64,000 nt of DNA. It comes from Actinomycetota bacterium. GTDB lineage: Bacteria; Actinomycetota; Thermoleophilia; Solirubrobacterales; 70-9. The notes beneath the pieces are model-generated. The model was not told where the DNA came from. It worked only from the letters and a program-made list of their open reading frames with translations, and did not search any database. The first letter of the stretch is position 1. Each line of letters opens with the position of its first letter. The stretch spans positions 136,148-200,147 of the forward strand of contig JAFDWD010001121.1 of the NCBI GenBank assembly GCA_018268695.1. Reading direction: 5' to 3'. Positions 1 to 64,000 of this stretch are shown here, one piece after another. The translations under genes were made by a program, and so were the position numbers.

Positions 1-699
1 CGATTCGATCCACCTGGCGACGTAGCGGAGGCGCTCGACCGGCGCGGTCGGCAGGGGGCCGAGCCCCGCAGGCTGCGGACTGCATTCGACGGTGCCGAAC
101 CCTGCGGCGATCCGTTCGACCTTGCGCACGTACCAGTCGGCGTGGTTGTAGTCGAAGATGGCGCCGTACCAGTCACCGGGCGCGCCGTCGACGTGGAGGA
201 GATGCGCGGCGGCGGGGATCGCGTCTTCGGGGTCGTAGGGGTCCTTGACGCCGTCGCCGTTCCCGTCGACGCCGTAGGCTTCCCAACTGGAGGCGAGGAA
301 CTGCATCGGCCCCTCGGCACCGGCGAAGTTGGTCCCGGACTTGACCCCGGGCAGGGTCGATTCGCCGTAGTCGGACTCGACGTAGTTGATCGCCGCCAGG
401 ATCCCGGCGCCCCTCGGTCCCAGGTCGTACTTCTGGGCGGCGGCGGAATAGATCGGAAGGAGCCGGGCAGGCGGGCTGTTCGCGCCTTCCCCGGCCGGCA
501 GGGTGCAGCTCTGCGCCTCACCTTTTTCTTCCGGGGCGCTGGCGCCGACGATCGCCGCCAGCAGGACCAGGAAGACGAGGAAGCAGGCGAGGACCCCGGC
601 GCCGAGCATGGCGAGCTTCGCCATCCCGACCCTGGCGACGATCCGTCGCGCCAGGCGGCCGCGCAGGTACCGGACGAGGGGTGAGGGTCGTCCGTTCAC
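1..699 (-). CDS. Lytic transglycosylase of the conjugation system (C-terminus off the left edge)
   Basis: The 233 visible residues have a basic N-terminus, one membrane segment at about 24-45, then a lytic transglycosylase fold with ESDYG (likely catalytic Glu) and GPMQFLASSW, as in MltB/SLT_2-type enzymes. Such enzymes open the peptidoglycan so that a type IV secretion channel can assemble. The GTG start overlaps the stop of the gene before it (GTGA at 696-699), so the two are translationally coupled. A further C-terminal domain such as NlpC/P60, common in Tcp-type elements, could follow outside the window. Family assignment is good; exact subfamily is not. Confidence 0.8.
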   Translation of the reverse strand, partial: MNGRPSPLVRYLRGRLARRIVARVGMAKLAMLGAGVLACFLVFLVLLAAIVGASAPEEKGEAQSCTLPAGEGANSPPARLLPIYSAAAQKYDLGPRGAGILAAINYVESDYGESTLPGVKSGTNFAGAEGPMQFLASSWEAYGVDGNGDGVKDPYDPEDAIPAAAHLLHVDGAPGDWYGAIFDYNHADWYVRKVERIAAGFGTVECSPQPAGLGPLPTAPVERLRYVARWIES

Positions 700-1211
700 T
701 CGCCGAGCCCCGTCACGAGCCAACGGCCGCGCGCCCTGACGAGGGTCGGGGTCAGGACATGCGAGCCACCGGTCCCGACGACGACGATGCCGACCAGGAG
801 CGCCTGGCGACCCTCGAAGATGCCGACCCGCACACCTGCCACCCGGGAGACCCATTCCCGCGGCGGCCCGCCGGCGGCCGGGATCCGCACCGGCGCCCGC
901 AGGAGCCGGCGGGCGAACGCCGGGGTGCTGAGCCGGGCGAGGGTCCGCCGGTCCCCCTGCCCGCTCGCTCCCCGCTCATAGTGCAGGTAGGCGGCCAGGA
1001 ACCGAAGCGCCGGGCCTGCGGCGTCCGGGCGCGGGGCCTCGGCGGCCGACGGTCCGGGGACCGTCGTCAGGCGGGTGGGCGCCCCGCCGCCGGGGGTCCC
1101 GGCCGGCACGGCCGGATCGGGTCCGAGCAGGGCCACCGCCGCGCCCCAGGCGATCAGCACCGCCAGGGAGAGGACGAAGAGCGCCCTGCGTCGTCTGTCG
1201 GGCAGTGCCAT
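696..1211 (-). CDS. VirB8/TcpC-like small membrane-anchored transfer protein
   Basis: This protein of 171 residues has a short cytoplasmic N-terminus, one membrane helix at about 11-30, a Pro/Gly/Ala linker, and an extracytoplasmic domain starting around ALRFLAAYLHYERG. The layout resembles the NTF2-like domain of VirB8/TcpC channel proteins. AGGTGAGG sits upstream of the ATG. It lies 6 bases after the VirB6-like gene and overlaps the transglycosylase gene, so it belongs to the conjugation operon. The function is inferred from context and topology; sequence similarity to TcpC is weak by eye. Confidence 0.6.
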   Translation of the reverse strand: MALPDRRRRALFVLSLAVLIAWGAAVALLGPDPAVPAGTPGGGAPTRLTTVPGPSAAEAPRPDAAGPALRFLAAYLHYERGASGQGDRRTLARLSTPAFARRLLRAPVRIPAAGGPPREWVSRVAGVRVGIFEGRQALLVGIVVVGTGGSHVLTPTLVRARGRWLVTGLGE

Positions 1212-1217
1212 CGAGCC

Positions 1218-3977
1218 TCACCTGCTGAGCCAGTCGCGGACCCGCGAACGCCGACGCGGGCGAGGGACGCCGGGCTCCTCGGGGTCCTCGGCGGGACGCC
1301 ATTCACCGCTGGGGGGACGGTCCGGGATCTCCGCGCCCTGCCGGCGGTCCCCGGCCGCCTCGCCAGGGGCGCGCTGTCGACGCAGACCGCTGGTCGGCCG
1401 GCGCTGGTCGCCACGGGTGCGCACGGGCCGGTGGAGGTCGACCTGCTCGAGGCGCGCGGCCGCCAGCTCGCCGCTCGCCGAGCGCGCCTCCGCCACTCCG
1501 GCTGCGATCGCGTCACGGCCCTCCGGGGTGGCCGGATCCCGGCCCGCGGCCTGGGCCCGCCACCGATGCTCGGGTGCATCGAGTGGCAGGTGCGCCTCGC
1601 GTTGGATCGCCTCGCGCGCGCCCTGGAGCTCCGCCTTGCCGTGGGCGGGCAGCCCGGCTGCCTCGTTGGCGCGGACGTGGTCGACGAGGCGGCGGTCCGC
1701 GCGCGCCTGGGGGGCGGTCTCCTCGAGTCGGCGCTGCAGCTCGCTCAGCCGCACCTGCTTGGCGCTCGCGCTGCGGTGGGCCTCCTCGGAGAGCGATCCT
1801 GGGTCATCACGTAGCGCCCGCACCTCGTGGTCCTCGCGCAGCGAGCGTGCCTCGCGCTCGCTGCGCTCGCGCGCGTCCAGGCGCTCGCCGGCGTTGGCCG
1901 TCGCCACGTCGAGCCGTTCGTGCGCCTGGCGATCGAGGCCCCGCTCGGCCCCTTCCTGCCGCCTCCTCGTCTCGCGCTCGCTGCGCTGCACGGATCTCGC
2001 GCGATGCTCGGAACGGATGTTGCCGACCGCGCCGCTCGCCGCCTTGGCCACCCTGTAACCGAGGTATCCGCCTGCGAGGGTCCGGTAGAGACCGGTCCCC
2101 CGATCCCCTATCGGGTCGATCTGGAAGACGGCCAGGTACTTGTCCCGGGAGAGGAAGACCGCCCACCAGAAGGCCATCACCGCGACCAGGCCGAGTGGCG
2201 CCGAGGAGCCGCCGATCGCCGAGCCGAGGATGGTCGACCCGAGCAGGACGATGCCGAGCAAGGAGCTGTAGATCAGCTTCGCCACCACGGATCCGAGGAG
2301 AGACGTCGCCCAGCGGGTGAAGATCGCCCGACCGGTCTGCCCGAAGACGGGGAAGAACATCGCCAGCGGCGCGGCGAGGACGAGGACGAAGGCCGCCGCC
2401 GTGGCCGTCACCAGCTTCATCGCCAGCCAGAGCAACAGGAGGAGTCCGCCGAGCAGGCCGACGGCGAAGACCACCACCATCACCATCCGGGTCAGGACGC
2501 CCCCCCGGCCCTGCATCGAGACCTTGTCGGGCGCGTGGCCTTCGGAGCCGCCTCCGATGTCGAGCTGGGGGCCGATTTCGAGCGGCAGCCCGATGTGTTC
2601 GTCGGGTTCGCCGTTGTAGTAGTCCCAGAGCTTGTCTCGCGGTCCGCTCAGCGGGCTGAAGCGCAGGTAGAGGTCGCGGATCGTCGGCGCCGGGCCGAAG
2701 AGGCCCGAGAGGTCGTGGGCGAGGGCCGAGGTCGCCGCCGCGGGGGCCGCCGTCCCCAACCCGGCGAGCAGCTGCTGGGTGAACGCGTCCCCTTCGCCGA
2801 GGCCGCTGCGCGCGGCTTCGCGCGCCGCCTTCGAGGGTTCGGCGTTCATGCACCAGCCGACCGAGCTGAAGTCCATCGCGCAGAACGGGACGGCGGTCAT
2901 CTGGTTCCAGACCGCCCCCATCGCGTCGTTGTAGGAGCGGATCGGGGCGCCGGCGTTGCCCGAGGACGGGGCCGAGACGGCGACCAGCGAGGCGCTGTCG
3001 ATCGCCCCCGCGAGGCGCCCGACGGTGTCGCGCGGGGAGTGGATGATCCAGAGAGCCCCGAGCATCATCGCCAGCGCCATCGCCATCCCCGCCAGCGTCT
3101 CCGCGGAGCGCCGGCGGACGATCCCGTTGTAGAGGCCCCAGCCGCCGAGGACGACGAAGAGCGTCATCAGCCAGGGCGAGGTCAGCTGGTCGTAGAACCT
3201 CGTCAGCCCGGTCGAGATCTGCCCCAACATCCGGTTGTCGGTGAAGGGGCTGAGCGAGAAGGCGAACCCGAGTACGATCAGGCAGCCCTTCAGCATCATC
3301 AGCATTCCCAGCCAGACGACCGAGAGGATCTGCAGGACGAAGGAGACCGCCGGGACGAAGAGCGAGCTGATGAAGCCGCCCGCTTCGATGTGGATGTCCC
3401 AGCCGTAGTTGCCCACCGGATATTCGGCCTCGGGCGAGTGCGAGGAGCGGCAGTTGCGCACCTGCTGGGCCGAGAGCTTCCCCGCTTCACCGCAGAGCGG
3501 GTTGGTGATCCCGAGCACCGCGGTCGGGTCGAGCGAGCCGCCGTAGGGGACGACCGGCGTCGGTGCAGCTTCCGCGGCCCCTTCGGCGCCCGTCGCGACC
3601 GCCGGTTCGGCCGGGCCCTTGCCCCGCCCTTCCTGGCCGCCGGACGCGACTTCGCCGCCTCGCCCCCCTTCGTCGGCTTCGCCGCCCACCCCGGCGCCGG
3701 GGCCGTGCGCGGCGTTGTAGGCCTGCCAGCGGGCCTCGCTCCAACGTCCGATCTTCCCTTCGCAGTAGGCGGGGTTTTCGGCGTCGGTGACGGGAGGGTC
3801 GAAATGCCCCCGGCAGACTTCGAACACCATCCCGGTGCCTCCGCGGTAGACCCGCACGAGGGTCACCGCGGGGTCGGCGTCGGCGAGCGGCGGCGCGGCC
3901 GTCGCCAGAAGCAGGGCGGTCAGAGCCGCGACGATCGCGAGGCGCCGGGCGACGCCGGTTCGCTCATGCTGCCACAT
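1218..3977 (-). CDS. VirB6/TrbL-like polytopic conjugation membrane protein
   Basis: This protein of 919 residues has a signal-like segment (about 12-33), an extracytoplasmic N-terminal region with paired Cys, membrane helices around 205-235, 265-285, 292-312, 495-545 and 560-610, and a long charged Arg/Glu/Gln coiled-coil-like tail from about 640 to the end. This architecture is typical of the large inner-membrane channel component (VirB6/TrbL, TcpH-like) of Gram-positive conjugative elements. GGAGG precedes the ATG, which overlaps the end of the ATPase gene by 14 bases. The cytoplasmic tail probably contacts the ATPase; that is inference. Confidence 0.75.
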   Translation of the reverse strand: MWQHERTGVARRLAIVAALTALLLATAAPPLADADPAVTLVRVYRGGTGMVFEVCRGHFDPPVTDAENPAYCEGKIGRWSEARWQAYNAAHGPGAGVGGEADEGGRGGEVASGGQEGRGKGPAEPAVATGAEGAAEAAPTPVVPYGGSLDPTAVLGITNPLCGEAGKLSAQQVRNCRSSHSPEAEYPVGNYGWDIHIEAGGFISSLFVPAVSFVLQILSVVWLGMLMMLKGCLIVLGFAFSLSPFTDNRMLGQISTGLTRFYDQLTSPWLMTLFVVLGGWGLYNGIVRRRSAETLAGMAMALAMMLGALWIIHSPRDTVGRLAGAIDSASLVAVSAPSSGNAGAPIRSYNDAMGAVWNQMTAVPFCAMDFSSVGWCMNAEPSKAAREAARSGLGEGDAFTQQLLAGLGTAAPAAATSALAHDLSGLFGPAPTIRDLYLRFSPLSGPRDKLWDYYNGEPDEHIGLPLEIGPQLDIGGGSEGHAPDKVSMQGRGGVLTRMVMVVVFAVGLLGGLLLLLWLAMKLVTATAAAFVLVLAAPLAMFFPVFGQTGRAIFTRWATSLLGSVVAKLIYSSLLGIVLLGSTILGSAIGGSSAPLGLVAVMAFWWAVFLSRDKYLAVFQIDPIGDRGTGLYRTLAGGYLGYRVAKAASGAVGNIRSEHRARSVQRSERETRRRQEGAERGLDRQAHERLDVATANAGERLDARERSEREARSLREDHEVRALRDDPGSLSEEAHRSASAKQVRLSELQRRLEETAPQARADRRLVDHVRANEAAGLPAHGKAELQGAREAIQREAHLPLDAPEHRWRAQAAGRDPATPEGRDAIAAGVAEARSASGELAAARLEQVDLHRPVRTRGDQRRPTSGLRRQRAPGEAAGDRRQGAEIPDRPPSGEWRPAEDPEEPGVPRPRRRSRVRDWLSR

Positions 3978-6504
3978 CGGCGACCTCCGCCTCCTCGCCG
4001 GGCTGGGACGCGGCGCTGCGCGGCGGGGGCGTCCCGAAGAGCGAGAAGAGCCGCGGCTCGCAAGGGTCGATCTGCAGGGGCACCGACTGGCCGTCGATGT
4101 CGCGGTAGTAGAAGCGCCCTTCCCCGAGGGCCAGGAAGCGGCGGATGAGGGCCGGGTCGTCCTCGTCGAGGCGCTGCAGCCGGGCCGAGCGCTTCGCTTC
4201 CTCCTCGGTCTCGACCCCGCCCGAGAAGAAGGCGCCGATCAGATCCGCGACCTCCTCGGCGTCGACCACCTGCTGGGTGGAGAGCAGGAGGCTCAGGTTC
4301 TGCGAGCGGCTCCTGCGCGCCGCGTGGTCGAGCAACGACAGCCCGACCGCCGAATCGAACAGGACATAGGCCTCGTCGAGCGCGATCACCGAGTGGCGGT
4401 CGGGGTCGCGGCCGCAGAGGTTCAGCGCGTACATCGCCACCAGCCGAAGGAGCGCCGAGCCGATCCGCTCCTCGGCGGTCATGTCGGAGCGCGGCGTGCC
4501 CGGCCGCGGCAGGATCAGGTTGCGGATCTGCAGGGAGATGACGCGGCTGGTCCCGACCTCGGCGACCTCGCGGCCGGGCAGCCCGTAGGCGAGCTTGGCG
4601 AGCCCGGCACCGGCGTGGACCGAGAGGGCCCGCCCGGCTTCGCGCGCCGTCTCGCCTCCCGCCTCGAGGAGATCGACCACCTCGCCGAGGACCTGTCCGC
4701 GCCCCTCCTCGGCGCAGACCGCCTCGACCGCGGCACTGATCTCGGTCTGCCAAGGGGGCGGGACCGGTGCCGGCAGCACCTCCATCGCGAAGCCGATGGC
4801 AGCCTCGGCCCGACGCTCGGGCGGGGCGATCCGCAGAGGGTCGATCAGGCCGCGGTAGCGCTCGTCGGGCGAGAGCACGATCTGCTCCATCTCGGCCGCC
4901 ATCTCGGGGATCAGATGGAGCTTGTGGTCGGGGTGCTCGGGCGTCCCCTTGGGGTCGATGGCGACGATTGGCCCCGAGCCCTGCAGGAAGGCCTGGTAGG
5001 CCAGGAGCTCCATCGCCACCGTCTTGCCCGACCCCTGGGAGCCGGTGAAGAGGATCGGCGGCGGCCGGTTCTGTTGGGAGGCCTCCGCCAGGTCGAGGCG
5101 GATCGGCTGGCGCGAGGCCGTCAGGGTGTAGCCGATGTAGGGGCCCATCTCCGAGCCGGCATGGCTGACCGCGGTCGGCACCATCGCCGCGACCTCCTCG
5201 GGCAGCAGGTGCTCGCGGTAGGCCGATAGCCCGAAGCGCTGGGCGGGCAGGGTGGAGAGGAAGACCTGGTGCTGGGCGCCGAGCGGGCGGTGCAGCTGGA
5301 TCCGGGGACCGAGCTCGGCGCGCAGCTGCTCGATCCGCTCCTCGAGCTCCTCCTCGTCGCCCGCGGCGGAGACGACGTAGGAGAGGGTGCTCCGCAGGAG
5401 CGGCGGATGGTCGTTTCCGCCGAGGCGACGCTGCAGCTCCCGCGCCTCGGCCGGGCGCTCCTCGGCATCGGGCGAGGGACCGTGCTCCCCCGCGGTCTCC
5501 TCGCGCCACATCTGGTCGGCATCGACCATGCGCCGGCGGGCGAGCTTCTGCGCGTCGCGGTTGGCCAGGATCTCGCAATGCAGGCAGGCGTCGACCGGGA
5601 ACTCGAGATCGAGCGGGGCAAACATCAGCTCGGCCTCGGCCCCGGGGAAGTCGCGGACCTCGGGCATCGAGCCGCAGACGAGCATCGCCTGCAGCGAGAC
5701 CCCCTGCTCTGACTCGATCTCGAGGTGACGGGCCGCGATCCGCACCCGGTAGTCGGAGTGCAGGCGCAGGAGGTCCCATTCGGCCGGCTCGAAGCCCACC
5801 TCCTCCCCCCCGTCGGCGACGATCGCCAGCGCCTGAGGGCGGAAGTTCGAGTCCAGGACCGGCTCGCCAAGGCCGCGCACGTAGGCGTGGCGGACCAGCC
5901 ATACCGCCTCGGAGGCGAGCGCACGCTCGCCCTCCACGCAGCCGAGGACGCGCTCGTGCGTACGCCGCTCGAGGCGTTCGAGCTCGACCAGCCTCGAGTG
6001 CCGGAGGCCACGCGGGTCCTCGATCCCGACCATGCCCGCGAAGCGCCTCCACATCGACCCGACACCACCGTCGCCGAACAGCCCCGCGAGCCCGCCGCCG
6101 GCTTCCTGCAGGCGGACCGCCAGGTAGATGTCGGGTCGGACCGTCTCGCGGTCGGCGAGCACCCGCGCGTGGGAGCGCAGATGGGCCTCGAAGGCCTCGC
6201 GGCGGCGGCCGATCTCCTCCACCCCACCGTGTCGCCGGTCGAAGGTCTGCCAGGCCGAGGCCAGGTAGGCGCCGGTCGAGAAGCGACGGGCGACCCGCAG
6301 CACCTGGAAGTCGGCCCCGAGGCCGTGGACGAGCGCCTCCAGCTGCGCCATCACCTCGAGCTTCCGGCCCACCGAGAGCCCGGCATAGCTCTGCGGGGCG
6401 AGGCGGTAGAGGCCCCAGGCGTCGCCCAGGTCCGAGCCGAAGACGATGTTCCCGTAGATGAACGCGGGCCGTGGACGCGGCGCGCCGAGGCGGGACGGGC
6501 TCAC
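3964..6504 (-). CDS. VirB4-type conjugation ATPase (TcpF-like)
   Basis: This protein of 846 residues has a Walker A motif GSQGSGKT at about 488-495 and a Walker B segment SVIALDEAYVLFD near 700, followed by the ARRSRSQNLSLLLSTQQ stretch seen in VirB4/TraC/TrwK ATPases. It energises assembly and substrate transfer at the inner face of the membrane. The GTG start at 6504 overlaps the stop of the TcpE-like gene (GTGA at 6501-6504), which argues against the longer in-frame extension upstream. Family assignment is secure; it fits a Tn916/ICEBs1-type system. Confidence 0.88.
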   Translation of the reverse strand: MSPSRLGAPRPRPAFIYGNIVFGSDLGDAWGLYRLAPQSYAGLSVGRKLEVMAQLEALVHGLGADFQVLRVARRFSTGAYLASAWQTFDRRHGGVEEIGRRREAFEAHLRSHARVLADRETVRPDIYLAVRLQEAGGGLAGLFGDGGVGSMWRRFAGMVGIEDPRGLRHSRLVELERLERRTHERVLGCVEGERALASEAVWLVRHAYVRGLGEPVLDSNFRPQALAIVADGGEEVGFEPAEWDLLRLHSDYRVRIAARHLEIESEQGVSLQAMLVCGSMPEVRDFPGAEAELMFAPLDLEFPVDACLHCEILANRDAQKLARRRMVDADQMWREETAGEHGPSPDAEERPAEARELQRRLGGNDHPPLLRSTLSYVVSAAGDEEELEERIEQLRAELGPRIQLHRPLGAQHQVFLSTLPAQRFGLSAYREHLLPEEVAAMVPTAVSHAGSEMGPYIGYTLTASRQPIRLDLAEASQQNRPPPILFTGSQGSGKTVAMELLAYQAFLQGSGPIVAIDPKGTPEHPDHKLHLIPEMAAEMEQIVLSPDERYRGLIDPLRIAPPERRAEAAIGFAMEVLPAPVPPPWQTEISAAVEAVCAEEGRGQVLGEVVDLLEAGGETAREAGRALSVHAGAGLAKLAYGLPGREVAEVGTSRVISLQIRNLILPRPGTPRSDMTAEERIGSALLRLVAMYALNLCGRDPDRHSVIALDEAYVLFDSAVGLSLLDHAARRSRSQNLSLLLSTQQVVDAEEVADLIGAFFSGGVETEEEAKRSARLQRLDEDDPALIRRFLALGEGRFYYRDIDGQSVPLQIDPCEPRLFSLFGTPPPRSAASQPGEEAEVADVAA

Positions 6505-7133
6505 TCGATCACCACCTCGCCGCCCCGAGGCACCGAGATCACCTTGCCCCGCAGCATCGCCGCGCCGGGGCGCCGCCGGACCCGGTAGCGCCGCGCCCGC
6601 GCCAGGCGCCGGCCGGGCTCCCTGACCCACGGAGGCACCCCCTCGGCCCGCACCTCGCCGGGATATCGGAAGGTCAGCTGGGCGGGGCCCCGCACGCGGC
6701 CGGGCACCGGGAAGGACTCGCGGGCGTCGAAGGCGATCGTGATCTCCGCCACCGGGACTATCGCCGCACCCCGGGGCGGACAGGGCTCGAGGCCGGCGAG
6801 GTCGCGAGGGGCCAGGCGCCAGCCGATCAGCGAGGCGAGGGCCTGGTGGGGCGGGCGACCGTCGACCCGTCCCTGCATCAGGACGAAGGCCCCGGCCAGC
6901 GGCAGTCCGAAGAAGGAGATCAGCGGCCCCCAGACGGCGACGAGTGCCCCCAGGGCGGGGAGCCGCGACACGACGACGAGCGCGAACTCGAGCGCCAGGA
7001 AATAGCCGATGCCGCGGAGCGGCACTCCGTGCGGGTAGGGGATCCGCCAGCGATCGAACTTGTAGAGCCGGCGCTCGATCCGGAAGACGCGGCGGTAGCC
7101 GCGTAGCTGGATGCCTCGCGACCGGTCCATCAC
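6501..7133 (-). CDS. TcpE-family conjugation membrane protein
   Basis: This protein of 210 residues begins with a basic stretch ending in YKFDRWRIPYPHGVPLRG, then two adjacent hydrophobic helices (about 43-62 and 66-86), then a soluble basic domain. The arginine-rich segment, YKF..W..P and two helices are the TcpE signature as I know it. The start is GTG at 7133 or ATG at 7130. It sits between the TcpD-like gene and the ATPase, in the usual Tcp order. Confidence 0.75.
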   Translation of the reverse strand: MMDRSRGIQLRGYRRVFRIERRLYKFDRWRIPYPHGVPLRGIGYFLALEFALVVVSRLPALGALVAVWGPLISFFGLPLAGAFVLMQGRVDGRPPHQALASLIGWRLAPRDLAGLEPCPPRGAAIVPVAEITIAFDARESFPVPGRVRGPAQLTFRYPGEVRAEGVPPWVREPGRRLARARRYRVRRRPGAAMLRGKVISVPRGGEVVIE

Positions 7134-7164
7134 GCCACCGCGCCGGGATGAGGACCGGCCGCCC

Positions 7165-7551
7165 TCACAGCACGACGTTGTAGAGGGTGCGGAAGGTCGA
7201 TTCCACCTGGTTGGGGACCAGGAGGAACGCCCCGATCACGAAGGCGGCCACTATCAGGGCCACCGCCGCCCCGGCGTTGCGCTGAAGGACGGTCACCCCC
7301 AGGCCGATCGCCACGACGATGTAGAAGGCGCCTGCCACTTCGCTCTGCAGGATCGAGCCGAGCCTTTTGAGGACGCCGGGCGCGGCGCCGCCTTCGGAGC
7401 CCGCGCTTTCGCCGCGCCCGATCGCGGCTTCGGCCTGCGAGATGCCGGTGATCGTCGGTATGGAGGGGCCGAGGTCGGAACCTGGGGCCGCGGCCGCGAC
7501 CACCAGGAAGCCGACGAGGAATATGGCCCCGAGTGCCGTCAGTCTGCGCAT
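7165..7551 (-). CDS. Small TcpD-like membrane protein
   Basis: This protein of 128 residues has a signal-like N-terminus (MRRLTALGAIFLVGFLVVA) and two further hydrophobic helices in the C-terminal half, around AGAFYIVVAIGLGVTVL and AVALIVAAFVIGAFLLV. The start at 7551 is chosen because GAGGAGG lies about 10 bases upstream; a longer in-frame extension to 7608 has no such site. Size, two C-terminal helices and position between TcpC- and TcpE-like genes suggest a TcpD or pilin-like channel subunit. Confidence 0.65.
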   Translation of the reverse strand: MRRLTALGAIFLVGFLVVAAAAPGSDLGPSIPTITGISQAEAAIGRGESAGSEGGAAPGVLKRLGSILQSEVAGAFYIVVAIGLGVTVLQRNAGAAVALIVAAFVIGAFLLVPNQVESTFRTLYNVVL

Positions 7552-7613
7552 GGTGCAATTCGCCTCCTCGAGGTTCTTTCGTTTCGTGGGTGTCGCCGGC
7601 CGGCTCATCGCGG

Positions 7614-8525
7614 TCAGCTCTGCTGGGAGATCGCCTGGACGTAGGTGACGCGCCAGCCCGGGCCGAGACCGGGTTCCGGGGAGGCGGCCCGCCGCACGCC
7701 GACCTCGTAGCGCAGCGTGTAGGTGCCGCCCCGGAGGTCGGTGGCGCTCACCGTCGCCAGCACGGCGCCGCCCCCTTCGCCGTCGACCCAGTCCAGTTCT
7801 TCGACCCCGCCCAGTTCGAGCCCGGCGCCCGGCAGGGTCACGGTGGCCGCACCGGCGAGGTCGGCGGAGAGGTCTTCAGCGTCGCCCGCCAGGTAGTTGC
7901 CGAGCGCCCGCTTGACGAGCGCGGTGACGGCTTCGTCGGAGACCGGCTGCCCGGCGCGCCCGGCGATCTGTGCGGCGGACTGGAGGGGCGCCCCGACGAA
8001 GGACGGGTAGCCGGCGAGGAATATCGCCCCACCCCCGCCGCGCTCGACCGGGACCGAGAGGTAGACCGGTTCCTCGGCGTCGCTCAGCTGCGCGGCGACG
8101 GTGATCGCGGTCCCGCCGGCGAGCGGACGCTGCACCTGGGCGACGTCGGCCCAGCTGACGTCCTGGGAGCCATGGTCGGGAGGGGTGAAGCCGGCCCCCG
8201 CTTCGATGCCCTCCCCGACGAACGGCCTGAGCGCCGCTTCGCGCTCTTCGGGACGGGCGGCGTCATAGCTCAGGTAGGCGCGGGCGAAGGCGAGGGCGAA
8301 GTTCTGCTCGGCGTAGTCGGTCGGCGGCCCCGTCCGTGCCCCCACGGGCGCGTCGGACGGCGGGACGAAGATCGAGCGCAGGCCGGCGAGGCAGAGAATG
8401 AGGACCAGAGCCAGGAAGGCGTAGCGGGGCGCCCGCGCCTTCGCTCGCCCGAGCCGTGCCGAGGCGCCGATACGTCGGCGCGGTCTCCTGGCGGTCTTGT
8501 CGACGGCGGCCTCCACCCTGTTCAC
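7614..8525 (-). CDS. TcpC-family conjugation protein
   Basis: This protein of 303 residues has a basic cytoplasmic N-terminus, one membrane helix at about 35-52 (YAFLALVLILCLAGLRSIF) and a large extracytoplasmic region. That region shows two NTF2-like repeats, the first containing NFALAFARAYLSYD and the second GNYLAGDAEDLSADL. This is the arrangement of TcpC of pCW3 and Orf13 of Tn916, which are bitopic channel proteins. The GTG start directly follows the stop of the upstream gene. Confidence 0.8.
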   Translation of the reverse strand: MNRVEAAVDKTARRPRRRIGASARLGRAKARAPRYAFLALVLILCLAGLRSIFVPPSDAPVGARTGPPTDYAEQNFALAFARAYLSYDAARPEEREAALRPFVGEGIEAGAGFTPPDHGSQDVSWADVAQVQRPLAGGTAITVAAQLSDAEEPVYLSVPVERGGGGAIFLAGYPSFVGAPLQSAAQIAGRAGQPVSDEAVTALVKRALGNYLAGDAEDLSADLAGAATVTLPGAGLELGGVEELDWVDGEGGGAVLATVSATDLRGGTYTLRYEVGVRRAASPEPGLGPGWRVTYVQAISQQS

Positions 8526-9257
8526 CTAGAGGCCGAACTCCTGGGTGTGCGCCCCGTCGCGGATATGGGGCGGGCCGGATGGTGCGGGTTCGAAGGCGGG
8601 TTCAGGGGCAGGTTCGCTCGGGGCTTCGGGCGCGACTTCGGGCGGCGGCGTATATGACGGAGGCGCTTGTTCCGCGGCGGAGGCTTCGGTCGGCTCGGCG
8701 GCCGGCGTTACGTCTTCTCCGGTCGGTTCGGAGGTCGGCTTTTCGGACGCCGCTCGCACCCTCCGCGCGGAGACGTTGCGCCGCTGGACCGACCGGCGCT
8801 CGCGGCGTCGCCGGGCACGACGACGGGTCTGGGAGCGCCTGCGCCGGTCGCGCCCCTGCTCGGCCTCCTTTCGCCCAGGCCGGTCTTCGGCCCCGGCGAC
8901 GATCCCGGGGTGATCAGGGGCGAGGACGCGCGCCGCCGTGCGCCCGGCGACGCCACCGGGACCGGCCCCGGAATGAGGGGCGTCTGCGCCGCCCTGAAGC
9001 ACCCCGGCTAGGGCCCGGCCGAGCAGGACCAAGGCCACGAGGAGTGCGACCAAGGCCACCGAGCGCGCCGTATTCATGGAGGCACGCCGGCGCCCGGTCG
9101 GACGATGCGATCGCCCCGCGCCGTCGGGGCGATCGCCAGGTAGGAGGCCTTTGAGACCGTGACCGCCGGGGGAATCCTGGGCGGGATCCGGCCCGGCGAC
9201 GGCGATGGGCGCGTCGAGTTCCTCCTCGCCAAAAGAGAAGTAGGCGTCCCTTGCCAT
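8526..9257 (-). CDS. First gene of the conjugation operon; membrane protein with Arg-rich and Pro-rich regions
   Basis: This protein of 243 residues has an acidic N-terminus (MARDAYFSFGEEELDAP), a single membrane helix at about 66-86 (SVALVALLVALVLLG), an Arg-rich patch (RRRRSQTRRRARRRRERR) and a Pro/Glu/Ala-rich tail. The start at 9257 is supported by GGAGAGGAG just upstream. I do not recognise a domain. Its place at the head of the Tcp-type operon suggests a structural or regulatory role in the mating channel. Confidence 0.65.
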   Translation of the reverse strand: MARDAYFSFGEEELDAPIAVAGPDPAQDSPGGHGLKGLLPGDRPDGAGRSHRPTGRRRASMNTARSVALVALLVALVLLGRALAGVLQGGADAPHSGAGPGGVAGRTAARVLAPDHPGIVAGAEDRPGRKEAEQGRDRRRRSQTRRRARRRRERRSVQRRNVSARRVRAASEKPTSEPTGEDVTPAAEPTEASAAEQAPPSYTPPPEVAPEAPSEPAPEPAFEPAPSGPPHIRDGAHTQEFGL

Positions 9258-9687
9258 CTCTCGCTCCTCTCCTCTCGGTGGTCGTCGCGGATCTCGGTCC
9301 GCGCACGTCGCGCGGCCCTCATGCCCCACACACGTCCCAGCGCCGCGGCGCGCCACCCCTCTTCGCAAAGTCGGTCGACGACGCCCCGACAGCCGGCCCC
9401 CGGAATAGGCCTACGGGACGGCGGCGCGGAAGAAGCCGTCTGCGACCTCCCGAGGATCGCCATGCACGACGGACCATCCCGGGCTCACGCCGACCGGCGC
9501 GCCGGGCACCGGCAGGTCCCCGAATCGGCGGCCCGGCCCGCGCCGACCAAAAACCTGTCGATGCGACTGGGAAGGCAAGCCTTGTCCATCCCGACTGCGC
9601 CCGGACGGCGAGAGCCGCGGCGTCAAGCTGGGCGCGGCCGGATCCGAGCACCATGTCGTCCGCCGCGCGTGCGGATATGGTCGGGTC
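9258..9687. other. Intergenic region between the conjugation operon and the cargo
   Basis: About 430 bases separate the divergent starts at 9257 (minus) and 9688 (plus). I see no credible gene here. It must hold the promoter for the leftward conjugation operon, but I could not pick a convincing -35/-10 pair for it. On the plus strand TATGGT at 9676-9681 fits the actinobacterial TANNNT -10 and lies 6 bases before the ATG at 9688. Confidence 0.4.
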
Positions 9688-9903
9688 ATGACCGACGCGC
9701 CAGGAGAGTGGGACATGATCGAGGAGGCCACCCGGGACATCGTCAGGTCCTGGGAGGAGACGCAGCCGACGCCGACCCGCGACACCCCGGCCGCCTCGGT
9801 CCTGCGGTCGGAGTTCCGGCGCCATCGTGCGCGCGGCTGCTCGGAAGACGACATCGTCGCGATCGTCGGCGCCGAGGTGCTCCGGTCCGTCGGAGACCCT
9901 TAG
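9688..9903 (+). CDS. Small hypothetical protein, 71 residues
   Basis: This is a short soluble protein with acidic and basic helices (MIEEATRDIVRSWEET and ASVLRSEFRRHRARG). No family is recognised. No good ribosome-binding site is visible. TATGGT lies six bases before the ATG, so a leaderless transcript starting at the ATG is possible. It sits at the head of the cargo block, on the strand opposite to most of the element. Confidence 0.45.
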   Translation: MTDAPGEWDMIEEATRDIVRSWEETQPTPTRDTPAASVLRSEFRRHRARGCSEDDIVAIVGAEVLRSVGDP

Positions 9904-9952
9904 GGCCTGTACTCCGTCTCGTCCGCGGGCCTAATCGCGTCAAGGCACCTGC

Positions 9953-10261
9953 ATGGAGATCGGGGAGAGGATCGTCGGCGCCTACATGCGCTACATCCGC
10001 GAGTGCGAGGTGGTCGTCTACAACACCTTCCTACGCGACCAACAGGGGGAGATCGACGTCGTCGCCCTGAGGACGGGACCGCCGCGAGAGGCCTGGCTCT
10101 GGGAGGTCACCACCAACATCGGCGGGATGCTCTATCCGGCGGACGGGGGCGCGGACGGGACGATCGCGAAGCTCCGGGCCAAACTATCTCGCCCGAGGGA
10201 ATTCGCGCAGGTGACCTTCCCCGATGATCCACCTCACCGAGGACAAACCTGGGTCGCCTGA
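9953..10261 (+). CDS. Possible truncated PD-(D/E)XK nuclease-like protein
   Basis: This protein of 102 residues contains GEIDVVAL followed about 14 residues later by WLWEVTTNI, which resembles the D...ExK-type core of PD-(D/E)XK nucleases (E/D, then E-x-T here in place of E-x-K). The end (PPHRGQTWVA) does not look like a natural continuation, so the gene may be truncated or shifted. Nuclease assignment is tentative. It lies in a run of other damaged nuclease-type genes. Confidence 0.4.
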   Translation: MEIGERIVGAYMRYIRECEVVVYNTFLRDQQGEIDVVALRTGPPREAWLWEVTTNIGGMLYPADGGADGTIAKLRAKLSRPREFAQVTFPDDPPHRGQTWVA

Positions 10262-10335
10262 GGGGTCGCCTCACGCCCTCGTCGAACCTCGCCCGCTGAG
10301 GCCTCCCTTCCGCGTGACGGTTCGTGCTTTGGGCG

Positions 10336-10851
10336 TCAGCGACCTGCCAGATCACCTACCTCGGCCCGGAGGATCTCTATGCCGTAGTCGACCGGCCGGG
10401 GGTTGTCGCTGATCAGGACCAGCGCCTCGAGGATCACCGTCTCGATCGGCGTGTCGGCTGTGACTCGGGACTCGGGATGCTGGGCAGCGAAGGCCCGGAC
10501 GGCCAGTTCGTCGAGGACGGCCAGTTCCAAGGTGAAAATCACTCGCGGCACACCGTTCGGCCCGCCTCCATCGTCTGATGAGAGTTCGGCCGAACCGCAG
10601 TCGACCAGTTCCAGTCCGTAATCGGCGGGCATCGGGTTCGCGTTGCTGACCACGAGAGCCTCACGGACGATCGAGCCCAGGTCCCCAGCTGGGAGCGGCC
10701 TCTCCCACGAAGCCCTGTATCGCTCGGCGGCGAACTCCCTCAGCGCCGGCTCGTCGATGACCAGCGCCTCGACCGTCAGTGCCACCCGCCTGTGGGCCTC
10801 CGACTTCAGCGGTTGCCAGGTCCGATCTGATCGCCGGGGTCCGCGCGTCAC
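10336..10851 (-). CDS. Protein with two tandem copies of a short 'DYGIEI' domain
   Basis: The 171 residues contain two internal repeats. Each runs from a beta-rich start (VALTVEALVIDEPALREFAA; VIFTLELAVLDELAVRAFAA) to a helix-plus-end motif (REALVVSNANPMPADYGLEL; LEALVLISDNPRPVDYGIEI). A single copy of the same domain occurs at 21251-21505. I do not know the family. The start is uncertain; the GTG at 10851 has no strong ribosome-binding site. Confidence 0.55.
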   Translation of the reverse strand: MTRGPRRSDRTWQPLKSEAHRRVALTVEALVIDEPALREFAAERYRASWERPLPAGDLGSIVREALVVSNANPMPADYGLELVDCGSAELSSDDGGGPNGVPRVIFTLELAVLDELAVRAFAAQHPESRVTADTPIETVILEALVLISDNPRPVDYGIEILRAEVGDLAGR

Positions 10852-11073
10852 CGGACGACCTGCGGGCTCGGAGGCACAACCAGAGCGTCATCCGATCTCG
10901 ATGACCCCCCGGAGCGAACCGTCGCTTCGACTGCCGAAAACGAAGAGAGCCCCCGCCACACCATGGTCCTCGGGACTCTAAGCGCCCGCAGCCCAAATGA
11001 GAACCGGCGAAGTTCCCGATTGGGCCAGGGAGCCGCCGGGTATCGACGGGCCTCTTGAAAGTCTCTGTCGTCG

Positions 11074-11505
11074 TCAGGCCGCCGGAAAGAGCTCGACGAG
11101 CGCCTTCGCCAGGACGGACGCCTGATCGGCGTCGATGGGACACCGGCCGAATCAGCCTCCTCGAGAGTCGGCGCGGGTAATAGAGCGGGAAGCCGTCGAT
11201 GCTCAGCGTGCGAAGTAGTGGGATCCCGCTACCGCCCGCCCCGGCGGGGTTCAAGAAGCAGAAGCAGCCGTGGACAAGGGCATCCTGTTCGACGATCGCA
11301 AGCGCGGCCTTGACCGCGTCGATCTGGCGGCGAAGCCTCTCGACGAGTTCGACTTCTTGCGCCCTCCGTTGATGAGGACCGCGTCTCCGAAGAACGGCTT
11401 GCGGACCTCGATCTTGCCCCTGCAGCGCTTGGCGTCGATCACGAACACGCTGCTCGGCGCGACGGCGATGTGGTCGTAGGCGCCTCGGCGGTAAGGACGG
11501 TATCC
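11074..11505 (-). pseudogene. NERD-domain (nuclease-related) gene remnant
   Basis: Pieces of a NERD domain appear in three reading frames. The first is DHIAVAPSSVFVIDAKR with GKIEVRKPFFG; the next contains ELVERLRRQIDAVKAALAI and LSIDGFPLYYPRRLSRRL; the last is IDADQASVLAKALVELF before the stop. NERD proteins carry a nuclease-like fold found near DNA-processing genes. At least two frameshifts and a missing N-terminus mean that no intact protein can be made as written. Base errors in the assembly could explain some but not all of this. Confidence 0.6.
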
Positions 11506-11607
11506 CGGGGGTGACCGCGATCGCGGCCTTCGAGTCGTTGCCGGTCGTGGGGGAACACGAGAACGATCTCGGGGAGGCGTCGGGCAAGGCAACCTGACCT
11601 GATGGTC

Positions 11608-12966
11608 CTAAGCGTGGAGGAGCTGGTGCCCGCAGGACGCCGGGCGACTGGAGCGAGACCGGCAGAGTTCGTTGGTCTGATGGATCCAATAGTGGTAGGT
11701 CCAGACCGGGGTCGTCCCTTCCCACTGCTCGGAGATCTGCACGATCCCCCAATAGCGAAAGATGCCCGCCAGCCATTGAACGTTGCACTGGGCGAAGTCC
11801 GACCGCAGCGCCCGACATCCCGCGCGGTAGGCGTGATGGAAACGGAAGCTCGAGGCGAGATGTCGATCGGTGCTGAGCGCAGCGAAGAGGTCGTGCTTCG
11901 CCGCCGAGCCGGTCAGGACGGGGAGCGCCGGCGTCGTCGGGGTCACCGGCGCGGCGGCCTTCGGGGCGGTCGGGGCGGCGGTCGACGGAGGACTGGTCAC
12001 GAACTTCGGCGGGTGGGCGGCGATTTCGTTCGCCACCCAGGCTGCCTCGACGTCGGCCCGCGTGTCGACCCGGGGTGAATCGGTCGGGCAGCCTTCTCGG
12101 ATCCCGAAGCTCGTGATCCCGATCTCGACGAGTTCGTGATTGCTCACCATCAGCATCGGGCCGCCGCTGTCGCCGTGGCAGGTCGCCGAGCGGTAGCTCG
12201 GGTAGTCGATGCTGCAGAGCTCGGCCAGCGGGTGAAACTGGGCGCCGACTTCCGTTTCGCAATAGGCCTGGCTCTGGACCACCGTTTCGCCGACCTGCAT
12301 TTCGGTCGGCGCCTCGCCTTCTGGTTCGGTGACACCCCAGCCCACCTCGTACCCGAGCGTACCCGGCCCCCAGATCGGTGAGGTCGCCAGCTTCACCGCC
12401 GGCGCCGCGATCGGGGCCGACAGCTGGATCAATCCGGCGTCGTGCCACGCCGCCAACGGGCCCGAACTCCTGTAGTTCGGGTCGATGACCAGACGTTCGG
12501 CGCGAGAAACCACTCCCGGGACGGCGAGGTTCGAGGTCCCGGTAAGCATTTCGAAGGTCGAGGGAGCGAGGAACGCGGTCCTCGATTCGTTCAGCAGGCA
12601 ATGCGCCGCCGTCAGGATCATGTTCGGCGAGACCACAGTTCCCGAGCAGCCGTATACGACGAGACCTTCTCGGGCGGTGATGCGGGCCATGAAGGGAAAG
12701 GTGGATATCGACGCGGGTTCGCCGCCGATGACGGAAGTGATCGGGCGGGCGCTCGCGGTCCCCACAGCGACCCACATCGAAAAGACGGCCAGGATCGCCG
12801 TCCCCGACACCATCGCCCGGTGCCCCACGCAGCGCAATCTATTCGGAGCGGTACCCACATCCACTGTCGGGTTCGTCTTCACTGGCGGTGTTATCGGTAC
12901 GAGCATGGATGCCTTGAGTGGCGCCACGGCCAGGGCGAGAAGGGTCGTGCCGGCCGAAGTTGGCAA
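11608..12966 (-). CDS. Secreted trypsin-like serine protease (S1 family)
   Basis: The catalytic triad is visible in order: His in LTAAHC, Asp in AAWHDAGLIQL, Ser in GDSGGP. A hydrophobic signal stretch (AILAVFSMWVAVGTASA) precedes the mature N-terminus near VIGGEPASIS, the usual activation-type start. The C-terminal part after a Thr/Pro-rich linker is an extra Cys-containing domain (about 100 residues) of unknown role. The true start may be downstream at 12906, 12858 or 12813, because the signal segment begins about 50 residues in. This is unusual cargo for a conjugative element. Confidence 0.82.
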   Translation of the reverse strand: MPTSAGTTLLALAVAPLKASMLVPITPPVKTNPTVDVGTAPNRLRCVGHRAMVSGTAILAVFSMWVAVGTASARPITSVIGGEPASISTFPFMARITAREGLVVYGCSGTVVSPNMILTAAHCLLNESRTAFLAPSTFEMLTGTSNLAVPGVVSRAERLVIDPNYRSSGPLAAWHDAGLIQLSAPIAAPAVKLATSPIWGPGTLGYEVGWGVTEPEGEAPTEMQVGETVVQSQAYCETEVGAQFHPLAELCSIDYPSYRSATCHGDSGGPMLMVSNHELVEIGITSFGIREGCPTDSPRVDTRADVEAAWVANEIAAHPPKFVTSPPSTAAPTAPKAAAPVTPTTPALPVLTGSAAKHDLFAALSTDRHLASSFRFHHAYRAGCRALRSDFAQCNVQWLAGIFRYWGIVQISEQWEGTTPVWTYHYWIHQTNELCRSRSSRPASCGHQLLHA

Positions 12967-13016
12967 TTCGCTCGCCGCAGAATCTTCTACACAACGCCTG
13001 GCAGGGCGATGAAGAT

Positions 13017-13331
13017 TCAGATCAAGGCTGTTTTCCTAGGCTGGCCCTCGGGGCCGAGACCGACGATCTGCATGTCGACGCGTTTGCCGCTGCGGGTGGC
13101 GACCTGCGCGGTCACCTCGACCGTGGTCGCCTCAAGACCGGCGCGGCGGAGCAGCTCGATTGCCGCCGGTTCGAAGGTCGAGAGGACGACCGCCAGGATC
13201 TCGGTCAGACGGTCCTCGCGCTTTTGGAAGCGGGCCGCCTCGATCAACGTCCTGGAGGTGACGGGACCCGATCCCCCTCCATCGCCGATGCCCCAAGAGC
13301 CGTTGCGGCGTGGGGACGCGAATCCGGACAT
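13017..13331 (-). CDS. Short protein resembling the N-terminus of a PD-(D/E)XK nuclease-like family; probably truncated
   Basis: This protein of 104 residues has a helix-rich core starting TLIEAARFQKREDRLTEIL and a beta segment VATRSGKRVDMQIVGL, which recalls the beginning of the nuclease domain in a family of larger restriction-like proteins (D of 'RVDMQI' as the first acidic residue). The later E-x-K part is absent, so an intact enzyme is unlikely. A GTG near VTSRTLIEA could be the real start. The assignment is tentative. Confidence 0.45.
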   Translation of the reverse strand: MSGFASPRRNGSWGIGDGGGSGPVTSRTLIEAARFQKREDRLTEILAVVLSTFEPAAIELLRRAGLEATTVEVTAQVATRSGKRVDMQIVGLGPEGQPRKTALI

Positions 13332-13339
13332 CTCCGACC

Positions 13340-13872
13340 TCAGCGGCCCGATCTGTGGGGATCGTTCGCGAAGGGCGGCCGCCCCCAGGCCTCCCGGAAG
13401 GCGGCGAGCAACTCGGCCTCGACCTCTCGCGGAACGCGCCCAGGGGTCTCGGCCCAGGCAACCACAAGCATCGCGGAGTCCTCGAGCTGCCAGATCAGTC
13501 GGCCGCCCCAGTGGCCGACAGGCTCGCCTTCCCCGAACCGCCGGTATTGGCGCAGGCGGCGGCGCAGATCATCGGCCATCCCGATGTAGACGACCTCGGC
13601 GCCATCGACCCAGTTGGCGGTCAACGCCTGCTCCGAGACGGATGGGTCACGATCCTTGAAGGGCCCCGCGGGATTCGACGGCAGGAATCCGGCGTGGTCC
13701 CGGCGGCTCGGATCACGACGTAAACGCCTCCGCCCGACGAAGGCTCGTTGGCGTCCTCGGCGAGCTCCTCGAATGTGACCCACCCTTGGAAACCGGCGGC
13801 CTCCAGGGCATCGCGGGTCCAGGCGTATGGACCGGTCCAACCGACGGCGCACCCGAGCCCGGATGACTCCAC
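13340..13872 (-). pseudogene. Frameshifted GIY-YIG-type nuclease-like gene
   Basis: The N-terminal half is read from a GTG at 13872 and carries SGGGVYVVIRAAG, the GIY-like strand. The C-terminal half, in another frame from about 13705, carries GAEVVYIGMADDLRRRLRQY, the YIG-like strand with its Arg, and GHWGGRLIWQLEDS. Together they form one GIY-YIG fold. A one-base change near 13700-13710 would join them. Whether the break is real or an assembly error cannot be told here. Confidence 0.65.
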
Positions 13873-13966
13873 GGCCAGCGATGCTACCCGGCGAGGCGAT
13901 GATGGCAGGCCATCCGCCTCCGGTGGCACCCCGGGTACGGCGCCTTCGCGGCAATCGCGAGGCGGG

Positions 13967-14475
13967 TTATCCCTCCCGGCCTCCTCGCGACTCGTCCGCC
14001 AGCCACCTCTTCCCCACGTCCCTCCAGGATAGCCGGATGTGGAAGCCCGCCAGACCCCAGAAATAGCCCTTAACCAGGATGAAGCGGCGCGCCTGCGGGC
14101 TTTCCGTGTATTCATTCACGCAGAAGTTCGCCATGTGCTCGCAGTTGTTGCCGATCAGGTTGTAGCGGCCGCGCCGGGGGGCGATTGGCGAGGAGCCACT
14201 TCACACGTTCGACCCGACACGTTCGTCGATCCGCGATCGGGCGTGTCGGGTATGGCCAATTGGCCCATGGCGGTCGGATGGCCGTCGTGGACAACGACGC
14301 GGGCCTCGCCGCCGTTTCGGAACTCGGTGAGGGAGTCCGCTCCGATCGTCGCCCCTGGCTTGTCGCGGGTCCCGCCGCCGAACTGGATCACGCGATCGTC
14401 CCCCACATAGATCCCGTGATGGGAGTACCCGAGCGGGCGGCGCACGCGCAGATGATCTCCCGATGGAACGCTCCG
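13967..14475 (-). pseudogene. Frameshifted LRAT-domain protein
   Basis: Three frames together give an LRAT (lecithin:retinol acyltransferase-like, NlpC/P60 superfamily) domain. First GDHLRVRRPLGYSHHGIYVG (catalytic His region), then RVERVKWLLANR, then YNLIGNNCEHMANFC (catalytic Cys) with the tail ending before TAA at 13967. Dropping one C from the run at 14176-14181 joins the last two parts as NRPRRGRYNLIGNN. Another single extra base near 14230-14250 separates the first two. No start codon is visible in frame; GGGAGG is followed by ATCACG. Confidence 0.65.
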
Positions 14476-14570
14476 TGATCCTCCCGGGTCGGGTTCGGCA
14501 TCCGAAATCCGCTACAACCGCAGCGACCGGGCCCGAGGCCGTCCGCGATCGTTCGGTTGACTCCTGTGGT

Positions 14571-15380
14571 CTACGTGGCCTGATCGCGAAGATGCTGCAC
14601 GGCCCCGCGGACCTGCTCCTCAGGTGTGGCGCAACAAGGATCTGGTGCGGCCAGGGGGGCGACCGCCTGTCGGACAAGCAGGGGCGGCGATTCGGGGATC
14701 TCGATCTCGCGCGCAACCTCGAGGCGCCAGGGGAAGTTCCACTCGCCGCGGGAGCCATCCGGTTCGCGCCAGCGCCGTGGCGCGAAGGCGACCTTGAACT
14801 CGCGGCCTGCCCAGTCGGCCTCGGGGAAGGTGATCACCGTCGCGTCCGCAACGGGCCGTCCGGGCGGCGGTTCGCATTCGGCGCAGACGCCGGCCACGTC
14901 GACCGGGCGGCCGACGGCGGCGCAGCTGTAGTTGAGTGGCGTGCCGAGGTATCCGACGATCACCTCGCCGCAGGCAAGGCCGATGCGAGGCGCGAACTCG
15001 AGGTCCTGCTGCACTAGGTCTCTGGCGACCTGCAACGCTTCGCCGAAGGCATCGACGCTGCCGAACTCGACCGAGAAAAACGCGCTGAGGCGCCCGCCCC
15101 CGCATTCCCCAACGATGCCGTGGCTTTGCTCGAGCGGCTCGGATGCGACCCAAGAGAAGAACTTGTTGAGAAGCGCCATGGTCTCGGCCGCGTCGAGGCG
15201 CGCGGCCCGTCCGGGGATCATGCGCGGACGGGCGATCAGCACCGCCGCCTCGATCTCACGCCCGATCAGCGGCGTCTGTGCCCAGCCGTCGTGGATCTGC
15301 CCCTCGATCGTCGGCTCGCCGTCCAGAAAGAATTCCTCGAGCGAGCGGAACTTGGGCATTCGCTCAGGGTAGAGCCCCAC
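14571..15380 (-). CDS. Class III nucleotidyl cyclase homologue, apparently without catalytic metal ligands
   Basis: This protein of 269 residues follows the outline of a class III adenylate/guanylate cyclase: ETMALLNKFFSWVASE, then a beta hairpin, RIGLACGEVIVGYLG, and AAVGRPVDVAGVCAE. In active enzymes the segments 'FADLVG' and 'GDAVMAVF' carry the two metal-binding Asp; here they read LIARPRMIPG and CGGGRLSAFF, so both are missing. A regulatory or degenerate role is more likely than cAMP synthesis. The start may be ATG 15359 instead of GTG 15380. Confidence 0.6.
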   Translation of the reverse strand: MGLYPERMPKFRSLEEFFLDGEPTIEGQIHDGWAQTPLIGREIEAAVLIARPRMIPGRAARLDAAETMALLNKFFSWVASEPLEQSHGIVGECGGGRLSAFFSVEFGSVDAFGEALQVARDLVQQDLEFAPRIGLACGEVIVGYLGTPLNYSCAAVGRPVDVAGVCAECEPPPGRPVADATVITFPEADWAGREFKVAFAPRRWREPDGSRGEWNFPWRLEVAREIEIPESPPLLVRQAVAPLAAPDPCCATPEEQVRGAVQHLRDQAT

Positions 15381-15450
15381 GTCGCCGACCTCGCCTGCCT
15401 GAGGGCCCGCCCCGGCCCCATGACATCGCCGGCCGCCTGTGCGTCCTCAT

Positions 15451-15744
15451 TCAAGAGGCATCGAACGAGGCGAGGAGGGCTTTACCCATCGAGGTCACGG
15501 AATAGATCGGCTCCCGGGTCCCCCGCGATCCGGCTCCCGTGGACGCGGCGATGCACCTAGCCTCGACCAGGTGCCCGACCTGGTAATGGATTTTGGGCAT
15601 CGTCGGCGCCTCTCGCGGCCAGCGACGTATCAGCTCGGGAATGCTTGCCGCCTCCTCCGCGAGCATCTCGAGGATGATCATCCGTCGCGGATCTTCCCCC
15701 GCGAGGGTCGCGGCCAGGGTGAGTTCCGGCAGCGGCGGTTCCAT
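15451..15744 (-). CDS. Winged-helix transcriptional regulator (ArsR/PadR-like)
   Basis: This protein of 97 residues has a helix-turn-helix arrangement: RRMIILEMLAEEAASIPELIRR, a recognition-type helix MPKIHYQVGHLVEA and a wing ending in PIYSVTSMGKALL. It most likely binds DNA as a dimer. The start at 15744 (MEPPLPELTL) is chosen because upstream in-frame sequence looks non-coding. Its target is unknown; neighbours are the cyclase-like gene and a divergent secreted protein. Confidence 0.65.
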   Translation of the reverse strand: MEPPLPELTLAATLAGEDPRRMIILEMLAEEAASIPELIRRWPREAPTMPKIHYQVGHLVEARCIAASTGAGSRGTREPIYSVTSMGKALLASFDAS

Positions 15745-16036
15745 CGCCGGGGCCCCATACACGTACCCAGATTCCTCTAGGTAGCCAACCGATCGCCGTC
15801 GAGCGCACCGGCCCGGCGTCGCCCAGTTGGCTGCGTCGGGGGCTTTCGGAGGAGATCGGCAATGAACATCACCGGCAGGGACCAGGCGAGGACCCCACCG
15901 CCGGAAGCATCGCCGGGCAGGATCCTGAAGACGCGGAAGGGCCAACTCCACTCGGGCCGTGTAGAAAAGATGCACAGAGGGAACCCGATTAGCGACGAGG
16001 CGTTAGCCTGAACCGGCCCGATCGAAAGAGGCGACG

Positions 16037-16675
16037 ATGAGCTCACCAAAGACCCTGACTCGTGGTGCTGCTGTTTCAGCCATAGCCGCCGCCTGCCTGG
16101 CGTTCAGCACGGTCGCGTCGGCCAATCCCCCGACCGACCCGTGCGGAGTGGTGACCGAATTCGCTGCCGCCCACGCGTTTGGCTTCAAACAAGCACGGAA
16201 GACGAGTGTCGTAGTGCAGTCGCCCGGGAACACCGCTGGCGTGGTCCGTGTCCGATGCAAGTTGACGGCGTGGGACGGACACTTACCGTCCGGCCGCCAA
16301 CAGGAACATTCGAAGCTCCTGCGCCGGGAATTGACCGCCCTGCGGATCGAATCCTGGGTGCCGGACCAGGGAGGGCAGGCCGAAACCTGGCGGGGCAACT
16401 TCCCCTCCAAGATCAAGGGCCTGACCGAACGGGCCCGCTCCGAGTTTCTCGGCGCCCCGCTCGACGGTTCGCCACTGTCCCTCCCGAAGGAAGGCGTCCC
16501 CCATGCACTCGCATTCACCGCGGAGACTGGCGGCCTTGAGAAGACCCGCGGATTCTGGTGGGACCGTCGCGGGACGATCCTCTCGATGAACGTGCTGCAA
16601 GGCGCGAGCGGTCCGACCGTACCGTCGCTCCGGCGCTTCGTCGCGGACCTCATCCGCCCGTTCTTCAAGGGCTAG
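16037..16675 (+). CDS. Secreted hypothetical protein
   Basis: This protein of 212 residues has a clear signal peptide (basic start, hydrophobic AAVSAIAAACLAFSTVASA, cleavage about residue 29). The mature part has two conserved-looking Cys (DPCG and RCKL) and mixed alpha/beta composition. AGAGGCG precedes the ATG. I do not recognise a domain. It converges with the sigma-factor gene, and a small hairpin lies between the two stops. Confidence 0.6.
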   Translation: MSSPKTLTRGAAVSAIAAACLAFSTVASANPPTDPCGVVTEFAAAHAFGFKQARKTSVVVQSPGNTAGVVRVRCKLTAWDGHLPSGRQQEHSKLLRRELTALRIESWVPDQGGQAETWRGNFPSKIKGLTERARSEFLGAPLDGSPLSLPKEGVPHALAFTAETGGLEKTRGFWWDRRGTILSMNVLQGASGPTVPSLRRFVADLIRPFFKG

Positions 16676-16681
16676 CGTCGA

Positions 16682-16700
16682 AGGAGCCCTGCGTGCTCCT
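16682..16700. terminator. Small inverted repeat between convergent genes
   Basis: AGGAGC at 16682-16687 pairs with GCTCCT at 16695-16700 around a seven-base loop. It sits between the stop of the secreted protein (plus) and the stop of the sigma-factor gene (minus), where a bidirectional terminator is expected. The stem is short and lacks a U-tract. Confidence 0.35.
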
Positions 16701-16703
16701 GCC

Positions 16704-18200
16704 CTAGAGACCCAGTTCGGCCCCGCCGTCGACCGGATCGTGACTACCTCCTGAGCTGCTGCTACCCGTGGAGGAGGTTCCTCCCGTGGTGGCCGAGCTG
16801 CCACCGGTCGCCGAGCTCGATGAGGCGGTGGCTTCTGCTTCGCTGGATTCGGGCGGCGGTTCACTTTCAGCACCGGTTGGCGCCCTACCGGCGCCTTCGA
16901 GCCCTTCCACCAGTTCACCTCCGGCCGCGGTCGCCCGATGGACCGTTTCCGGCTTGGTGGTCTTCTTTTGGTGGGAGGGTTCCGAGGAGGCCTTCGCTCG
17001 CTTGAGCTGTGCGACCGGAGGGATCCGGGTGGTGGATGCGACCGGAGGTTCGACGGATTCATGCTCGGCCGCGGCGGGAGGGGCCACGACGCGGCGGGTC
17101 GGACGCCGGTGAGCGTTCCGCTCGACCGGCCTTGGCGCCGGCGTTTCGTGGGCGACCCCGACGACCGCCAGCGGACTGACCCCCAGCGCGACGCACGCCG
17201 CGGTCGTCGCCGCGGCACCGGCGACACAGCCGGCAGCGACCTTCACCGCCGAGACCCCGATCATCTGCCCGGCGGCGGCATCTCCGCCTGATCCCGGGAC
17301 GGACGTCGCAACCCGGAGCGCCTGCTCCCTCGCGCGATCCCGGAGGGACCGCGTCCCCGCGACGATCCCCTGGCCCGCGTCGAGGACCCGGGCCGCCCCT
17401 TCGACGATCCGGTTCGCGTGGGCCCGGGCGCCGACCGACGCCGTGGTGGCGGCTGCCGCGAGACTGCTTGCGACGTCGAGCAGACGCCCTCGCATCCTCG
17501 CGTGCGCCACCTGACACCGGCGGCAGTGGGCGAGGTGCACCTCGACCGCAACCTGCTCGTCCTCGTCGCACGCCTCAGCAACGTAGCGTCGGAGCAGATC
17601 CGACTCCATCTCCTCGCAACGCTCACCGCCCTCGATCCGCGCGAATGCGCCCAGCACCCGGCTATTGGCGCGTTGGATGATCTTGCGATAGGTCCTCAGG
17701 CTGAGGCCGGGGGTGCGTTCGAGGATCTCCTCGGGGCTCAAGTCCATCTCGTGGCGCTGGCGGAAGATCAGCCGATCGCGCTCGGGGAGCATCTGAAGCG
17801 CCTCCCGGCCCATCGCCACGGCCTCCCGTTCCTCGGCAGCCTCGTCAGGACCCTCGGCACCGGCGTCGCTGATCGACTGCACGGTGCCGATCTCGACCTC
17901 TATCCGCCCGCCGAGCCGGCGCCGCTCGTCGATCATCGTCCGCCAGGCGGCCCGCTTGACGAAGTTCACCATCTGCGGGACCGCAAAGGATCTGGCGATC
18001 GGGTCCACCGTCCGCATCACGTGCTCGAAGGTCGCCGCGAAGATCTCCTCCGCCTCCTCCTCGGAGCAGCCTGCCTTGCGCAGTTCGCTCAGGCATCCCT
18101 TCCTGGCCGGACCGTAGACCTGGGAGTAGAACGCGGACGCCTCGGCGCTCAACCCGCGCTCGACCTTCCGGGTGGACGGCTTGGGGCTCGCCTCCATCAT
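16704..18200 (-). CDS. ECF sigma factor fused to a zinc-finger and membrane anti-sigma-like extension
   Basis: Residues 20-90 look like sigma region 2 (EIFAATFEHVMRTVDPIARS, WRTMIDERRR). Residues about 130-190 look like region 4 (LPERDRLIFRQRHEMDLSPEE with a helix-turn-helix). At about 205-232 follows an HxxxCxxC zinc finger (EVHLAHCRRCQ). A hydrophobic stretch lies at about 315-345, and a long Ser/Gly/Pro tail ends the protein. Sigma and anti-sigma-like parts in one chain suggest membrane-tethered self-control; that is inference. The start is one of two tandem ATGs at 18195-18200. Confidence 0.75.
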   Translation of the reverse strand: MMEASPKPSTRKVERGLSAEASAFYSQVYGPARKGCLSELRKAGCSEEEAEEIFAATFEHVMRTVDPIARSFAVPQMVNFVKRAAWRTMIDERRRLGGRIEVEIGTVQSISDAGAEGPDEAAEEREAVAMGREALQMLPERDRLIFRQRHEMDLSPEEILERTPGLSLRTYRKIIQRANSRVLGAFARIEGGERCEEMESDLLRRYVAEACDEDEQVAVEVHLAHCRRCQVAHARMRGRLLDVASSLAAAATTASVGARAHANRIVEGAARVLDAGQGIVAGTRSLRDRAREQALRVATSVPGSGGDAAAGQMIGVSAVKVAAGCVAGAAATTAACVALGVSPLAVVGVAHETPAPRPVERNAHRRPTRRVVAPPAAAEHESVEPPVASTTRIPPVAQLKRAKASSEPSHQKKTTKPETVHRATAAGGELVEGLEGAGRAPTGAESEPPPESSEAEATASSSSATGGSSATTGGTSSTGSSSSGGSHDPVDGGAELGL

Positions 18201-18387
18201 CCGACCCCTGACCCGATCGTCGGCGGCGCTCCGCCGCTCGGAGAGACCGGGAGGGCACCTGGTCCCTGATCACCTACTCGGCGGACACCTCGACCCCCCA
18301 CCATCGCCAAGGTGCCCACCGACCGACTCATCCTCGTCCCGCCGTCTTCATCGCGCCTCTTCCGTCCGCGGATCTCCTGCTCGTCCC

Positions 18388-20844
18388 CTAGTGCTTGGCG
18401 CCCTTTTTCCTTCCGCCCGACTCCGCCTTGCAGTGGCGCGGGCTCCCGTGTTCGGAGCTCGCACCACACCGATCGCGCCTCTTGTGATGGCGATGTCGAT
18501 GGCCCTTTCTATGGTGTCGTCCGGTGTCGTGCTTACCCGCATGACGATTTGCGGACGAGTGTTCCCGATGCGGATAGACGATCAGCGTCTGTTCTTCCGA
18601 GGTCCCGCTGGCGTACGGATACCCAGGCTGTTTTCGCACCTCGGCCCGCATCACATATTCGGTCGGGGCCAGGGTCTTGTTGAACCGGTAGGAGCCCTTG
18701 TAGTTCCCTTCCTTGCCGGTGCTGAGTCGCCTGAAGACGATCCAGCCCTTCCCCTTCCTCGCCTGGAGGACGACCTGGACGTGTTGGTTGTCGGGGCCCG
18801 GAACCGTGCCGCGGAACCGAGCAACGTTCCTGGCGTCGACGACCGTGTTTTCGACCTCGAAGGTCGGACGGACGCGGGTCACCATCTTGACCTTGTTGTC
18901 GATTTCGCGATCCTGGGAGCGGTAGCTGACCACCAGGTTCCTGGTGGCGCCGGGCTTGACCGCGAATTCCCAACTCCCGTCAACACCGGTGATCGCGATC
19001 CCCAGGAACTTCCTCACCGAGCCGGTGACGACCTGGCTGAACACGCAGATCGGCGCTTCGGCCACCGGGGCGCCCGTCGCATCGAGCAGCCTGCCCTGCA
19101 GCAGGCCCCCTCCCCCCTGCCTGACGATCCGGCTACCGGCTCCTTCAGGGCCGATCGACGAGCTGAGTGCCGCCCCAACATCGGCGTCGTCGCGCACGCA
19201 GTCATAGACGAGCGGGACACTGGTCGGCGCGCCGACGTTGCCCTCCGCATCTTCGAGCCAGAGCTGGAGCGTGAAACCGCCGCGATCGCGCGGGGTTTCG
19301 AGGCTGGGGATCGCTTCGATGTTTTCGCCGTCGACGGTCTGGTCTTCGACGACCGTGGCCCCTTCGGGGTCGAGGATCCGGTAATGGGCGGCGTCGATCG
19401 GGGCGCCGGAGTCGACGATGTTGTGCCAGGTCAGGTCGAAGCCGGCCGCGCCCTTCGGGCTCTTAGGTGCGACCGCGGTGAGGTCCTGCGGCGCCGCCGG
19501 CGGGGTCGTGTCGTGGGGGATCGGGACGCTCGCGGGCGGGCCGACGAGGCCGACTTCGTCCTCGAGCCAGACCTGGAGCCGATAGTCCCCGGCCTTTTCG
19601 GGCCCGACGATCGTCGGGATCGAGGTGGGGTTGACGGCGCTGTATTCCTGCGCCGGCACCACCACGTTGCCGGCCGCGTCGACGACGTTATAGAAGGCCT
19701 TCGTGATCGGGGACCCTTCGTTTGGCGGCAGGGTGAACTGGGCGCCGAAGTGACTCAGGTAACGCGCCGGGTTCGGGGTGACGATCGAGAGTTCGCTCGG
19801 TGCCGCGGGAGCGGTGTTGTCGGTGGCGATCGTCCGCGCCGTGCAGCTCTGCCCGGCGGTCCCGTTCAGGCCCTGGAACTGTGCGAAGTCCTGCGTGCAC
19901 ACCTGGACCGTGTGGTTTCCGTCCTTGAAGGCGGCCGTGTTGAAGGCGATCGAGCGGTTCCAGGGTCCCCCGGTCGGGCACGGCGAGTAGGACCGGGCCC
20001 ATTCGCCGTTGCTCGGGGTTACCGAGGTGGCGCATTCGGGGCCGTGGTCGAGACTCCAGATTTCGTCGCCGTCCACATAGACGCGCTCCTCGCGGATGCC
20101 CGACCCCGCGTCGGAGACGCTGAAGGTGATGGCCTGGTTCCCTCGCACCCAATGGTCGGAGAGGAGCGGCGATTCGGTCTGCGTGAATTCGGGATGAGAT
20201 TCCGAGTCGTCGGAGAGGATGAAGACGATCCCGTTCAGGTCGGCCGCGTTGTTGCCGCTGACTTCGCAGCGCGCTGCGCGCACGCACTCGAGCTCGAAGA
20301 CGAAGCGGCTGAAGTCGAGGTAACCGCCTTCGGGCCAGATGTGGGGGCCGAAGACGCTGGACGACGGCAGCTGACCGTTTGCGGTCGCCCCCGCGCCCTG
20401 GGACATGATCTGGGTGGTCGAGCTCTGGCTGGCGATCCAGAACCGGGCCCGCCAGCCTTCGTTGAACTGGTAGGGCTCCCTCGTGAAGCCGCCGGCCGCC
20501 TTGAAGTGGATGGAGGGCGGCGCGTCGAAGTAGACGTCCTCGTAGGCTCCTTGTCTGACGGTGTGTGGCGGATCTTGGTTCTCGTGCACGCGGATGTACG
20601 CGCTTTCGCCAGGCGGATCGCCGCCTTCACCGCCACATCGGTTCGCAACTTCAAAGATCCCTGGGGCGTTGGTTTCGACCTGATATGGCGGTGCGCCGTT
20701 GTTGGCCGAGCAGGCGACCATCTTGTAGTAGGCGGCACTCGCCTGTCCGGCTGCGGCGAATGCGCAGGCGACAAGCGCGACGAGTGCGATCAGAACCGCG
20801 AAGGCAGGCCGCCGGCGCCGCGGCGACCAAAATGATTGGGGCAT
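18388..20844 (-). CDS. Large secreted multi-domain protein with Ig/Fn3-like repeats
   Basis: This protein of 818 residues has a basic N-terminus and signal helix (AVLIALVALVACAFAAAGQA). Then come a lectin- or agglutinin-like N-terminal domain, repeated 'D(T/N)TAPAAP' segments that introduce Ig/Fn3-like modules, a carboxypeptidase-regulatory-like module around LLQGRLLDATGAPVAEAP, and a His/Lys/Arg-rich end. AAGGAGA precedes the ATG at 20844. It is probably displayed or released at the cell surface. The binding partner is unknown. Confidence 0.65.
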   Translation of the reverse strand: MPQSFWSPRRRRPAFAVLIALVALVACAFAAAGQASAAYYKMVACSANNGAPPYQVETNAPGIFEVANRCGGEGGDPPGESAYIRVHENQDPPHTVRQGAYEDVYFDAPPSIHFKAAGGFTREPYQFNEGWRARFWIASQSSTTQIMSQGAGATANGQLPSSSVFGPHIWPEGGYLDFSRFVFELECVRAARCEVSGNNAADLNGIVFILSDDSESHPEFTQTESPLLSDHWVRGNQAITFSVSDAGSGIREERVYVDGDEIWSLDHGPECATSVTPSNGEWARSYSPCPTGGPWNRSIAFNTAAFKDGNHTVQVCTQDFAQFQGLNGTAGQSCTARTIATDNTAPAAPSELSIVTPNPARYLSHFGAQFTLPPNEGSPITKAFYNVVDAAGNVVVPAQEYSAVNPTSIPTIVGPEKAGDYRLQVWLEDEVGLVGPPASVPIPHDTTPPAAPQDLTAVAPKSPKGAAGFDLTWHNIVDSGAPIDAAHYRILDPEGATVVEDQTVDGENIEAIPSLETPRDRGGFTLQLWLEDAEGNVGAPTSVPLVYDCVRDDADVGAALSSSIGPEGAGSRIVRQGGGGLLQGRLLDATGAPVAEAPICVFSQVVTGSVRKFLGIAITGVDGSWEFAVKPGATRNLVVSYRSQDREIDNKVKMVTRVRPTFEVENTVVDARNVARFRGTVPGPDNQHVQVVLQARKGKGWIVFRRLSTGKEGNYKGSYRFNKTLAPTEYVMRAEVRKQPGYPYASGTSEEQTLIVYPHREHSSANRHAGKHDTGRHHRKGHRHRHHKRRDRCGASSEHGSPRHCKAESGGRKKGAKH

Positions 20845-21250
20845 CCTGCATCTCCTTTTCCGTCCGCACGGGGATGGCTGTCGGGGCTCCGTCGAGGCCC
20901 CTCTGCCTCCTCCACGGACGGGCGGAACGTCGCGCCACCCCCGGGAGGAAAGTTCCTGTCCGGCGCAGTGAAACTCAAGCACTCAGGCTCACTCATTAGA
21001 CCAGCAGCAATACCCGGGTTTGTTAAGAATATTCCGCATCCTGAAGCGCGAAAATTGACTAATCCTCGAGTCGAGGTTGAGGCTCGACCCTCGCCGAACC
21101 CTTGAGACATTTGCGCCGGAGGGGCAGCTGCACGGTGTAAAGCCCGGCGGACGCCGGTCGCGGGCAAAAAAAGGGAGAACTCGATTCTGCAGGCCACCTG
21201 GAGCGGGGCACCCCGATGATGGATGCCCCGCTCCGGCGCGCAGGCCTCGC
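20845..21250. other. Intergenic region with a terminator
   Basis: These 406 bases lie between the start of the secreted protein and the stop of the DYGIEI-domain gene, both on the minus strand. I see no gene. The region must contain the promoter of the secreted protein and the terminator listed separately at 21200-21234. Confidence 0.4.
21200..21234 (-). terminator. Terminator hairpin after the 21.2-24 kb gene cluster
   Basis: GGAGCGGGGCA at 21200-21210 pairs with TGCCCCGCTCC at 21224-21234, an 11-base perfect stem with a 13-base loop, 16 bases after the stop at 21251. On the minus strand a run of seven T follows about 30 bases later (21165-21175 region). It probably ends the leftward transcript of the small accessory genes. 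Confidence 0.65.
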
Positions 21251-21505
21251 TTAGCCGGGATCGACCGGCCGGGCCTCGACGGCCGCGATCTCGATCCCGT
21301 AGTCGGCGGGCGACCGGTTCTCGTTGGAGACGATCACCGCCTCCAAGACCGCCTCGCCGAGATTCTCGGGCGACCACTCGGAATCGGACCAGCAGGCAGC
21401 GATGCGGCGCTGGGCGTAGTCCACAAGCCTGTCAGGGTCGTGGACAAGGATGCGGACGCTCAGATCTACCTGGACCGTCTTGTCGCCGGCATAGCGGTCC
21501 GTCAG
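21251..21505 (-). CDS. Single-copy 'DYGIEI' domain protein, possible CTG start
   Basis: The 84 residues match the repeat seen at 10336-10851: VDLSVRILVHDPDRLVDYAQ, then LEAVIVSNENRSPADYGIEI. No ATG, GTG or TTG lies near the natural beginning. A CTG at 21505 overlaps the upstream stop (CTGA) and is preceded by GGAGGGAG, so CTG initiation is likely unless the base is wrong. A GTG at 21571 would overlap the previous gene by 70 bases. Function unknown. Confidence 0.55.
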   Translation of the reverse strand: MTDRYAGDKTVQVDLSVRILVHDPDRLVDYAQRRIAACWSDSEWSPENLGEAVLEAVIVSNENRSPADYGIEIAAVEARPVDPG

Positions 21506-21720
21506 TCCGCTCCCTCCGCAAAGAAGTCCGTCCCGTCCCAGGCCGGGTCCCCGCGGGGTTCGCGCACCCACTCGCTGCGGTATCGGGAGCAGTAGGCATC
21601 CCCCACGGACGCCTCGCGGGCGAGATACTCGAGCTCGACCTCCTCACCCGGGTACTCCGACCAGATCACGATCGTCGTCTTGAAGAGCGGCCTCGGGACC
21701 GAACCGCCGGGCTCAGACAT
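21502..21720 (-). CDS. Small hypothetical protein, 72 residues
   Basis: The sequence reads KTTIVIWSEYPGEEVELEYL, then DAYCSRYRSEWV and a Trp/Asp-rich end (DPAWDGTDFFAEG). I have an impression of a small family with this end in actinobacterial mobile elements but cannot name a function. The ATG overlaps the upstream stop by 8 bases, so it is translated in series with its neighbours. Confidence 0.6.
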   Translation of the reverse strand: MSEPGGSVPRPLFKTTIVIWSEYPGEEVELEYLAREASVGDAYCSRYRSEWVREPRGDPAWDGTDFFAEGAD

Positions 21721-22075
21721 TGAAGTCGAGGACTTCGCGGCCGGTTCGCGGCAACCATTCGCAGACGAATTCGACGAAGTCCGCGCCCTGGCATTCGCCG
21801 GGCTGATTCATGTAGGCACCGATCGCGTCCATCGCCGCCTCGTCGTCGACTGCGCTGTCACCGGGCGGCAGATGCTCGGGGCGCCAGTCATCCCAGTGCA
21901 GATCAACTTGTTCCCGGCCGCAGCTCCTGCAAGAGATCTGGACCTCATCGAGCAGCGCGATGTGCGGTGAGCTCTCCAGAATCAGCACCTCGTCCTCGAT
22001 CCGCAGGGGCGTCGCGACAAAAAGAGCGTCGCGCTCGTAGGCGAGGTCGTCTGAGCCGCAGTGTTCACACTTCAC
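21713..22075 (-). CDS. Small Cys-rich protein, probably zinc-binding
   Basis: This protein of 120 residues has two CxxC pairs, MKCEHCGSDD at the start and ISCRSCGREQ near residue 50, which could hold one zinc. The remainder is acidic and ends CEWLPRTGREVLDFNV. No family is recognised. It overlaps the gene before it by 11 bases and the gene after it by 8. Confidence 0.6.
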   Translation of the reverse strand: MKCEHCGSDDLAYERDALFVATPLRIEDEVLILESSPHIALLDEVQISCRSCGREQVDLHWDDWRPEHLPPGDSAVDDEAAMDAIGAYMNQPGECQGADFVEFVCEWLPRTGREVLDFNV

Positions 22076-22607
22076 CGTCTGCCTCCAGCCAGCGCAGGTG
22101 GTCTTCGAGCCAGTCGACGGCGGGTCCGCCGAAGCGGTCCCAGAGCTGATCGACGTCGACCCGGGCGATCTGCTCGGGGGTCACGGCGCGGTCTTCTCGG
22201 TCCACGAGGACACCGGCGATCACCCCGACCAGACAGGCCTCGAGCGGACCGTGCTCGCGCAGGCAGTTCGGGCACCGGGCGCAGGGGGAGGCCTCGATGC
22301 GGATGACCTCCGACCAGGGCACCCGAGACGAGCCGACCCGCGCCGCGCAGGGGCCCATACCGCGCAGGGGGCCATCGGCGACGGGACGGTCGTCGCCGAA
22401 GCTGCGGTAGAGGGCGACATGACGGCGGGCCTTTTTGCTGGTTGACCAGAGCTCGCGCGCGAGCGCTAGCCGTCTTCTCGACTCGTTCGTCAGGGTCCTT
22501 CCGATCGAACAGCCACGCGAGGACCCTGGCGTCCTCAAGTGGGGAGCGACCTGCAAGATCGTCGACCGCGCAAGCGGGCCCCTCAGGCGCCTTCCGGGTC
22601 TTGCCAT
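22065..22607 (-). CDS. Hypothetical protein, reading frame broken twice in base runs
   Basis: As written the frame from 22610 or 22607 runs to 22065 but starts with unlikely sequence. A better protein needs two single-base changes: one more G after the ATG (22604-22605), giving MGKTRKAPEGPACAVDDLAG, and one fewer A in the run at 22432-22436, joining ALVNQQK to ARRHVALYRSFGDDRP. The total length stays 181 codons. The C-terminal half has CARCPNCLREHG, a possible zinc site. The start overlaps the regulator's stop. Function unknown. Confidence 0.5.
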   Translation of the reverse strand: MARPGRRLRGPLARSTILQVAPHLRTPGSSRGCSIGRTLTNESRRRLALARELWSTSKKARRHVALYRSFGDDRPVADGPLRGMGPCAARVGSSRVPWSEVIRIEASPCARCPNCLREHGPLEACLVGVIAGVLVDREDRAVTPEQIARVDVDQLWDRFGGPAVDWLEDHLRWLEADGEV

Positions 22608-23005
22608 CACGCCGCGGCCCTTCCGCTCGCCTCGACCAGGGACCGGATCTCGGCCAGCAGATGCCCGGCGTCGGCGTCGGTCGGTAGGTCCGCCGCCGGC
22701 AGCACCAGTTCGGCGATCTTGTCAAGCATCGCGGCGTCGGAGCGGTGGAACGTCGCGCGTTCGGACAGCGCGTAGAAGTGCTCGACCGCGCCGCGCCGAG
22801 GCTCGGTCTTAACGAGGTCGAGCCAGTCGTATTCCAGCAGCGTTTTTACGTGGTAGCTGACGTTGCCGAGCGGTTCCTCGAGCACGCCCGCGATCTGATT
22901 GGGGCTGGCGACGCCGCCGAGTTGCCCGATCGTCTCCAAGATCGCGAGGCGCAACGGGTGCGCCACGGCCTTGGCGTCGTTCGTCGGTGACGGTTCGGTC
23001 TTCAT
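22607..23005 (-). CDS. ArsR-like winged-helix regulator
   Basis: The 132 residues contain a classic winged helix: VAHPLRLAILETIGQLG, PNQIAGVLEEPLGNVSYHVK (recognition helix) and a wing ending VEHFYAL. The start at 23005 is preceded by AAAGGATG. It is the first gene of the 21.2-23.0 kb cluster and may repress its own promoter in the gap upstream. No metal-binding Cys pair is obvious, so the signal is unknown. Confidence 0.75.
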   Translation of the reverse strand: MKTEPSPTNDAKAVAHPLRLAILETIGQLGGVASPNQIAGVLEEPLGNVSYHVKTLLEYDWLDLVKTEPRRGAVEHFYALSERATFHRSDAAMLDKIAELVLPAADLPTDADAGHLLAEIRSLVEASGRAAA

Positions 23006-23397
23006 TTCATCCTTTCGACAGCATGGACGGTTGTTGGTCCTTTGATTCCTCGCGGCCGACCTCCGCCCCATCCTCGGAGGTGACCGCGCGCGATTGAAGT
23101 CTCCTGCGGGGAGAAGGCAAGCCTGATCCCTCGGGCAGGAAGGCGGACGGCGAAGGCGACCCGCTCCGGCCGAAGCCACGGAGTGGAGGGCCGAGATCCG
23201 AGGACACCGGCCTCGGCGTCTTCGCGGAGGTTGGAGTCGGGGTCGGCTTAGCCGATGCAGCCGCACAGGACCCGTACAGAAAGCAGGGGCACTCGGCCTC
23301 CCCCGGCTCCCGCGGAATCGGGGGCGGCCCGGTCGAAGCGGAGCGCGCCATTCGGTCCTGCAATCGCATCCCGGGCTCTGCGGGCTGATCGTCAGGT
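23006..23397. other. Intergenic region upstream of the ArsR-like gene
   Basis: These 392 bases separate the two leftward clusters. An open frame exists at 23007-23369 (minus) but its composition (Pro/Ser/Arg-rich, no ribosome-binding site) does not look like a protein. The promoter and operator of the ArsR-like gene should be here; I could not pick them confidently. Confidence 0.35.
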
Positions 23398-24024
23398 TCA
23401 GGGATGCGGCCGGCCTCCGGCTCCGCCCAGGATCGGGCCGCCAGGGCCGAGGACGTCCTCGACCTCCTCCAGGCAGGAGAGACAGAAGATCTCGCTCAGC
23501 TCGCCGTCGCTCAGCACAGGCGTCCCGTCGTTGGAGAGGCCGAGCAGATCGTGGCGGTACTCGAGGCGCAGGTGGTCCTCGGCTCCGCAGGCCGGGCAGC
23601 GCGCCGGGGCGCTGACCACCCGACCGGCGGTGCGCTCCTCGAGCTCCCGCACCGCGGGGATCGCGTTGTTGGCGAGCCCGAGCGCCCCCTCGACGATCGA
23701 GAGGGTCAGGGCCGCGATGTCCGAGCCCTCCCAGACCTCGCGGTCCGCCAGCTTGCGCATCTCCTCGGAGGCGGCGACGACGTGGGCTTCAGGGTAGGCG
23801 GTCGAGAAGACCGTGATCAGCGCCACGTCACTCTCTTCCACCGCGCTCGGATAGACAAGGATCTCGAGACCTTTCGGGCACTCGAGCACGGCCGCCCGGT
23901 GCAGTTCATCGAGCACGCGGTTCAGGTCATCGGCGCACGAAAATCCGTCAAGGCACCCCAAGTCCTCTTCGAGCGGGGCTGCGTGGTCACAAGGCTCGCG
24001 CTTGAGGCGAAACTCCTCGCCCAT
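23398..24024 (-). CDS. Hypothetical protein with two CxxC pairs
   Basis: This protein of 208 residues has an N-terminal alpha/beta part (EILVYPSAVEESDVALITVF) and a C-terminal part with RCPACGAEDH and FCLSCLEEVED, spaced to form one zinc site. The start at 24024 shares a base with the upstream stop (TGATG). No known family is recognised. Confidence 0.6.
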   Translation of the reverse strand: MGEEFRLKREPCDHAAPLEEDLGCLDGFSCADDLNRVLDELHRAAVLECPKGLEILVYPSAVEESDVALITVFSTAYPEAHVVAASEEMRKLADREVWEGSDIAALTLSIVEGALGLANNAIPAVRELEERTAGRVVSAPARCPACGAEDHLRLEYRHDLLGLSNDGTPVLSDGELSEIFCLSCLEEVEDVLGPGGPILGGAGGRPHP

Positions 24025-24293
24025 CAGAAGCCGAACTCCCATCGCGGCCAGTCCACCGACTCCTCCGCGATCTGGGTCGCACGGCTTGCGACCTCGCTCT
24101 GGATCGGGCGCAGGGTCGTCTCTTCCCGCGCCCCCTCCACCTGGTCTAGGGCGACTCCCTCATCGATGATCACGACGCGGTCGACGGTTCCCTCCCGCAG
24201 GTCGACGATCACCTCGACCGGAACGGTGTAAGCAACCTGGACCCGGAGGTCGACATCGGTCTGCTGGCGTCGGGTAGGCGCTTTCTCAGCCAC
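24024..24293 (-). CDS. Small hypothetical protein, 89 residues
   Basis: The core is a beta-hairpin pattern (VDLRVQVAYTVPVEVIVDLR, RVVIIDEGVALDQ) followed by an amphipathic end. It resembles small proteins common in actinobacterial mobile elements, with no assigned function. A clear AGGGAG-type site lies before the ATG. It is coupled to the next gene by a shared base. Confidence 0.55.
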   Translation of the reverse strand: MAEKAPTRRQQTDVDLRVQVAYTVPVEVIVDLREGTVDRVVIIDEGVALDQVEGAREETTLRPIQSEVASRATQIAEESVDWPRWEFGF

Positions 24294-24377
24294 TTGGACT
24301 CCCTTTCGCGATTCGGGAAGCGGGTATGACCAGGGCGACGGCGCCCGCGGCGCCCGGCTGCGGCGGGCCGAATGCGC

Positions 24378-24758
24378 TCACGAGGGCCCCGCCTCCTCGA
24401 AGCCGGCGGCGGCGAGGACGCCCGCGACGGCGCGCAGGCGCCAGATCAGACTGCAGGTCTCCGTCGGCGAGTCGCCGTGGCTCAAGCCGCCGCTGACATA
24501 GACCAGCGCCCCGCGGACGATGAACTCCGCCACCTCACGCCAGCTCGTCAACGATGTCTGCAGCTCGTGCAGGTCCAGATGGAGGCGGTGGCGGACGCGG
24601 CGAAGGCCGGCGGACTCCCCTGGATCCCAGTCATCGAAGTACTCGGGTTCCAGCACGTCGGCCGGCTCGATCGCCTCGACGGCACGATGCGCCGCGGCGA
24701 AGTCAGGGGTCTGCGTCTCGTCGATCACGAGGACCGAGACCAACAGCTCAGCACTCAT
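24378..24758 (-). CDS. Small hypothetical protein, 126 residues
   Basis: It starts with a beta strand (MSAELLVSVLVIDETQ) and contains LRRVRHRLHLDLHELQTSL and a helix-rich end. The ATG overlaps the preceding stop (ATGA), placing it in the same transcript as the methylase-like gene upstream. I see no recognised domain. The opening strand is similar in style to the DYGIEI proteins but the end motif is absent. Confidence 0.55.
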   Translation of the reverse strand: MSAELLVSVLVIDETQTPDFAAAHRAVEAIEPADVLEPEYFDDWDPGESAGLRRVRHRLHLDLHELQTSLTSWREVAEFIVRGALVYVSGGLSHGDSPTETCSLIWRLRAVAGVLAAAGFEEAGPS

Positions 24759-24948
24759 TGCTCCCTCCGTTCCTTTCCTTTGTCACTGCGCCGGGCAGGG
24801 TCCGCCGTCTTCGGATCAGACCCCGAAGGGGCGGTGCCCTTGGAGCGGGCACGGGCGAGTTCCGCGCGCACCAGCTCCAGCCGACGCCGGCGTGCCGCCG
24901 GGCTCTCCGGCGGAGGCACGGTGCGGTCGCGCCGCCCCGCGTCGCCAT
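24755..24948 (-). CDS. Small basic protein, frame broken at a G run
   Basis: From the ATG at 24948 the frame is poor. Adding one G to the run at 24935-24938 gives MATRGRRDRTVPPPESPAAR and then RRRRLELVRAELARARSKGT, a natural-looking basic helix, ending in the ATGA overlap with the next gene. The corrected length is 64 residues. As written, only a shorter product from an internal GTG (VPPPES) would be made. Function unknown. Confidence 0.4.
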
Positions 24949-24960
24949 GGCAGGGCGAGC

Positions 24961-25865
24961 TCAGATCGAACCCCCGGCCGGCAGGATCTTCATCGCGCTC
25001 GGCATCTGCGCTGTCTTCACCCGCAAGCGCTGCGCATCGACCGCCTCGCGCTGTTCGCGCATCGCCCGCGCCGGCCAATCGGGCTCGGCCAGGGTGTCGG
25101 CGCAACCGATCACCACATTGGCCCCGAGGCCCCAGATGTGGGCGTTGACCGCCAGCCCGGCGACGGCGACCGGTGCGATGTCGCACCCATACCAGACGTG
25201 GTCGTGAGGGTCCTTCCCCTCGTCGCGGATCGCCTGGGCGGCGGCGCGCAACAAGCCTCCGGTGCCGGCAGTGGGGTCGCAGATCGACTGTCCCGCCGCC
25301 GATCCGGCAAGCGTCATCCGGGCCATCGCCTCCGCGACGCCCGGCGGCGTGTAGAACTCCCCGCGCGCCTTCCGCCCGCTGCGACTGCGCATCGTCGTGT
25401 AGACGACGCCGAGGAGGTCGACCTGGCGTGAGACCTCGAGGTCGAGCGTCATCTCGAGGAGGCCGGACTTGACCGCGGCGCGGGCGACCGCGCCGGCAGC
25501 GGCAAAGAGATGGCGATCGAGCGGCTCCGCGTTCAGCCACTCGCCGAAGGGCCCGCAGCGGAACGCGAGCTCGGGGCGGACGATCGTGAACAGGCACCAG
25601 ACCTCGCCGAGGAGCCGGGCGATCTCCTCGTCGCCGGCCTGGAGGATCTGCTCGCCGGGGTCGGGGCCCTGCGGATCCGCCTGTCCGAGCAGGGCGAGCG
25701 CGGCGATGACGCCGACGCAAACGCCCTCGTCCGTCCCGGCGCCGGAGCTGTGCCAGGCGCGATCTACGGCCTCGGCGATGCGTGCGGCCGCCGCCAGGTG
25801 CTCGCTCAACGGCGGCGAAGGAATGTCCCGCGGAGCGGGTCTGCGGGCAGCTGGTCGTGTCGCAT
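24961..25865 (-). CDS. N6-adenine methylase-like protein without the NPPY/F motif; frame broken near its start
   Basis: GEFYTPPGVAEAMARM and CDPTAGTGGLLRAA are the substrate-side and SAM-binding motifs of HsdM-type N6 methylases, and WYGCDIAPVAVAGLAVNAH continues the Rossmann fold. After VVIGCADTLAEPDW the expected NPP(Y/F) catalytic loop is absent. The ATG at 25865 has an ideal site (GAGAGGAGAACCTC) but needs one more G in the run at 25827-25829 to join ADPLRGDIPSPPLSEHL. Otherwise translation must start at TTG 25809. It may bind SAM or DNA without methylating. Confidence 0.65.
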
Positions 25866-25892
25866 GAGGTTCTCCTCTCGTAAGGGGATGTG

Positions 25893-25922
25893 CGAGGGCA
25901 CGGCGCCGGTGCCGCGCCCTCG
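25893..25922 (-). promoter_or_regulatory. Intergenic hairpin upstream of the methylase-like gene
   Basis: CGAGGGC at 25893-25899 pairs with GCCCTCG at 25916-25922, with an inner CGGC/GCCG stem. It lies between the stop at 25942 and the ribosome-binding site of the next gene. It is one of a series of such hairpins in this transcript. Confidence 0.45.
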
Positions 25923-25941
25923 GGGATCGGGGTCCGGGCGC

Positions 25942-26160
25942 TCAGTCGCGGGAGCCCGCGGCGCGCCGGTAGTGGGCGATCACCTGGGTGGCGCTCAGAC
26001 GGTGCGTCGGGATCGGGCGCCCGGTCAGTGAGGCGACGGTCAGCACCCGCCGGCGCAGCACCTCGTCCATCTCTGCCGGCCCGGTGACGAGGCCGTAGAA
26101 GCGATCGCCCCGCACGTCGGCCAGGACGATGTCACGGGCCTTGATCGGGGCCAGCTTCAA
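25942..26160 (-). CDS. Small hypothetical protein, 72 residues, TTG start
   Basis: It reads LKLAPIKARDIVLADVRGDR then FYGLVTGPAEMDEV and TGRPIPTHRLSATQVIAHYR. The TTG start overlaps the upstream stop (TTGA at 26157-26160), which decides the start. It may be a small nucleic-acid-binding fold; no family is recognised. Confidence 0.55.
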   Translation of the reverse strand: MKLAPIKARDIVLADVRGDRFYGLVTGPAEMDEVLRRRVLTVASLTGRPIPTHRLSATQVIAHYRRAAGSRD

Positions 26161-26393
26161 GGCCGGGCCGCCTGTCCGCGGTATCGGGGGTGGCGGGCGC
26201 GCCAATCGGCGCGCACCTCGGCCTCGGGCCGCCGCCGCCGTTTGCCCGCGTTGCGACGCACCGCGCATTCCTCGCCGCCGGCGCAGCGCCAGTGCGAGTA
26301 GCGGCGGGATCCACGGAAGCCGCCGCCCAGGGATCTGTCGGCGGCCCGGTGGCCGCAGACGATGCAGGGCCCTTCGGCCGGCGGGGCGGTCAT
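26157..26393 (-). CDS. Small basic Cys-containing protein
   Basis: The 78 residues include GPCIVCGHRAADRSL and HWRCAGGEECAVRRN, which give two Cys pairs that could bind zinc, followed by an Arg-rich end (KRRRRPEAEVRADWRARH). The ATG at 26393 follows GGGGTGAG. It is likely a small DNA-binding protein; that is inferred from composition only. Confidence 0.5.
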   Translation of the reverse strand: MTAPPAEGPCIVCGHRAADRSLGGGFRGSRRYSHWRCAGGEECAVRRNAGKRRRRPEAEVRADWRARHPRYRGQAARP

Positions 26394-26479
26394 CTCACCC
26401 CGCCCGGGCGCGGCCACGTCGGTGATAGATCGGACTTCCTGATCTGCAATCGGGTCTTCTTTCGCTCCTACCACGGGCG

Positions 26480-28264
26480 CTAGGCCGCGCCCGCCACCGC
26501 CGGCTCCGCCTCCTCGGGCTCCGGCTCGTCGTCGGGATCGGCCTCGGGCACCAGCTCGAGCGCCTCGCCCGAGAGGCCCGCACTCCGCGCGAGGCGGTCG
26601 CGGCCAGGCTCGGCGGCGGCCTCGGGCGTCGTGTAGAGGGGCGCCAGATCGGCGGCGCGCTCTTCGCCGAGGCAGGCCTCGGCCTCCCTCCACAGGGCCG
26701 CCGGCGCCAGCCCCTGCAGTTGCTCCTCGCGGCCGATGGTGTATGGGAGTTCGAGGTTCGGCCGCGCGGCCGCGCCGAGCACGCTCTGGTCGGCGAAGAC
26801 GGCCGAGACGCACGCGGCGAAGATCCGGCCGATCAAGGCCGGGCCCGTGGATGCCTTGCGCCATTCGGCCTCGAGCAGGCCGGTGATCTCGTCGACCGAG
26901 GGGTATTCCTCGACCATCCTCGAGCCGCCCCGCCCGGGCCGGAAGTCGCGTTTGAGCCAGGCCTCGCGCACCACCCGGTGCCCGCCCGCGATCTCGCGGC
27001 CGAGGAACTCAAGGAAGAGCACCGCGATCACCCGGGCCTGGTCGAGTGAGACCTCGCCCTGGTAGTCGAAGCGGTTGGTCAGCTCGCGGTCCAGGTGGCC
27101 GTTGGCGGCCTTGCCCCGTAGGGCTTCCTCCTTGCGGCGTTCCCGGGCGGCCTTGGGATCCTCGCGTTCGGCCGGCATCTCGACGGGCTCACCGCGCTCG
27201 ATCTCACCGCTGCTCTCGGCCAGCTCGGCGGCCGCCGCGCGCGCCCAGTCGGCGGCGAAGGCGGCGTCGACGAGGACACCAGAACGGCGGTAGGCCCCCT
27301 CGCGGTACTCGATCAACGCCTCGAAGGCGCGGGCCCGATCGGCATCTTCCTCGCTGACATGAGCGGTGCGTAGTTCGGCGGGGACCGATGCCAGGGAGCC
27401 GTCGATCGCCTCCAGCGCCTCCTCGACGCCGGGCACCTGGGACTCGGCGACGAGGCCCTCGGTGGCCGCGGTGGAGATCCGCGATGTGACCTCGTCGAGA
27501 TTGACGGTGTCGTGGGGCCCGAAGGGGATCAGGAAAGCCCCGTCAGGCTGTTTCTCCTCGTCGGCGAGGCGTCGCAGCGCCGCGGCAGGGTCGCCGTCGA
27601 GCGCGGCCTGGCTCTGGGCCCCGCTCGCGACCCGCTCGGCGAGCGCCTCGGCGACGCCGGGTGCCTTCGCGGCGATCGGCGCCAGGGTGGCCGCGTTCCG
27701 CAAGGTCAGCTCCCCCGCGGCGAGGCGCTCGCGCACCGGCTCGGGAAGCTCGAGCAGAGCCATGCGTGTCTCCGCCAGTTCATGGGTCATCCCGAGGTGG
27801 TCGGCCGCGCCCCCGAGGCTGAAGCCGAAGCGTGAGATCAGGCCCGCCAGGAGCATCGCCTCCTCGAGCGGGGTGAGTTTCTCGCGCAGCGCGTTCTCGG
27901 CGAACGCCATCGCCAGACGGGTCGGCTCGTCGACCTCCTCGTCGACCCCGAGCACCATCGAGGGCACCCGCGGGCGCCCGGCCCGGCGGGCGGCGAGCCA
28001 ACGCCGTTCGCCGGCGATCAGCTCGAAGTCCTCCTCGCCGAGTTCACGCACGAGGACCGTCTGCAGGGTCCCCATCCGCTCCGTCGAGGTCGTCAGCGTC
28101 GCCAGCGCCGGCTCCGAGGCGCTGCGGCGAGGGTTGGCGCCGGGCCTGATCCGGTCGACCGGCAGCCAGCGTAGGGGACGCTCGCGCTCCCCCATGCCGG
28201 CCTCGATCTGCTCCTGCCCCTCGATGTGGACCGGGGGCCTCTCCATCACGGTGGCGTTGCTCAT
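26480..28264 (-). CDS. ParB/Spo0J-like partition or regulatory protein
   Basis: The 594 residues begin with a ParB N-terminal domain: LRWLPVDRIRPGANPRR, FELIAGERRWLAARRAG (Box I-like) and AMAFAENALREKLTPLEEA (Box II). A helix-turn-helix around GGAADHLGMTHELAETRM follows, then a long C-terminal region that is not standard. AGGAGG sits six bases before the ATG at 28264. No ParA lies beside it. It may segregate or silence the excised element, or act as a DNA-loading clamp; the length is about twice that of a typical ParB. Confidence 0.8.
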   Translation of the reverse strand: MSNATVMERPPVHIEGQEQIEAGMGERERPLRWLPVDRIRPGANPRRSASEPALATLTTSTERMGTLQTVLVRELGEEDFELIAGERRWLAARRAGRPRVPSMVLGVDEEVDEPTRLAMAFAENALREKLTPLEEAMLLAGLISRFGFSLGGAADHLGMTHELAETRMALLELPEPVRERLAAGELTLRNAATLAPIAAKAPGVAEALAERVASGAQSQAALDGDPAAALRRLADEEKQPDGAFLIPFGPHDTVNLDEVTSRISTAATEGLVAESQVPGVEEALEAIDGSLASVPAELRTAHVSEEDADRARAFEALIEYREGAYRRSGVLVDAAFAADWARAAAAELAESSGEIERGEPVEMPAEREDPKAARERRKEEALRGKAANGHLDRELTNRFDYQGEVSLDQARVIAVLFLEFLGREIAGGHRVVREAWLKRDFRPGRGGSRMVEEYPSVDEITGLLEAEWRKASTGPALIGRIFAACVSAVFADQSVLGAAARPNLELPYTIGREEQLQGLAPAALWREAEACLGEERAADLAPLYTTPEAAAEPGRDRLARSAGLSGEALELVPEADPDDEPEPEEAEPAVAGAA

Positions 28265-28315
28265 CGCCACCTCCTCTCATCTCGAAGTCGCGGCGCGCGG
28301 CGCCGCCTTGCTCTC

Positions 28316-30076
28316 TCAGCGGGCACCGAGGGCCTCGACCGCGACGCTGCCGATCACCGCGGCGATCTCCAGGGGCACGCCGACGGAGACCAGTGCGCTC
28401 TCGCCGTGGGTGACGGGCTCGGAGCCGATCCCGATCGAGACCACGCCGCAGCCGCTCGCACGCAGCTCGCTGATGTTCCGCTCGCCGGCCTCGGCCCACG
28501 GCGCGGACACCCAGACGCCGTCGCCGACGAGGAACAGGAGCCGCGGCCGGCGGCGGTCAAACAACGGCAGCACCGCGCGCAGCAGCTCGATCCCCTCGCC
28601 GACATCCTCCGAGCCGCCGACGGCCGAGACCTCGGGCACCTCGCCGAGACGACGGCCCGCCCGGCAGAGCAGCTTCGCCTCGTCGCCGAAGAGCGAGACC
28701 GCGGCCCGCCCGCCGACCTGCTCGACCGCCGTGTGGACCACCCAGGCGACCGAGGCGAGCGGTCCCTCGAATGGGCCCATCGAGCCCGAGACGTCGACCG
28801 CGATCCCGACCACCGGCTGCCATAGCTCGGCGAGGACGGTCCGCCGGGTGGCGAAGGCGAGGCCGCGGATCGGCGCCCCGCGCTCGAGCTCCGACGCCTG
28901 GCGCATCGCGCCGCGGCCCGAGAAGCGCCCGGGCGGGATGACACGCCCCTCGCGGACGAGGCGCTTGGAGCGCGCCTCCTGCAGGGCGTGGGCGAGGCGC
29001 CGGGCGGCCGTCCGCTCGATCGCGACCGGAGGCCGCCCGCCGGTCTCTGGGATCCCGGGCCCGAGCCCGAAGCCGTGCCCTCGGAAGAGGGCCAGGCGCC
29101 TCGACGCCGCCGCTCCCCCCTCGGCGATCTCGCGGGCCAGCTTGCGCAGCTCGGGGTCGACACCGCCTTCTCGGGGGTCGAGTTCGACCGCGGCGGCGCG
29201 GGCGCTCCGCTCCGCGACGGCGAGTGGGCCGCTCGCCTCCTCCCAGCTGGGGGCATCGCCGTCTCCGGCGGCGCCACCTTCGCCTCCTTCGGCCTCCTCG
29301 CCGGGTCCCCCGCCCCCGGCGCCGCCGGCTTCCTCCTCCTCGGTCGGGGCGAGCTCGGCCAGGCGCCGGGCGCCCTCGGTCAGCGCCGCGATCGCGTCTC
29401 GGTCGGGCGCGGCGCAGACCTCGGCGACGATCTCCTTCACCGTCTCCAGGTCTTCGGCACCGAGAACGGTGGTGAAGCGCGCTTCGCTGTCGAGGACGTC
29501 GGCGGCACGCAGGTTGCCGGCGGGCACGCGCGAGCAGATCAGGACCGCGCCCTTCACGGCCCGGGCGCGGCTCATCGGCGCCAGCGGGTCCTCGGGTCGA
29601 TGCTCGAGGAGGAGCTTGGTGATCGCTGCGCGCAGGTAGCGCGCGACCCGCGGGACCCCTTCGATCAGCCGAGCCTCCATGCGGCCCTCCTCGAGCCACT
29701 TCGCGCGTTCGAGCAGCTCTTCGGGGATCTCCTGCATCGCCCGGGGCGTCGGGGTGTGTTTGACGTGCCCGCACTCGTGGAAGAGGACGCCGAGGACGAC
29801 GACGAGCGCCTTCAGCTGGTCGCCGTCGGGTTCGGCGGGGATCTCCTCCGGCGTGCAACCGAGCAGCTCGCCGTCGAGCAGGATCACGTTGGTGAGCCGG
29901 TTGACGAGGCCCGCGACCGGCGCCGAGGCCTTCGGGTAGCACTTGACGAGGACCCCGCCGACGATCGAGAGCGCCGCCTTGGTCAGCGCGGCGCTCGCCT
30001 GGCCCCAGCCGCCCGCCATGGCCGAGGGCTGGACACGTTCGGCGGGCAGCCGCCGGAACGCCTCCTTCCAGCCCAT
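28316..30076 (-). CDS. vWA-domain protein (CobT/YehP-like) with an HExxH motif
   Basis: This protein of 586 residues has FHECGHVKH (HExxH-type zinc motif) at about 120. A Glu/Gly-rich acidic linker lies near 260-310. A C-terminal von Willebrand A domain has the MIDAS motif AVDVSGSMGP (about 420) and ends with GCGVVSIGIGSEPVTHGES. It starts two bases after the stop of the AAA gene, so the two form a MoxR/CobS-vWA pair. Such pairs remodel or load metal or protein complexes. Whether the HExxH acts as a peptidase is unknown. Confidence 0.75.
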   Translation of the reverse strand: MGWKEAFRRLPAERVQPSAMAGGWGQASAALTKAALSIVGGVLVKCYPKASAPVAGLVNRLTNVILLDGELLGCTPEEIPAEPDGDQLKALVVVLGVLFHECGHVKHTPTPRAMQEIPEELLERAKWLEEGRMEARLIEGVPRVARYLRAAITKLLLEHRPEDPLAPMSRARAVKGAVLICSRVPAGNLRAADVLDSEARFTTVLGAEDLETVKEIVAEVCAAPDRDAIAALTEGARRLAELAPTEEEEAGGAGGGGPGEEAEGGEGGAAGDGDAPSWEEASGPLAVAERSARAAAVELDPREGGVDPELRKLAREIAEGGAAASRRLALFRGHGFGLGPGIPETGGRPPVAIERTAARRLAHALQEARSKRLVREGRVIPPGRFSGRGAMRQASELERGAPIRGLAFATRRTVLAELWQPVVGIAVDVSGSMGPFEGPLASVAWVVHTAVEQVGGRAAVSLFGDEAKLLCRAGRRLGEVPEVSAVGGSEDVGEGIELLRAVLPLFDRRRPRLLFLVGDGVWVSAPWAEAGERNISELRASGCGVVSIGIGSEPVTHGESALVSVGVPLEIAAVIGSVAVEALGAR

Positions 30077-30078
30077 CG

Positions 30079-31041
30079 CTATTCGACCCGCAGGGGATCG
30101 AGCGCCACGCCGCCCGTGACGTGGGCCTGGAGGGCCTCGCTCATCGCCACCCGCGACTCCTCGGGGCAGAGCCCGAGCAGGTTCCGGGCCGCCGTCAGCG
30201 GGTCGAAGACCGCCGCGACCGCCTTGAAGGCGAGGAGCTCGCGCAGCTGCGGGGCCCACGTCGCGGGTCCCGCCTCTCCCGGGGCGATGCCGGCGAGCGG
30301 GTCCTGCGCCTCGAACTCGCGGTTCAGCTTCTCGGCCGCCGACACCGCGTCGACCGGGACGCCGAGGCGCCTGGCGGTCGCCGCGTCGAACCCGACGTAG
30401 ACGTGGATCGCGCAGCGCGAGGCGAGCGCTTCGGAGAACGTCGTGCCGGGGAGGTTGGGGTTGTAGGCGATGATCGCGCCGAAGCCCTCCTCGGCCTCCA
30501 CCACCTCCCCGCCGCACTCGTTCAGGGTCAGCCGGCGGCGGGCGTCGAGGGCGGGGAAGACGCGGCTCTGCACCCTCGGGTCACCCTGGGTGATGTCGTC
30601 GCCGAACCAGAGCTTGCCCTTCCGGAGCGCGCGGGTCAGCGAGCCGTCGCCCCACTCCCATCCCTTCTCGGGGGCGGGGAAGAAGCTGCCGGTGATGTCC
30701 TCGACCTGGGTGCCCTCCGAGAACTCCTGGGTGATCACCCGGCCCTCGCCGAGCGCGGCCTCGACGAGGGTCGTCTTGCCGGTGCCCGGCGGGCCGTAGA
30801 GGCAGACGTTGAAGCCCGCCTCGATCGCCTTGCGGATGAACTCGACGTCGTCCATGCCGGCGATCCGTCGGACGGTGTAGGGCTCGCGGCCCGCGCCGAG
30901 CGGGATGGTGCGTCCTTCCGGGGATCCTCCTTCGGAGCCCCCAAAGTCGGTTGGTTCGATGTCGACGCCGGCGGCCCTGGCCGCCATATGCCGAAGCGTG
31001 CTGACACCGCCCGTCTCCGGGCGTGCGGTTGCGGTGGTCAA
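30079..31041 (-). CDS. MoxR/CobS-type AAA+ ATPase
   Basis: The 320 residues have Walker A GPPGTGKTTLVEAAL, a Walker B-like KLWFGDDITQGDP (Asp-Asp where most have Asp-Glu) and GAIIAYNPNLPG with a trailing Arg region, as in MoxR and CobS. TTG is the start, with GAGAGGAGCACGAT before it. It is translationally linked with the vWA gene, which fits an ATPase with its adaptor. Confidence 0.82.
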   Translation of the reverse strand: MTTATARPETGGVSTLRHMAARAAGVDIEPTDFGGSEGGSPEGRTIPLGAGREPYTVRRIAGMDDVEFIRKAIEAGFNVCLYGPPGTGKTTLVEAALGEGRVITQEFSEGTQVEDITGSFFPAPEKGWEWGDGSLTRALRKGKLWFGDDITQGDPRVQSRVFPALDARRRLTLNECGGEVVEAEEGFGAIIAYNPNLPGTTFSEALASRCAIHVYVGFDAATARRLGVPVDAVSAAEKLNREFEAQDPLAGIAPGEAGPATWAPQLRELLAFKAVAAVFDPLTAARNLLGLCPEESRVAMSEALQAHVTGGVALDPLRVE

Positions 31042-31071
31042 ATCGTGCTCCTCTCTGAAGCTGTGATGGCA

Positions 31072-31127
31072 GGGCGCCGCCGGAGGGCGCCCACGGTCGG
31101 TCTGCGCCCGGGCGTCAACGCCGGGCG
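31072..31127 (-). promoter_or_regulatory. Two hairpins in the gap between helicase and AAA genes
   Basis: GGGCGCC 31072-31078 pairs with GGCGCCC 31086-31092. CGCCCGG 31105-31111 pairs with CCGGGCG 31121-31127. Both lie between the stop of the helicase gene and the ribosome-binding site of the AAA gene, and could attenuate or stabilise the transcript. Confidence 0.45.
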
Positions 31128-31144
31128 TGGTAGGTGGGCCGCGC

Positions 31145-33754
31145 TCAGGCGGCGCGCCGGACGGTCTTCCGCCGCGCGGCGAAGATCTGGGCGGCGACCT
31201 TCATCTTGGTCGAGGCGCCCTCGCGATCGGCGAGCTCGGTCGCGAGTCCGGCGAACTGCCGCGCCAGCTCCTCCGAGCCCCCCTCGCCGGGGGCCGCGCC
31301 GGCGTCTTCGCCGCGGTTGAGGACGCCGTCGACCTCGGCCGCGCGGGGGATCAGGATGCCCGCCCGGTGCAGCTCGCAGGGATAGTTGAGGAGGGCGAGC
31401 AGGACGCCCACCGAGTCGAACTCCGAGCCGGTCCGCGTCGCCCGCCCGATCCGCTGCTCGAAGGGCCGCGGCGTCCAGGGCAGGTCGTAGTGGCCGACCA
31501 GGGAGGCCGGCAGGTTGTGGCCCCGCCTGCCGACCGGGCTCATCAGCATCACCGGGAACTCGCCGAGCCGGAAGGAGCGCTTGAGGCGGGCCGCCTCGCG
31601 CTCCCCGATACCGCCGATGAAGAGCGGCGCCTCGACCCCGTGGGTATCGGCGAGCTCGCGGGAGAGCAGCCGCAGGAGCTCGACCGACTCGGCGAAGAGC
31701 AGCGTCTTCTCCCCGTCGGCCGCGGCCGCGGCCGCGGTCCCCGCGATCCAGGCCCGCTTGCTGGGGCCGGTCCTGACCACGGCGTCGATCAGGCCTTCGG
31801 ACTCCAGGAGCGCGGCGGCGACCGCCTTCGAGGCGCGCAGTGCCTCGGCGTCGGAGGCGGCGAGGAGCGCGACCTCGGTCGCCGAGAGCAGGAGGCCCCG
31901 GGTCGAGGCCATCCGCCTCCGCAGGACGGCCAGCTCGGAGTCGTCGGGCGCCAGGCCGGCGGCCCGCTCGACCTGCTCGCGCAGGGTGCCGAAGAGCTGC
32001 GCGATCCGCTCCTCGGCGGCGTCCAGCAGCGCCAGCTCGGCGAGCGTGGGGTCGATGATCTTGAACTCCGGGTCGTCGAGCTCGGGCATGTAGTCCTTCA
32101 TGTCCTCGCGGGTGAGCCGGACCATCGTCGGGCCCATCGCCCGGCGCAGGCGGCGCTGGGAGACCTCGTCGAAGGTCGAGTAGCGGCTCGAGAGCGGCTT
32201 CTCGCGAAGCGCCTCGCGGTCGTTGCGGGCAAAGGCCTCCAGGGCGTCGTATTCCTGGTTGGTTCTGCCACGTGGGGTCGCCGTGATCAGCCCCGCGACC
32301 TTGGCCCGCTCGCGCAGGCGCCACAGTGCCCGGGCAAGCTGCGTGCCTGGGTTGGCGAGCGCCTCGTCGGCCTCCTCGACGACTAGGTCGTCGTAGGTCA
32401 GGACGCGCAGGTCCTCGACCGCGGTGCGGACCTGGTCGAAGGTCGCCATCACGATCCCGGGCTCCGGCCCGAGCTGGCGATCGAAGGCGATCAGCCCGGG
32501 CGCGATCCGCCGGTCCTCGGCGACGTGCACGGCGACCCCCGGCCAGAACTTCGGGATCTCCCCCTCGACCCATTCGGAGCGGATGTAGCGGGGCAGGGCC
32601 ACGCACATCCGGTAGGCCGCGAGCTCGGCGGCCTTGCCGCGGCAGGCGATCAGGGTCATCGGCGTCTTGCCGGTCCCGACTTTCGAGAAGTTCAGCATCC
32701 CGACCTCGGTCGCCCGGTGCCGGCCGACCGCGATCCGCTGCGGGGGGAGCAGGTCGCCGTCGAGGGCCGGCCGCGCCGCCGCCATCGCCAGGACGTCGGC
32801 GACTTCGGGATCGAGGACGACCTTGGCGCCCCCCTCCCTGGCGGCCCTGACCTCGCGCCTCGCCTCCTCGGCGCTCACCTCACGCGCGATCGCCAGCGGC
32901 CAGTCGCTCGCCTGGCCATGGACGACCTCGGCGAGGCCGGGCAGGCCGGGGACCCGGCGGGCGACCAGGTGCCCGCGGGCGAGGACCTCCAGCGGCTCGA
33001 GGATCCCTTCCGGATCGTCGACCTCCACCCCGGCCTCGCTCATGTCGTGGGCGAGCTCGAGGGCCTCGTGGGCCAGCAATGCCTCGGGCGGGCGCGGGGT
33101 CTCATAGGGCCAGGCGTTCACCGGGCACCCCTCCGGGAGCCAGCCGACCGGGCGGGTCAGGATCCGGCCGAAGAGGCCGCCGGCGTCGTTGGCGCGGAGG
33201 ACGACCGCCATCTGCGCGAGCGGGCCCTCCTCGCCGTGCTCGCACACCCCGACGCGCGGCCTCGCGGAACCGAGCTTGCCGAGCTCGGCGGCGAGCTTCT
33301 CCTGCCGGGTGGCGACGCGGCGGTTCTGCGCCGCCCAGGCGCCCTTGGTGTAGGGGATCTCGGGCGGGATCAGGTCGAGGACCGCCTGCACCGCGCGACT
33401 GTCGGCGCCGGGGACCTGGAAGCTGCGCTCGCTGCGCCAGCCGCCCGCGCGGGCCGTGATCCCCAGCGCGAAGACCTCGCGCACGTAGGGACGGACCAGG
33501 ACCGAGCGCCGCAGCAGCTGGTCGGGGCCCAGCGCGGGGCGCTCGACCCCTGCCAGGGTGAAGCGGAAGCCGAGCGGCGCCTCGTCCCGTGGGTGGGCAC
33601 TGCCGAAGCGCGCCGCCAGCTCGCGCTGGGCCGCGGCGGCTTCGCGGGCGCGTTGCTCACGGCGCCGCTCACCTGCCGCCCGGCCGCGCGCGGGTGGCGT
33701 CGGCGCGGGCATACCGGGCAGGCTGGGCGCCGGAGCGGTTGGGGTCTTGCTCAA
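31145..33754 (-). CDS. SNF2/DEAD-type helicase-like ATPase
   Basis: The 869 residues have a Walker A-like FSKVGTGKTPMTLI, a Walker B-like DDLVVEEADEALANPGT, TATPRGRTNQEYDALE, and a helicase C-terminal lobe (MLMSPVGRRGHNLPASL, then PFEQRIGRATRTGSEFD with the Arg finger). SNF2-type enzymes move on double-stranded DNA and remodel bound proteins. The TTG at 33754 overlaps the upstream stop (TTGA) and follows GGAGGTG, deciding the start. The N-terminal 300 residues are unknown. Confidence 0.8.
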   Translation of the reverse strand: MSKTPTAPAPSLPGMPAPTPPARGRAAGERRREQRAREAAAAQRELAARFGSAHPRDEAPLGFRFTLAGVERPALGPDQLLRRSVLVRPYVREVFALGITARAGGWRSERSFQVPGADSRAVQAVLDLIPPEIPYTKGAWAAQNRRVATRQEKLAAELGKLGSARPRVGVCEHGEEGPLAQMAVVLRANDAGGLFGRILTRPVGWLPEGCPVNAWPYETPRPPEALLAHEALELAHDMSEAGVEVDDPEGILEPLEVLARGHLVARRVPGLPGLAEVVHGQASDWPLAIAREVSAEEARREVRAAREGGAKVVLDPEVADVLAMAAARPALDGDLLPPQRIAVGRHRATEVGMLNFSKVGTGKTPMTLIACRGKAAELAAYRMCVALPRYIRSEWVEGEIPKFWPGVAVHVAEDRRIAPGLIAFDRQLGPEPGIVMATFDQVRTAVEDLRVLTYDDLVVEEADEALANPGTQLARALWRLRERAKVAGLITATPRGRTNQEYDALEAFARNDREALREKPLSSRYSTFDEVSQRRLRRAMGPTMVRLTREDMKDYMPELDDPEFKIIDPTLAELALLDAAEERIAQLFGTLREQVERAAGLAPDDSELAVLRRRMASTRGLLLSATEVALLAASDAEALRASKAVAAALLESEGLIDAVVRTGPSKRAWIAGTAAAAAADGEKTLLFAESVELLRLLSRELADTHGVEAPLFIGGIGEREAARLKRSFRLGEFPVMLMSPVGRRGHNLPASLVGHYDLPWTPRPFEQRIGRATRTGSEFDSVGVLLALLNYPCELHRAGILIPRAAEVDGVLNRGEDAGAAPGEGGSEELARQFAGLATELADREGASTKMKVAAQIFAARRKTVRRAA

Positions 33755-34376
33755 GGTGCACCTCCGTGTGTCTTGGGGGCCCGGACGGGCGCCGAGGCGC
33801 CCCGGCCCGAGGTATGGATTCCGGCGACGGGCGACGGCGCCGTCGCGATGGGCTCGGCGTCGATCGGTATCTGCAGGCGCTCCAGGAGCGCCGCCGCGAA
33901 GGGCAGGGCGTCGGCGACCCGCGGCTCGAGCCATCCGCGGCTGTTCTCAAGCCATCCTTCGGGGCCTGAGAGCGACGGCTTGCACTGGCCCCGGCGCGAC
34001 GGTGGGGCCAGGTCAGACCGTCGTTCCCAGGGCCGATCTGTCTGATGCAGTCCCACTGCGCCGCGAGGGCGCGGTCGGGATCTGCCCCCTCGAGGCGCTC
34101 GTCGAGCCAACAACGTGCGTCGAGGAAGCGCCCGGCGGTCCTCACGAAGACATGGCCCTGGACCTCGTCCTTCTCGCACCCCTCGGTCTGGCGGTCGAAG
34201 GCGAAGACCAGCTGGACGGGGGTGAGCCGCCGGAGCGCTTCGGCGAACGAGTGGCAATGCCCGTTGGTGAAGACGTGTTCGGCGTCGGAGTCGAGCACGC
34301 CGTATCGCAGCTCCCTGACTTCGGGGAAGCCGAAGAGGATGTCGAAGCAATCCCACTCGGAGACCGGGGCGCTCAT
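33751..34376 (-). CDS. Hypothetical protein, frame broken in a G run
   Basis: The N-terminal part (MSAPVSEWDCFDILFGFPEV, then RLTPVQLVFAFDRQTEG) is read from 34376. The C-terminal part (GQCKPSLSGPEGWLENSRGW, ALPFAAALLERLQIPIDAEP) is in another frame and overlaps the helicase start. One more G in the run at 33989-33992 joins them; the span is then 209 codons exactly. The WDCF, GHCHSF and DARCWLDERL segments carry conserved-looking Cys/His. Function unknown. Confidence 0.5.
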
Positions 34377-35020
34377 CAGGCGATCAGCTCCGAGGCGGCG
34401 TCGAGCGCCAACTGGGGCGGCGCCGCGACCAGCCGCAGGCCCTCGGCGAGGTAGGCGTCGCGCCAGCGGACCCACTTGGTCCCGTCGACCGAGTCACAGC
34501 CGATCGCCTTCGCGTAGGCGATGCGCCTGGCGGAGTTGACGCGGCCCATGTGGACCCAGGTGCCGCGGCGCCTGGCCTCGGCTACCAGGGCGCCTGCATC
34601 GGCGCCGAGCTTCCATGTCGTCGAGCCCCCGATGAACAGGGCGTCGATCCGCGGCCACGCGGTGTCGAGCCAACGGCCGAGGCCCTCGAGGCCGTCCTGG
34701 GCCACGAGGGCGACCGGGAGGCCGCGCCTGGCCGGCGCCGAGCACCAGCGCTCGAACCGACGCGCGGTCTCGTAGGCGTCGCCGACCACGTCGGGCACGG
34801 TCACGAAGAGACGCCCCTCGATGCCCCGCAGCCGATCGAGCATCGCGCAGTAGGCGTCGATGTCGAGGCCCTGGAAGCAGTCGTTGTCGGCCGCCCACGG
34901 CACACCCCGCGCGGCCGTGTCGGCGATCCGCGGGAAGTGCCGGGGCTGCACGAGGCGACCGAGATTCGGATGCTTAAAGGCGAGCATCTGCGCCTCGGCC
35001 TGCGTCGCGAGCAGCAGCAT
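34376..35020 (-). CDS. DpdA/queuine tRNA-ribosyltransferase-like protein
   Basis: The 214 residues show a TIM-barrel-like pattern: ADNDCFQGLDIDAYCAML, LFVTVPDVVGDAYETARRF, PVALVAQDGLE, IDALFIGGSTTWKLGADAG, GTWVHMGRVNSARR and GCDSVDGTKWVRWRD. These match, from memory, the DpdA family related to TGT, which inserts 7-deazaguanine bases into DNA (cellular) or phage DNA. The protein is short, at the size of phage versions. It shares a base with the neighbouring gene. No other queuosine-type genes are visible in the window. Assignment is moderate. Confidence 0.6.
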   Translation of the reverse strand: MLLLATQAEAQMLAFKHPNLGRLVQPRHFPRIADTAARGVPWAADNDCFQGLDIDAYCAMLDRLRGIEGRLFVTVPDVVGDAYETARRFERWCSAPARRGLPVALVAQDGLEGLGRWLDTAWPRIDALFIGGSTTWKLGADAGALVAEARRRGTWVHMGRVNSARRIAYAKAIGCDSVDGTKWVRWRDAYLAEGLRLVAAPPQLALDAASELIA

Positions 35021-35350
35021 CTAGGTCCGCCCCGCCGGCGGCGTCATGTCGGCGGGCTCCACCGGCCGTGGCCGGATCCGCTCGGGGCGCGGGCGCCGCA
35101 CGTACCTCTCCTGGTAGTCGGCGCCGAGCGCCTCGACGACGTCGCGGCCCTCCTCGGGCCAGAAGGCGCCGATCAGGCGGACGAGCTTCTCGCCGCCCTG
35201 GTCGGGGCGGTCGAGCAGGACGCTGACCGCGCGCTCGGCGTCGTGGGCCCAGATCAGGCTGTAGCGGGCGCCGTCGATCCGCACCAGGCCGAGACGCTCC
35301 TCGTTCAAGGCGGTCCTGGGCGACTCGCGCTCGGTGGTCGCCGGGCTCAT
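35021..35350 (-). CDS. Hypothetical protein, 109 residues
   Basis: It has a beta-rich centre (RLGLVRIDGARYSLIWAHDA, AVSVLLDRPDQGGEKLVRLI) and a basic Pro-rich end. Its stop directly abuts the start of the DpdA-like gene and its ATG overlaps the stop of the preceding gene (ATGA). A small partner of the DpdA-like protein is possible but not shown. Confidence 0.55.
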   Translation of the reverse strand: MSPATTERESPRTALNEERLGLVRIDGARYSLIWAHDAERAVSVLLDRPDQGGEKLVRLIGAFWPEEGRDVVEALGADYQERYVRRPRPERIRPRPVEPADMTPPAGRT

Positions 35351-35676
35351 GACGCCGCTCCTTCGGGCTTCTTCACCGAGCCCGGGTCGGCGATCGCCCG
35401 CTCGGCGATCTCGATGCAGCGCTTACAGCTCGGCTCGTGGTCCTCGCCGCCACGGTGGAGCCCCCAGAAGCTCCAGCGCGACTTGCAGAGCGCGTCGCGG
35501 GCGTTGCGGTGGATGCGGCCGATCCGCACCTCCTCCTCGACGACGACGTGATCGCCGCCGCCATAGAGCGCGGTCTCCCGCGGGGTGTAGGCGTGCTCGA
35601 TGTGGGCGCCGAAGGGCAGCTGCTCGAGCAGCGTTTTGGAGGACCGCTCGGGCCCTGGATCGTTCACTGATTCCAT
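35347..35676 (-). CDS. Hypothetical protein with CxxC and His pairs
   Basis: The 109 residues include HIEHAYTPRETALYGGGDHV, WGLHRGGEDHEPSCKRC and an acidic end. The Cys and His residues may bind zinc. RBS-like GAGAGGAG precedes the ATG at 35676. No family is recognised. Confidence 0.5.
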   Translation of the reverse strand: MESVNDPGPERSSKTLLEQLPFGAHIEHAYTPRETALYGGGDHVVVEEEVRIGRIHRNARDALCKSRWSFWGLHRGGEDHEPSCKRCIEIAERAIADPGSVKKPEGAAS

Positions 35677-35693
35677 CTCCTCTCGTGAATCGG

Positions 35694-35720
35694 CCCTGGC
35701 GCGCGAGATCGCGGCCAGGG
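35694..35720 (-). promoter_or_regulatory. Intergenic hairpin
   Basis: CCCTGGC at 35694-35700 pairs with GCCAGGG at 35714-35720 with a 13-base loop. A second palindrome CGGCCG-CTCG-CGGCCG follows near 35746-35761. Both are in the gap between 35677 and 35829 in the leftward transcript. Confidence 0.4.
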
Positions 35721-35829
35721 ATCTCCTAGGAAGCTGTAGGCAGGGCGGCCGCTCGCGGCCGACCGGAACTCGACACCCGGTCTGCGACCTCCGGCGACCG
35801 AAGCTGGACGCCCGGATCGGAGGGCTACC

Positions 35830-36093
35830 TCAGGGCGACTTCCTGAAGCCCTCGAGGTCGACCCGGTAGCTGAATCTCGAGCCCTCGCGCCTGGTGAGGA
35901 AGCCCTTCCGACCCAGCGCCCGGAGCAAAAGGTGGACCGGTAGGGACGCCGGGACCAAGATGGCAGCACGGGCGATGGCCATGGATGCCCCGAGGCAGCC
36001 GACGGCGATCGCCGCGAACGCGACGAGGGGACGCAGGATCGGATTCTCGACCTCGCGCCCTCTCCACTCAACGTTCCATCGCACCCGGTTCAT
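35830..36093 (-). CDS. Small membrane protein
   Basis: The 87 residues have a basic start, one hydrophobic region (AFAAIAVGCLGASMAIARAAIL, about 26-47) and a basic C-terminus (GRKGFLTRREGSRFSYRVDL). The stop of the mIHF gene overlaps its start by 4 bases (ATGA). Role unknown. Confidence 0.55.
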   Translation of the reverse strand: MNRVRWNVEWRGREVENPILRPLVAFAAIAVGCLGASMAIARAAILVPASLPVHLLLRALGRKGFLTRREGSRFSYRVDLEGFRKSP

Positions 36094-36536
36094 CGCCGAC
36101 CTCCGATCGCGTTCGCGGGACCACCTGCCGAGCTGCCGCGGGAGCCGAGAAGCCGCGGCGCCGATCCGTCTGGCACCCGGCCGCGGCGGTCGGCCGCTCG
36201 TCTATTCAGGAGCGCGCGGACGAGGAGGCGGCGCTGCCGCTCGGTGAGCGCTCCGAGCTGTCTGCCCTCGGCGATCCGGAGTGGCATCAGCAACTTCCGC
36301 GCGCGGGTGGGCCCCCAGCGCCTCTGGCTCGTCAGTAGCTCTGCGACGCTCATCGTCGCGGCCTCCCACGGACAGGAGCTGACGACGTCGGCGGCGGCGA
36401 GATCGCCCCGCGCGACCGCGCGTTTCAGATCGGCCCTCGCGAGCCGGACCTTGTTTGCTCTCTCGAGCGCACCCAGATGCTGCGGGACCTCGGTTGCTGG
36501 GACCGCTTCCTCGGGTGCTGCCGTTGCAGAATCCAT
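36090..36536 (-). CDS. Actinobacterial integration host factor (mIHF) homologue
   Basis: The 148 residues include KVRLARADLKRAVARGDLA, then TMSVAELLTSQRRWGPTRAR and LLMPLRIAEGRQLGALTER. This matches the mIHF fold of mycobacteria and streptomycetes, a single-chain nucleoid protein with a helix-hairpin-helix-type DNA contact. An AAGGAGG sits before the ATG at 36536. In an ICE it could help integrase-mediated recombination or shape the element. The C-terminal 40 residues are an extra basic tail. Confidence 0.78.
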   Translation of the reverse strand: MDSATAAPEEAVPATEVPQHLGALERANKVRLARADLKRAVARGDLAAADVVSSCPWEAATMSVAELLTSQRRWGPTRARKLLMPLRIAEGRQLGALTERQRRLLVRALLNRRAADRRGRVPDGSAPRLLGSRGSSAGGPANAIGGRR

Positions 36537-36613
36537 TGGATTCCTCCTTGGTCGAATCGGATGGGATGGGCCTGCCGCCGCGCCAGGACGGCCGGCCGAT
36601 GGACCGCCCCGGG

Positions 36614-37507
36614 TCAGGCCGGGATCGGACCGCCGCCGACCGGGCACCGGTCCCAGTGCGGGCAGCCGTCGCCACCGACCCGCGGCGCGCACCACCAGCC
36701 GAAGTCGGGCGCGAGCGGCCACTCTCCGGGCTCGGTGGCGTCGAGATGGGCGATCATCCGCGCCACGCGGGCCACCCGGCGCTGGAAGCCGAGCAGCTGG
36801 CCGGTGCTGCGCGGAGCGGGCACGACCCGCCAGCGCGGGCCCTCCTCGGGCCGCTCGAGGGTCGCCGCGTGGAAGACGAACTCCGCCGGGTTCCGCTCGG
36901 CCCAGCGCATGAACGTCTGTGCGGTGGCCTGCAGGTCCCGGTAGGCGCGCTCCTCCTTCACCGTCGAGCGACCGAACTTGAGATCGGCCAGCAGCCGCGG
37001 ACACTCGAGGTCGAAGTAGCAGACGAATCGCCACTCCTGCCCGGCGTCGAAGCGGAAGCTGGCACGGCGCTCGACCGAGACCGGCTCGACCGACGGGGCG
37101 ATCTCGGTCAGGTAGTCGGCGACGGCACCCCGACACTGGACCTTGCCGAACTCCGGGTCGTCCTCGAGGCCGAGGACGGTTTCGCCGATCTTCGCGGCGA
37201 AGAGCACGAGCACGAGGTCGTCAAGCTCTGCCGTGCCCGGCGCCCGCCCCGCGATCCGCCCGGCGAAGTAGTGGGCGAGGGTGTCGCCGACCACCGAGCC
37301 GAGCGTCATCGAGAGGTTCGGCGGCACCTTCTCCCCGAGCAGGTAGGTGCGGCGGAAGGCCTCCGGGCACTTCTCGAAGGCCCGCAGGCTCGCCGGCGAG
37401 AGCGACTTCAGCCGCAGCCGGCGGCCGTAGCGTCGCGCCGGGAGCTGAAGCGGGACCGAGAGCGGGTCGACGGGGGCGGAGGCGCTCGGCCTCGCGATCG
37501 CACTCAT
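36614..37507 (-). CDS. Cas4/RecB-like PD-(D/E)XK exonuclease with an iron-sulfur-type Cys set
   Basis: The 297 residues begin with SPASLRAFEKCPEAFRRTYL (N-terminal Cys), carry the nuclease core LLADLKFGRS (D-x-K), AYRDLQATAQTFMRW (QxxxY-like position) and end with WWCAPRVGGDGCPHWDRCP. The one N-terminal and three C-terminal Cys fit a 4Fe-4S site as in AddB and Cas4. The start (37507) overlaps the preceding stop as ATGA. It likely resects ends for RecT annealing. Confidence 0.78.
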   Translation of the reverse strand: MSAIARPSASAPVDPLSVPLQLPARRYGRRLRLKSLSPASLRAFEKCPEAFRRTYLLGEKVPPNLSMTLGSVVGDTLAHYFAGRIAGRAPGTAELDDLVLVLFAAKIGETVLGLEDDPEFGKVQCRGAVADYLTEIAPSVEPVSVERRASFRFDAGQEWRFVCYFDLECPRLLADLKFGRSTVKEERAYRDLQATAQTFMRWAERNPAEFVFHAATLERPEEGPRWRVVPAPRSTGQLLGFQRRVARVARMIAHLDATEPGEWPLAPDFGWWCAPRVGGDGCPHWDRCPVGGGPIPA

Positions 37508-38358
37508 CCCGACCAGCCTGCCGCCGCCGGCGGCTCGCCCGAGCGCGCCGCCTCGATCACCTCGGCGATCGAGCAGTCCAGGCGGAAGCGGTGTCCGGTG
37601 GCTTCTTCGACCCGCAGGTACTCCGGGGCGAGCTCGGGATTCAGCCGGGCCGAGAGGACGAGGGCCGGTCTCGAGGCGAGGATGCAGAAGCGGCAGCTGA
37701 GCCGTGGCATCCCGGCGGCGTAGGCGGGGTGGATCAGGTCGGCGATACGGCTGGCCTCGACCCGCTCCCAGACCTCCTCTACCGACCACTCGTGCAGCGG
37801 CAGGAAGTCGGTGACCTCACGCCGCCCGTTGCTGGCCCCCTGGTCGACGCGGAGCGCCGGGCGCCTGGCCCGGGCCGGTGACTCCTGGGCGCGCATCCCC
37901 ATCACGTTCAGGAGACGCACCCGCTCCCGACCGCCCTGCTCGCGGCGCTCGCCGACCAGCCGGGTCATCAGCCGCCGCAGCGGTCCGCGCTTCAGATCCG
38001 AGGAGCACCAGCGCTGCCGGGCGCTCGGCCACATCCCCCGGCGCTCGACGCGTCCGAGCAGGTCGGGGCCGGAGGCCGAGACGACGAAGAAGCGCAGCCC
38101 GTAGCGCTCGGCCTGCTCACGGGCGAGCTCCCTGGTCCCCGCCCACTCGGCGCGGCCGAGGTCGGCATGGCCGACGACGACCCGGTCGAGGACGCCCTGG
38201 CGGGCCGCCTCCGTGGCGATCACGTCGAGGGTCGCCATGCTGTCCTTGCCCGCCGAGGAGTTCACCAGGACGACGTCGTAGGCACCGAGCTCGGCGAGCG
38301 TGCCCGCTGCCGCGCTGGGGGTGGTGAAGAGCTGCGCCTGACCGGCGGCGCCGCTCAC
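37504..38358 (-). CDS. PAPS-reductase/DndC-like PP-loop protein
   Basis: The 284 residues have a PP-loop VLVNSSAGKDSMATLD, RVVVGHADLGRAEWAGT, WCSSDLKRGPL, and SCRFCILASR near residue 220. The loop and Cys pattern match phosphoadenylylsulfate-reductase family proteins, including DndC-like members that act in phosphorothioate DNA modification. No dndA/B/D/E or sulfur-carrier genes are seen nearby, so the reaction is unknown. The GTG start overlaps the preceding stop. Confidence 0.7.
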   Translation of the reverse strand: MSGAAGQAQLFTTPSAAAGTLAELGAYDVVLVNSSAGKDSMATLDVIATEAARQGVLDRVVVGHADLGRAEWAGTRELAREQAERYGLRFFVVSASGPDLLGRVERRGMWPSARQRWCSSDLKRGPLRRLMTRLVGERREQGGRERVRLLNVMGMRAQESPARARRPALRVDQGASNGRREVTDFLPLHEWSVEEVWERVEASRIADLIHPAYAAGMPRLSCRFCILASRPALVLSARLNPELAPEYLRVEEATGHRFRLDCSIAEVIEAARSGEPPAAAGWSG

Positions 38359-39011
38359 CTGGGGGCACCCCCGCTGCGGACCAGCTCGGCGGGGTCGAGC
38401 CGCTCGCTCCCGAGCCAGGCCGCCAGGACGGCCTCGGCCGCCGCGTCGATCGGCATGATCGTCCCGCTGGCGGGATCGAAGGTCCCGGCCTCGACCAGCG
38501 AGGCGCGCGCGACGGCCATCCTCGCCACCGTCGGGTAGTTCTCGACCAGCCGGCCGTGCGCGTGGAAGACCCGATCGGCCAGTCGGGCCAGTTCCGGCTG
38601 GTCGTAGATCGCGCCCTCGTAATAGACGGCGACCCGCTCGGCACCCGGCTGCGGGGCGCCGACGACGCCCGAGCCCCTGCGGATGCCCTTCGTCGAGGGG
38701 TCCCCCTCCCGCGGGACGAGGACGACATAGGGGCTCGCCAGCCGCGCGGTCGCCTCGGCCTCGGAGAGCATCCGGGCGATCCGCCTGAGACGCGGACGTT
38801 CGTGCTCGGCGACGTCCACCTCGGGGTCCACCTCCTCTCCATCGCCCTCCTCGGCGATGTGCATCCGCCCGTGGTCGATCTCCAGCCTGGCGCCCCGGTC
38901 GTGGCGACGGAGGACGCCGCCCCGGAGCGTGTAGGCCCTGTCCTCCTCGGGACAGTCGACGTAGATCCCCAGCCCCAGCTCGTCGGCCGGCATTCCCATG
39001 ACCAGTTCCAT
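38355..39011 (-). CDS. Hypothetical protein, 218 residues
   Basis: It opens with MELVMGMPADELGLGIYVDC and has a beta-rich N-terminal half; the C-terminal half is mostly helical (QPELARLADRVFHAHGRL, ending SGGAPR). GGAGG lies before the ATG at 39011, and the stop overlaps the PAPS-reductase-like start, so the pair is probably co-translated. No domain is recognised. Confidence 0.55.
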   Translation of the reverse strand: MELVMGMPADELGLGIYVDCPEEDRAYTLRGGVLRRHDRGARLEIDHGRMHIAEEGDGEEVDPEVDVAEHERPRLRRIARMLSEAEATARLASPYVVLVPREGDPSTKGIRRGSGVVGAPQPGAERVAVYYEGAIYDQPELARLADRVFHAHGRLVENYPTVARMAVARASLVEAGTFDPASGTIMPIDAAAEAVLAAWLGSERLDPAELVRSGGAPR

Positions 39012-39079
39012 CTCGAACCTCCAGTCTTCGGCGGGGGCACCGCCCCCGCGTTCTTCGCGCACGCGGCGCGCGGGATCTC

Positions 39080-39096
39080 CGCGGTCGACGACCGCG
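39080..39096 (-). promoter_or_regulatory. Intergenic hairpin
   Basis: CGCGGTC 39080-39086 pairs with GACCGCG 39090-39096 with a GAC loop, in the gap between 39012 and 39105. Confidence 0.4.
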
Positions 39097-39105
39097 TCGC
39101 CCCTC

Positions 39106-39645
39106 TCAGTCGCCGCGGGCCGCGTCGGCGGTCGACCCGTTCAGCTCGTCACAGGCGTCCTGCGCCTGCCCACGGCTGCTCCAGACGTCGGCCCGGAGCG
39201 CGTCGGTCGAGGTGTCGAGCACCTGGTAGCCCTCGCCCGTGACCTCCACCACGTGGCGGGCGGCCTCGGCCTCGTGGTAGCGGCCGGCGCGCTCCACCAG
39301 AGGAGCCCAGTCGAGCCCGATCTCATCGGCGAGGTGGCGCAGGTCGCAGAGCAGATCGGCTATCTCCTCCTCGCCGGCGCGACCTCCCGGCCGCAGGTGG
39401 GCGGCGCCACCGGCCTCCCAGTAGGCCCTCAGGGCCGAGGCGGCCCGGAGGCTGCGCCCGCGATTCCCGCTGGGCGCCTCGTCACCGCCGTCCGGGGTCT
39501 GCATGGCTTCCGGGCGATCGAAGTCGAGGATGACCGCCGCGCACGACTGACACTCGACGGCGACGTTCGCGCCGTCCGCGTAGCTCACGCATGCCAGCTC
39601 ATGGCCTAGGTGTGGCGCCAGGTCGGAATAGCTGTGGGCAGCCAT
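39106..39645 (-). CDS. Hypothetical protein with a CxxC element
   Basis: The 179 residues start with MAAHSYSDLAPHLGHELACV, carry VAVECQSCAAVILDFD, and contain EEEIADLLCDLRHLADEIGL, a helical segment reminiscent of MazG-type folds but without the metal motif. An AAGGGAGGCGG site precedes the ATG. Function unknown. Confidence 0.5.
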   Translation of the reverse strand: MAAHSYSDLAPHLGHELACVSYADGANVAVECQSCAAVILDFDRPEAMQTPDGGDEAPSGNRGRSLRAASALRAYWEAGGAAHLRPGGRAGEEEIADLLCDLRHLADEIGLDWAPLVERAGRYHEAEAARHVVEVTGEGYQVLDTSTDALRADVWSSRGQAQDACDELNGSTADAARGD

Positions 39646-39683
39646 CCGCCTCCCTTCGGAAATCCGTCACGGTGGCCAGCCAC

Positions 39684-40388
39684 CTAGGCCACCACCTCAT
39701 GCACGCCGCGCAGGACCGCGGCGATCCTGATCAGGTCCTCGTCCTCGTCGGCACCGTTGTCCTCGCGGCAGGCCTGCTGGGCAAGGGCTTCGGCCGCCTC
39801 GGGCCCCTCGGCGGTCTGGACCGAGGTCGCGTAGCGACCTCCGTCCTCGTCGTGGTAGACGGCGATCACCGTGTAGGTCGGCGTCGTCTCGGGTGCCGAC
39901 CACTCCAGTTCTTCGTCCCAGGCCCCGGCCACCTGTTCGCGAAGCGCCGAGGACAGCGCCTCCACCTGATCGGCGTCGCCGACCCGATTGGCGATCAGGA
40001 TCTGCTCGGCGACGGCCGCGACGTGGGCCCGCTCCGCCCTGACGCCGACCATGATCGTCGCCCCGGCCTGGTCGGTGTCGAAGGTGAGGCTGGTGGGTTC
40101 GTCCTTCTCTGACATATGGCTCCTTTGCTGCCCGCATCGGTTGCGGGCTGGGTCTCGGACTTCTGCGGGAGACCGGGAGGCCTCCCCGCCGCCGTCAAGA
40201 TCGAGGCGAAGCTGCACGCGGGTGTGCTCGTAACCGGCCTGCTCGAGGAGCAGCGCGGCACCCAGCTCGATCGGGTCCTTGGTCCCCAGGTAGGCGGCGA
40301 TGTCGGCGAGCTGGGCTTTCACTTCCTCCGGGCTGCCGTGGACGCATCCCGTATGCCGAACCTGCCGGTAGGCCTCCTCGACGCTCAC
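39684..40388 (-). CDS. Hypothetical protein, possibly two genes joined
   Basis: The frame of 234 residues contains an internal ATG at 40115 (MSEKDEPTSLTF) preceded by AAAGGAGCC. The region just before it looks like non-coding (RDPARNRCGQQRSH). So either one long protein or two, 40115 being the second start with an upstream stop lost. N-terminal part: VEEAYRQVRHTGCVHGSPEE. C-terminal part: ATIMVGVRAERAHVAAVAEQ. The start at 40388 overlaps the previous stop (GTGA). Confidence 0.5.
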   Translation of the reverse strand: MSVEEAYRQVRHTGCVHGSPEEVKAQLADIAAYLGTKDPIELGAALLLEQAGYEHTRVQLRLDLDGGGEASRSPAEVRDPARNRCGQQRSHMSEKDEPTSLTFDTDQAGATIMVGVRAERAHVAAVAEQILIANRVGDADQVEALSSALREQVAGAWDEELEWSAPETTPTYTVIAVYHDEDGGRYATSVQTAEGPEAAEALAQQACREDNGADEDEDLIRIAAVLRGVHEVVA

Positions 40389-40888
40389 CGTGAGGTGGCC
40401 GCGACGAGGCGCCGCAGCTCCCCGAAGCGCCGGCGGCGCCCGTCGGGACCGAGGCCGCGCTCGCCCCGGCGCATGGCTTCGTAGCTCGGCAGCAGGCCGT
40501 TGGCGCGCTGCAGGAGCTCCTCGATCGCCTCGCAGGCCTCGCCGAAGCTGCGGTCGCCGGGGTCGACGACGTACTTGGCCTCGAAGGAGTGCGTGGCGAG
40601 CTGGCGCCCCGCCACAGGCGACCCGAACCGGGGCTGCTCCTCGCGCACGGCGACGATCAGCGAGTCCTCCAGCGCGTAGACGATCACCTCCACCCCGGGC
40701 GGGCCGGTGATCGCCCCCGCCGTGTGGGCGTCGTGGAAGCGCTCTGACAGAGCGGCGCCGATGCCTGATTCGGAGTCGAAGTCGACTCCCTCTGGCTCGC
40801 CGAACTCCTTGCGGTCGCTCTCGGCGAGGCGCACACGGTCAAGCGAGAAGGGCACAGCCGCGGCCCTCCGCGAATGCGGTCTCTTCAT
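40385..40888 (-). CDS. Hypothetical protein, 167 residues
   Basis: It starts MKRPHSRRAAAVPFSLDRVR after GGAGGAAAG. The core reads GVEVIVYALEDSLIVAVREE and ends with RRRRFGELRRLVAATSR, a basic helix. I see no recognised family. Confidence 0.5.
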   Translation of the reverse strand: MKRPHSRRAAAVPFSLDRVRLAESDRKEFGEPEGVDFDSESGIGAALSERFHDAHTAGAITGPPGVEVIVYALEDSLIVAVREEQPRFGSPVAGRQLATHSFEAKYVVDPGDRSFGEACEAIEELLQRANGLLPSYEAMRRGERGLGPDGRRRRFGELRRLVAATSR

Positions 40889-40937
40889 CTTTCCTCCTCG
40901 GTTGTGTCGGTCTGAAGGACCCTGGGCGAAGTGCCGC

Positions 40938-41505
40938 TCAGGGCAGCGGGATGACGAGCAACGTCTCCCGCCCGAAGTCGGGCGAGCTGAGCTCCCCCGG
41001 TGCAAGGCGCTCGAAGGTGACCGTCATCTCCGCGAAGCTCGGGTGGGTCAGGGCGAATATCTCCCCGGCCTGCAGCCGCGAGCCGGTATCGAGTACGTAG
41101 GTGCCGATTTCGTGGAGCAGCTGCTGGGCCATCGGGGCGAAGGCGCCCGGGACGTTCAACAGCGCCAGCTCCGGGTGCCCGGCCTTCTCGTACAGCCCCG
41201 AGGTGGTCAGGTAGCCACCTCGTCGCCAGGCCTCGCCGCCGAGCCAGGAGCCGCGGCGCAGCTCGGCGAGCAGCTCGGGGCCGAGGCCCCTGCCGCCCGA
41301 CGACGCCCGCCTCGTGGTCGAGGGCGAGCGTCGCAGGGGTGTGGAGGGTCCGTAGTCGGGGTCGTTCCATGTCTCCTCTCGATCTGGGTTGCCGCCGCCG
41401 AGCCGGATCGCCTCGGGCAGAATCGGACGGCTGCTCAGGCGATCACCTCGAGCAGCCGCGAGACGATCAGCTCCGGAGAACCGTTCGCCAGTGGGTCGCG
41501 GTCAT
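40938..41505 (-). CDS. DUF4262-like protein, frame broken twice
   Basis: The clear C-terminal part reads GGYLTTSGLYEKAGHPELAL, GTYVLDTGSRLQAGEIF and PDFGRETLLVIPLP, with the pattern of DUF4262. Its frame reaches back to a CTG at 41438. Adding one G/C at 41438-41439 and one at 41493-41495 joins it to MTATPLANGSPELIVSRLLE from the ATG at 41505, which overlaps the upstream stop; the total is then 190 codons. As written only the C-terminal part has an open frame. Confidence 0.5.
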
Positions 41506-42203
41506 CCCGGGCCGGCGCCTTCCTCTTCCTCGCTTGCGATGCCCGTTTTGCGCAACAGGTCGCGGAGGGCATCCGACGAGATGCGGTCTTCGCCGATCAC
41601 CCTCGTCACGAGTGTGTGGATCTCGACCTGATCGAGATCGTCCAGGTAGTCGGTGGCCCTCGACTCCTGATGATCGGTCGCGCGCAGCCGCTCCAGCGCC
41701 GCCAGTTCGGCCGCGACGTCGATCACCGTGCACTCTTCGGGCCGGGCCCAGTAGTAGCGGCCACCTACGGTCGGCCAGCCGTCCTTCAGGTCGATTTCCG
41801 AGGCGACCCAGACCCGCCCGCGCACGTCGCGAATCCACTTCCCCATCAGCGCCCTGGCCTCTCGGAAGACATCGGCCCATTCCTCATCGCTGAGCTCGGA
41901 TCTGTTCTCCGGCAGTTGAGGCTCACGCGAGACATCCATTCCCATCCCGGTCAGGATCTCCCTCATCGTCGGGTGCTCCCCGGGCGCTTCGAACGGCCCG
42001 TCCAGCTTCCAGTCGCGTTCCTCCTCGTCGCCCTCCACTTCGTCCCGAAGGCAGTCGCCGGGATGCTCGTCCAACCAGTCGCGCTGCTCATCCTCGGCCA
42101 TCGACTCGAAGCCGTCGGGGATCTCGACCACCCAGTACTCGCGTATGGTCGCCCGCGCCGTCGCCTCGATTTCGACAGTCCGCGTCTCGGTGTCGTCGCT
42201 CAT
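41502..42203 (-). CDS. Hypothetical protein, 233 residues
   Basis: It has a beta-type N-terminus (EIEATARATIREYWVVEIPD), an acidic central segment (DEEERDWKLDGPFEAPGEHP) and a helical C-terminus. AAAGGAGACACC precedes the ATG at 42203. It follows RecT in the same transcript. No domain is recognised. Confidence 0.5.
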   Translation of the reverse strand: MSDDTETRTVEIEATARATIREYWVVEIPDGFESMAEDEQRDWLDEHPGDCLRDEVEGDEEERDWKLDGPFEAPGEHPTMREILTGMGMDVSREPQLPENRSELSDEEWADVFREARALMGKWIRDVRGRVWVASEIDLKDGWPTVGGRYYWARPEECTVIDVAAELAALERLRATDHQESRATDYLDDLDQVEIHTLVTRVIGEDRISSDALRDLLRKTGIASEEEEGAGPG

Positions 42204-42270
42204 GGTGTCTCCTTTCCTTGGTATGCCGACGCGAGCCCTGCGCCTCGACCAGGCGCAACACAGGGCCGTC

Positions 42271-43518
42271 TCAATCGGCCTCTTCGGGCCCCGGGTCCGC
42301 GTCGAGCAGCGAGGGCGTCTGGCCGGGTTCCTCCGCACCGGGCGCCTTCGCCGTCGCGGCCTCGGGCAGCACCGCGGCGGGCTCGGCGGCTGCCGTCGCC
42401 TCGGCCTCGGCTTTCTGGTGGCGCTCGGAGATCCACTGCAGCAGCGCCCGGGCGCGCACCTCGACGTTCCCCTTGCCGTCCTTCAGGGCGACCTTGCAGT
42501 TTCGTTCGAGCTCGACCGGCGTGATCCCGGCCTCCTCGGCCTCGGCGAGCGCGGCGGCGAGCACGGAGGTCTGCTCGTCGGTGAGTCGGTCGGGCATCTG
42601 GTCGAAGAGCGCCTCGGTCAGTTCGCCGCGCAGCCGCCCGAACTCACCGGCCTCGAACGCCTGGGCCAGGGTGCGCCTGGTCGCGGGGTGCGCCGGTGCA
42701 CCGCTCGGCTGTCCCTCGGCGGCGTCGACGATCACGGAGGGTCCCCCCGTGCCGGGACCTTCGGGCGCCGGCGGCTCGGGTGCCGGAGGCGGCGGGCCGG
42801 CCGGTGGGGTGGCGGCCGCGGGAGCCGCGGCCCCGGGTGACCCTGGGGCTCCCGCGGCGGGAGGCACATCGACCGCGGCGGCGGCGGAGCCCTCCCCGCC
42901 GCCGCCGATCGCGGCCAGCGAGATCCCCAGCTCCTCGGCGGTATAGAGGCCCGAGAGCTGGGCGGGGAAGGCCTTGCGCAGGGCGAGGGCCTCGGCGCGG
43001 ATGCTCAGCATGTGGGCCGGCTTGCCGCCGACCTTGTTCCACAGCGAGTCGGCGCCGGCGTCGCCCGTCGGGGCGAAGTCGTGCCAGTTCGCGGTGCCGG
43101 TGGTCGGCACCTTGGTCCCCTTGCGGTGGACCCGCACCCGGGCGGCGATCGGCGTGTCCTCGCCCGACCAGTAGTCGGTCCAGTTGCCCTCGGAATCGCA
43201 CCATTCCGGGTCGCTCTGGCCCTCGTAAAGTTTGGTGCGCTCGGCCAGCAGGCGCATGCCGTCGATCGTCGCGACTGCCCGCATCGAACCGTTCTCCCAG
43301 AGGGCGTAGATCTGCCCGCCCAATGGCTCCAGCTTGTAGAGCTGGCATTCGATCAGAAACTGGTCGACCTCTTTCTCGGTCGGGGTCACACGCCGGGCGA
43401 CGCCGCCGGGGCCGACCTCGTACTTCTTCATCGACGCTTTGACCGCCTCGCGGTAGCCGATGGCGTCGTGCTTTGGCCCATCCCCGTTTCGGGATGGGGC
43501 CTCTGCGATTGCAGACAT
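42271..43518 (-). CDS. RecT/Bet-family single-strand annealing protein
   Basis: The 415 residues show the phage Bet/RecT core in the first 210: FLIECQLYKLEPLGGQIYAL, MRAVATIDGMRLLAERTKLY, SDPEWCDSEGNWTDYW, and HMLSIRAEALALRKAFPAQL. The rest is a Pro/Ala/Gly linker and a helical tail. It coats and anneals single-stranded DNA, probably with the Cas4/RecB-like nuclease. A gap with two hairpins separates it from the uvrD gene. Confidence 0.85.
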   Translation of the reverse strand: MSAIAEAPSRNGDGPKHDAIGYREAVKASMKKYEVGPGGVARRVTPTEKEVDQFLIECQLYKLEPLGGQIYALWENGSMRAVATIDGMRLLAERTKLYEGQSDPEWCDSEGNWTDYWSGEDTPIAARVRVHRKGTKVPTTGTANWHDFAPTGDAGADSLWNKVGGKPAHMLSIRAEALALRKAFPAQLSGLYTAEELGISLAAIGGGGEGSAAAAVDVPPAAGAPGSPGAAAPAAATPPAGPPPPAPEPPAPEGPGTGGPSVIVDAAEGQPSGAPAHPATRRTLAQAFEAGEFGRLRGELTEALFDQMPDRLTDEQTSVLAAALAEAEEAGITPVELERNCKVALKDGKGNVEVRARALLQWISERHQKAEAEATAAAEPAAVLPEAATAKAPGAEEPGQTPSLLDADPGPEEAD

Positions 43519-43539
43519 CCGATCTCCTTTCCGGCACGG

Positions 43540-43576
43540 GGCCCCAAACCGGGGCCGCGCGCCGCTGACGCGGCGC
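43540..43576 (-). promoter_or_regulatory. Intergenic hairpins between uvrD-like and recT-like genes
   Basis: GGCCCC 43540-43545 pairs with GGGGCC 43551-43556 around AAACC. GCGCCGC 43559-43565 pairs with GCGGCGC 43570-43576 around TGAC. Both lie between the UvrD stop (43633) and the RecT start (43518). Confidence 0.45.
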
Positions 43577-43632
43577 CCAGGATCCAGGCGCCGCAGTTGC
43601 GTGAGTGGCGGGCCCGCTCGGGACCCTGGGCG

Positions 43633-45564
43633 CTACAGGCCGGCCTCGGTGACGAAGCGCGAGGTCTTCACCTGCTTGCCCCAGCGGCGCGCGCAGCTCG
43701 ACATCACGAGGCTCTCCCGCGCGCGGGTCAGCGCCACGTAGGCGAGACGCCGCTCCTCTTCGGTGCGGCCCTCCTGGATGGCGCGGCTGGAGGGCATCAC
43801 CCCCTCGTCGAGGCCGGCCAGCCAGACGTGGGCGAACTCGAGGCCCTTGACCGCGTGGACGGTTCCGAGCGCGAGTGCCGATGCCGAGCGCCGCGAGTCG
43901 GTCGAGTAGAGCACCAGCTCCTGCAGGAACTCCGCCAGGGCGGGGCGACGGCCCTCGACCACGCACTGCTGCTGGTAGGAGCGCGCCGCCCGAAAGAGCT
44001 CGCGGACGCTGCCCAGTTCTCCGGCGCCCGCCCGCCCGCGACGGCGGAGCTGATCGGGGATGCCGGAGATGACGATGATGTCGCCGACCAGCATCTTGAA
44101 CTCGCGCCGCCCGCCGCGGGCGATCTCCCGGATCCGCTCCATCGACTCCCCGAAGGCGATCGCCGCCTTCCCGCGGCTCTCGCCGATGCCGGCCTCCCAG
44201 GGCACCAGGCAGACCTGCTCGTAGCCGAGACCGCGGGACTTGGCGGCCTCGATCAGCGCTCGGGCGCTCGCCGGCCCGAGGCCCGGACGGGACTCAAGGG
44301 CCCTGGCGAAGGCGGCCGAGTTGGCGGGGTTTACGGTCAGCGTCAGCCAGGCGAGCGCGTCGCGGACCTCCGAGCGCGCCCACAACGCCCGTTCCCCGAG
44401 GGTCGTGTAGGGGATGCCGCGGGTGCCGAGGGCGATCTCCAGGTCCTGGCGCACCCGCAGGCCCCGCATTCGCACCAGGACCCCGAGCTCCCCGGGCGCG
44501 ACTCCCGAGGAGATGTGGGCCTTGGCCCAGGCGGCGATCGCCTCGGCCTCCTCCTCCTCGGAGTCGTAGTGCTCATAGATCGGGTCGGGGCCCGGGCCGT
44601 AGGCGGCTTCGAGCGCCTTCGGGCGGCGCTGCTCGTTGTGGGCGATCAGCCGCAGGGCGGAGTCGACGATGCCGCCGTGCGAGCGGTAGTTGCGTCGCAG
44701 GACCACTGCGGCCGCGCCGGGGAAGTAGCGCTCGAAGTCGACCGTGAACTCCGGGTCGGCGCCGCGGAAGGCATAGACGATCTGATCGTCGTCGGCGACG
44801 ACCGTCAGCCCGGCGCCGGTCGGCGCCAGCAGGCGGATCATCGCGAACTGCGCCTCGGAGACGTCGTGGAACTCGTCGACGAGGAGGGCCTTGACCCCGG
44901 CCCGCCAGGGCGCCGCGTGGCGCTCGTCGGAGAGGACGATCGCCGCGGCGCGCACCAGGCCCTCGAAGTCCAGGGCGTTCGCGGCGCGCAGGTCGGACTC
45001 GTAGATGTCGAAGGCGCGGGCCGGGCCCGCATCGCCGCGCACCACCCAGAGCGCGGAGTCCTCGAGGTTCGCCTTGGCGGTCCCGATCCGGCGCACCAGC
45101 TCATGGGCGTCGAGGCCGGGCTCGGCCCGCTCGACCGCCGAGCGCGCCAGCTGCAGCTGGTCGTCGGAGTCGAAGATCGAGAAGCGGGGATCGAGGCCGA
45201 CGATCTCGGGGTGGCCGCGGACGACCTGGGCGGCGAGCGCGTGGATCGTCGAGATCCTCACCCCCGCCTGCTCGGAGGCGAGCTCGGCCGCCACACGCTC
45301 GGACATCTCCTTCGCGGCCTCGTTCGTGAAGGTGATCGCGACCACCTGGGCGGGCGCGACCTCACCCCCTCTTACGAGGTGGATGATCCGCTGCGTCAGG
45401 ACGCGGGTCTTGCCCGCGCCCGGACCGGCGACGACCAGGAGCGGCCGCTCGAGCGGGGCGTGGACCGCCGCCCCCTGATCCGGGTCGAGGCTGCGCTCCT
45501 CCGATGGAGCGGAGGCCTGTCGGACGGCCGCCTCGAGCGGCGGCGCCTCGGTTGCCTGGGCCAT
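43633..45564 (-). CDS. UvrD/PcrA-family superfamily 1 helicase
   Basis: The 643 residues carry the standard SF1 motifs: LLVVAGPGAGKTRVLTQR (I), VAITFTNEAAKEMSERV (Ia), LLVDEFHDVSEAQFA (II), VVLRRNYRS (IV) and LAYVALTRARESLVMSS (VI). It unwinds DNA in the 3'-to-5' direction by family. The ribosome-binding site GAAAGGAGGTGAG is optimal. Likely role: processing of the transferring strand or of recombination intermediates. Confidence 0.9.
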   Translation of the reverse strand: MAQATEAPPLEAAVRQASAPSEERSLDPDQGAAVHAPLERPLLVVAGPGAGKTRVLTQRIIHLVRGGEVAPAQVVAITFTNEAAKEMSERVAAELASEQAGVRISTIHALAAQVVRGHPEIVGLDPRFSIFDSDDQLQLARSAVERAEPGLDAHELVRRIGTAKANLEDSALWVVRGDAGPARAFDIYESDLRAANALDFEGLVRAAAIVLSDERHAAPWRAGVKALLVDEFHDVSEAQFAMIRLLAPTGAGLTVVADDDQIVYAFRGADPEFTVDFERYFPGAAAVVLRRNYRSHGGIVDSALRLIAHNEQRRPKALEAAYGPGPDPIYEHYDSEEEEAEAIAAWAKAHISSGVAPGELGVLVRMRGLRVRQDLEIALGTRGIPYTTLGERALWARSEVRDALAWLTLTVNPANSAAFARALESRPGLGPASARALIEAAKSRGLGYEQVCLVPWEAGIGESRGKAAIAFGESMERIREIARGGRREFKMLVGDIIVISGIPDQLRRRGRAGAGELGSVRELFRAARSYQQQCVVEGRRPALAEFLQELVLYSTDSRRSASALALGTVHAVKGLEFAHVWLAGLDEGVMPSSRAIQEGRTEEERRLAYVALTRARESLVMSSCARRWGKQVKTSRFVTEAGL

Positions 45565-45644
45565 CTCACCTCCTTTCGGGGTGGTTCGGGGCGCATCGCA
45601 GGCACGAGGTGTCGCCGACACGACGCCGGCTTCCCCTCCCTCGC

Positions 45645-46111
45645 TCAGCCCTCTTCACGGAGGACCTCGAAGTTGGCCTCGGCCTGTGACGGCGAGTCGT
45701 ATTCGTGGACCACGACCCCGCCGCGCTCCAGCACCGCGAGGAAGCGGTCGACGAGCACGACCGGCCCGTAGCCGGTCTCCGCGCAGGCGTCGTACTCGCC
45801 GTGCTCGTGAAGGACGGCGATCGCCGCGCCGAGACGCGGGTCGACGGCGCCCGCGAAGCGCGGCTCGACGACCAGGCCGGCGAGCCCGAGCTCGCCCTTG
45901 GCCTCGAGCATCGCCTCCGCCAGCGCGATCACCACCTCGTATTCGTTCAGGCGAGCGGCCTCGCGGTGGGCGGCTTCGAACGCGAACGGGCCGATCCTGT
46001 GCGTGCCCGACTCGGCGAAGAAGACGCCGTCGGAGTGCTCGGCCACCCCCACTCGCGCCCCTCGGGCACCGTGATGGCGGCCCGCGTGAGATCGTGGCGC
46101 GCGGCCCCCAT
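45645..46111 (-). CDS. Hypothetical protein, frame broken in a G run
   Basis: MGAARHDLTRAAITVPEGRE is read from the ATG at 46111, and VAEHSDGVFFAESGTHRIGP continues in another frame. One more G in the run at 46046-46050 joins them; the span becomes 156 codons exactly. Further on are EVVIALAEAMLEAKGELGLA and EYDSPSQAEANFEVL. The start shares a base with the upstream stop. Function unknown. Confidence 0.5.
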
Positions 46112-46479
46112 CAGCCCCTCGCTCCCACGGGCCCTGCGCCACCCGCGAGGACGACTCGCGTGCGGCCGAGGTGCCGGCGCGCGACGCAGCAGAGGGCGCC
46201 CGGCGGCGGGCTCGGCCGGCGGCGCGTGGGGCCGCCGGGTAGCGGCGGCCGCCCGGGGGCGGGCTCGGTGGCAGGAGCCCCGCTCCACTCGAGCGTCAGT
46301 TCGATCGCCCGGGGCGGCTCGCCATCACCCTCGGCGAGGGCCACCGGCAGCCAGTCGGCGACCTCGCCCGCCATCTGAACGAAGCAGTCGACCAGCGCGG
46401 GTGAGGCGACCTCGGCGAAGGCATCGCCGGTCCTGCCGTCCGGCAAGAGCGCGAAGGCGCTCATCGTGAACTCATCCAT
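46111..46479 (-). CDS. Hypothetical protein, 122 residues
   Basis: It reads MDEFTMSAFALLPDGRTGDA, then LVDCFVQMAGEVADWLPVAL, a Pro/Arg-rich middle and a Gly-rich end with GALCCVARRHLG. The ATG at 46479 overlaps the preceding stop by 8 bases. No family is recognised. Confidence 0.5.
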   Translation of the reverse strand: MDEFTMSAFALLPDGRTGDAFAEVASPALVDCFVQMAGEVADWLPVALAEGDGEPPRAIELTLEWSGAPATEPAPGRPPLPGGPTRRRPSPPPGALCCVARRHLGRTRVVLAGGAGPVGARG

Positions 46480-46813
46480 CGCCGACACCCGCCCCGACCC
46501 GACGGCCGCGGCCGGTGAGGATCATGAGGGGGCTGCGGGCGCACGCGGCAAGACGACGTAACCACCCTCCCCCGCGCAGCTCACAGGGTCTGATCTGGCA
46601 GAACTCGAGTCCGTCCTGGGCCTCGAAGTAGAGCTCGGTCGCCTCCGTGTCGTCGCTCGGCGGTTGCGCCGGCAGCGTGGGGTCGATCCGGCGCGCCTCC
46701 TCCCACCATTCGCGCGCCACGGCGGCAGCCGCGGCGAGGCCCCCCGAACGATGGCGATGGACGCTCACGTCGGTGCCGTGGCGATGCTCATAGATGAAGA
46801 CGTGGACCTTCAT
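46472..46813 (-). CDS. Small hypothetical protein, 113 residues
   Basis: It begins MKVHVFIYEHRHGTDVSVHR and contains ELYFEAQDGLEFCQIRPCEL. An AAAGGAGGTCCG site precedes the ATG. Small proteins with this beginning are common in actinobacterial mobile elements, in my memory, without assigned function. It overlaps the end of the DprA gene. Confidence 0.55.
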   Translation of the reverse strand: MKVHVFIYEHRHGTDVSVHRHRSGGLAAAAAVAREWWEEARRIDPTLPAQPPSDDTEATELYFEAQDGLEFCQIRPCELRGGGWLRRLAACARSPLMILTGRGRRVGAGVGDG

Positions 46814-47756
46814 CGGACCTCCTTTCGTCGTTTCCGGCGGCGCGGGCCGCGCGGCCAGAGGATTCGGTCGCCCCGATCACATCGAGGACGTCATGTGCGT
46901 CTCGGATCACCCGTGCGCCCGTGGCCAGCAGCTCGTTGGGCCCGGCCGAGACGCGCGAGGTGACGGGCCCGGGCACCGCGCCGACCTCACGGCCCGCCGC
47001 GCCGGCGAGCTCGGCGGTGACGAGCGACCCGGAGCGAGCGGCCGCCTCGACCACCACGGTCATCCCGGCGAGCGCCGCCATCACCCGGTTGCGTGCCGGG
47101 AAGCTCCACCGCCAGGGCGTCGAGCCGGGTGGCAGCTCCGAGACCACGGCGCCGGTCTCGACCACCCGGCGCCAGAGAGAGCGGTGCGCGGCCGGATAGG
47201 GAGTGTCCGGGCCGCAGCCTAGGACCGCCAGGGTGGGGCTGTCCGCGTCGAGGGCGCCCCAGTGGGCGCAGGCGTCGATGCCGAACGCGAGGCCGCTGAT
47301 CACGACCAGTCCCGTTCTTGCCAGTTCCCGCGCCAACTCGCGGGCGACCTCGCTCCCGTACGACGTCGCCCTGCGCGAGCCGACGATCGTCACCGCCGCC
47401 TGCGGCTCCAGGTCGCAGAGCAGCTCGCGGTCGCCGCGACCGATCAGCGCCCAGGGCGCGTCGGCGGCGTCACGCAGGCCCGGTGGGTAGCGATCGTGAT
47501 GGCGGCAGATCGACCAGCACTCCGTCATGTCGAGGCGCTCCCTCAGGTCCGCCTCGGCGAGCGCCTCGATCTCTTCGATGAATCTCCCTGCCGCATTCGG
47601 CGCGACGACCTCGACCAGCTCCTCGTTGCCGAGCCGCAGCAGTTCCGGCGAGCGCTTGCCGACCGAACCGGTCGCCGTCCTCTCGATGTAGGGGCCGAGC
47701 ATCGCCAGGAGCCAGGAGCGGCGCAGGCACTCGACGCAGGCACCCAGTTCAGACAC
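46788..47756 (-). CDS. dprA: DprA/Smf DNA-processing protein
   Basis: The 322 residues have the DprA Rossmann signature: VTIVGSRRATSYGSEVARE, VISGLAFGIDACAHWGAL, LGCGPDTPYPAAHRSL, FPARNRVMAALAGMTVVVE, and SGSLVTAELAGAAGREVGAV with VPGPVTS. The GTG start overlaps the ComM stop (GTGTCTGA). DprA loads RecA onto incoming single-stranded DNA in transformation; here it may protect the transferred strand. It sits beside ComM, an unusual pair inside a conjugative element. Confidence 0.88.
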   Translation of the reverse strand: MSELGACVECLRRSWLLAMLGPYIERTATGSVGKRSPELLRLGNEELVEVVAPNAAGRFIEEIEALAEADLRERLDMTECWSICRHHDRYPPGLRDAADAPWALIGRGDRELLCDLEPQAAVTIVGSRRATSYGSEVARELARELARTGLVVISGLAFGIDACAHWGALDADSPTLAVLGCGPDTPYPAAHRSLWRRVVETGAVVSELPPGSTPWRWSFPARNRVMAALAGMTVVVEAAARSGSLVTAELAGAAGREVGAVPGPVTSRVSAGPNELLATGARVIRDAHDVLDVIGATESSGRAARAAGNDERRSDEGPRLHL

Positions 47757-49236
47757 GGTCCCTCCTTCGCAGCCGCAGGGCTTGGGCCATCTCCTCCTCG
47801 CCGATCCTCTCCGCGCCGGACAGGTCGGCGAGGGTGCGGGCGACCCGCAGGGCGCGGTCATGAGCTCGCCCACTGAGGCGACGACGCGCGTCGAGGTCGG
47901 CGAGGAGCGCGGCGGCGGCCGGGTCGATGGCGCACCCACGAACCTCGGCCGGGGTCATCTGCGCGTTGCAGCGCCCCGGCCCCATGCGCGCTTCCTGGCG
48001 CTGCCGCGCCGCGCAGACGCGGTCGCGTACCGTCGCCGAGGACTCGCCCGCTTCCCAGATCTCATCCGCCGACGGCTGGGGCACCGCCGCCAGCAGGTCG
48101 ATCCGGTCGGCGAGCGCCGCACTCAGCTTCCCCCGGTAGCGCCCGACCTGCGCGGGACGACACGGGCAGGCCGGATCGTCCTCGCCACGCCCGCACGGGC
48201 ACGGGTTCGAGGCGGCGACGAGCAGGAACCGACAGGGGAGACGGAGCCTCCCGCCGACGCGCTGGATCGTGACCTCGCCGGCCTCGTGCGGTGCCCGCAG
48301 CGCCTCGAGGACCTCGCGGCGGAACTCGCAGAGCTCGTCGAGGAAGAGGACCCCCCGATGAGCCATGGTGACCTCGCCGGGGCGCGCCGGGGTGCCGCCG
48401 CCGATCAGCCCGGCGGCGCTGATCGTGTGGTGCGGGGCGCGGAAGGGACGCCCCGCCGGGAGCGTTGAGCCGAGTCGCCCGGTGGCGCTGGCGATCCGCC
48501 ACACCTCCGGTGCCTCGGCGTCGCCGAGCGGCGGCAGGAGCGAGGGCAGCATTCTCGCCGCGTGTGCCTTCCCCGCTGCCGGGGGCCCTACCATCAGGAG
48601 CGAGTGACCACCGGCGGCGGTGAGCTCGAGAGCCTGGCGCAGGTGCGGTTGACCGCCGATGTGCGCGAGGTCGGGGCCTCCCGGGATGTCGGTCCGCAAC
48701 CGGACGGGTGCGGGTTCCCGCTCCCACTCGCCCGCCGCGAGCCACGGCAGCCAGGCGACGTTCGACGCGGGCACCACGCCGATCCCACCGACGAGGGCGG
48801 CCTCCGGTCCGTTCTCGGCCGGCACCACGACCGTCTCGACGCCGGCCTCACGGGCCGCCTCGGCGATCGCGTAGGCCCCGCGGATCGGCCGCACCTCTCC
48901 GTCGAGCGCCAGCTCCCCGGCCAACGCCACCCGCTCCATCGCCGGCCAGTCGAGCTGGCCCGAGGCGCCCAGCAGGGCGGCCGCGATGGCGAGATCCATC
49001 CCCGGCCCCGCCTTGCGCAGGCTCGCGGGCGCCAGATTGACGACGATCCGCTGCGGCGGGAACTCGAAGCCGCCGTTGACCAGGGCGGCGCGGATCCGCT
49101 CGCGTGCCTCGCTCGCCGCTGCTTCGGGCAGCCCGACGATCGCGAAGCCGGGGAGGCCGCGGTGGACGTCGACCTCGATCCGCACGGGCCGGGCGGAGAT
49201 GCCGTCGAGGGTGAAGGTGCGGGCCGTGCTCAGCAC
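47749..49236 (-). CDS. comM: ComM/YifB-family AAA protein
   Basis: The 495 residues have the N-terminal ChlI-type domain (TLDGISARPVRIEVDVHRGL, GFAIVGLPEAAASEARER), a Walker A-like GPPAAGKAHAARML, Walker B GVLFLDELCEF and ASNPCPCGRGE. The Walker A Thr/Ser after Lys is replaced by Ala, which may weaken ATP use. The start at GTG 49236 is chosen by GAGGAGGG upstream. ComM is a branch-migration helicase of transformation. With DprA it forms a late-stage single-strand integration pair. Confidence 0.82.
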   Translation of the reverse strand: MLSTARTFTLDGISARPVRIEVDVHRGLPGFAIVGLPEAAASEARERIRAALVNGGFEFPPQRIVVNLAPASLRKAGPGMDLAIAAALLGASGQLDWPAMERVALAGELALDGEVRPIRGAYAIAEAAREAGVETVVVPAENGPEAALVGGIGVVPASNVAWLPWLAAGEWEREPAPVRLRTDIPGGPDLAHIGGQPHLRQALELTAAGGHSLLMVGPPAAGKAHAARMLPSLLPPLGDAEAPEVWRIASATGRLGSTLPAGRPFRAPHHTISAAGLIGGGTPARPGEVTMAHRGVLFLDELCEFRREVLEALRAPHEAGEVTIQRVGGRLRLPCRFLLVAASNPCPCGRGEDDPACPCRPAQVGRYRGKLSAALADRIDLLAAVPQPSADEIWEAGESSATVRDRVCAARQRQEARMGPGRCNAQMTPAEVRGCAIDPAAAALLADLDARRRLSGRAHDRALRVARTLADLSGAERIGEEEMAQALRLRRRDRV

Positions 49237-49270
49237 GGCCGGCCCTCCTCGACCCTCTTCTCGTTCGCCA

Positions 49271-49939
49271 TCATCGGATACCTCCGTTCGTGTCGAGTTG
49301 TCGATCCACCGCGGCGGAGTGCGCCGCACACCGTCGGCCCGCGACGTCGCCGAGCCAGGAGACGAGCGCCACGGGGAGCCCGTCGAGGTCCTCCGCCGGC
49401 AGCGCGCCGAAGAGAGCCCTGCGTTCGCGGACCCAGTCGAGCCGCCGCGCGAGGAGCGCGACCGCGATGCCGCGGCCGAGCAGGTCGAGCACCGTGGCGG
49501 CGCCGAGCGCCCGGTCGATCCCGGCCTCGCAGCAGACCAGCGCTGCGGTGAATCGTGACGCCGCCGGCTCCTCCAGCAACCTGGCGAGATCGGCGGTGGC
49601 CGCGTGGACGACGACCGGCGACCTCCCGACGGCGTCGAATGCCCGTCCGAGCGTCAAGAGGCCTTCATCGTCGGGCGCGACGGTGGTCACACAGATGCGC
49701 CCGCGCGCCACCAGATCTGCCCGAGGCAGGGCGGCGGCGACCCTTCTCTCGAGCCGCCCGGCGGCGGCGCTCGCCAGCAACGTCGGGCGCGCGGGACGAC
49801 CACCGAGGTCGACGAGGAGCGCCGCCCGGGTCGCGCCGCTCCCCGCACAGGCGAGCGCGGCGGCCGCCGCGCGCCCACCCTCGGCGCCACCGAGTGCGGT
49901 GACGAGGACGATCGGGGGAGCGCCCGCTCCCGCGGTCAT
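49271..49939 (-). CDS. P-loop-like or MinD-like protein with a degenerate nucleotide site
   Basis: The 222 residues begin MTAGAGAPPIVLVTALGGAE and continue GGRAAAAALACAGSG, ALLVDLGGR, a fold outline like MinD/ParA proteins (beta strand, P-loop position, helix, second strand). The loop GGAEGGRAA lacks the Lys and Ser/Thr of Walker A, so nucleotide binding is doubtful. The start overlaps the DUF3846 stop (ATGA). No ParB-partner role can be claimed. Confidence 0.45.
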   Translation of the reverse strand: MTAGAGAPPIVLVTALGGAEGGRAAAAALACAGSGATRAALLVDLGGRPARPTLLASAAAGRLERRVAAALPRADLVARGRICVTTVAPDDEGLLTLGRAFDAVGRSPVVVHAATADLARLLEEPAASRFTAALVCCEAGIDRALGAATVLDLLGRGIAVALLARRLDWVRERRALFGALPAEDLDGLPVALVSWLGDVAGRRCAAHSAAVDRQLDTNGGIR

Positions 49940-50292
49940 CCTCCCCTCCTCTCCGCAGGCTCCGCCGCTTCCGCACGGTCGACGCGTGCCAGCAGGCGGA
50001 CAAGATCCTCGGGCACCGCCCGGTTCTCTCCATCTCTCGGATCGAAGCCGGTCACCACGCATGGGCATGCGATCCAGTCATCGCAGCGCAGCGACTCGCG
50101 CAAGAGGGCCGTCGCGGTCCCGTTGGGCGTCATCGAGAACTTGCCGTCCTCGTTTATGTAGGCGACAGCGTCGGCCCGTCCGGGGACGTCGACCAGTTCT
50201 ATGTCGCCGTCGACCAGCCGCTGCAGATCGTCCAAGCCGTCCTGCTCGACCATCGTCGGGTCGCCGTCTACGGCGATCAGGATCGCCTTCAT
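49936..50292 (-). CDS. DUF3846-like small protein
   Basis: The 118 residues read MKAILIAVDGDPTMVEQDGL, then LVDGDIELVDVPGRADAVAY and INEDGKFSMTPNGTATAL. This pattern fits DUF3846, found in phages and mobile elements. AGGAGGACCG precedes the ATG at 50292. Function unknown. Confidence 0.6.
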   Translation of the reverse strand: MKAILIAVDGDPTMVEQDGLDDLQRLVDGDIELVDVPGRADAVAYINEDGKFSMTPNGTATALLRESLRCDDWIACPCVVTGFDPRDGENRAVPEDLVRLLARVDRAEAAEPAERRGG

Positions 50293-50420
50293 CGGTCCTC
50301 CTGGTTGTCGTTGGTGTCCTCGACTCCCACGCGCCGTGACCGGCGCACCTCGGGAGGGCGCGAATGCCATCGAGCTCCTTTCTTCGGGCGAACGCCCCGC
50401 GGGGCGCCGCCGATTGCTCC
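50293..50420. promoter_or_regulatory. Intergenic hairpin region
   Basis: GCGCCG-TGAC-CGGCGC near 50331-50346, and the self-complementary GCCCCGCGGGGC near 50395-50406, lie between the stop at 50421 and the start at 50292 on the minus strand. They fit the series of hairpins placed in the longer gaps of this transcript. Confidence 0.4.
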
Positions 50421-50696
50421 TCAGCCGGCGGGCGCCGGTCCGGCGGATGCCGGCGGATGCCCGACCGCCGCCTCGACGCGGCGGCAGACCGCCTTGTGAT
50501 CGGCGTCGGCGGCGACCGGATCGAAGGCCAGACCCGACCCGAAGCGCTCGACCTCGGGGCCGTCCTCTCCCCAGGTCACGTTCGTCTCATAGGCCTTCGG
50601 GCGAACCTCGGTCGTCGTCACGACGTAGGGCCCGACGTGGGTCCTGACCCAATGGCGGGTCAGGAAGAAGCGGGCCGCCTCGCCGATCGTCCTCAT
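50421..50696 (-). CDS. Hypothetical protein, 91 residues
   Basis: It reads MRTIGEAARFFLTRHWVRTH, VGPYVVTTTEVRPKAYETNV and ends with VCRRVEAAVGHPPASAGPAP. The ATG overlaps the upstream stop (ATGA). No family is recognised. Confidence 0.5.
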   Translation of the reverse strand: MRTIGEAARFFLTRHWVRTHVGPYVVTTTEVRPKAYETNVTWGEDGPEVERFGSGLAFDPVAADADHKAVCRRVEAAVGHPPASAGPAPAG

Positions 50697-51231
50697 CGCG
50701 AGCACGACCACCTCCTCGCGGTCATGCGGCCGGGTGCCGGGCCGGCGCCGGGCGCGACGGTTCGCCGGAGACGCCGCCGGGCCGCGGCGAGGGCCGGGCG
50801 CGCCCTGGACAACGCCCGCAGCTCCCTTCCCCGCAGATGGGCGAGGAGCGACCAGGCGGCGGCCTCGCCGGGATCGCCTGCGATCGCGTTCAACTGCTCG
50901 AAGCCGTGCTCGCGGACGCGGCGGGGCTTCGTCGCCAAGGCGCAGAACTCGGTCGGCTCGACGAGCCGGCTCGCCCGCCAGGCGAGGACCTGGCGGGCCC
51001 GCCGTGCACCGGCTGCCGCGAGGGTGAGCCATGCCCGCTCCAGGTCCGGCGGGCAACCCTCCGCGGCGGCGATCAGCGCACCGGGAACCCGCGGTCGGCG
51101 ACCGCGGCGAGAACCTCGCCAGCATCGGTCGCGGCCTCGAGCGCGACAGCGGCGGCGCGGATCTCCGCGGCGCCCTCTTCTCCGTCCTCGAGCGTGCTCC
51201 TGATCTCTTCGATTCGGCGCATCACGTGCAT
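50693..51231 (-). CDS. Paralogue of the 51300-51830 protein, frame broken in a C run
   Basis: The N-terminal part MHVMRRIEEIRSTLEDGEEG ends at a TGA; the rest, ERAWLTLAAAGARRARQVL and AAWSLLAHLRGRELRALSRA, is in the next frame. One more C in the run at 51083-51085 joins them into 179 residues. The result aligns along its length with the 176-residue neighbour (AWMTIAAAGPRAVRRAL, AWLLLARLRGRDIRRLVER). The helical repeat-like fold is unknown. A CTG start was considered and rejected. Confidence 0.5.
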
Positions 51232-51299
51232 GCGCGCTCCTTCCTGCCCGCGGTGCGGGCCGTCTCGGTCGGGGTCCGGCGGGCTCGCCTGCGCCGGGA

Positions 51300-51830
51300 C
51301 TAGACGAGGCCCAGCGCCTCGAGCTGGCCACGCAGCTGCGGGTTGATCGGCCGCCTGGACTCCCGGCGGGCCGCCTCGTAGCGGCGGCGGAGCGGGGCCT
51401 GGCGCTCGACCAGGCGACGGATGTCGCGGCCGCGCAGGCGGGCGAGGAGCAGCCAGGCTCCCCACTCCTCTTCGCACGTCGCCGCCTCGGCGCGCTGCTC
51501 GCAGGCCGCGTGGAGGTCCCCGCCGGCGACCAGGACCTCGACCAGCTCGTGCGGCGGGACGATCTGGGTGGCCCGCCTGCCCAGGGCGCGGCGGACCGCC
51601 CGCGGGCCCGCCGCGGCGATCGTCATCCATGCGAGGAGCTCAGGACGACCCCGACCCTGGGCGGCGTCGAGGACGACGTCGGTGAACTGGCGCGCAGCCA
51701 GGGTCGACATCAGGGCACCGACCGGCGTCTTGGCCTCGACGATCGCCAGGGAGCGCTCGAGGCCCTCCCGCTCGATCTCGCCTCCGGCGGCCTTCCTGAT
51801 CTCCTTCATCAGCTTGTAGCTCGGGTACAT
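51300..51830 (-). CDS. Helical hypothetical protein, paralogue of the gene before it
   Basis: The 176 residues read MYPSYKLMKEIRKAAGGEIE, VEAKTPVGALMSTLAARQF, LLAWMTIAAAGPRAVRRALG, CEEEWGAWLLLARLRGRDIR. It is all-helical by eye. AAGGAGCAGAAC precedes the ATG. The two paralogues sit side by side, which suggests a local duplication and a shared complex. Function unknown. Confidence 0.6.
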   Translation of the reverse strand: MYPSYKLMKEIRKAAGGEIEREGLERSLAIVEAKTPVGALMSTLAARQFTDVVLDAAQGRGRPELLAWMTIAAAGPRAVRRALGRRATQIVPPHELVEVLVAGGDLHAACEQRAEAATCEEEWGAWLLLARLRGRDIRRLVERQAPLRRRYEAARRESRRPINPQLRGQLEALGLV

Positions 51831-51995
51831 GTTCTGCTCCTTCCTCGCCCGGATCCGGGCAGGGTTCGTCGGACCCGCGGGCAGGGCCGCGGGCCGCTTC
51901 GTCGCCAGGTATGGGCCGCCCCGGAAGCGCTGCCGGAGTCGGCGGTTCAGATCCCGCGCCGCAGGACGCGGTACTGCTTCAGTTGGGGTACGGGG

Positions 51996-52376
51996 TCACT
52001 CGGCGCCGGGTCTCCCGACGACCGTCGCGACCACCTCAAGGTCGGGTTCCGCCGACCCGAGGATCGCCCGGAGGAGCCAGGCGCGGCCTCGGCCGGCGCG
52101 GGCGTCGGCCGCGAGATCGGCACGACCCGCCTCCTGCAGGCGCAGGGCAAGCATCTCCCCGCTCTCGACGCCGGCCAGGTCGCCTGGCAGAAGCTGTACG
52201 ACCTCGAGGACCCGCGCCCTCCCGATCCCCCAGCCAGGCTTCAGGTAACGCCCGCCGGAGAGCCGGCGGAACTCCATCTCCTCGGCCATCGCCTCCGCCA
52301 TGTGGACGGCCTCCTCGTCAGTGAGGGGGCGGTCGAAGCGCAGGCGGACGACCATCTCGTTCTTCTCGATCTCCAT
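51996..52376 (-). CDS. Hypothetical protein, 126 residues
   Basis: It reads MEIEKNEMVVRLRFDRPLTD, EEAVHMAEAMAEEMEFRRL and EVVATVVGRPGAE, with an alpha/beta outline. GGAGGAAA lies before the ATG at 52376. Function unknown. Confidence 0.5.
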   Translation of the reverse strand: MEIEKNEMVVRLRFDRPLTDEEAVHMAEAMAEEMEFRRLSGGRYLKPGWGIGRARVLEVVQLLPGDLAGVESGEMLALRLQEAGRADLAADARAGRGRAWLLRAILGSAEPDLEVVATVVGRPGAE

Positions 52377-53031
52377 CGACTTTTCCTCCGGTGTCGAATT
52401 CGTGGTCGCGCTCCGTAGCGCGTGCGGGCAACGCCGCGCGGGCCTCGGCCAGCAACCGTTCGGCACGGCCGAGATCCAGCGACAGCTGGCCGCCACGGCC
52501 CACGGCCGCCCCGCCGGCCTCCGCCGCGGTGGCGTCGGCGAGCGCGGTCCGCAGCCGGGCGACCCGGGCCTCGAGCCGCGCGGTGGCGGCGGGGTCGAGC
52601 TGATAGAAGCCGCGCCTCGTCGTCGCGCGGACCAGCGGGTGGCGGGTCACCTGACCGAGGAAGACCGCCTCGGGGCGCTTGCCCGCGAGCGGGCCCGCCT
52701 CGGCCTCGACGGCGGCCAGCCAGCTCCGGTAGTGGATCGGGCCGGCGTCGGGGAGCCGGCCGACCAGGATCTCGACCGCGATTTCGCGGATCGCCCTGCC
52801 GCGCAGGGTGCCGGGCGGCCCCGCCGGTTCGGACGCAGCACAATCGAGCAGGGACCCGAGGGCAACGAGACGCGCCTCGAGCTCCTCGGCGTCCGCCTGG
52901 GCGGCGGCGAGCTCGCCCTTCCGCTCGCGGGCCTTCCTCTTCGCCCCTTCGAGCCGGGCCGAGAGTCGCTCGAGCTCGGCGGCCGCGGCACGGCGGAAGC
53001 GAGGCGAGAACGCCGCCGCGGCACTACTCAT
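52318..53031 (-). CDS. HARE-HTH-like domain protein with an N-terminal coiled coil
   Basis: The 237 residues start with a coiled-coil-like stretch (AELERLSARLEGAKRKARER, about 18-70), followed by a winged-helix of the HARE-HTH type: IREIAVEILVGRLPDAGPI, HYRSWLAAVEAEAGPLAGKR, then TTRRGFYQLDPAA. HARE-HTH domains are known from chromatin and restriction proteins, where they are proposed DNA-modification readers. The C-terminal 20 residues overlap the next gene and may reflect a frame change. AGGAGGAGCG precedes the ATG. Confidence 0.65.
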   Translation of the reverse strand: MSSAAAAFSPRFRRAAAAELERLSARLEGAKRKARERKGELAAAQADAEELEARLVALGSLLDCAASEPAGPPGTLRGRAIREIAVEILVGRLPDAGPIHYRSWLAAVEAEAGPLAGKRPEAVFLGQVTRHPLVRATTRRGFYQLDPAATARLEARVARLRTALADATAAEAGGAAVGRGGQLSLDLGRAERLLAEARAALPARATERDHEFDTGGKVDGDREERDGRPPALRPPPH

Positions 53032-53118
53032 CGCTCCTCCTGCAGGGTCGCTGGACCATCGGGAACCTCCTTGAAGGTGTCGTTGGAATTCCTGCGGCCA
53101 CGGCGGGCCCCGCGAAGC

Positions 53119-53673
53119 TCAGAGTCCGTCCTGGACGCCCGGGACCGAGGAGTGGAAGTCCCCGTCACAGGGCGGACCCCAGCTGCCGCGGCCCCGGGCG
53201 CGGGCGGCTTCCACCAGCGAGCGGTAGCGCGCGTAGCGGCGGGCGGGCGTGTCGAAGAGATAGGGCATCGCGAGGCCGCGGGCGACCTCGGCGGCGCCAA
53301 GGTCCTCGCCTCCGGGCAACTCCACATAGCGCAGCAGGCGCCCGTAGGTGTCGACGGAGTCCTGGCTCGGGTCCGTGACGAGGACGACGCGGCGGCCCTC
53401 GAAGCGCTCCATGAACGCGGAGGCCGCGAGGCTGCCGCACTCGTCGGGGCTGCCGTAGCGGGTGGCGTACTTCTCGGGCGAGTCGATCGAGAGGATTCGA
53501 ACGCGCCGCGTGCCCTCGGAGTCCAGGCGCACCGTGACCGTGTCGCCGTCGGCGACCGAGACGATCCGGCCATCGGTGGCGCCGGCCGCGCCCCCCGGGG
53601 TCAGTGCCGAGCAGCCCGCGGCGGCGAGGCCGCAGAGCACGAGGACGGCGGCCGCCAGGCGACCGGCGATCAC
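53119..53673 (-). CDS. Secreted lipoprotein-type thermonuclease (SNase)
   Basis: The 184 residues begin with a signal and lipobox (VLVLCGLAAAGCSA), then an SNase fold: GRIVSVADGDTVTVRLDSEG, RRVRILSIDSPEKY, ECGSLAASAF and QDSVDTYGRLLRYVEL, with the Arg/Glu/Asp positions of the active site. It degrades DNA or RNA outside the membrane. The start is GTG. A nuclease exported by a DNA-transferring element is notable. Confidence 0.8.
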   Translation of the reverse strand: MIAGRLAAAVLVLCGLAAAGCSALTPGGAAGATDGRIVSVADGDTVTVRLDSEGTRRVRILSIDSPEKYATRYGSPDECGSLAASAFMERFEGRRVVLVTDPSQDSVDTYGRLLRYVELPGGEDLGAAEVARGLAMPYLFDTPARRYARYRSLVEAARARGRGSWGPPCDGDFHSSVPGVQDGL

Positions 53674-53779
53674 GCCGAGACCGCCAGACGACGCAGGCCC
53701 GCCGGCCGAGGTTCGCCGCGTCCCGAGGAGTGGCGGCCCCAGATCCCGACCTCCCGCGACCGCGGCGCAATCCGAGGGG

Positions 53780-53837
53780 GCGAGCCCGACCGCCGGTGCC
53801 TGAAGGCGGACACCGGACTGGACCAGGTCGGGCTCGC
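53780..53837. other. Large imperfect palindrome downstream of the primase gene
   Basis: GCGAGCCCGACC at 53780-53791 pairs with GGTCGGGCTCGC at 53826-53837 (12 bases), with an inner stem CCGGTG 53794-53799 / CACCGG 53811-53816. A second hairpin CCGGAGCGC 53905-53913 / GCGCTCCGG 53929-53937 lies nearer the primase stop. The long stem could be a single-strand origin, an oriT arm, or a terminator. It lies in the 289-base gap without a gene at 53674-53962. Confidence 0.5.
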
Positions 53838-53962
53838 GATCGCCCCCCTCGGAGCCGGTCGGGGATCGCGCAGGTGGGAGGGACGCGATGCCCGGACCGA
53901 ATTTCCGGAGCGCCGCGCCGATCGCCGCGCGCTCCGGTTAAGAGCCGACTGATGCGCGGCCT

Positions 53963-55057
53963 TCAAGGCGCGCCCCCCGCCGCGCGCTCGACGCCGAAGA
54001 TACGCCGGAGCTCCTCGAGGCACTCCTTGAACTGGCCTCCGCGCAGCGCCGGGCCGGTCGGGAGGCCGCGCATCGCCGCCACCAGATCGACGGCCCCGCC
54101 GCTCGCCCCGCAGGCGAAGCAGTACCAGCCCCGCCCGACCCCGGGGTAGAGCTGGGCCGAGGGATGCTCGTCGGTGTGGTCGGCGGACGGGCAGCGGACC
54201 TTCCCGTCGCGTCCGGGCTCGATGCCGACGATCACCCGGTAGTACTCGCGCGCCTCGAGGGCGCGCCAGGGCTCCTCGCCCCAGCCGAGCTCCGCGCCGC
54301 GGGTCCGCTGGGCGGGGCGCGCGGCCTTGGGGTCACGCAGCCCGGCCGCGAGGGCTGCGGGCCGGTAGGGCGCCTTGGCCAGGTCGCACATCACGACCCG
54401 GCACCAGGTCGGTGCAAGTCCCTTGCGGGTGGGCTTGTGGTTCAGCGTGCCGGGCACCCGCAGGAAGCGGCCCCGGTTCGCCGACACCGGATCGGCTCCG
54501 AGCGCCGCGGCCAGCATCCGGTTGAGCGCCTCGCCGCGCTCGCCGGGAAGCTCCTCGGAGAGGAGCCAGTAGACGTGGGCGCCGCCCGAGCCCGAGGCGA
54601 CCACCGCGTGGGGACGGTGGCCGAAGCGGCGCAGCGTTGCAAGGCGCCGGGGGTCGTCGATGTCGACCCAGGCGACCGCCACCCGGTCGACGGAGTCGTT
54701 GCCCGGGACCGGCACCCGCAGGGTCGCCGGGGTGAAATAGATTTCGCGCCGCTCCTCGCCACGCAGCGCCCGCACCCGATCGAGGAAGTCCTCCCGCCTC
54801 CCGGCGCGCACGAAGTTCCCGAGGTCGTTGCGGCGGAAGGACCCGAGCCGGCCGTCGGCCAGGCGAGGTGCGCCCGCGACCTCGACGAAGCCGGGTCGCC
54901 CCTTGTGCAGGAGCTCGGTGAGAAGTGCGGCGTGGGCGTCGGCCGTAAGGATCCGGTCGACCCGGCGCCCTCCGCGATCGCGCATCGCGACCGGCAGGGG
55001 CGGGCCCCCTACGGGGGAGACCTCCGCCGTACGTCGCGGCGCGCTCGTCACGCTCAC
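53963..55057 (-). CDS. AEP-type primase with a CHC2-like zinc finger
   Basis: The 364 residues carry VAVAWVDIDDPRRLATLRRF (the DxD metal site), AVVASGSGGAHVYWLLSE and RFLRVPGTLNHKPT, matching RepB_primase-type archaeo-eukaryotic primases. A C-terminal CPSADHTDEHPSAQLYPGV ... WYCFACGASGG forms a CHC2-like zinc ribbon. The GTG start overlaps the preceding stop (GTGA). A primase lets the element make its second strand after transfer and suggests replication while excised. Confidence 0.82.
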   Translation of the reverse strand: MSVTSAPRRTAEVSPVGGPPLPVAMRDRGGRRVDRILTADAHAALLTELLHKGRPGFVEVAGAPRLADGRLGSFRRNDLGNFVRAGRREDFLDRVRALRGEERREIYFTPATLRVPVPGNDSVDRVAVAWVDIDDPRRLATLRRFGHRPHAVVASGSGGAHVYWLLSEELPGERGEALNRMLAAALGADPVSANRGRFLRVPGTLNHKPTRKGLAPTWCRVVMCDLAKAPYRPAALAAGLRDPKAARPAQRTRGAELGWGEEPWRALEAREYYRVIVGIEPGRDGKVRCPSADHTDEHPSAQLYPGVGRGWYCFACGASGGAVDLVAAMRGLPTGPALRGGQFKECLEELRRIFGVERAAGGAP

Positions 55058-55929
55058 AGTCCCACCTGCCCGGGCGCCAGGTCGAGCGCCTCGCAGAGGA
55101 GAGCCGCCACCTCGGCGCCGGCGACCCGCGCGTAGCGTAGGCGCCCGTGGCTGTCGCGGGTACCTTCCAGGCCGAGCCGACGGCAGAGCAGGCTCACCAC
55201 CTTGCTCTCGTCGGCGCATTCGCTGAATCCGGGCGAGCGCGAACAGAGAGCCGCCGGAGAGTGGCCGAGCGCCAGCTCCTCCGCCAGCGCTGCCTGGAGG
55301 CGCGAGAGCGGGACGTGGCTCGGTCTACGGGCGCGATCGACGTCGGCCATCAGGAGTCGTCCGGCCTTGGCCGCCTCCTTGCCCGAGCTCTGGAGGATCG
55401 CGGCCGTGGCCTCGCTCAGCCGCAGGACCGCCTCCTCCCCGTCGTGTAGCTCGCCTGCCTCCTCGGCCGCGCGGGCCTCGGCGGCGACGACGCCGACCGG
55501 CACGCGGCAGGCACGGGCCCCCTGCGAGTCGAGGCACAGCCGTCTCGCCCACCGGGGCCAGTCCGGATGGCTGCGGATCGCCCGCAGCCCGGCGACCGGT
55601 GGGTAGGAGACGGTTCTCTGCTCCCATCGGGCGGTGCTGTCGCCGAGGAGCAGGAGATAGTGGGCGAGGCCGCCCCCGTCGCAGATCACGAGATCGCGCT
55701 CGCGGATCCTCATGGAGGCGAGCGGCAGGGGCGCCTCGGGGCCGCCGACCGCCAGCAGGTGCTCGAGGGGCCCGCCCTCGACCGCCACCGTTCCGGGAAT
55801 CTCGGATTGCTGGGTCATCACGCTCGCCCCCTGCACGCGCGCGGGAGGCTCGGCGCCACCCCCACGCTGGTCGACGATCGTCGCGACGCCCTCTTCTGCC
55901 CTATCGGTCTTCGTCGGGGCCGTGGCCAT
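55054..55929 (-). CDS. Hypothetical protein upstream of the primase
   Basis: The 291 residues include MRIRERDLVICDGGGLAHYL, TVSYPPVAGLRAIRSHPDWP and a helical half (EEAVLRLSEATAAILQSSGK, VPLSRLQAALAEELALGHSP). The ribosome-binding site AAGGAGGCCGCG is strong. Coupled to the primase by GTGA, so it may be a replication partner. No domain is recognised. Confidence 0.5.
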   Translation of the reverse strand: MATAPTKTDRAEEGVATIVDQRGGGAEPPARVQGASVMTQQSEIPGTVAVEGGPLEHLLAVGGPEAPLPLASMRIRERDLVICDGGGLAHYLLLLGDSTARWEQRTVSYPPVAGLRAIRSHPDWPRWARRLCLDSQGARACRVPVGVVAAEARAAEEAGELHDGEEAVLRLSEATAAILQSSGKEAAKAGRLLMADVDRARRPSHVPLSRLQAALAEELALGHSPAALCSRSPGFSECADESKVVSLLCRRLGLEGTRDSHGRLRYARVAGAEVAALLCEALDLAPGQVGL

Positions 55930-56284
55930 CGCGGCCTCCTTTCCCTGGTCGGAGGTCCGCAGCGGGACCCGCGCCCTCGGGGGTGGCGATCACGTCATGC
56001 GCCTCGCCCACATCCTTCTCGCGGCCCCCCAGGTTCCTGCGGCCGCCTCGGTCGAGCACCGCGGCGAGGCCGCGCAGTGCCAGGCAGATCAGTGCCCCCT
56101 CGAACACGAGACGCAGCCCGGCCACGGCTAGGCCACGCGCGGCGGCGACGTCCTTCAGCTCCCAGCCGGTGTCGGCCAGCCAGGAGAGGACGGCGACGAT
56201 CTCCTTGGCGAAGGCGCCGATCAGGAGCGCGGCGAGGACCCGCCGCATCGTCACGGCCCGGAGGATGCGCCCGACCATCCTCAT
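55901..56284 (-). CDS. Small membrane protein
   Basis: The 127 residues have two hydrophobic stretches (VLAALLIGAFAKEIVAVLSW and LRLVFEGALICLALRGLAAV) and a charged tail. The start overlaps the previous stop (ATGA). It may anchor a complex at the membrane; unknown. Confidence 0.5.
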   Translation of the reverse strand: MRMVGRILRAVTMRRVLAALLIGAFAKEIVAVLSWLADTGWELKDVAAARGLAVAGLRLVFEGALICLALRGLAAVLDRGGRRNLGGREKDVGEAHDVIATPEGAGPAADLRPGKGGRDGHGPDEDR

Positions 56285-56769
56285 GGTCGGGTCTCCCGAT
56301 CGTCGGGTGGGACATCGCGGTGAGTGCAGGGATCGGCGGGGACACTGCCCCCGGCCGCCGCAGTGTCCGCCATCGACTGCATCACACGGGCGCCTCGTCG
56401 GAGGACGGGCCTGTGCGGCCCCTGCGACCCGGGCCGTCGCGGGCCCGCCTCGCGGCGGCGTCGAGGGCGGCGATCGCTCGCCCTGATCGACACCCCGCGG
56501 CTACGCCTGGGAGAATCCGGCCGTCTTGGGATGACGCCGGTCGCTTCGAGATGGAAGCGGACCCTCTCGGCACCCGCGCGGGACAGGCAGAGGTAAGCGA
56601 CGCGGTTCTCGCGCGCGCGGCAACACATGCGCCGACGCATCTGCGCCTCGAACGGCTCCCAGTCGCAGCTGAGCGCGCCTGCCACCTCCGCCGCCCCCGC
56701 GCGCTCGCCGAGGGTGGCGAGAGCACGGGAGATCGCGGCGTGGGAGACGTCGACCTCGACCCCGGCCAT
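56281..56769 (-). CDS. Hypothetical protein, 162 residues
   Basis: It reads MAGVEVDVSHAAISRALATL, ALSCDWEPFEAQMRRRMCCR and RENRVAYLCLSRAGAERVRF, then a Pro/Arg-rich end. The start shares a base with the preceding stop. A DNA-binding function is possible from the basic helices but not shown. Confidence 0.45.
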   Translation of the reverse strand: MAGVEVDVSHAAISRALATLGERAGAAEVAGALSCDWEPFEAQMRRRMCCRARENRVAYLCLSRAGAERVRFHLEATGVIPRRPDSPRRSRGVSIRASDRRPRRRREAGPRRPGSQGPHRPVLRRGARVMQSMADTAAAGGSVPADPCTHRDVPPDDRETRP

Positions 56770-56969
56770 CAGGCCAGCCGGGGCGGTGGTGCTCCCCGGC
56801 CAAGAGAGGAGAGCGCGGCGCGGAGGCCCCGTCGACGGGGGAAGCGCCTCGGGTCGGCGTCCGAGGCGTCCGGCTCCTCGCGGTGGCGATCCTCCTCCGC
56901 GTAGCGGGCCAGCTCGGCGTCGACGTCCATCCCGAACCAGAGGGGCTCGGGGTTCGTGTTCTCGGTCAT
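56769..56969 (-). CDS. Small acidic/basic protein, 66 residues
   Basis: It reads MTENTNPEPLWFGMDVDAEL, ARYAEEDRHREEPDASD, then an Arg-rich end. AAGGAGGACACCG precedes the ATG at 56969. Function unknown. Confidence 0.45.
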   Translation of the reverse strand: MTENTNPEPLWFGMDVDAELARYAEEDRHREEPDASDADPRRFPRRRGLRAALSSLGRGAPPPRLA

Positions 56970-57004
56970 CGGTGTCCTCCTTCGCGCGGATGCGCGAGCT
57001 CGTG

Positions 57005-57046
57005 CGGGGAGACCGGCCTGCCCGCGGGCACGGGCCGGCCTCCCCG
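57005..57046 (-). promoter_or_regulatory. Intergenic hairpin
   Basis: CGGGGAG 57005-57011 pairs with CTCCCCG 57040-57046, with an inner CCGGCC 57013-57018 / GGCCGG 57033-57038. It lies between the stop at 57169 and the start at 56969. Confidence 0.45.
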
Positions 57047-57168
57047 CCGGGGTTCGTCTGGCGGCGCCTCCAAGGCGTGCTCTGTCCGGTGCGCCGGTAC
57101 TCCTGGCGCCGACCTGGGGGCGGGCTCTTCGGGCCCGGCCGGCGGCCGACGATGGGACTCCGTAGGGG

Positions 57169-57393
57169 TCAGGCAGCCTGCGGATGCCGAGGCAGCTGAC
57201 CGCGGACACTCGCGTTGCCGAGTGCCTCCCGGGCGGCCTCATAGATCGCGACGCCGCGGTCGTAGCGTCCGACTTCGCCGAACGCGACGCCCCGGGCGAC
57301 TTCGAGCTTCGCCATCTTCACGATCTCGGCCAGGTCCTCGCGGGATCGCAGGCGGGAGATGACCTGGCGGATACGACTTGCTTCCTTGCTCAT
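57169..57393 (-). CDS. Small helical protein, 74 residues
   Basis: It reads MSKEASRIRQVISRLRSRED, LAEIVKMAKLEVARGVAFGE and YEAAREALGNASVR. It is helical and basic, consistent with a small DNA- or protein-binding role. GAGAGAGGATCACC precedes the ATG. Function unknown. Confidence 0.5.
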   Translation of the reverse strand: MSKEASRIRQVISRLRSREDLAEIVKMAKLEVARGVAFGEVGRYDRGVAIYEAAREALGNASVRGQLPRHPQAA

Positions 57394-57406
57394 GGTGATC
57401 CTCTCT

Positions 57407-57442
57407 CTCACCGCCGCCGCTTCCTCGAGTAGCGGCGGTGAG
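57407..57442 (-). promoter_or_regulatory. Intergenic hairpin, 11-base stem
   Basis: CTCACCGCCGC at 57407-57417 pairs exactly with GCGGCGGTGAG at 57432-57442 with a 14-base loop. It lies just upstream of the ribosome-binding site of the 57169-57393 gene. Confidence 0.5.
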
Positions 57443-57500
57443 CGGGTCGTGGAGCCCCGCCGGAGCGAGGCCTCCCGTGGATGTGTGATCGTCGCCCTGG

Positions 57501-57734
57501 TCAGGCGGTGGCGAAGGGCAGCTCGGCGAGGTGCTTGACCCGCGCCCGGCTGGCCGCCCTGATGAGGGGGCCGGCCATCGCCAGCGCGAACTTCGGCGGC
57601 ATCCCCGCTTTCAGTTCGCGATCGAGGACCCGCTGGGCTTCCTCGCGGCGGCCCACCATGTGCGCGTGCGACTCGGTGAGGACCTCACCATCGGTTATCG
57701 TTCTCGTTACAGGGACAGCGCGTGCTTGTGGCAT
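57501..57734 (-). CDS. First gene of the long leftward transcript, 77 residues
   Basis: It reads MPQARAVPVTRTITDGEVLT, ESHAHMVGRREEAQRVLDRE and AMAGPLIRAASRARVKHLAE. GGAAAGGATCAGCG precedes the ATG at 57734. No family is recognised. It is the gene closest to the promoter at 58167-58194, so it may set the expression of the whole block. Confidence 0.5.
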   Translation of the reverse strand: MPQARAVPVTRTITDGEVLTESHAHMVGRREEAQRVLDRELKAGMPPKFALAMAGPLIRAASRARVKHLAELPFATA

Positions 57735-57748
57735 CGCTGATCCTTTCC

Positions 57749-57766
57749 GCGGGGTTCTGGCCCCGC
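57749..57766 (-). promoter_or_regulatory. Hairpin beside the ribosome-binding site of the first leftward gene
   Basis: GCGGGG 57749-57754 pairs with CCCCGC 57761-57766 around TTCTGG, immediately upstream of the GGAAAGGA site of the gene at 57501-57734. Confidence 0.4.
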
Positions 57767-58166
57767 ATCTTTCAGGGGAGGGCCGTTGCGTCGGTCCTCC
57801 CTGTCTTGGTCTGGGTCACTCCGTCGGGCCGCCCACTCACGGGGTCCGCCGGTTAGCGCCGCAGGGCGCTTCTCTTCGTTTCGCCGATCACGGCGGGCCT
57901 GCCTCGGGATCTCGTCGCCGGGCTCGACAGGGTCGTGCCTGGGAGTCGTCGATCGGTGGTTATGGTGAGTAGGCCTGAGGTCCTGCTGCTCGGTGTGCGG
58001 TCCTAGGTGCGGGGCTTCACGGAGATGGCGTGGAGCACGGCGACGGATCGAAAAGGACGCAGGAAGCTGGTCTTGACGATCGCTGGAGGACTCTGGTTCG
58101 AGTGCCTATGTGAGGGCCGCTGAGAGCGGGAACTGCCGGGAAATGGCTTGAGAGATGAGGGTGCAG

Positions 58167-58194
58167 AGCGTAGGGCCTCACGTGCGTATGTCAA
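58167..58194 (-). promoter_or_regulatory. Candidate promoter of the leftward transcript
   Basis: On the minus strand TTGACA (58194-58189) is followed after 16 bases by TACGCT (58172-58167). The -35 is a perfect match and the -10 fits the actinobacterial TANNNT. Transcription would start near 58160, leaving a leader of about 425 bases before the first gene. Confidence 0.5.
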
Positions 58195-58300
58195 GAAACT
58201 GACCGCCTGGCTCCGCCTGGGTATCTGTAGCTCTAACAGCCTTCGCGGCGGCCGAGATTTCTTTCCTCCGGCATCTGGCTCTGCGGCTGGGATCGAGGGC

Positions 58301-58420
58301 TGCCGGACACGTCCGCTTGGGGGCTGATCCGCGGATTTGTTCGGTCATCACGGGCGGCCAAACGGACACCTGCCGGACGCCTTTCCTGGCCTGCCGGACG
58401 CCTTTCCGCGGCTGGCGGAC
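58301..58420. repeat. Phased TGCCGGAC-type repeats upstream of the xis-like gene
   Basis: TGCCGGAC occurs at 58301, 58371 and 58392, and TGGCGGAC at 58413. The last three are spaced exactly 21 bases apart, and the copies at 58371 and 58392 share TGCCGGACGCCTTTCC. A further CGGAC lies one turn before (58363-58367). Such spacing fits cooperative binding on one DNA face by Xis or a regulator. Confidence 0.6.
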
Positions 58421-58666
58421 ATGCCCCCGGCGCGCTTGGCGGCCGCGCCGGGGGCGCGCCTCCGATCCCGTCGGTGCAAGTTGGAGAGAGCAGACCTCCG
58501 CGCCCCCGCAGATGCGACCCCGACGAACAGCGAAACCCGAATGCACGATCGGCTCCGGACCGAGCCGGACGCGCTTCGACGCGCACCCGACCCCGGAGAC
58601 GCGGCGCTTCGGGCTCGGTGGCATCGCGGCGCGACAGGGCGTGCCCCGGCAGCCTGGAGGCTGGCG

Positions 58667-59113
58667 ATGAGCACAGGCCAGCCGCGTCCGGACGCCGAGC
58701 TGATCGAGGCGATCGCCCGCCGCGTGGTCGAGCTCCTGGGGGCCGACGCGGCATCCAGCAGTGAGCCACGCTACGTCGACGCAGCGGCCCTTGCGCTTGA
58801 ACTCAAGGTCGAGCGCGACTGGGTCTATGCCAACGCCCGCAAGCTCGGCGCGATCCGGCTCGGCGACGGTCCGCGGGGTCGGCTGCGCTTCGACCGCGAG
58901 ATCGTCGCCGAACGACTCGCCGCGACCGCGGAGCGTGCCGGGGGCCCGGCGCGGCAGGCACCGCGCCGCACGAAGCGGCGGTCGCTCGAAAGCCTGCGGC
59001 CGAAACGAGCTGGGCGCGGTGGCGTAGAGTCGACGCAAAGACAGCGACGGGCCGGCGTCCTACCGCCGGCCCGGTCGCCTAAGCGACATCAAACGGGAGG
59101 TAGCCCCGAATGA
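58667..59113 (+). CDS. Excisionase-like helix-turn-helix protein
   Basis: The 148 residues begin MSTGQPRPDAELIEAIARRV and carry a winged-helix-type DNA-binding part: YVDAAALALELKVERDWVYA, ARKLGAIRLGDGPRGRLRF. Position directly upstream of the integrase and the MerR/Xis-like outline suggest an excisionase. GGAGG lies before the ATG at 58667. A basic tail follows. Confidence 0.65.
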   Translation: MSTGQPRPDAELIEAIARRVVELLGADAASSSEPRYVDAAALALELKVERDWVYANARKLGAIRLGDGPRGRLRFDREIVAERLAATAERAGGPARQAPRRTKRRSLESLRPKRAGRGGVESTQRQRRAGVLPPARSPKRHQTGGSPE

Positions 59114-59161
59114 CGAAGCCTGCACGGCACCATAGCCCGACCCCGGAGGGGAGGCGGCGCG

Positions 59162-60646
59162 ATGGCTAGGCCGGTCAAGGGTTCCATCGAATCGATCCCG
59201 CTCGTGGGCGGCAGCCACGCCTTCCACCTGCGCTTCCCGGCCTATGGCGAGCGCGAACGCGTGATCCTGCACGAGCGCGAGGACTGCGAGTGCTGCGGCG
59301 GCGGCTGGGACGAGCGCGCCGCCCGGCAGTATCTCGGCACCGCGCTGGCGCAGGTCCGCGCCGGCGTCTGGGAGCCGCCGGCGCCCGCCGCCGAGCCCGA
59401 GGACGCCGACGAGGGGCCGCCGCTCTATGTGGACTACTCGGAGCACTGGCTGGCGGCCAGGGTCGCCGGGATCATCTGCAAGAAACCGATCGCCCCCAAC
59501 ACCAGGAAAAAGGACGAGTGGCGGCTCGGCTACTCGCAGCGCTTCTTCGCCGGGGTCCTCGTCGAGGAGATCGACGAAGACCAGTGCCTCGAATTCAAGG
59601 GCCATCTCCTGGCCGAAGCGCAGGAGCAGCGCGAGGCGATCGAGGCGGGGGCCGAGCTGCGCGACGAGACGGGCCGCAAGATCAAGCCACTCAGCCTCGG
59701 CTCGATCAAGATGATCCTCGACACCCTCGCCTCTGTGCTCGACGAGGCGATCCGCGACAAGCACCGGACGGACAACCCCGGCCGCTCGAAGCGAATGCAC
59801 GTCGAGGTGCCGAAGCCCGTCCGCACCTACCTCGAGCTCGACGAGCTGGCGGCCCTGCTCGACGCCGCCGGCGAACAGGAGCTCGGGCTTCTGGACCTGG
59901 CTTCCGTCGCGGCGGAGCCTGGCAGCAGCGCCGAGCGGGTCGCGCGGCTAGTCGCCGCGGGGAAGCGTCCGAAGCAGATCACGATCGAGCTTGGCCTCTC
60001 GAACGCAACCGTCACCTACCACCTGCGACGGTTGGGGGTCTGCTTCGGCCGCGGCTACATCGGCCGTCGCGCGGTCTGCGAGCTACTCGCGCGCGCCGGC
60101 GTGAGGGCGAGCGAGCTCTGCGACCTGAAGATCGGCCAGGTCCGCCTCCACGATCCCGAGGGCGCCCGCCTCAGAATCCTCGACTCAAAGACCGAGGCCG
60201 GTGTGCGGATCGTCGAGATCACCCCTGAGCTGGCCGAGGTGATCGTCGAGCACATCGACCGCCTGCGCCGCTCGGGGATGCCCTGCGGGTCCGACGACTA
60301 CCTGGTGCCCAACGTCCGCGGCGGCCGGATGTCGCGCCAGCGGGTCGGCAAGATCGTCGCGGCCGCGGCCGAGCAGGCGAGCAAGCGGCTGCGCGCCAAG
60401 GGCCTGCCGCCCCTGCCGCACACCACCCCGCACACGCTCCGCCGGACCTACATCTCGATCGCCCTGCTCGCCAACGAATTCGATGTCAAGTTCGTCATGG
60501 CCCAGGTCGGCCACGCCGACTCGAAGATGACGATGGAGGTCTACGCGCAGCTCCAGCAGCGGGTAGAGCGCCGCCACGGCGAGCGCTTCGACGCCCTCGT
60601 GCAGCGCGCCCGAAAGCAGCTTGCCGGCGTCGCGACCGGCAGTTGA
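59162..60646 (+). CDS. int: Tyrosine recombinase (ICE integrase) with an inserted helix-turn-helix
   Basis: The 494 residues have the tyrosine recombinase catalytic set: Arg in GVRASELCDLKIG, Lys in ILDSKTEAGVR, His/Arg in HTTPHTLRRTYIS, His in VMAQVGHADSKMTM and Tyr in TMEVYAQLQQ. Between YLELDELAALLDAAGEQELG and GRRAVCELLARAGVRASEL lies an extra 50-60 residues with an HTH (RPKQITIELGLSNATVTYHL), which most integrases lack. A CxxCCGGG-type element near the N-terminus (CECCGGGWDE) is also present. It faces the tRNA-Thr. Confidence 0.92.
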   Translation: MARPVKGSIESIPLVGGSHAFHLRFPAYGERERVILHEREDCECCGGGWDERAARQYLGTALAQVRAGVWEPPAPAAEPEDADEGPPLYVDYSEHWLAARVAGIICKKPIAPNTRKKDEWRLGYSQRFFAGVLVEEIDEDQCLEFKGHLLAEAQEQREAIEAGAELRDETGRKIKPLSLGSIKMILDTLASVLDEAIRDKHRTDNPGRSKRMHVEVPKPVRTYLELDELAALLDAAGEQELGLLDLASVAAEPGSSAERVARLVAAGKRPKQITIELGLSNATVTYHLRRLGVCFGRGYIGRRAVCELLARAGVRASELCDLKIGQVRLHDPEGARLRILDSKTEAGVRIVEITPELAEVIVEHIDRLRRSGMPCGSDDYLVPNVRGGRMSRQRVGKIVAAAAEQASKRLRAKGLPPLPHTTPHTLRRTYISIALLANEFDVKFVMAQVGHADSKMTMEVYAQLQQRVERRHGERFDALVQRARKQLAGVATGS

Positions 60647-60739
60647 GGACCGCGGGTTTTGGCCACGAAAAGGCCACGAGGCCCGATTTCGCCCCTCGCG
60701 GCGGGCTCTTGGAGACCGGTTCCCGGGTCCGAAACGCGA

Positions 60740-60774
60740 AGGAGGGAAGCGGCGCAAACCCGCTTCCCTCCTTG
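60740..60774 (+). terminator. Terminator hairpin after the integrase
   Basis: AAGGAGGGAAGCGG at 60740-60753 pairs with CCGCTTCCCTCCTT at 60761-60774 (14 bases, seven-base loop), followed by GCTTTC. It lies between the integrase stop and the tRNA. Confidence 0.65.
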
Positions 60775-60807
60775 CTTTCCGCCCGGTCTCAGCTTTGCCA
60801 GGCCGGC

Positions 60808-60881
60808 GATCCGGAAGGGTGGGCTCGAATAGGCGCTGCTTCCTTACCATGGAAGTGCTCTACCAACTGAGCTATCCGGGC
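60808..60881 (-). tRNA. tRNA-Thr (GGT) with a mismatched 3' part; ICE attachment site
   Basis: On the minus strand the gene begins GCCCGGATAGCTCAGTTGG and has a normal D arm and anticodon arm (CTTCC-ATGGTAA-GGAAG, anticodon GGT). The T-loop TTCGAGC is present, but its stem strands (GCCTA and CCACC) do not pair, and the acceptor 3' strand TCCGGAT pairs at only five or six of seven positions. The 3' end points at the integrase, as at an ICE junction where the element supplies the tRNA 3' end. Function of this copy is doubtful. Confidence 0.7.
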
Positions 60882-61321
60882 GGACAGCGCGTCCCCTGCG
60901 GAGGACCGCAGGGGACGATCTTAGAGGGTCTTCGGGGAGTCGGGGTGGCCGGTTCAGGGCGCGGGGCGGCGATCGTCGAAAGGTGTCGGGAAGGGCGGCT
61001 GGGGATAGCGCTGGGAAGCCAGGATTCCGAGGGCTTCCTGCCAGTGCTTCGAAGGGATCGGTACGGCTGACAACGCCTCCGCCGCGTCCCTTTGGTTTGT
61101 CTGTTTGGTCGGCGGGCGTTCTTGCGGTGTCAGACGATGACCGGGCTTTTGACCGTAAGCCCGGCCTCGATAACGACAACACCGGCAACGACGACGTTCG
61201 CGGGGGACGCGCAAAGAACCACGTTCTGTCCGCCCTGGATCGCCATTGCGTCGGAGTGTAGCGCGCTCTGTCCAGTCGCGGTTAACTTCTGGTGGAGGTC
61301 GCCCCCGGAGAGAGGAACGAG
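60882..61321. other. Non-coding stretch to the right of the tRNA
   Basis: These 440 bases hold the tRNA promoter region and the start region of the next gene. Open frames exist but none has a ribosome-binding site or protein-like composition that I accept. Confidence 0.35.
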
Positions 61322-61591
61322 ATGGACTTCAAGAAACTGATCGACAAAGGCAAGAAGATGGTCGACGACCGTGGCGGCGTCGACTCGCTGAAAGAGGACG
61401 CGCAGGAACTGGCCGGCATCGCGAAAGGCAAAGGCAGCCTCTCCGATAAAGCCAAGGAAGCCGCGGCGGCGGTGAAGCAGCCGGGGACGAACGAGCCCGC
61501 CGGCCAGGAGCGGCACCCGAACCGGCAGGCGACTAACGACCGACGCGAGGATGCAGAGCGACAGGAGTCGAAGGAGCGGCGCCGTCCTTGA
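61322..61591 (+). CDS. Small charged helical protein, antitoxin-like
   Basis: The 89 residues read MDFKKLIDKGKKMVDDRGGV, AKGKGSLSDKAKEAAAAVKQ. The Lys-rich, amphipathic helix style recalls Rv0909/MT0933-type antitoxins and stress proteins, but no toxin gene is adjacent. GGAGAGAGGAACGAG precedes the ATG at 61322. The end overlaps the cupin gene on the other strand by 59 bases. Confidence 0.45.
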   Translation: MDFKKLIDKGKKMVDDRGGVDSLKEDAQELAGIAKGKGSLSDKAKEAAAAVKQPGTNEPAGQERHPNRQATNDRREDAERQESKERRRP

Positions 61592-62051
61592 GGAGCGTCG
61601 CCAGGTAAATCACGACCGGTGAGGAGCCGCGGTTGGCGGCCTGGTGGATGTCCGAGGGCTGCTCGACCAGCCACTGACCCGGCTGGATCTGTGCCGTCTT
61701 GCCGGCGGTGATGACACGGATCAGGCGCGGTTCTTCGTTGGATTCCCCTTCGAAGAGTTCGGCTTGGCCTTCGCGCACCGTGTAGCTGAGCGTCCCCGAG
61801 ACGACCCGCGAGATCTGGGTGCCGAGGTGGTGATGGACGGCGAGCTTCGCGCCCGGCGGGACCGTCACCTTGCTGAGCACCATCGTGCGGCCCGGCGCGC
61901 CCTGGACCCGTTCGGTCTGCGCCATCGCGACGCGGGTCGGAGCCGGGGTGGGCGCCGAGGCGCCGAAGGCGGTCGGGAGGATGATCGCCATCGCGACGAC
62001 GGCGACGATCGCGAGGGCGCTGAGTGGGAAGCGAAGCGGCAGTCGGTGCAC
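61533..62051 (-). CDS. Secreted cupin-domain protein
   Basis: The 172 residues have a signal-like N-terminus (ALAIVAVVAMAIILPTAFGA), then a cupin barrel: VTVPPGAKLAVHHHLGTQIS (metal-binding His), then QWLVEQPSDIHQAAN. The single-domain cupin may bind a metal and a small molecule outside the cell. It is likely chromosomal. Confidence 0.72.
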   Translation of the reverse strand: MHRLPLRFPLSALAIVAVVAMAIILPTAFGASAPTPAPTRVAMAQTERVQGAPGRTMVLSKVTVPPGAKLAVHHHLGTQISRVVSGTLSYTVREGQAELFEGESNEEPRLIRVITAGKTAQIQPGQWLVEQPSDIHQAANRGSSPVVIYLATLLKDGAAPSTPVALHPRVGR

Positions 62052-62103
62052 GACTGCCCGGTTCGCCTCCCCCGCGCCGACTCCTTCCGCCGGTCGCGCG
62101 CTG

Positions 62104-62535
62104 TCAGACGACGGCGCCGTTGGCGGTCAGCGTCACCTCGATGTTGCCGCGGGTCGCGTTCGAGTACGGGCACACTTTGTGCGCCTCGCGGACCAGCTCG
62201 ACCGCGGCGTCGCCCTCGACCGACGGCAGCGTCACGTCGAGCTGCACGGCGAGGAAGAAGGTCCGCTCCGGCCCCGGGTTCAGCATCACCTTCGAATCGA
62301 TTTCGACATCGCCCGTCTCCGCTTTGGTGCGCCGCGCGACCGCGCCGATCGCACCCTCGAAGCAGGCCGCGTAGCCGACCGCGAAGAGCTGCTCGGGATT
62401 CGTCCCGCCGCCTTCGCCGCCCATCTCGGCCGGCAGGCGCAGATCGACCTCGAGCTGCCCGTCGCTCGACTTGCCGTGCCCCTCGGCCCGGCCCCCGGTG
62501 ACGTGCGCCTCGGCGGTGTAGATGACTTTGCTGAT
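62104..62535 (-). CDS. Organic hydroperoxide resistance protein (Ohr/OsmC family), ATC start
   Basis: The 143 residues fit the Ohr size and carry the two redox Cys: C58 in LFAVGYAACFEGAI and C122 in EAHKVCPYSNATRG. It reduces organic peroxides with dithiol donors by family. The natural N-terminus (SKVIYTAEAHVTGGRAEG) begins at ATC (62535-62533) behind AGGAGGGCCGAACG; there is no ATG, GTG or TTG there. The next ATG (62424) would remove 37 residues of the fold. So the start is ATC or a base error. Confidence 0.8.
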   Translation of the reverse strand: MSKVIYTAEAHVTGGRAEGHGKSSDGQLEVDLRLPAEMGGEGGGTNPEQLFAVGYAACFEGAIGAVARRTKAETGDVEIDSKVMLNPGPERTFFLAVQLDVTLPSVEGDAAVELVREAHKVCPYSNATRGNIEVTLTANGAVV

Positions 62536-62589
62536 CGTTCGGCCCTCCTGTCGGGAGATGGTTGGGAGACGGACCCTACGGAGGTCCGC

Positions 62590-64000
62590 TCACCGGCCGG
62601 GGCCGTTCGCCGCGACCACCCGCAGCTTCACCAGCGCCGGGGTCTTGTCGCGGTTGCCGGCGGCATCGATCGCGAAGACGCGGAAGACGTGGCGGCCGGG
62701 ACGGAGCCTGGCGCGCACGGGCGAGTGACAACGGCGGTACGGCTTCGCGTCGAGCTTGCACTCGAAGCGGGAAGGCTCGCTCGCGGCAAAGCGGAAGGTG
62801 ACCGAGGCGACGCGGTGGGGCGGCCGCACGCGCAGCGCCTTCGCCGGGAGCCGCAGCAGCGTCGTGCGCGGCGCGGTCCGGTCGGGCTTCGGGTTCGGTT
62901 TCGTGACGGGTAGGGACGGGACGGGAGCGGGTGGGGTGACCGTCACCGGCGCGGGCACCGGCTGTTCGATTTCCGTTTCGAATTCGTTCGCACTGCCTTC
63001 GCGGATCCGCTCACAGCCGACCGGCGCCGGGTCGCCGACCGCGGCGAGGTCGATCACCGCCTTGTCTTCCCCTTCGCCACAGTCGATCACCCGGTCGCGG
63101 GTCCCGGAGTTGGCGAAGATCGTGTCGTTGCCGCCGAGCGCCCGGTAGGTGTCTTCGCCGCGGTGGCCGAGCAGCTGGTTGGCGCCTTCGCCGCCGTAGA
63201 GGACGTCGCTGCCTTCGGAGCCCTCAAGGTCCTCGATCCCGGTCAGGTGGTCGAAGGCGTCGCCAGGACAGACCGGCGCCTCGCTCGCCCCGACTTCGCC
63301 GACCAGGCCGAGGTCGATCCGGGCCTCGACGCCTGCCGTGCCGTTCTTCGCCCAGGAGGCGTTGTCGCGGTCGTTGGCCAGCGGCGAGCCGCCGTCGATC
63401 GTCTCCCCGTCGCAGGTCGAGACCGAGAGGAAGAGGTCGGAGCCTTCGCCGCCGTCGAGGTAGTCGGCGCCGCCGTTGTGGACGAGTGCGTCGTCACCGG
63501 CCCCGGCGTGAAGAACGTCGGCGCCGGTGTCGCTCGGCGGGCCGTCGACCAGGACGTCTTCGCTCGCACCGCCGGTGATCGTGTCGGTGCCCGCGCCGCC
63601 GAGGCCGACGACCGTCGCCCCCGGCGGGAAGCCGACGGTCGCGATCGTGTCGTTTCCGCCCATCCCGGCGAGCAGAAGGGCGTCGAGGACCGGGACGTTC
63701 GGCGTCGTCGTGCCGGTAAGGGGGCAAGTCGCGGTGGTCGGGTTCGGCCCGGGCCCGAGCGCGCAGCCACCGGCGTCGGTCGCTTCGTCGTCGAAGCTGG
63801 AGCCGCCGGAAAGGGCGAATTCGACGGCCGCGCCGGTGTAGGTGGCGGTGACCGCGTCGGCGCCGCTCGAGCCGACGAGGTAGACGTCGGTCGATCCCGA
63901 CCCCGCCGCGGTCTCCCCCACGCTGACCGCCCCTGGATCGCGGAGGGCGACCGCTCTCGCCGTGCCCTCGCACCCCGACTGCGTGCCGCCGACGCAGCCA
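62590..64000 (-). CDS. RTX-type calcium-binding repeat protein (N-terminus off the right edge)
   Basis: The visible 470 residues carry Gly/Asp nonapeptide-like repeats (VVGLGGAGTDTITGG, DVLHAGAGDDALVHNG, DYLDGGEGSDLFL, DVLYGGEGANQLLG) typical of calcium-binding RTX domains, a Pro/Thr linker and a C-terminal beta-sandwich-like domain (VASVTFRFAASEPSRFECKL) with one Cys pair. It is likely secreted. The open frame continues past the right end with no start in view. Confidence 0.75.
   Translation of the reverse strand, partial: GCVGGTQSGCEGTARAVALRDPGAVSVGETAAGSGSTDVYLVGSSGADAVTATYTGAAVEFALSGGSSFDDEATDAGGCALGPGPNPTTATCPLTGTTTPNVPVLDALLLAGMGGNDTIATVGFPPGATVVGLGGAGTDTITGGASEDVLVDGPPSDTGADVLHAGAGDDALVHNGGADYLDGGEGSDLFLSVSTCDGETIDGGSPLANDRDNASWAKNGTAGVEARIDLGLVGEVGASEAPVCPGDAFDHLTGIEDLEGSEGSDVLYGGEGANQLLGHRGEDTYRALGGNDTIFANSGTRDRVIDCGEGEDKAVIDLAAVGDPAPVGCERIREGSANEFETEIEQPVPAPVTVTPPAPVPSLPVTKPNPKPDRTAPRTTLLRLPAKALRVRPPHRVASVTFRFAASEPSRFECKLDAKPYRRCHSPVRARLRPGRHVFRVFAIDAAGNRDKTPALVKLRVVAANGPGR

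What the first reader, a model, noticed from the sequence alone, without database searches (positions are those of the whole stretch)
34376..38358. DpdA-like and PAPS-reductase-like genes: possible DNA modification carried by an ICE
A protein with DpdA/TGT-like motifs (TVPDVVGDAYET, IDALFIGGSTTW) and one with a PP-loop and DndC-like Cys set (SSAGKDSMATLD, SCRFCILASR) lie four genes apart, among co-transcribed unknown genes. A 7-deazaguanine or sulfur modification of the transferred DNA would protect it from host restriction. The supply genes (queC/D/E, dndA/B/D/E) are not in the window, so the host or the outer part of the element would have to provide them.
Basis: inference. Interest (0 to 1): 0.75.

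Follow-up and report, generated by a model that had tools for sequence, protein, structure and literature searches.

The report
Short DpdA-like gene on conjugative element
A conjugative element of an uncultured actinobacterium carries a small enzyme that probably swaps guanine in DNA for a salvaged queuosine-type base, and in many related phages this gene sits beside what looks like the importer for that base; the nearby sulfur-chemistry gene is probably a separate passenger.

Summary
Both genes are real. Gene A (34376-35020, minus) belongs to a large short family (phrog_15826) that phage annotators call DpdA-like. Its confident model is a TIM barrel; 38 of the first 50 PDB matches are tRNA-guanine transglycosylases (TGT). 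Residues I equate with the TGT catalytic pair are invariant in 89 of 89 relatives, but the zinc site is absent and neither the TGT nor the Pfam DpdA model matches. It is under purifying selection. The new point is context: a PF02592 gene, the queuosine-precursor-transporter type, lies beside relatives of A in 49 of 107 loci (33 of 80 groups), 49 of 49 on the same strand; QueE or QueC flank a few others. So the family is tied to 7-deazaguanine, apparently mostly by salvage. No such supply gene was found in this window; the nearest relative's draft genome has TGT but no QueC, QueA or PF02592. Gene B (37504-38358) has a PAPS/APS-reductase fold, is closer to BrxP than DndC, is missing from the nearest relative and is rarely near A elsewhere; probably independent. 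Conjugation genes, an integrase and a tRNA-Thr remnant support an integrated conjugative element. The modified base itself is untested.

The parts
34376..35020 (-). Gene A: short DpdA-like / TGT-superfamily protein, 214 aa
   Evidence: phrog_15826 7.8e-46; AF2 model pLDDT 95.6; 38 of the first 50 Foldseek PDB matches are TGT; D45, Q108, K137, H157, R160-N162, D179 invariant in 89 of 89; dN/dS about 0.27 against L081
37504..38358 (-). Gene B: PAPS/APS-reductase-fold PP-loop protein, 284 aa
   Evidence: PF01507 2.8e-11; BrxP 3.8e-18, DndC 3e-5; AF2 model pLDDT 92.6, nearest folds APS/PAPS reductases
36614..37507 (-). PD-(D/E)XK nuclease-like protein, overlaps the end of B by 4 bases
   Evidence: PF12705 5.7e-8
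36090..36536 (-). H2TH-domain protein (mIHF-like; that name is recalled)
   Evidence: PF22525 1.7e-5, just under its cut-off
35347..35676 (-). small conserved protein of unknown function
   Evidence: no Pfam, PHROG or NCBIfam match; 85% identical in L081
35021..35350 (-). small protein of unknown function directly upstream of A
   Evidence: no family match; 73% identical in L081
33669..34376 (-). YunG-like protein (weak), shares one base with the end of A
   Evidence: PF24591 0.0036, below cut-off
31145..33712 (-). SNF2-type helicase
   Evidence: Helicase_C 5e-13
26480..30987 (-). ParB, VWA (CoxE-like, below cut-off) and AAA_5 (MoxR-type; name recalled) proteins of the same gene run
42271..45564 (-). 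RecT (42271-43518) and UvrD helicase (43633-45564) upstream in the same run
24961..25809 (-). N6 DNA methylase carried by the element
   Evidence: PF02384 3.1e-14
1218..8516 (-). conjugation genes: TrbL/VirB6-like, AAA_10 (VirB4-type), TcpE-like, TcpC-like
   Evidence: AAA_10 is over its cut-off, the TrbL, TcpE and TcpC matches are below theirs
59162..60646 (+). tyrosine integrase
   Evidence: PF00589 1.6e-20
60822..60881 (-). tRNA-Thr (GGU)-like remnant beside the integrase, likely attachment site
   Evidence: Rfam tRNA 30.5 bits against 29; ARAGORN finds nothing here by default and tRNA-Thr only at a lowered threshold

Best explanation
Gene A is a short DNA-guanine transglycosylase of the DpdA/TGT superfamily. 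Using one Asp as base and one as nucleophile, it exchanges guanine in the element's DNA for a free 7-deazaguanine base. The base is salvaged (preQ0, preQ1 or queuine) rather than made by the element; in many relatives a PF02592 gene of the queuosine-precursor-transporter type is placed next to it. The likely gain is protection of incoming DNA from restriction. Shown by computation: family, fold, invariant residues, gene linkage, purifying selection. Inferred: DNA as substrate, which base, and the protective role. Gene B is an independent PAPS-reductase-type accessory enzyme of unknown substrate.
For: Family phrog_15826; submitters' label DpdA-like. TIM-barrel model at pLDDT 95.6; 38 of the first 50 PDB matches are TGT, mostly entries of one bacterial enzyme; 7 of the first 50 viral matches are named queuine/queuosine tRNA-ribosyltransferase. 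Positions I equate with Z. mobilis TGT D102, Q203 and D280 (numbering recalled) are invariant in 89 of 89, D156 in 88 of 89. PF02592-type gene in 49 of 107 loci, 49 of 49 on the same strand; largest gap between open frames 756 bases, against 11.7 of 49 expected within 1.5 kb by random placement; 33 of 80 groups at 85% identity. Of 50,697 phage records 24 hold A-type, 30 the transporter type, 15 both, from three phage lineages. QueE over its curated cut-off beside A in L022 (L023 and L024 look like the same locus); QueC beside A in L038. Phages Atcoo and Arib1 lack A and keep a truncated transporter gene, with different breakpoints.
Against: No match to PF01702 or PF23859 in any of 89 members; profile comparison with nine TGTs is weak (E 0.12, probability 0.5%). 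VIA-align's rows are pyruvate kinases and ribulose-phosphate epimerases, so the fold alone does not pick TGT. 58 of 107 loci show no transporter-type neighbour (some are cut short), and on the tree the label is clustered by descent (12 changes against 18.6 in shuffles, 0 of 500 as low), so 49 loci are far fewer independent cases. No transporter in the window or in the nearest relative's draft genome. A deletion across two neighbours can take both by chance. Mycobacterium phage Orion, with an orphan DpdA not found by my A search, had no detectable modification (PMC6884629, passages), and that paper saw no correlation of YhhQ with any phage group.
Confidence: 0.58

Rival explanations
1. A is a salvage enzyme, not a DNA modifier: a TIM-barrel hydrolase or base-exchange enzyme that frees or converts imported queuosine-type nucleosides for host tRNA modification.
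For: Tight link with a PF02592 gene; six genomes that hold an A-type gene have TGT and a PF02592 gene side by side (G009, G013, G014, G015, G017, G018); phage Sonali has A-type and a separate gene annotated queuine tRNA-ribosyltransferase with the preQ0 genes.
Against: The two Asp of a transglycosylase are invariant. PF23859 rang in 0 of 48 A-type viral records, which would leave A as the only consumer of the base, but that search had no positive control and the records may be fragments.
Confidence: 0.2
2. A is a TIM-barrel enzyme unrelated in function to TGT (for instance an epimerase or phosphodiesterase).
For: VIA-align rows are pyruvate kinase and ribulose-phosphate epimerase; no TGT sequence match.
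Against: TGT-type residues conserved; transporter-type, QueE and QueC neighbours.
Confidence: 0.12
3. A and B form one pathway giving a sulfur-bearing deazaguanine base in DNA.
For: Both lie close in the window, L082, L087 and phage ReqiPine5; PAPS-type genes also lie near other DpdA-type genes in phage Gilgamesh and L124. B's fold is also near [4Fe-4S] tRNA thiolases NcsA/TtuA.
Against: L081 keeps A and its neighbours but only about 43 residues of the end of B. PF01507 in 4 of 48 A-type viral records (3 over cut-off), two of them within about 7 kb of A, one of these under the cut-off. No A- or DpdA-type match near B-type genes in five phage regions or in 7 of 8 viral loci.
Confidence: 0.1
4. 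B takes part in phosphorothioation (Dnd, Ssp or BREX type 4) as first proposed.
For: B matches BrxP 3.8e-18 and, weakly, DndC and SspD.
Against: No Dnd, Ssp or BREX partner recognised among the 40 of 76 predicted window genes given to Pfam or the ten given to PADLOC apart from generic helicase and methylase matches; DndC scores 17.1 bits against a cut-off of 290.4.
Confidence: 0.07

Closest known systems
Short 'DpdA-like tRNA-guanine transglycosylase' of actinophages (phrog_15826; e.g. GreaseLightnin gp55, Sonali gp81, ReqiPine5 gp03)
   Same: Same sequence family
   Different: Here on a conjugative element and without a neighbouring transporter-type gene
DpdA of Pfam PF23859 (e.g. Gilgamesh gp114)
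   Same: TGT-like fold class (recalled for DpdA) and proposed chemistry
   Different: No PF23859 match; shorter
Bacterial tRNA-guanine transglycosylase (PF01702)
   Same: Fold; equivalents of D102, D156, Q203, G230 and D280 by motif
   Different: No zinc-site cysteines, no PF01702 match, 214 residues against about 350-390 in the nine TGT stretches fetched
dpd islands with a YhhQ gene (PMC11888242) and archaeal viruses HCTV-1 and HCTV-16 with YhhQ and 7-deazaguanine genes (PMC8651126)
   Same: 7-deazaguanine DNA-modification genes with a preQ0 transporter; salvage proposed for the islands (passages)
   Different: There YhhQ is in about 9% of islands or in two viruses; here the short family, and 33 of 80 groups
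BrxP of BREX type 4, and CysH
   Same: PP-loop PAPS-reductase relatives
   Different: No BREX partners seen; three conserved Cys; substrate unknown

Membership tests
Short DpdA-like family (phrog_15826) | profile match over the protein | tested here: met
   7.8e-46, residues 5-192
TGT superfamily | TIM-barrel fold with catalytic Asp pair | tested here: met
   the residue mapping is by motif and recalled numbering; hhalign puts the IGG and DG motifs in register but at E 0.12
TGT (PF01702) | family HMM match | tested here: not met
TGT (PF01702) | CxCxxC..H zinc site | tested here: not met
   Cys only at 48, 58, 93, 175
DpdA (PF23859) | family HMM match | tested here: not met
DpdA function | 7-deazaguanine inserted in DNA | not testable with these tools
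   needs LC-MS
DpdA function | supply of the base (synthesis or uptake genes) with the gene | tested here: inconclusive
   none found in window; transporter-type, QueE or QueC genes in many relatives
DndC | DndC model is best match and over its cut-off | tested here: not met
   17.1 bits against 290.4; BrxP better
PAPS reductase superfamily (PF01507) | HMM over cut-off and fold | tested here: met
   44.2 bits against 22.5
ICE | integrase plus conjugation apparatus | tested here: met
   three of the four T4SS matches are below their cut-offs
ICE | relaxase or coupling protein, and both attachment sites | tested here: inconclusive
   one likely att at a tRNA-Thr remnant; left end outside the window; 40 of 76 predicted genes were given to Pfam and none matched a relaxase

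The most novel reading that the evidence does not exclude
A widespread class of mobile elements, phages and ICEs alike, modifies its DNA with a 7-deazaguanine base that it never makes: a minimal 200-residue DNA transglycosylase is paired with an importer of queuosine precursors, so protection from restriction depends on scavenged vitamin-like bases, and some members, such as this ICE, use the host's salvage pool instead of carrying the importer.
Probability: 0.42. Interest if true: 0.72.

Novelty: new variant of a known kind. Interest (0 to 1): 0.5.

Why it matters
Orphan DpdA phages are an open puzzle: Hutinet 2019 counted 76 phages with DpdA and no preQ0 or G+ genes and could not predict their modification (PMC6884629, passages). 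Salvage through YhhQ has been proposed before for dpd islands, and YhhQ has been noted in some archaeal viruses (passages); the strong linkage in this short family turns the idea into a direct, cheap test: feed the base and measure the DNA. It would also add base modification by salvage to the anti-restriction means of conjugative elements.

Tried and rejected
The DndC / phosphorothioation reading of B: rejected and the lack of recognised partners. A single A+B pathway: kept as a minor rival because B is lost in L081. Supply of preQ0 by the element: no QueC, QueD, QueE, FolE or transporter match in the window (some of these models rest on one or a few phage sequences); the rest of the 200,147-base contig could not be read. 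A preQ1 riboswitch as independent evidence: none in the window or in 13 of the loci. A RecT scan meant as a neighbourhood control confirmed no locus, so the only outside controls for the transporter link are nine B-centred loci and five B-centred phage regions, with no transporter match in any. A PDB sequence search with the A profile gave only chance-level matches. PF23859 in 48 viral records gave nothing, but its control rang nowhere. The VIA-align list of 50 rows for A shows no TGT; that is not counted as absence. Of nine phage records with B-type genes I read six regions; the second Gilgamesh record, phage Jeremy (same identity figures as Dolphis) and the Klebsiella phage were not read. 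Three papers that may already describe this family (a 2024 review of 7-deazaguanine derivatives, a 2023 paper on further phage bases, a 2023 Dpd structure paper; content recalled) are not held. Novelty therefore rests on listings and abstract starts from searches, and on passages only of PMC6884629, PMC11888242, PMC8651126, PMC11945000, PMC12839542 and PMC11130926; a term search in PMC13329287 found none of the terms.
Full report
What is there. The window is 64 kb of a contig of 200,147 bases, 71.6% G+C; no genome is held for it. A simple gene model puts both genes of the finding in a long minus-strand run from about 45.6 to 26.5 kb, with many starts and stops touching or overlapping: UvrD, RecT, several unknown genes, gene B (PAPS), a PD-(D/E)XK nuclease, an H2TH protein, small unknown genes, gene A (DpdA-like), a weak YunG-like gene, an SNF2 helicase, an AAA_5 ATPase, a VWA protein and ParB. 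The quoted motifs are present at the stated places.

The element. The left end holds TrbL/VirB6-like, AAA_10 (VirB4-type), TcpE-like and TcpC-like genes; AAA_10 matches at 6.5e-34, the other three are below Pfam's cut-offs. The right end holds a tyrosine integrase (59162-60646) followed at 60822-60881 by a tRNA-like piece (Rfam 30.5 bits against 29) that ARAGORN misses by default and reads as tRNA-Thr (GGU) at a lowered threshold; to my eye its 3' half is diverged, as expected of an attachment site. No relaxase was recognised in the 40 of 76 predicted genes given to Pfam, and the left boundary lies outside. An integrated conjugative element is the best reading.

Gene A, family. A matches no Pfam or NCBIfam model but PHROG 15826 at 7.8e-46. 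4894 proteins match at E<=1e-3 among the 7999 candidates scored. In 50,697 phage records 24 hold a relative, several named 'DpdA-like tRNA-guanine transglycosylase' by their submitters. None of the 89 aligned relatives matches TGT (PF01702) or DpdA (PF23859). A profile comparison with nine TGTs is weak (E 0.12, probability 0.5%), although it aligns the IGG and DG motifs in register.

Gene A, context. Among 107 loci (80 viral, 24 from bacterial genomes, 3 phages picked by hand) a transporter-type membrane protein lies beside the relative of A in 49: 40 upstream, 9 downstream, all 49 on the same strand, with at most 756 bases between open frames; 11.7 of 49 would be expected within 1.5 kb by random placement. 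The model used was grown from ReqiPine5 gp04 within these same loci. With at least 1.5 kb on both sides it is 35 of 81. Grouping A at 85% identity it is 33 of 80 groups; the next recurrent neighbour, apart from other reading frames over A itself, is a C5-cytosine methylase in 12. All 12 candidates that I gave to Pfam match PF02592, 11 over its cut-off; the four given to NCBIfam match 'queuosine precursor transporter' TIGR00697, each below its cut-off. On a tree of 61 rows (23 with the transporter) the label needs 12 changes, fewer than in any of 500 shuffles (mean 18.6), so it is partly inherited, yet it occurs in both main halves; in the window's own set of 12 rows two have it, and L002, L003 and L004, 52-63% identical to A, have it but were too short for the tree set. 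In whole viral records PF02592 is found in 22 of 48. In phage records 24 hold A-type, 30 the transporter type and 15 both, from three lineages (ReqiPine5, the GreaseLightnin group, Aoka). Two relatives of GreaseLightnin, Atcoo and Arib1, keep a truncated transporter gene and lack A, with different breakpoints; a deletion across neighbours can take both by chance. As a small control none of nine loci and five phage regions centred on B-type genes has a transporter match.

Other 7-deazaguanine genes. QueE flanks A in L022 (1.2e-88, over its curated cut-off), with L023 and L024 alike, and more weakly in L039 and L040; QueC flanks A in L038. Full QueC is in 2 of 48 viral records; a third, partial match overlaps a PAPS gene. 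Phage Sonali carries an A-type gene and, five genes on, a gene annotated queuine tRNA-ribosyltransferase with QueC, QueD, QueE and GTP cyclohydrolase I; that gene matches no Pfam model. In 24 bacterial genomes with an A-type gene, full-length QueC is seen in 12. The genome of the nearest relative (L081) has TGT but no full QueC, no QueA and no PF02592 gene; it is a draft, so absence is tentative. The window itself has no match for QueC, QueD, QueE, FolE or the transporter. The base must come from the host's pool, from outside, or from genes in the unread part of the contig.

Gene B. PF01507 at 2.8e-11, model pLDDT 92.6, nearest solved folds APS and PAPS reductases. BrxP of PADLOC matches at 3.8e-18, DndC at 3e-5 and SspD at 5.8e-5; the DndC model of NCBIfam scores 17.1 bits against a cut-off of 290.4. 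Three cysteines are invariant. A 2026 BREX paper notes that BrxP lacks a cysteine dyad unique to DndC (PMC12839542, passages). In L081 A and its neighbours are kept, but only about 43 residues of the end of B remain and some 3 kb of other sequence stands in its place. PF01507 occurs in 4 of 48 viral records with A-type genes (3 over cut-off); two lie within about 7 kb of A, one of these under the cut-off. Against this stand four cases where both lie close: the window, L082, L087 and ReqiPine5, and two where B-type genes lie near another DpdA-type gene: Gilgamesh and L124. In five other phage regions with B-type genes neither the annotation nor my models show such a gene within 5-6 kb; DNA methylases are near in two. 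I read B as a separate accessory enzyme.

Literature. Hutinet 2019 (PMC6884629; passages) describes 76 phages with DpdA and no preQ0 or G+ genes, found no 7-deazaguanine in Orion but a little in Salmonella phage 7-11, and states that YhhQ homologues show no correlation with any phage group. A 2025 preprint reports YhhQ in about 9% of bacterial dpd islands and proposes salvage (PMC11888242, passages); archaeal viruses HCTV-1 and HCTV-16 are said to carry YhhQ in addition to such genes (PMC8651126, passages). So salvage feeding a DpdA is an idea in print. In the listings of searches I saw no paper on a link between this short family and the transporter; key reviews are not held, so it may be in print elsewhere.

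Verdict. Ordinary in being one more orphan DpdA-like gene; of interest because the family-wide transporter linkage makes a salvage-fed DNA modification directly testable, and because here the gene rides on a conjugative element.

Noticed in passing
window 60822-60881 (-): A tRNA-Thr (GGU)-like remnant lies just beyond the integrase, probably the attachment site that marks the right end of the element.
   Followed up: partly
window 54211-54289 (-): ARAGORN calls a tRNA-Arg (tcg) inside the RepB-primase-like gene 53963-54985; Rfam at gathering threshold does not list it, so it may be spurious.
   Followed up: no
L082:3930-6164, L087:10649-12451, L117:5661-7502: C5-cytosine methylase genes recur near A-type or B-type genes (12 of 80 A-type groups have one within 4 kb).
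   Followed up: partly
L124:9992-11692: In a viral contig a B-type PAPS gene stands directly upstream of a different DpdA-type protein that weakly matches Sonali gp87 but no Pfam model.
   Followed up: partly
L120:7462-12064: A B-type PAPS gene sits between a large protein that looks like a VWA/CobT type and an AAA ATPase (by eye), echoing the VWA and AAA_5 genes of the window.
   Followed up: no
L105 (phage Sonali): One phage carries both an A-type gene and a preQ0 gene set with a second transglycosylase-type gene, suggesting the two enzymes have different roles.
   Followed up: partly
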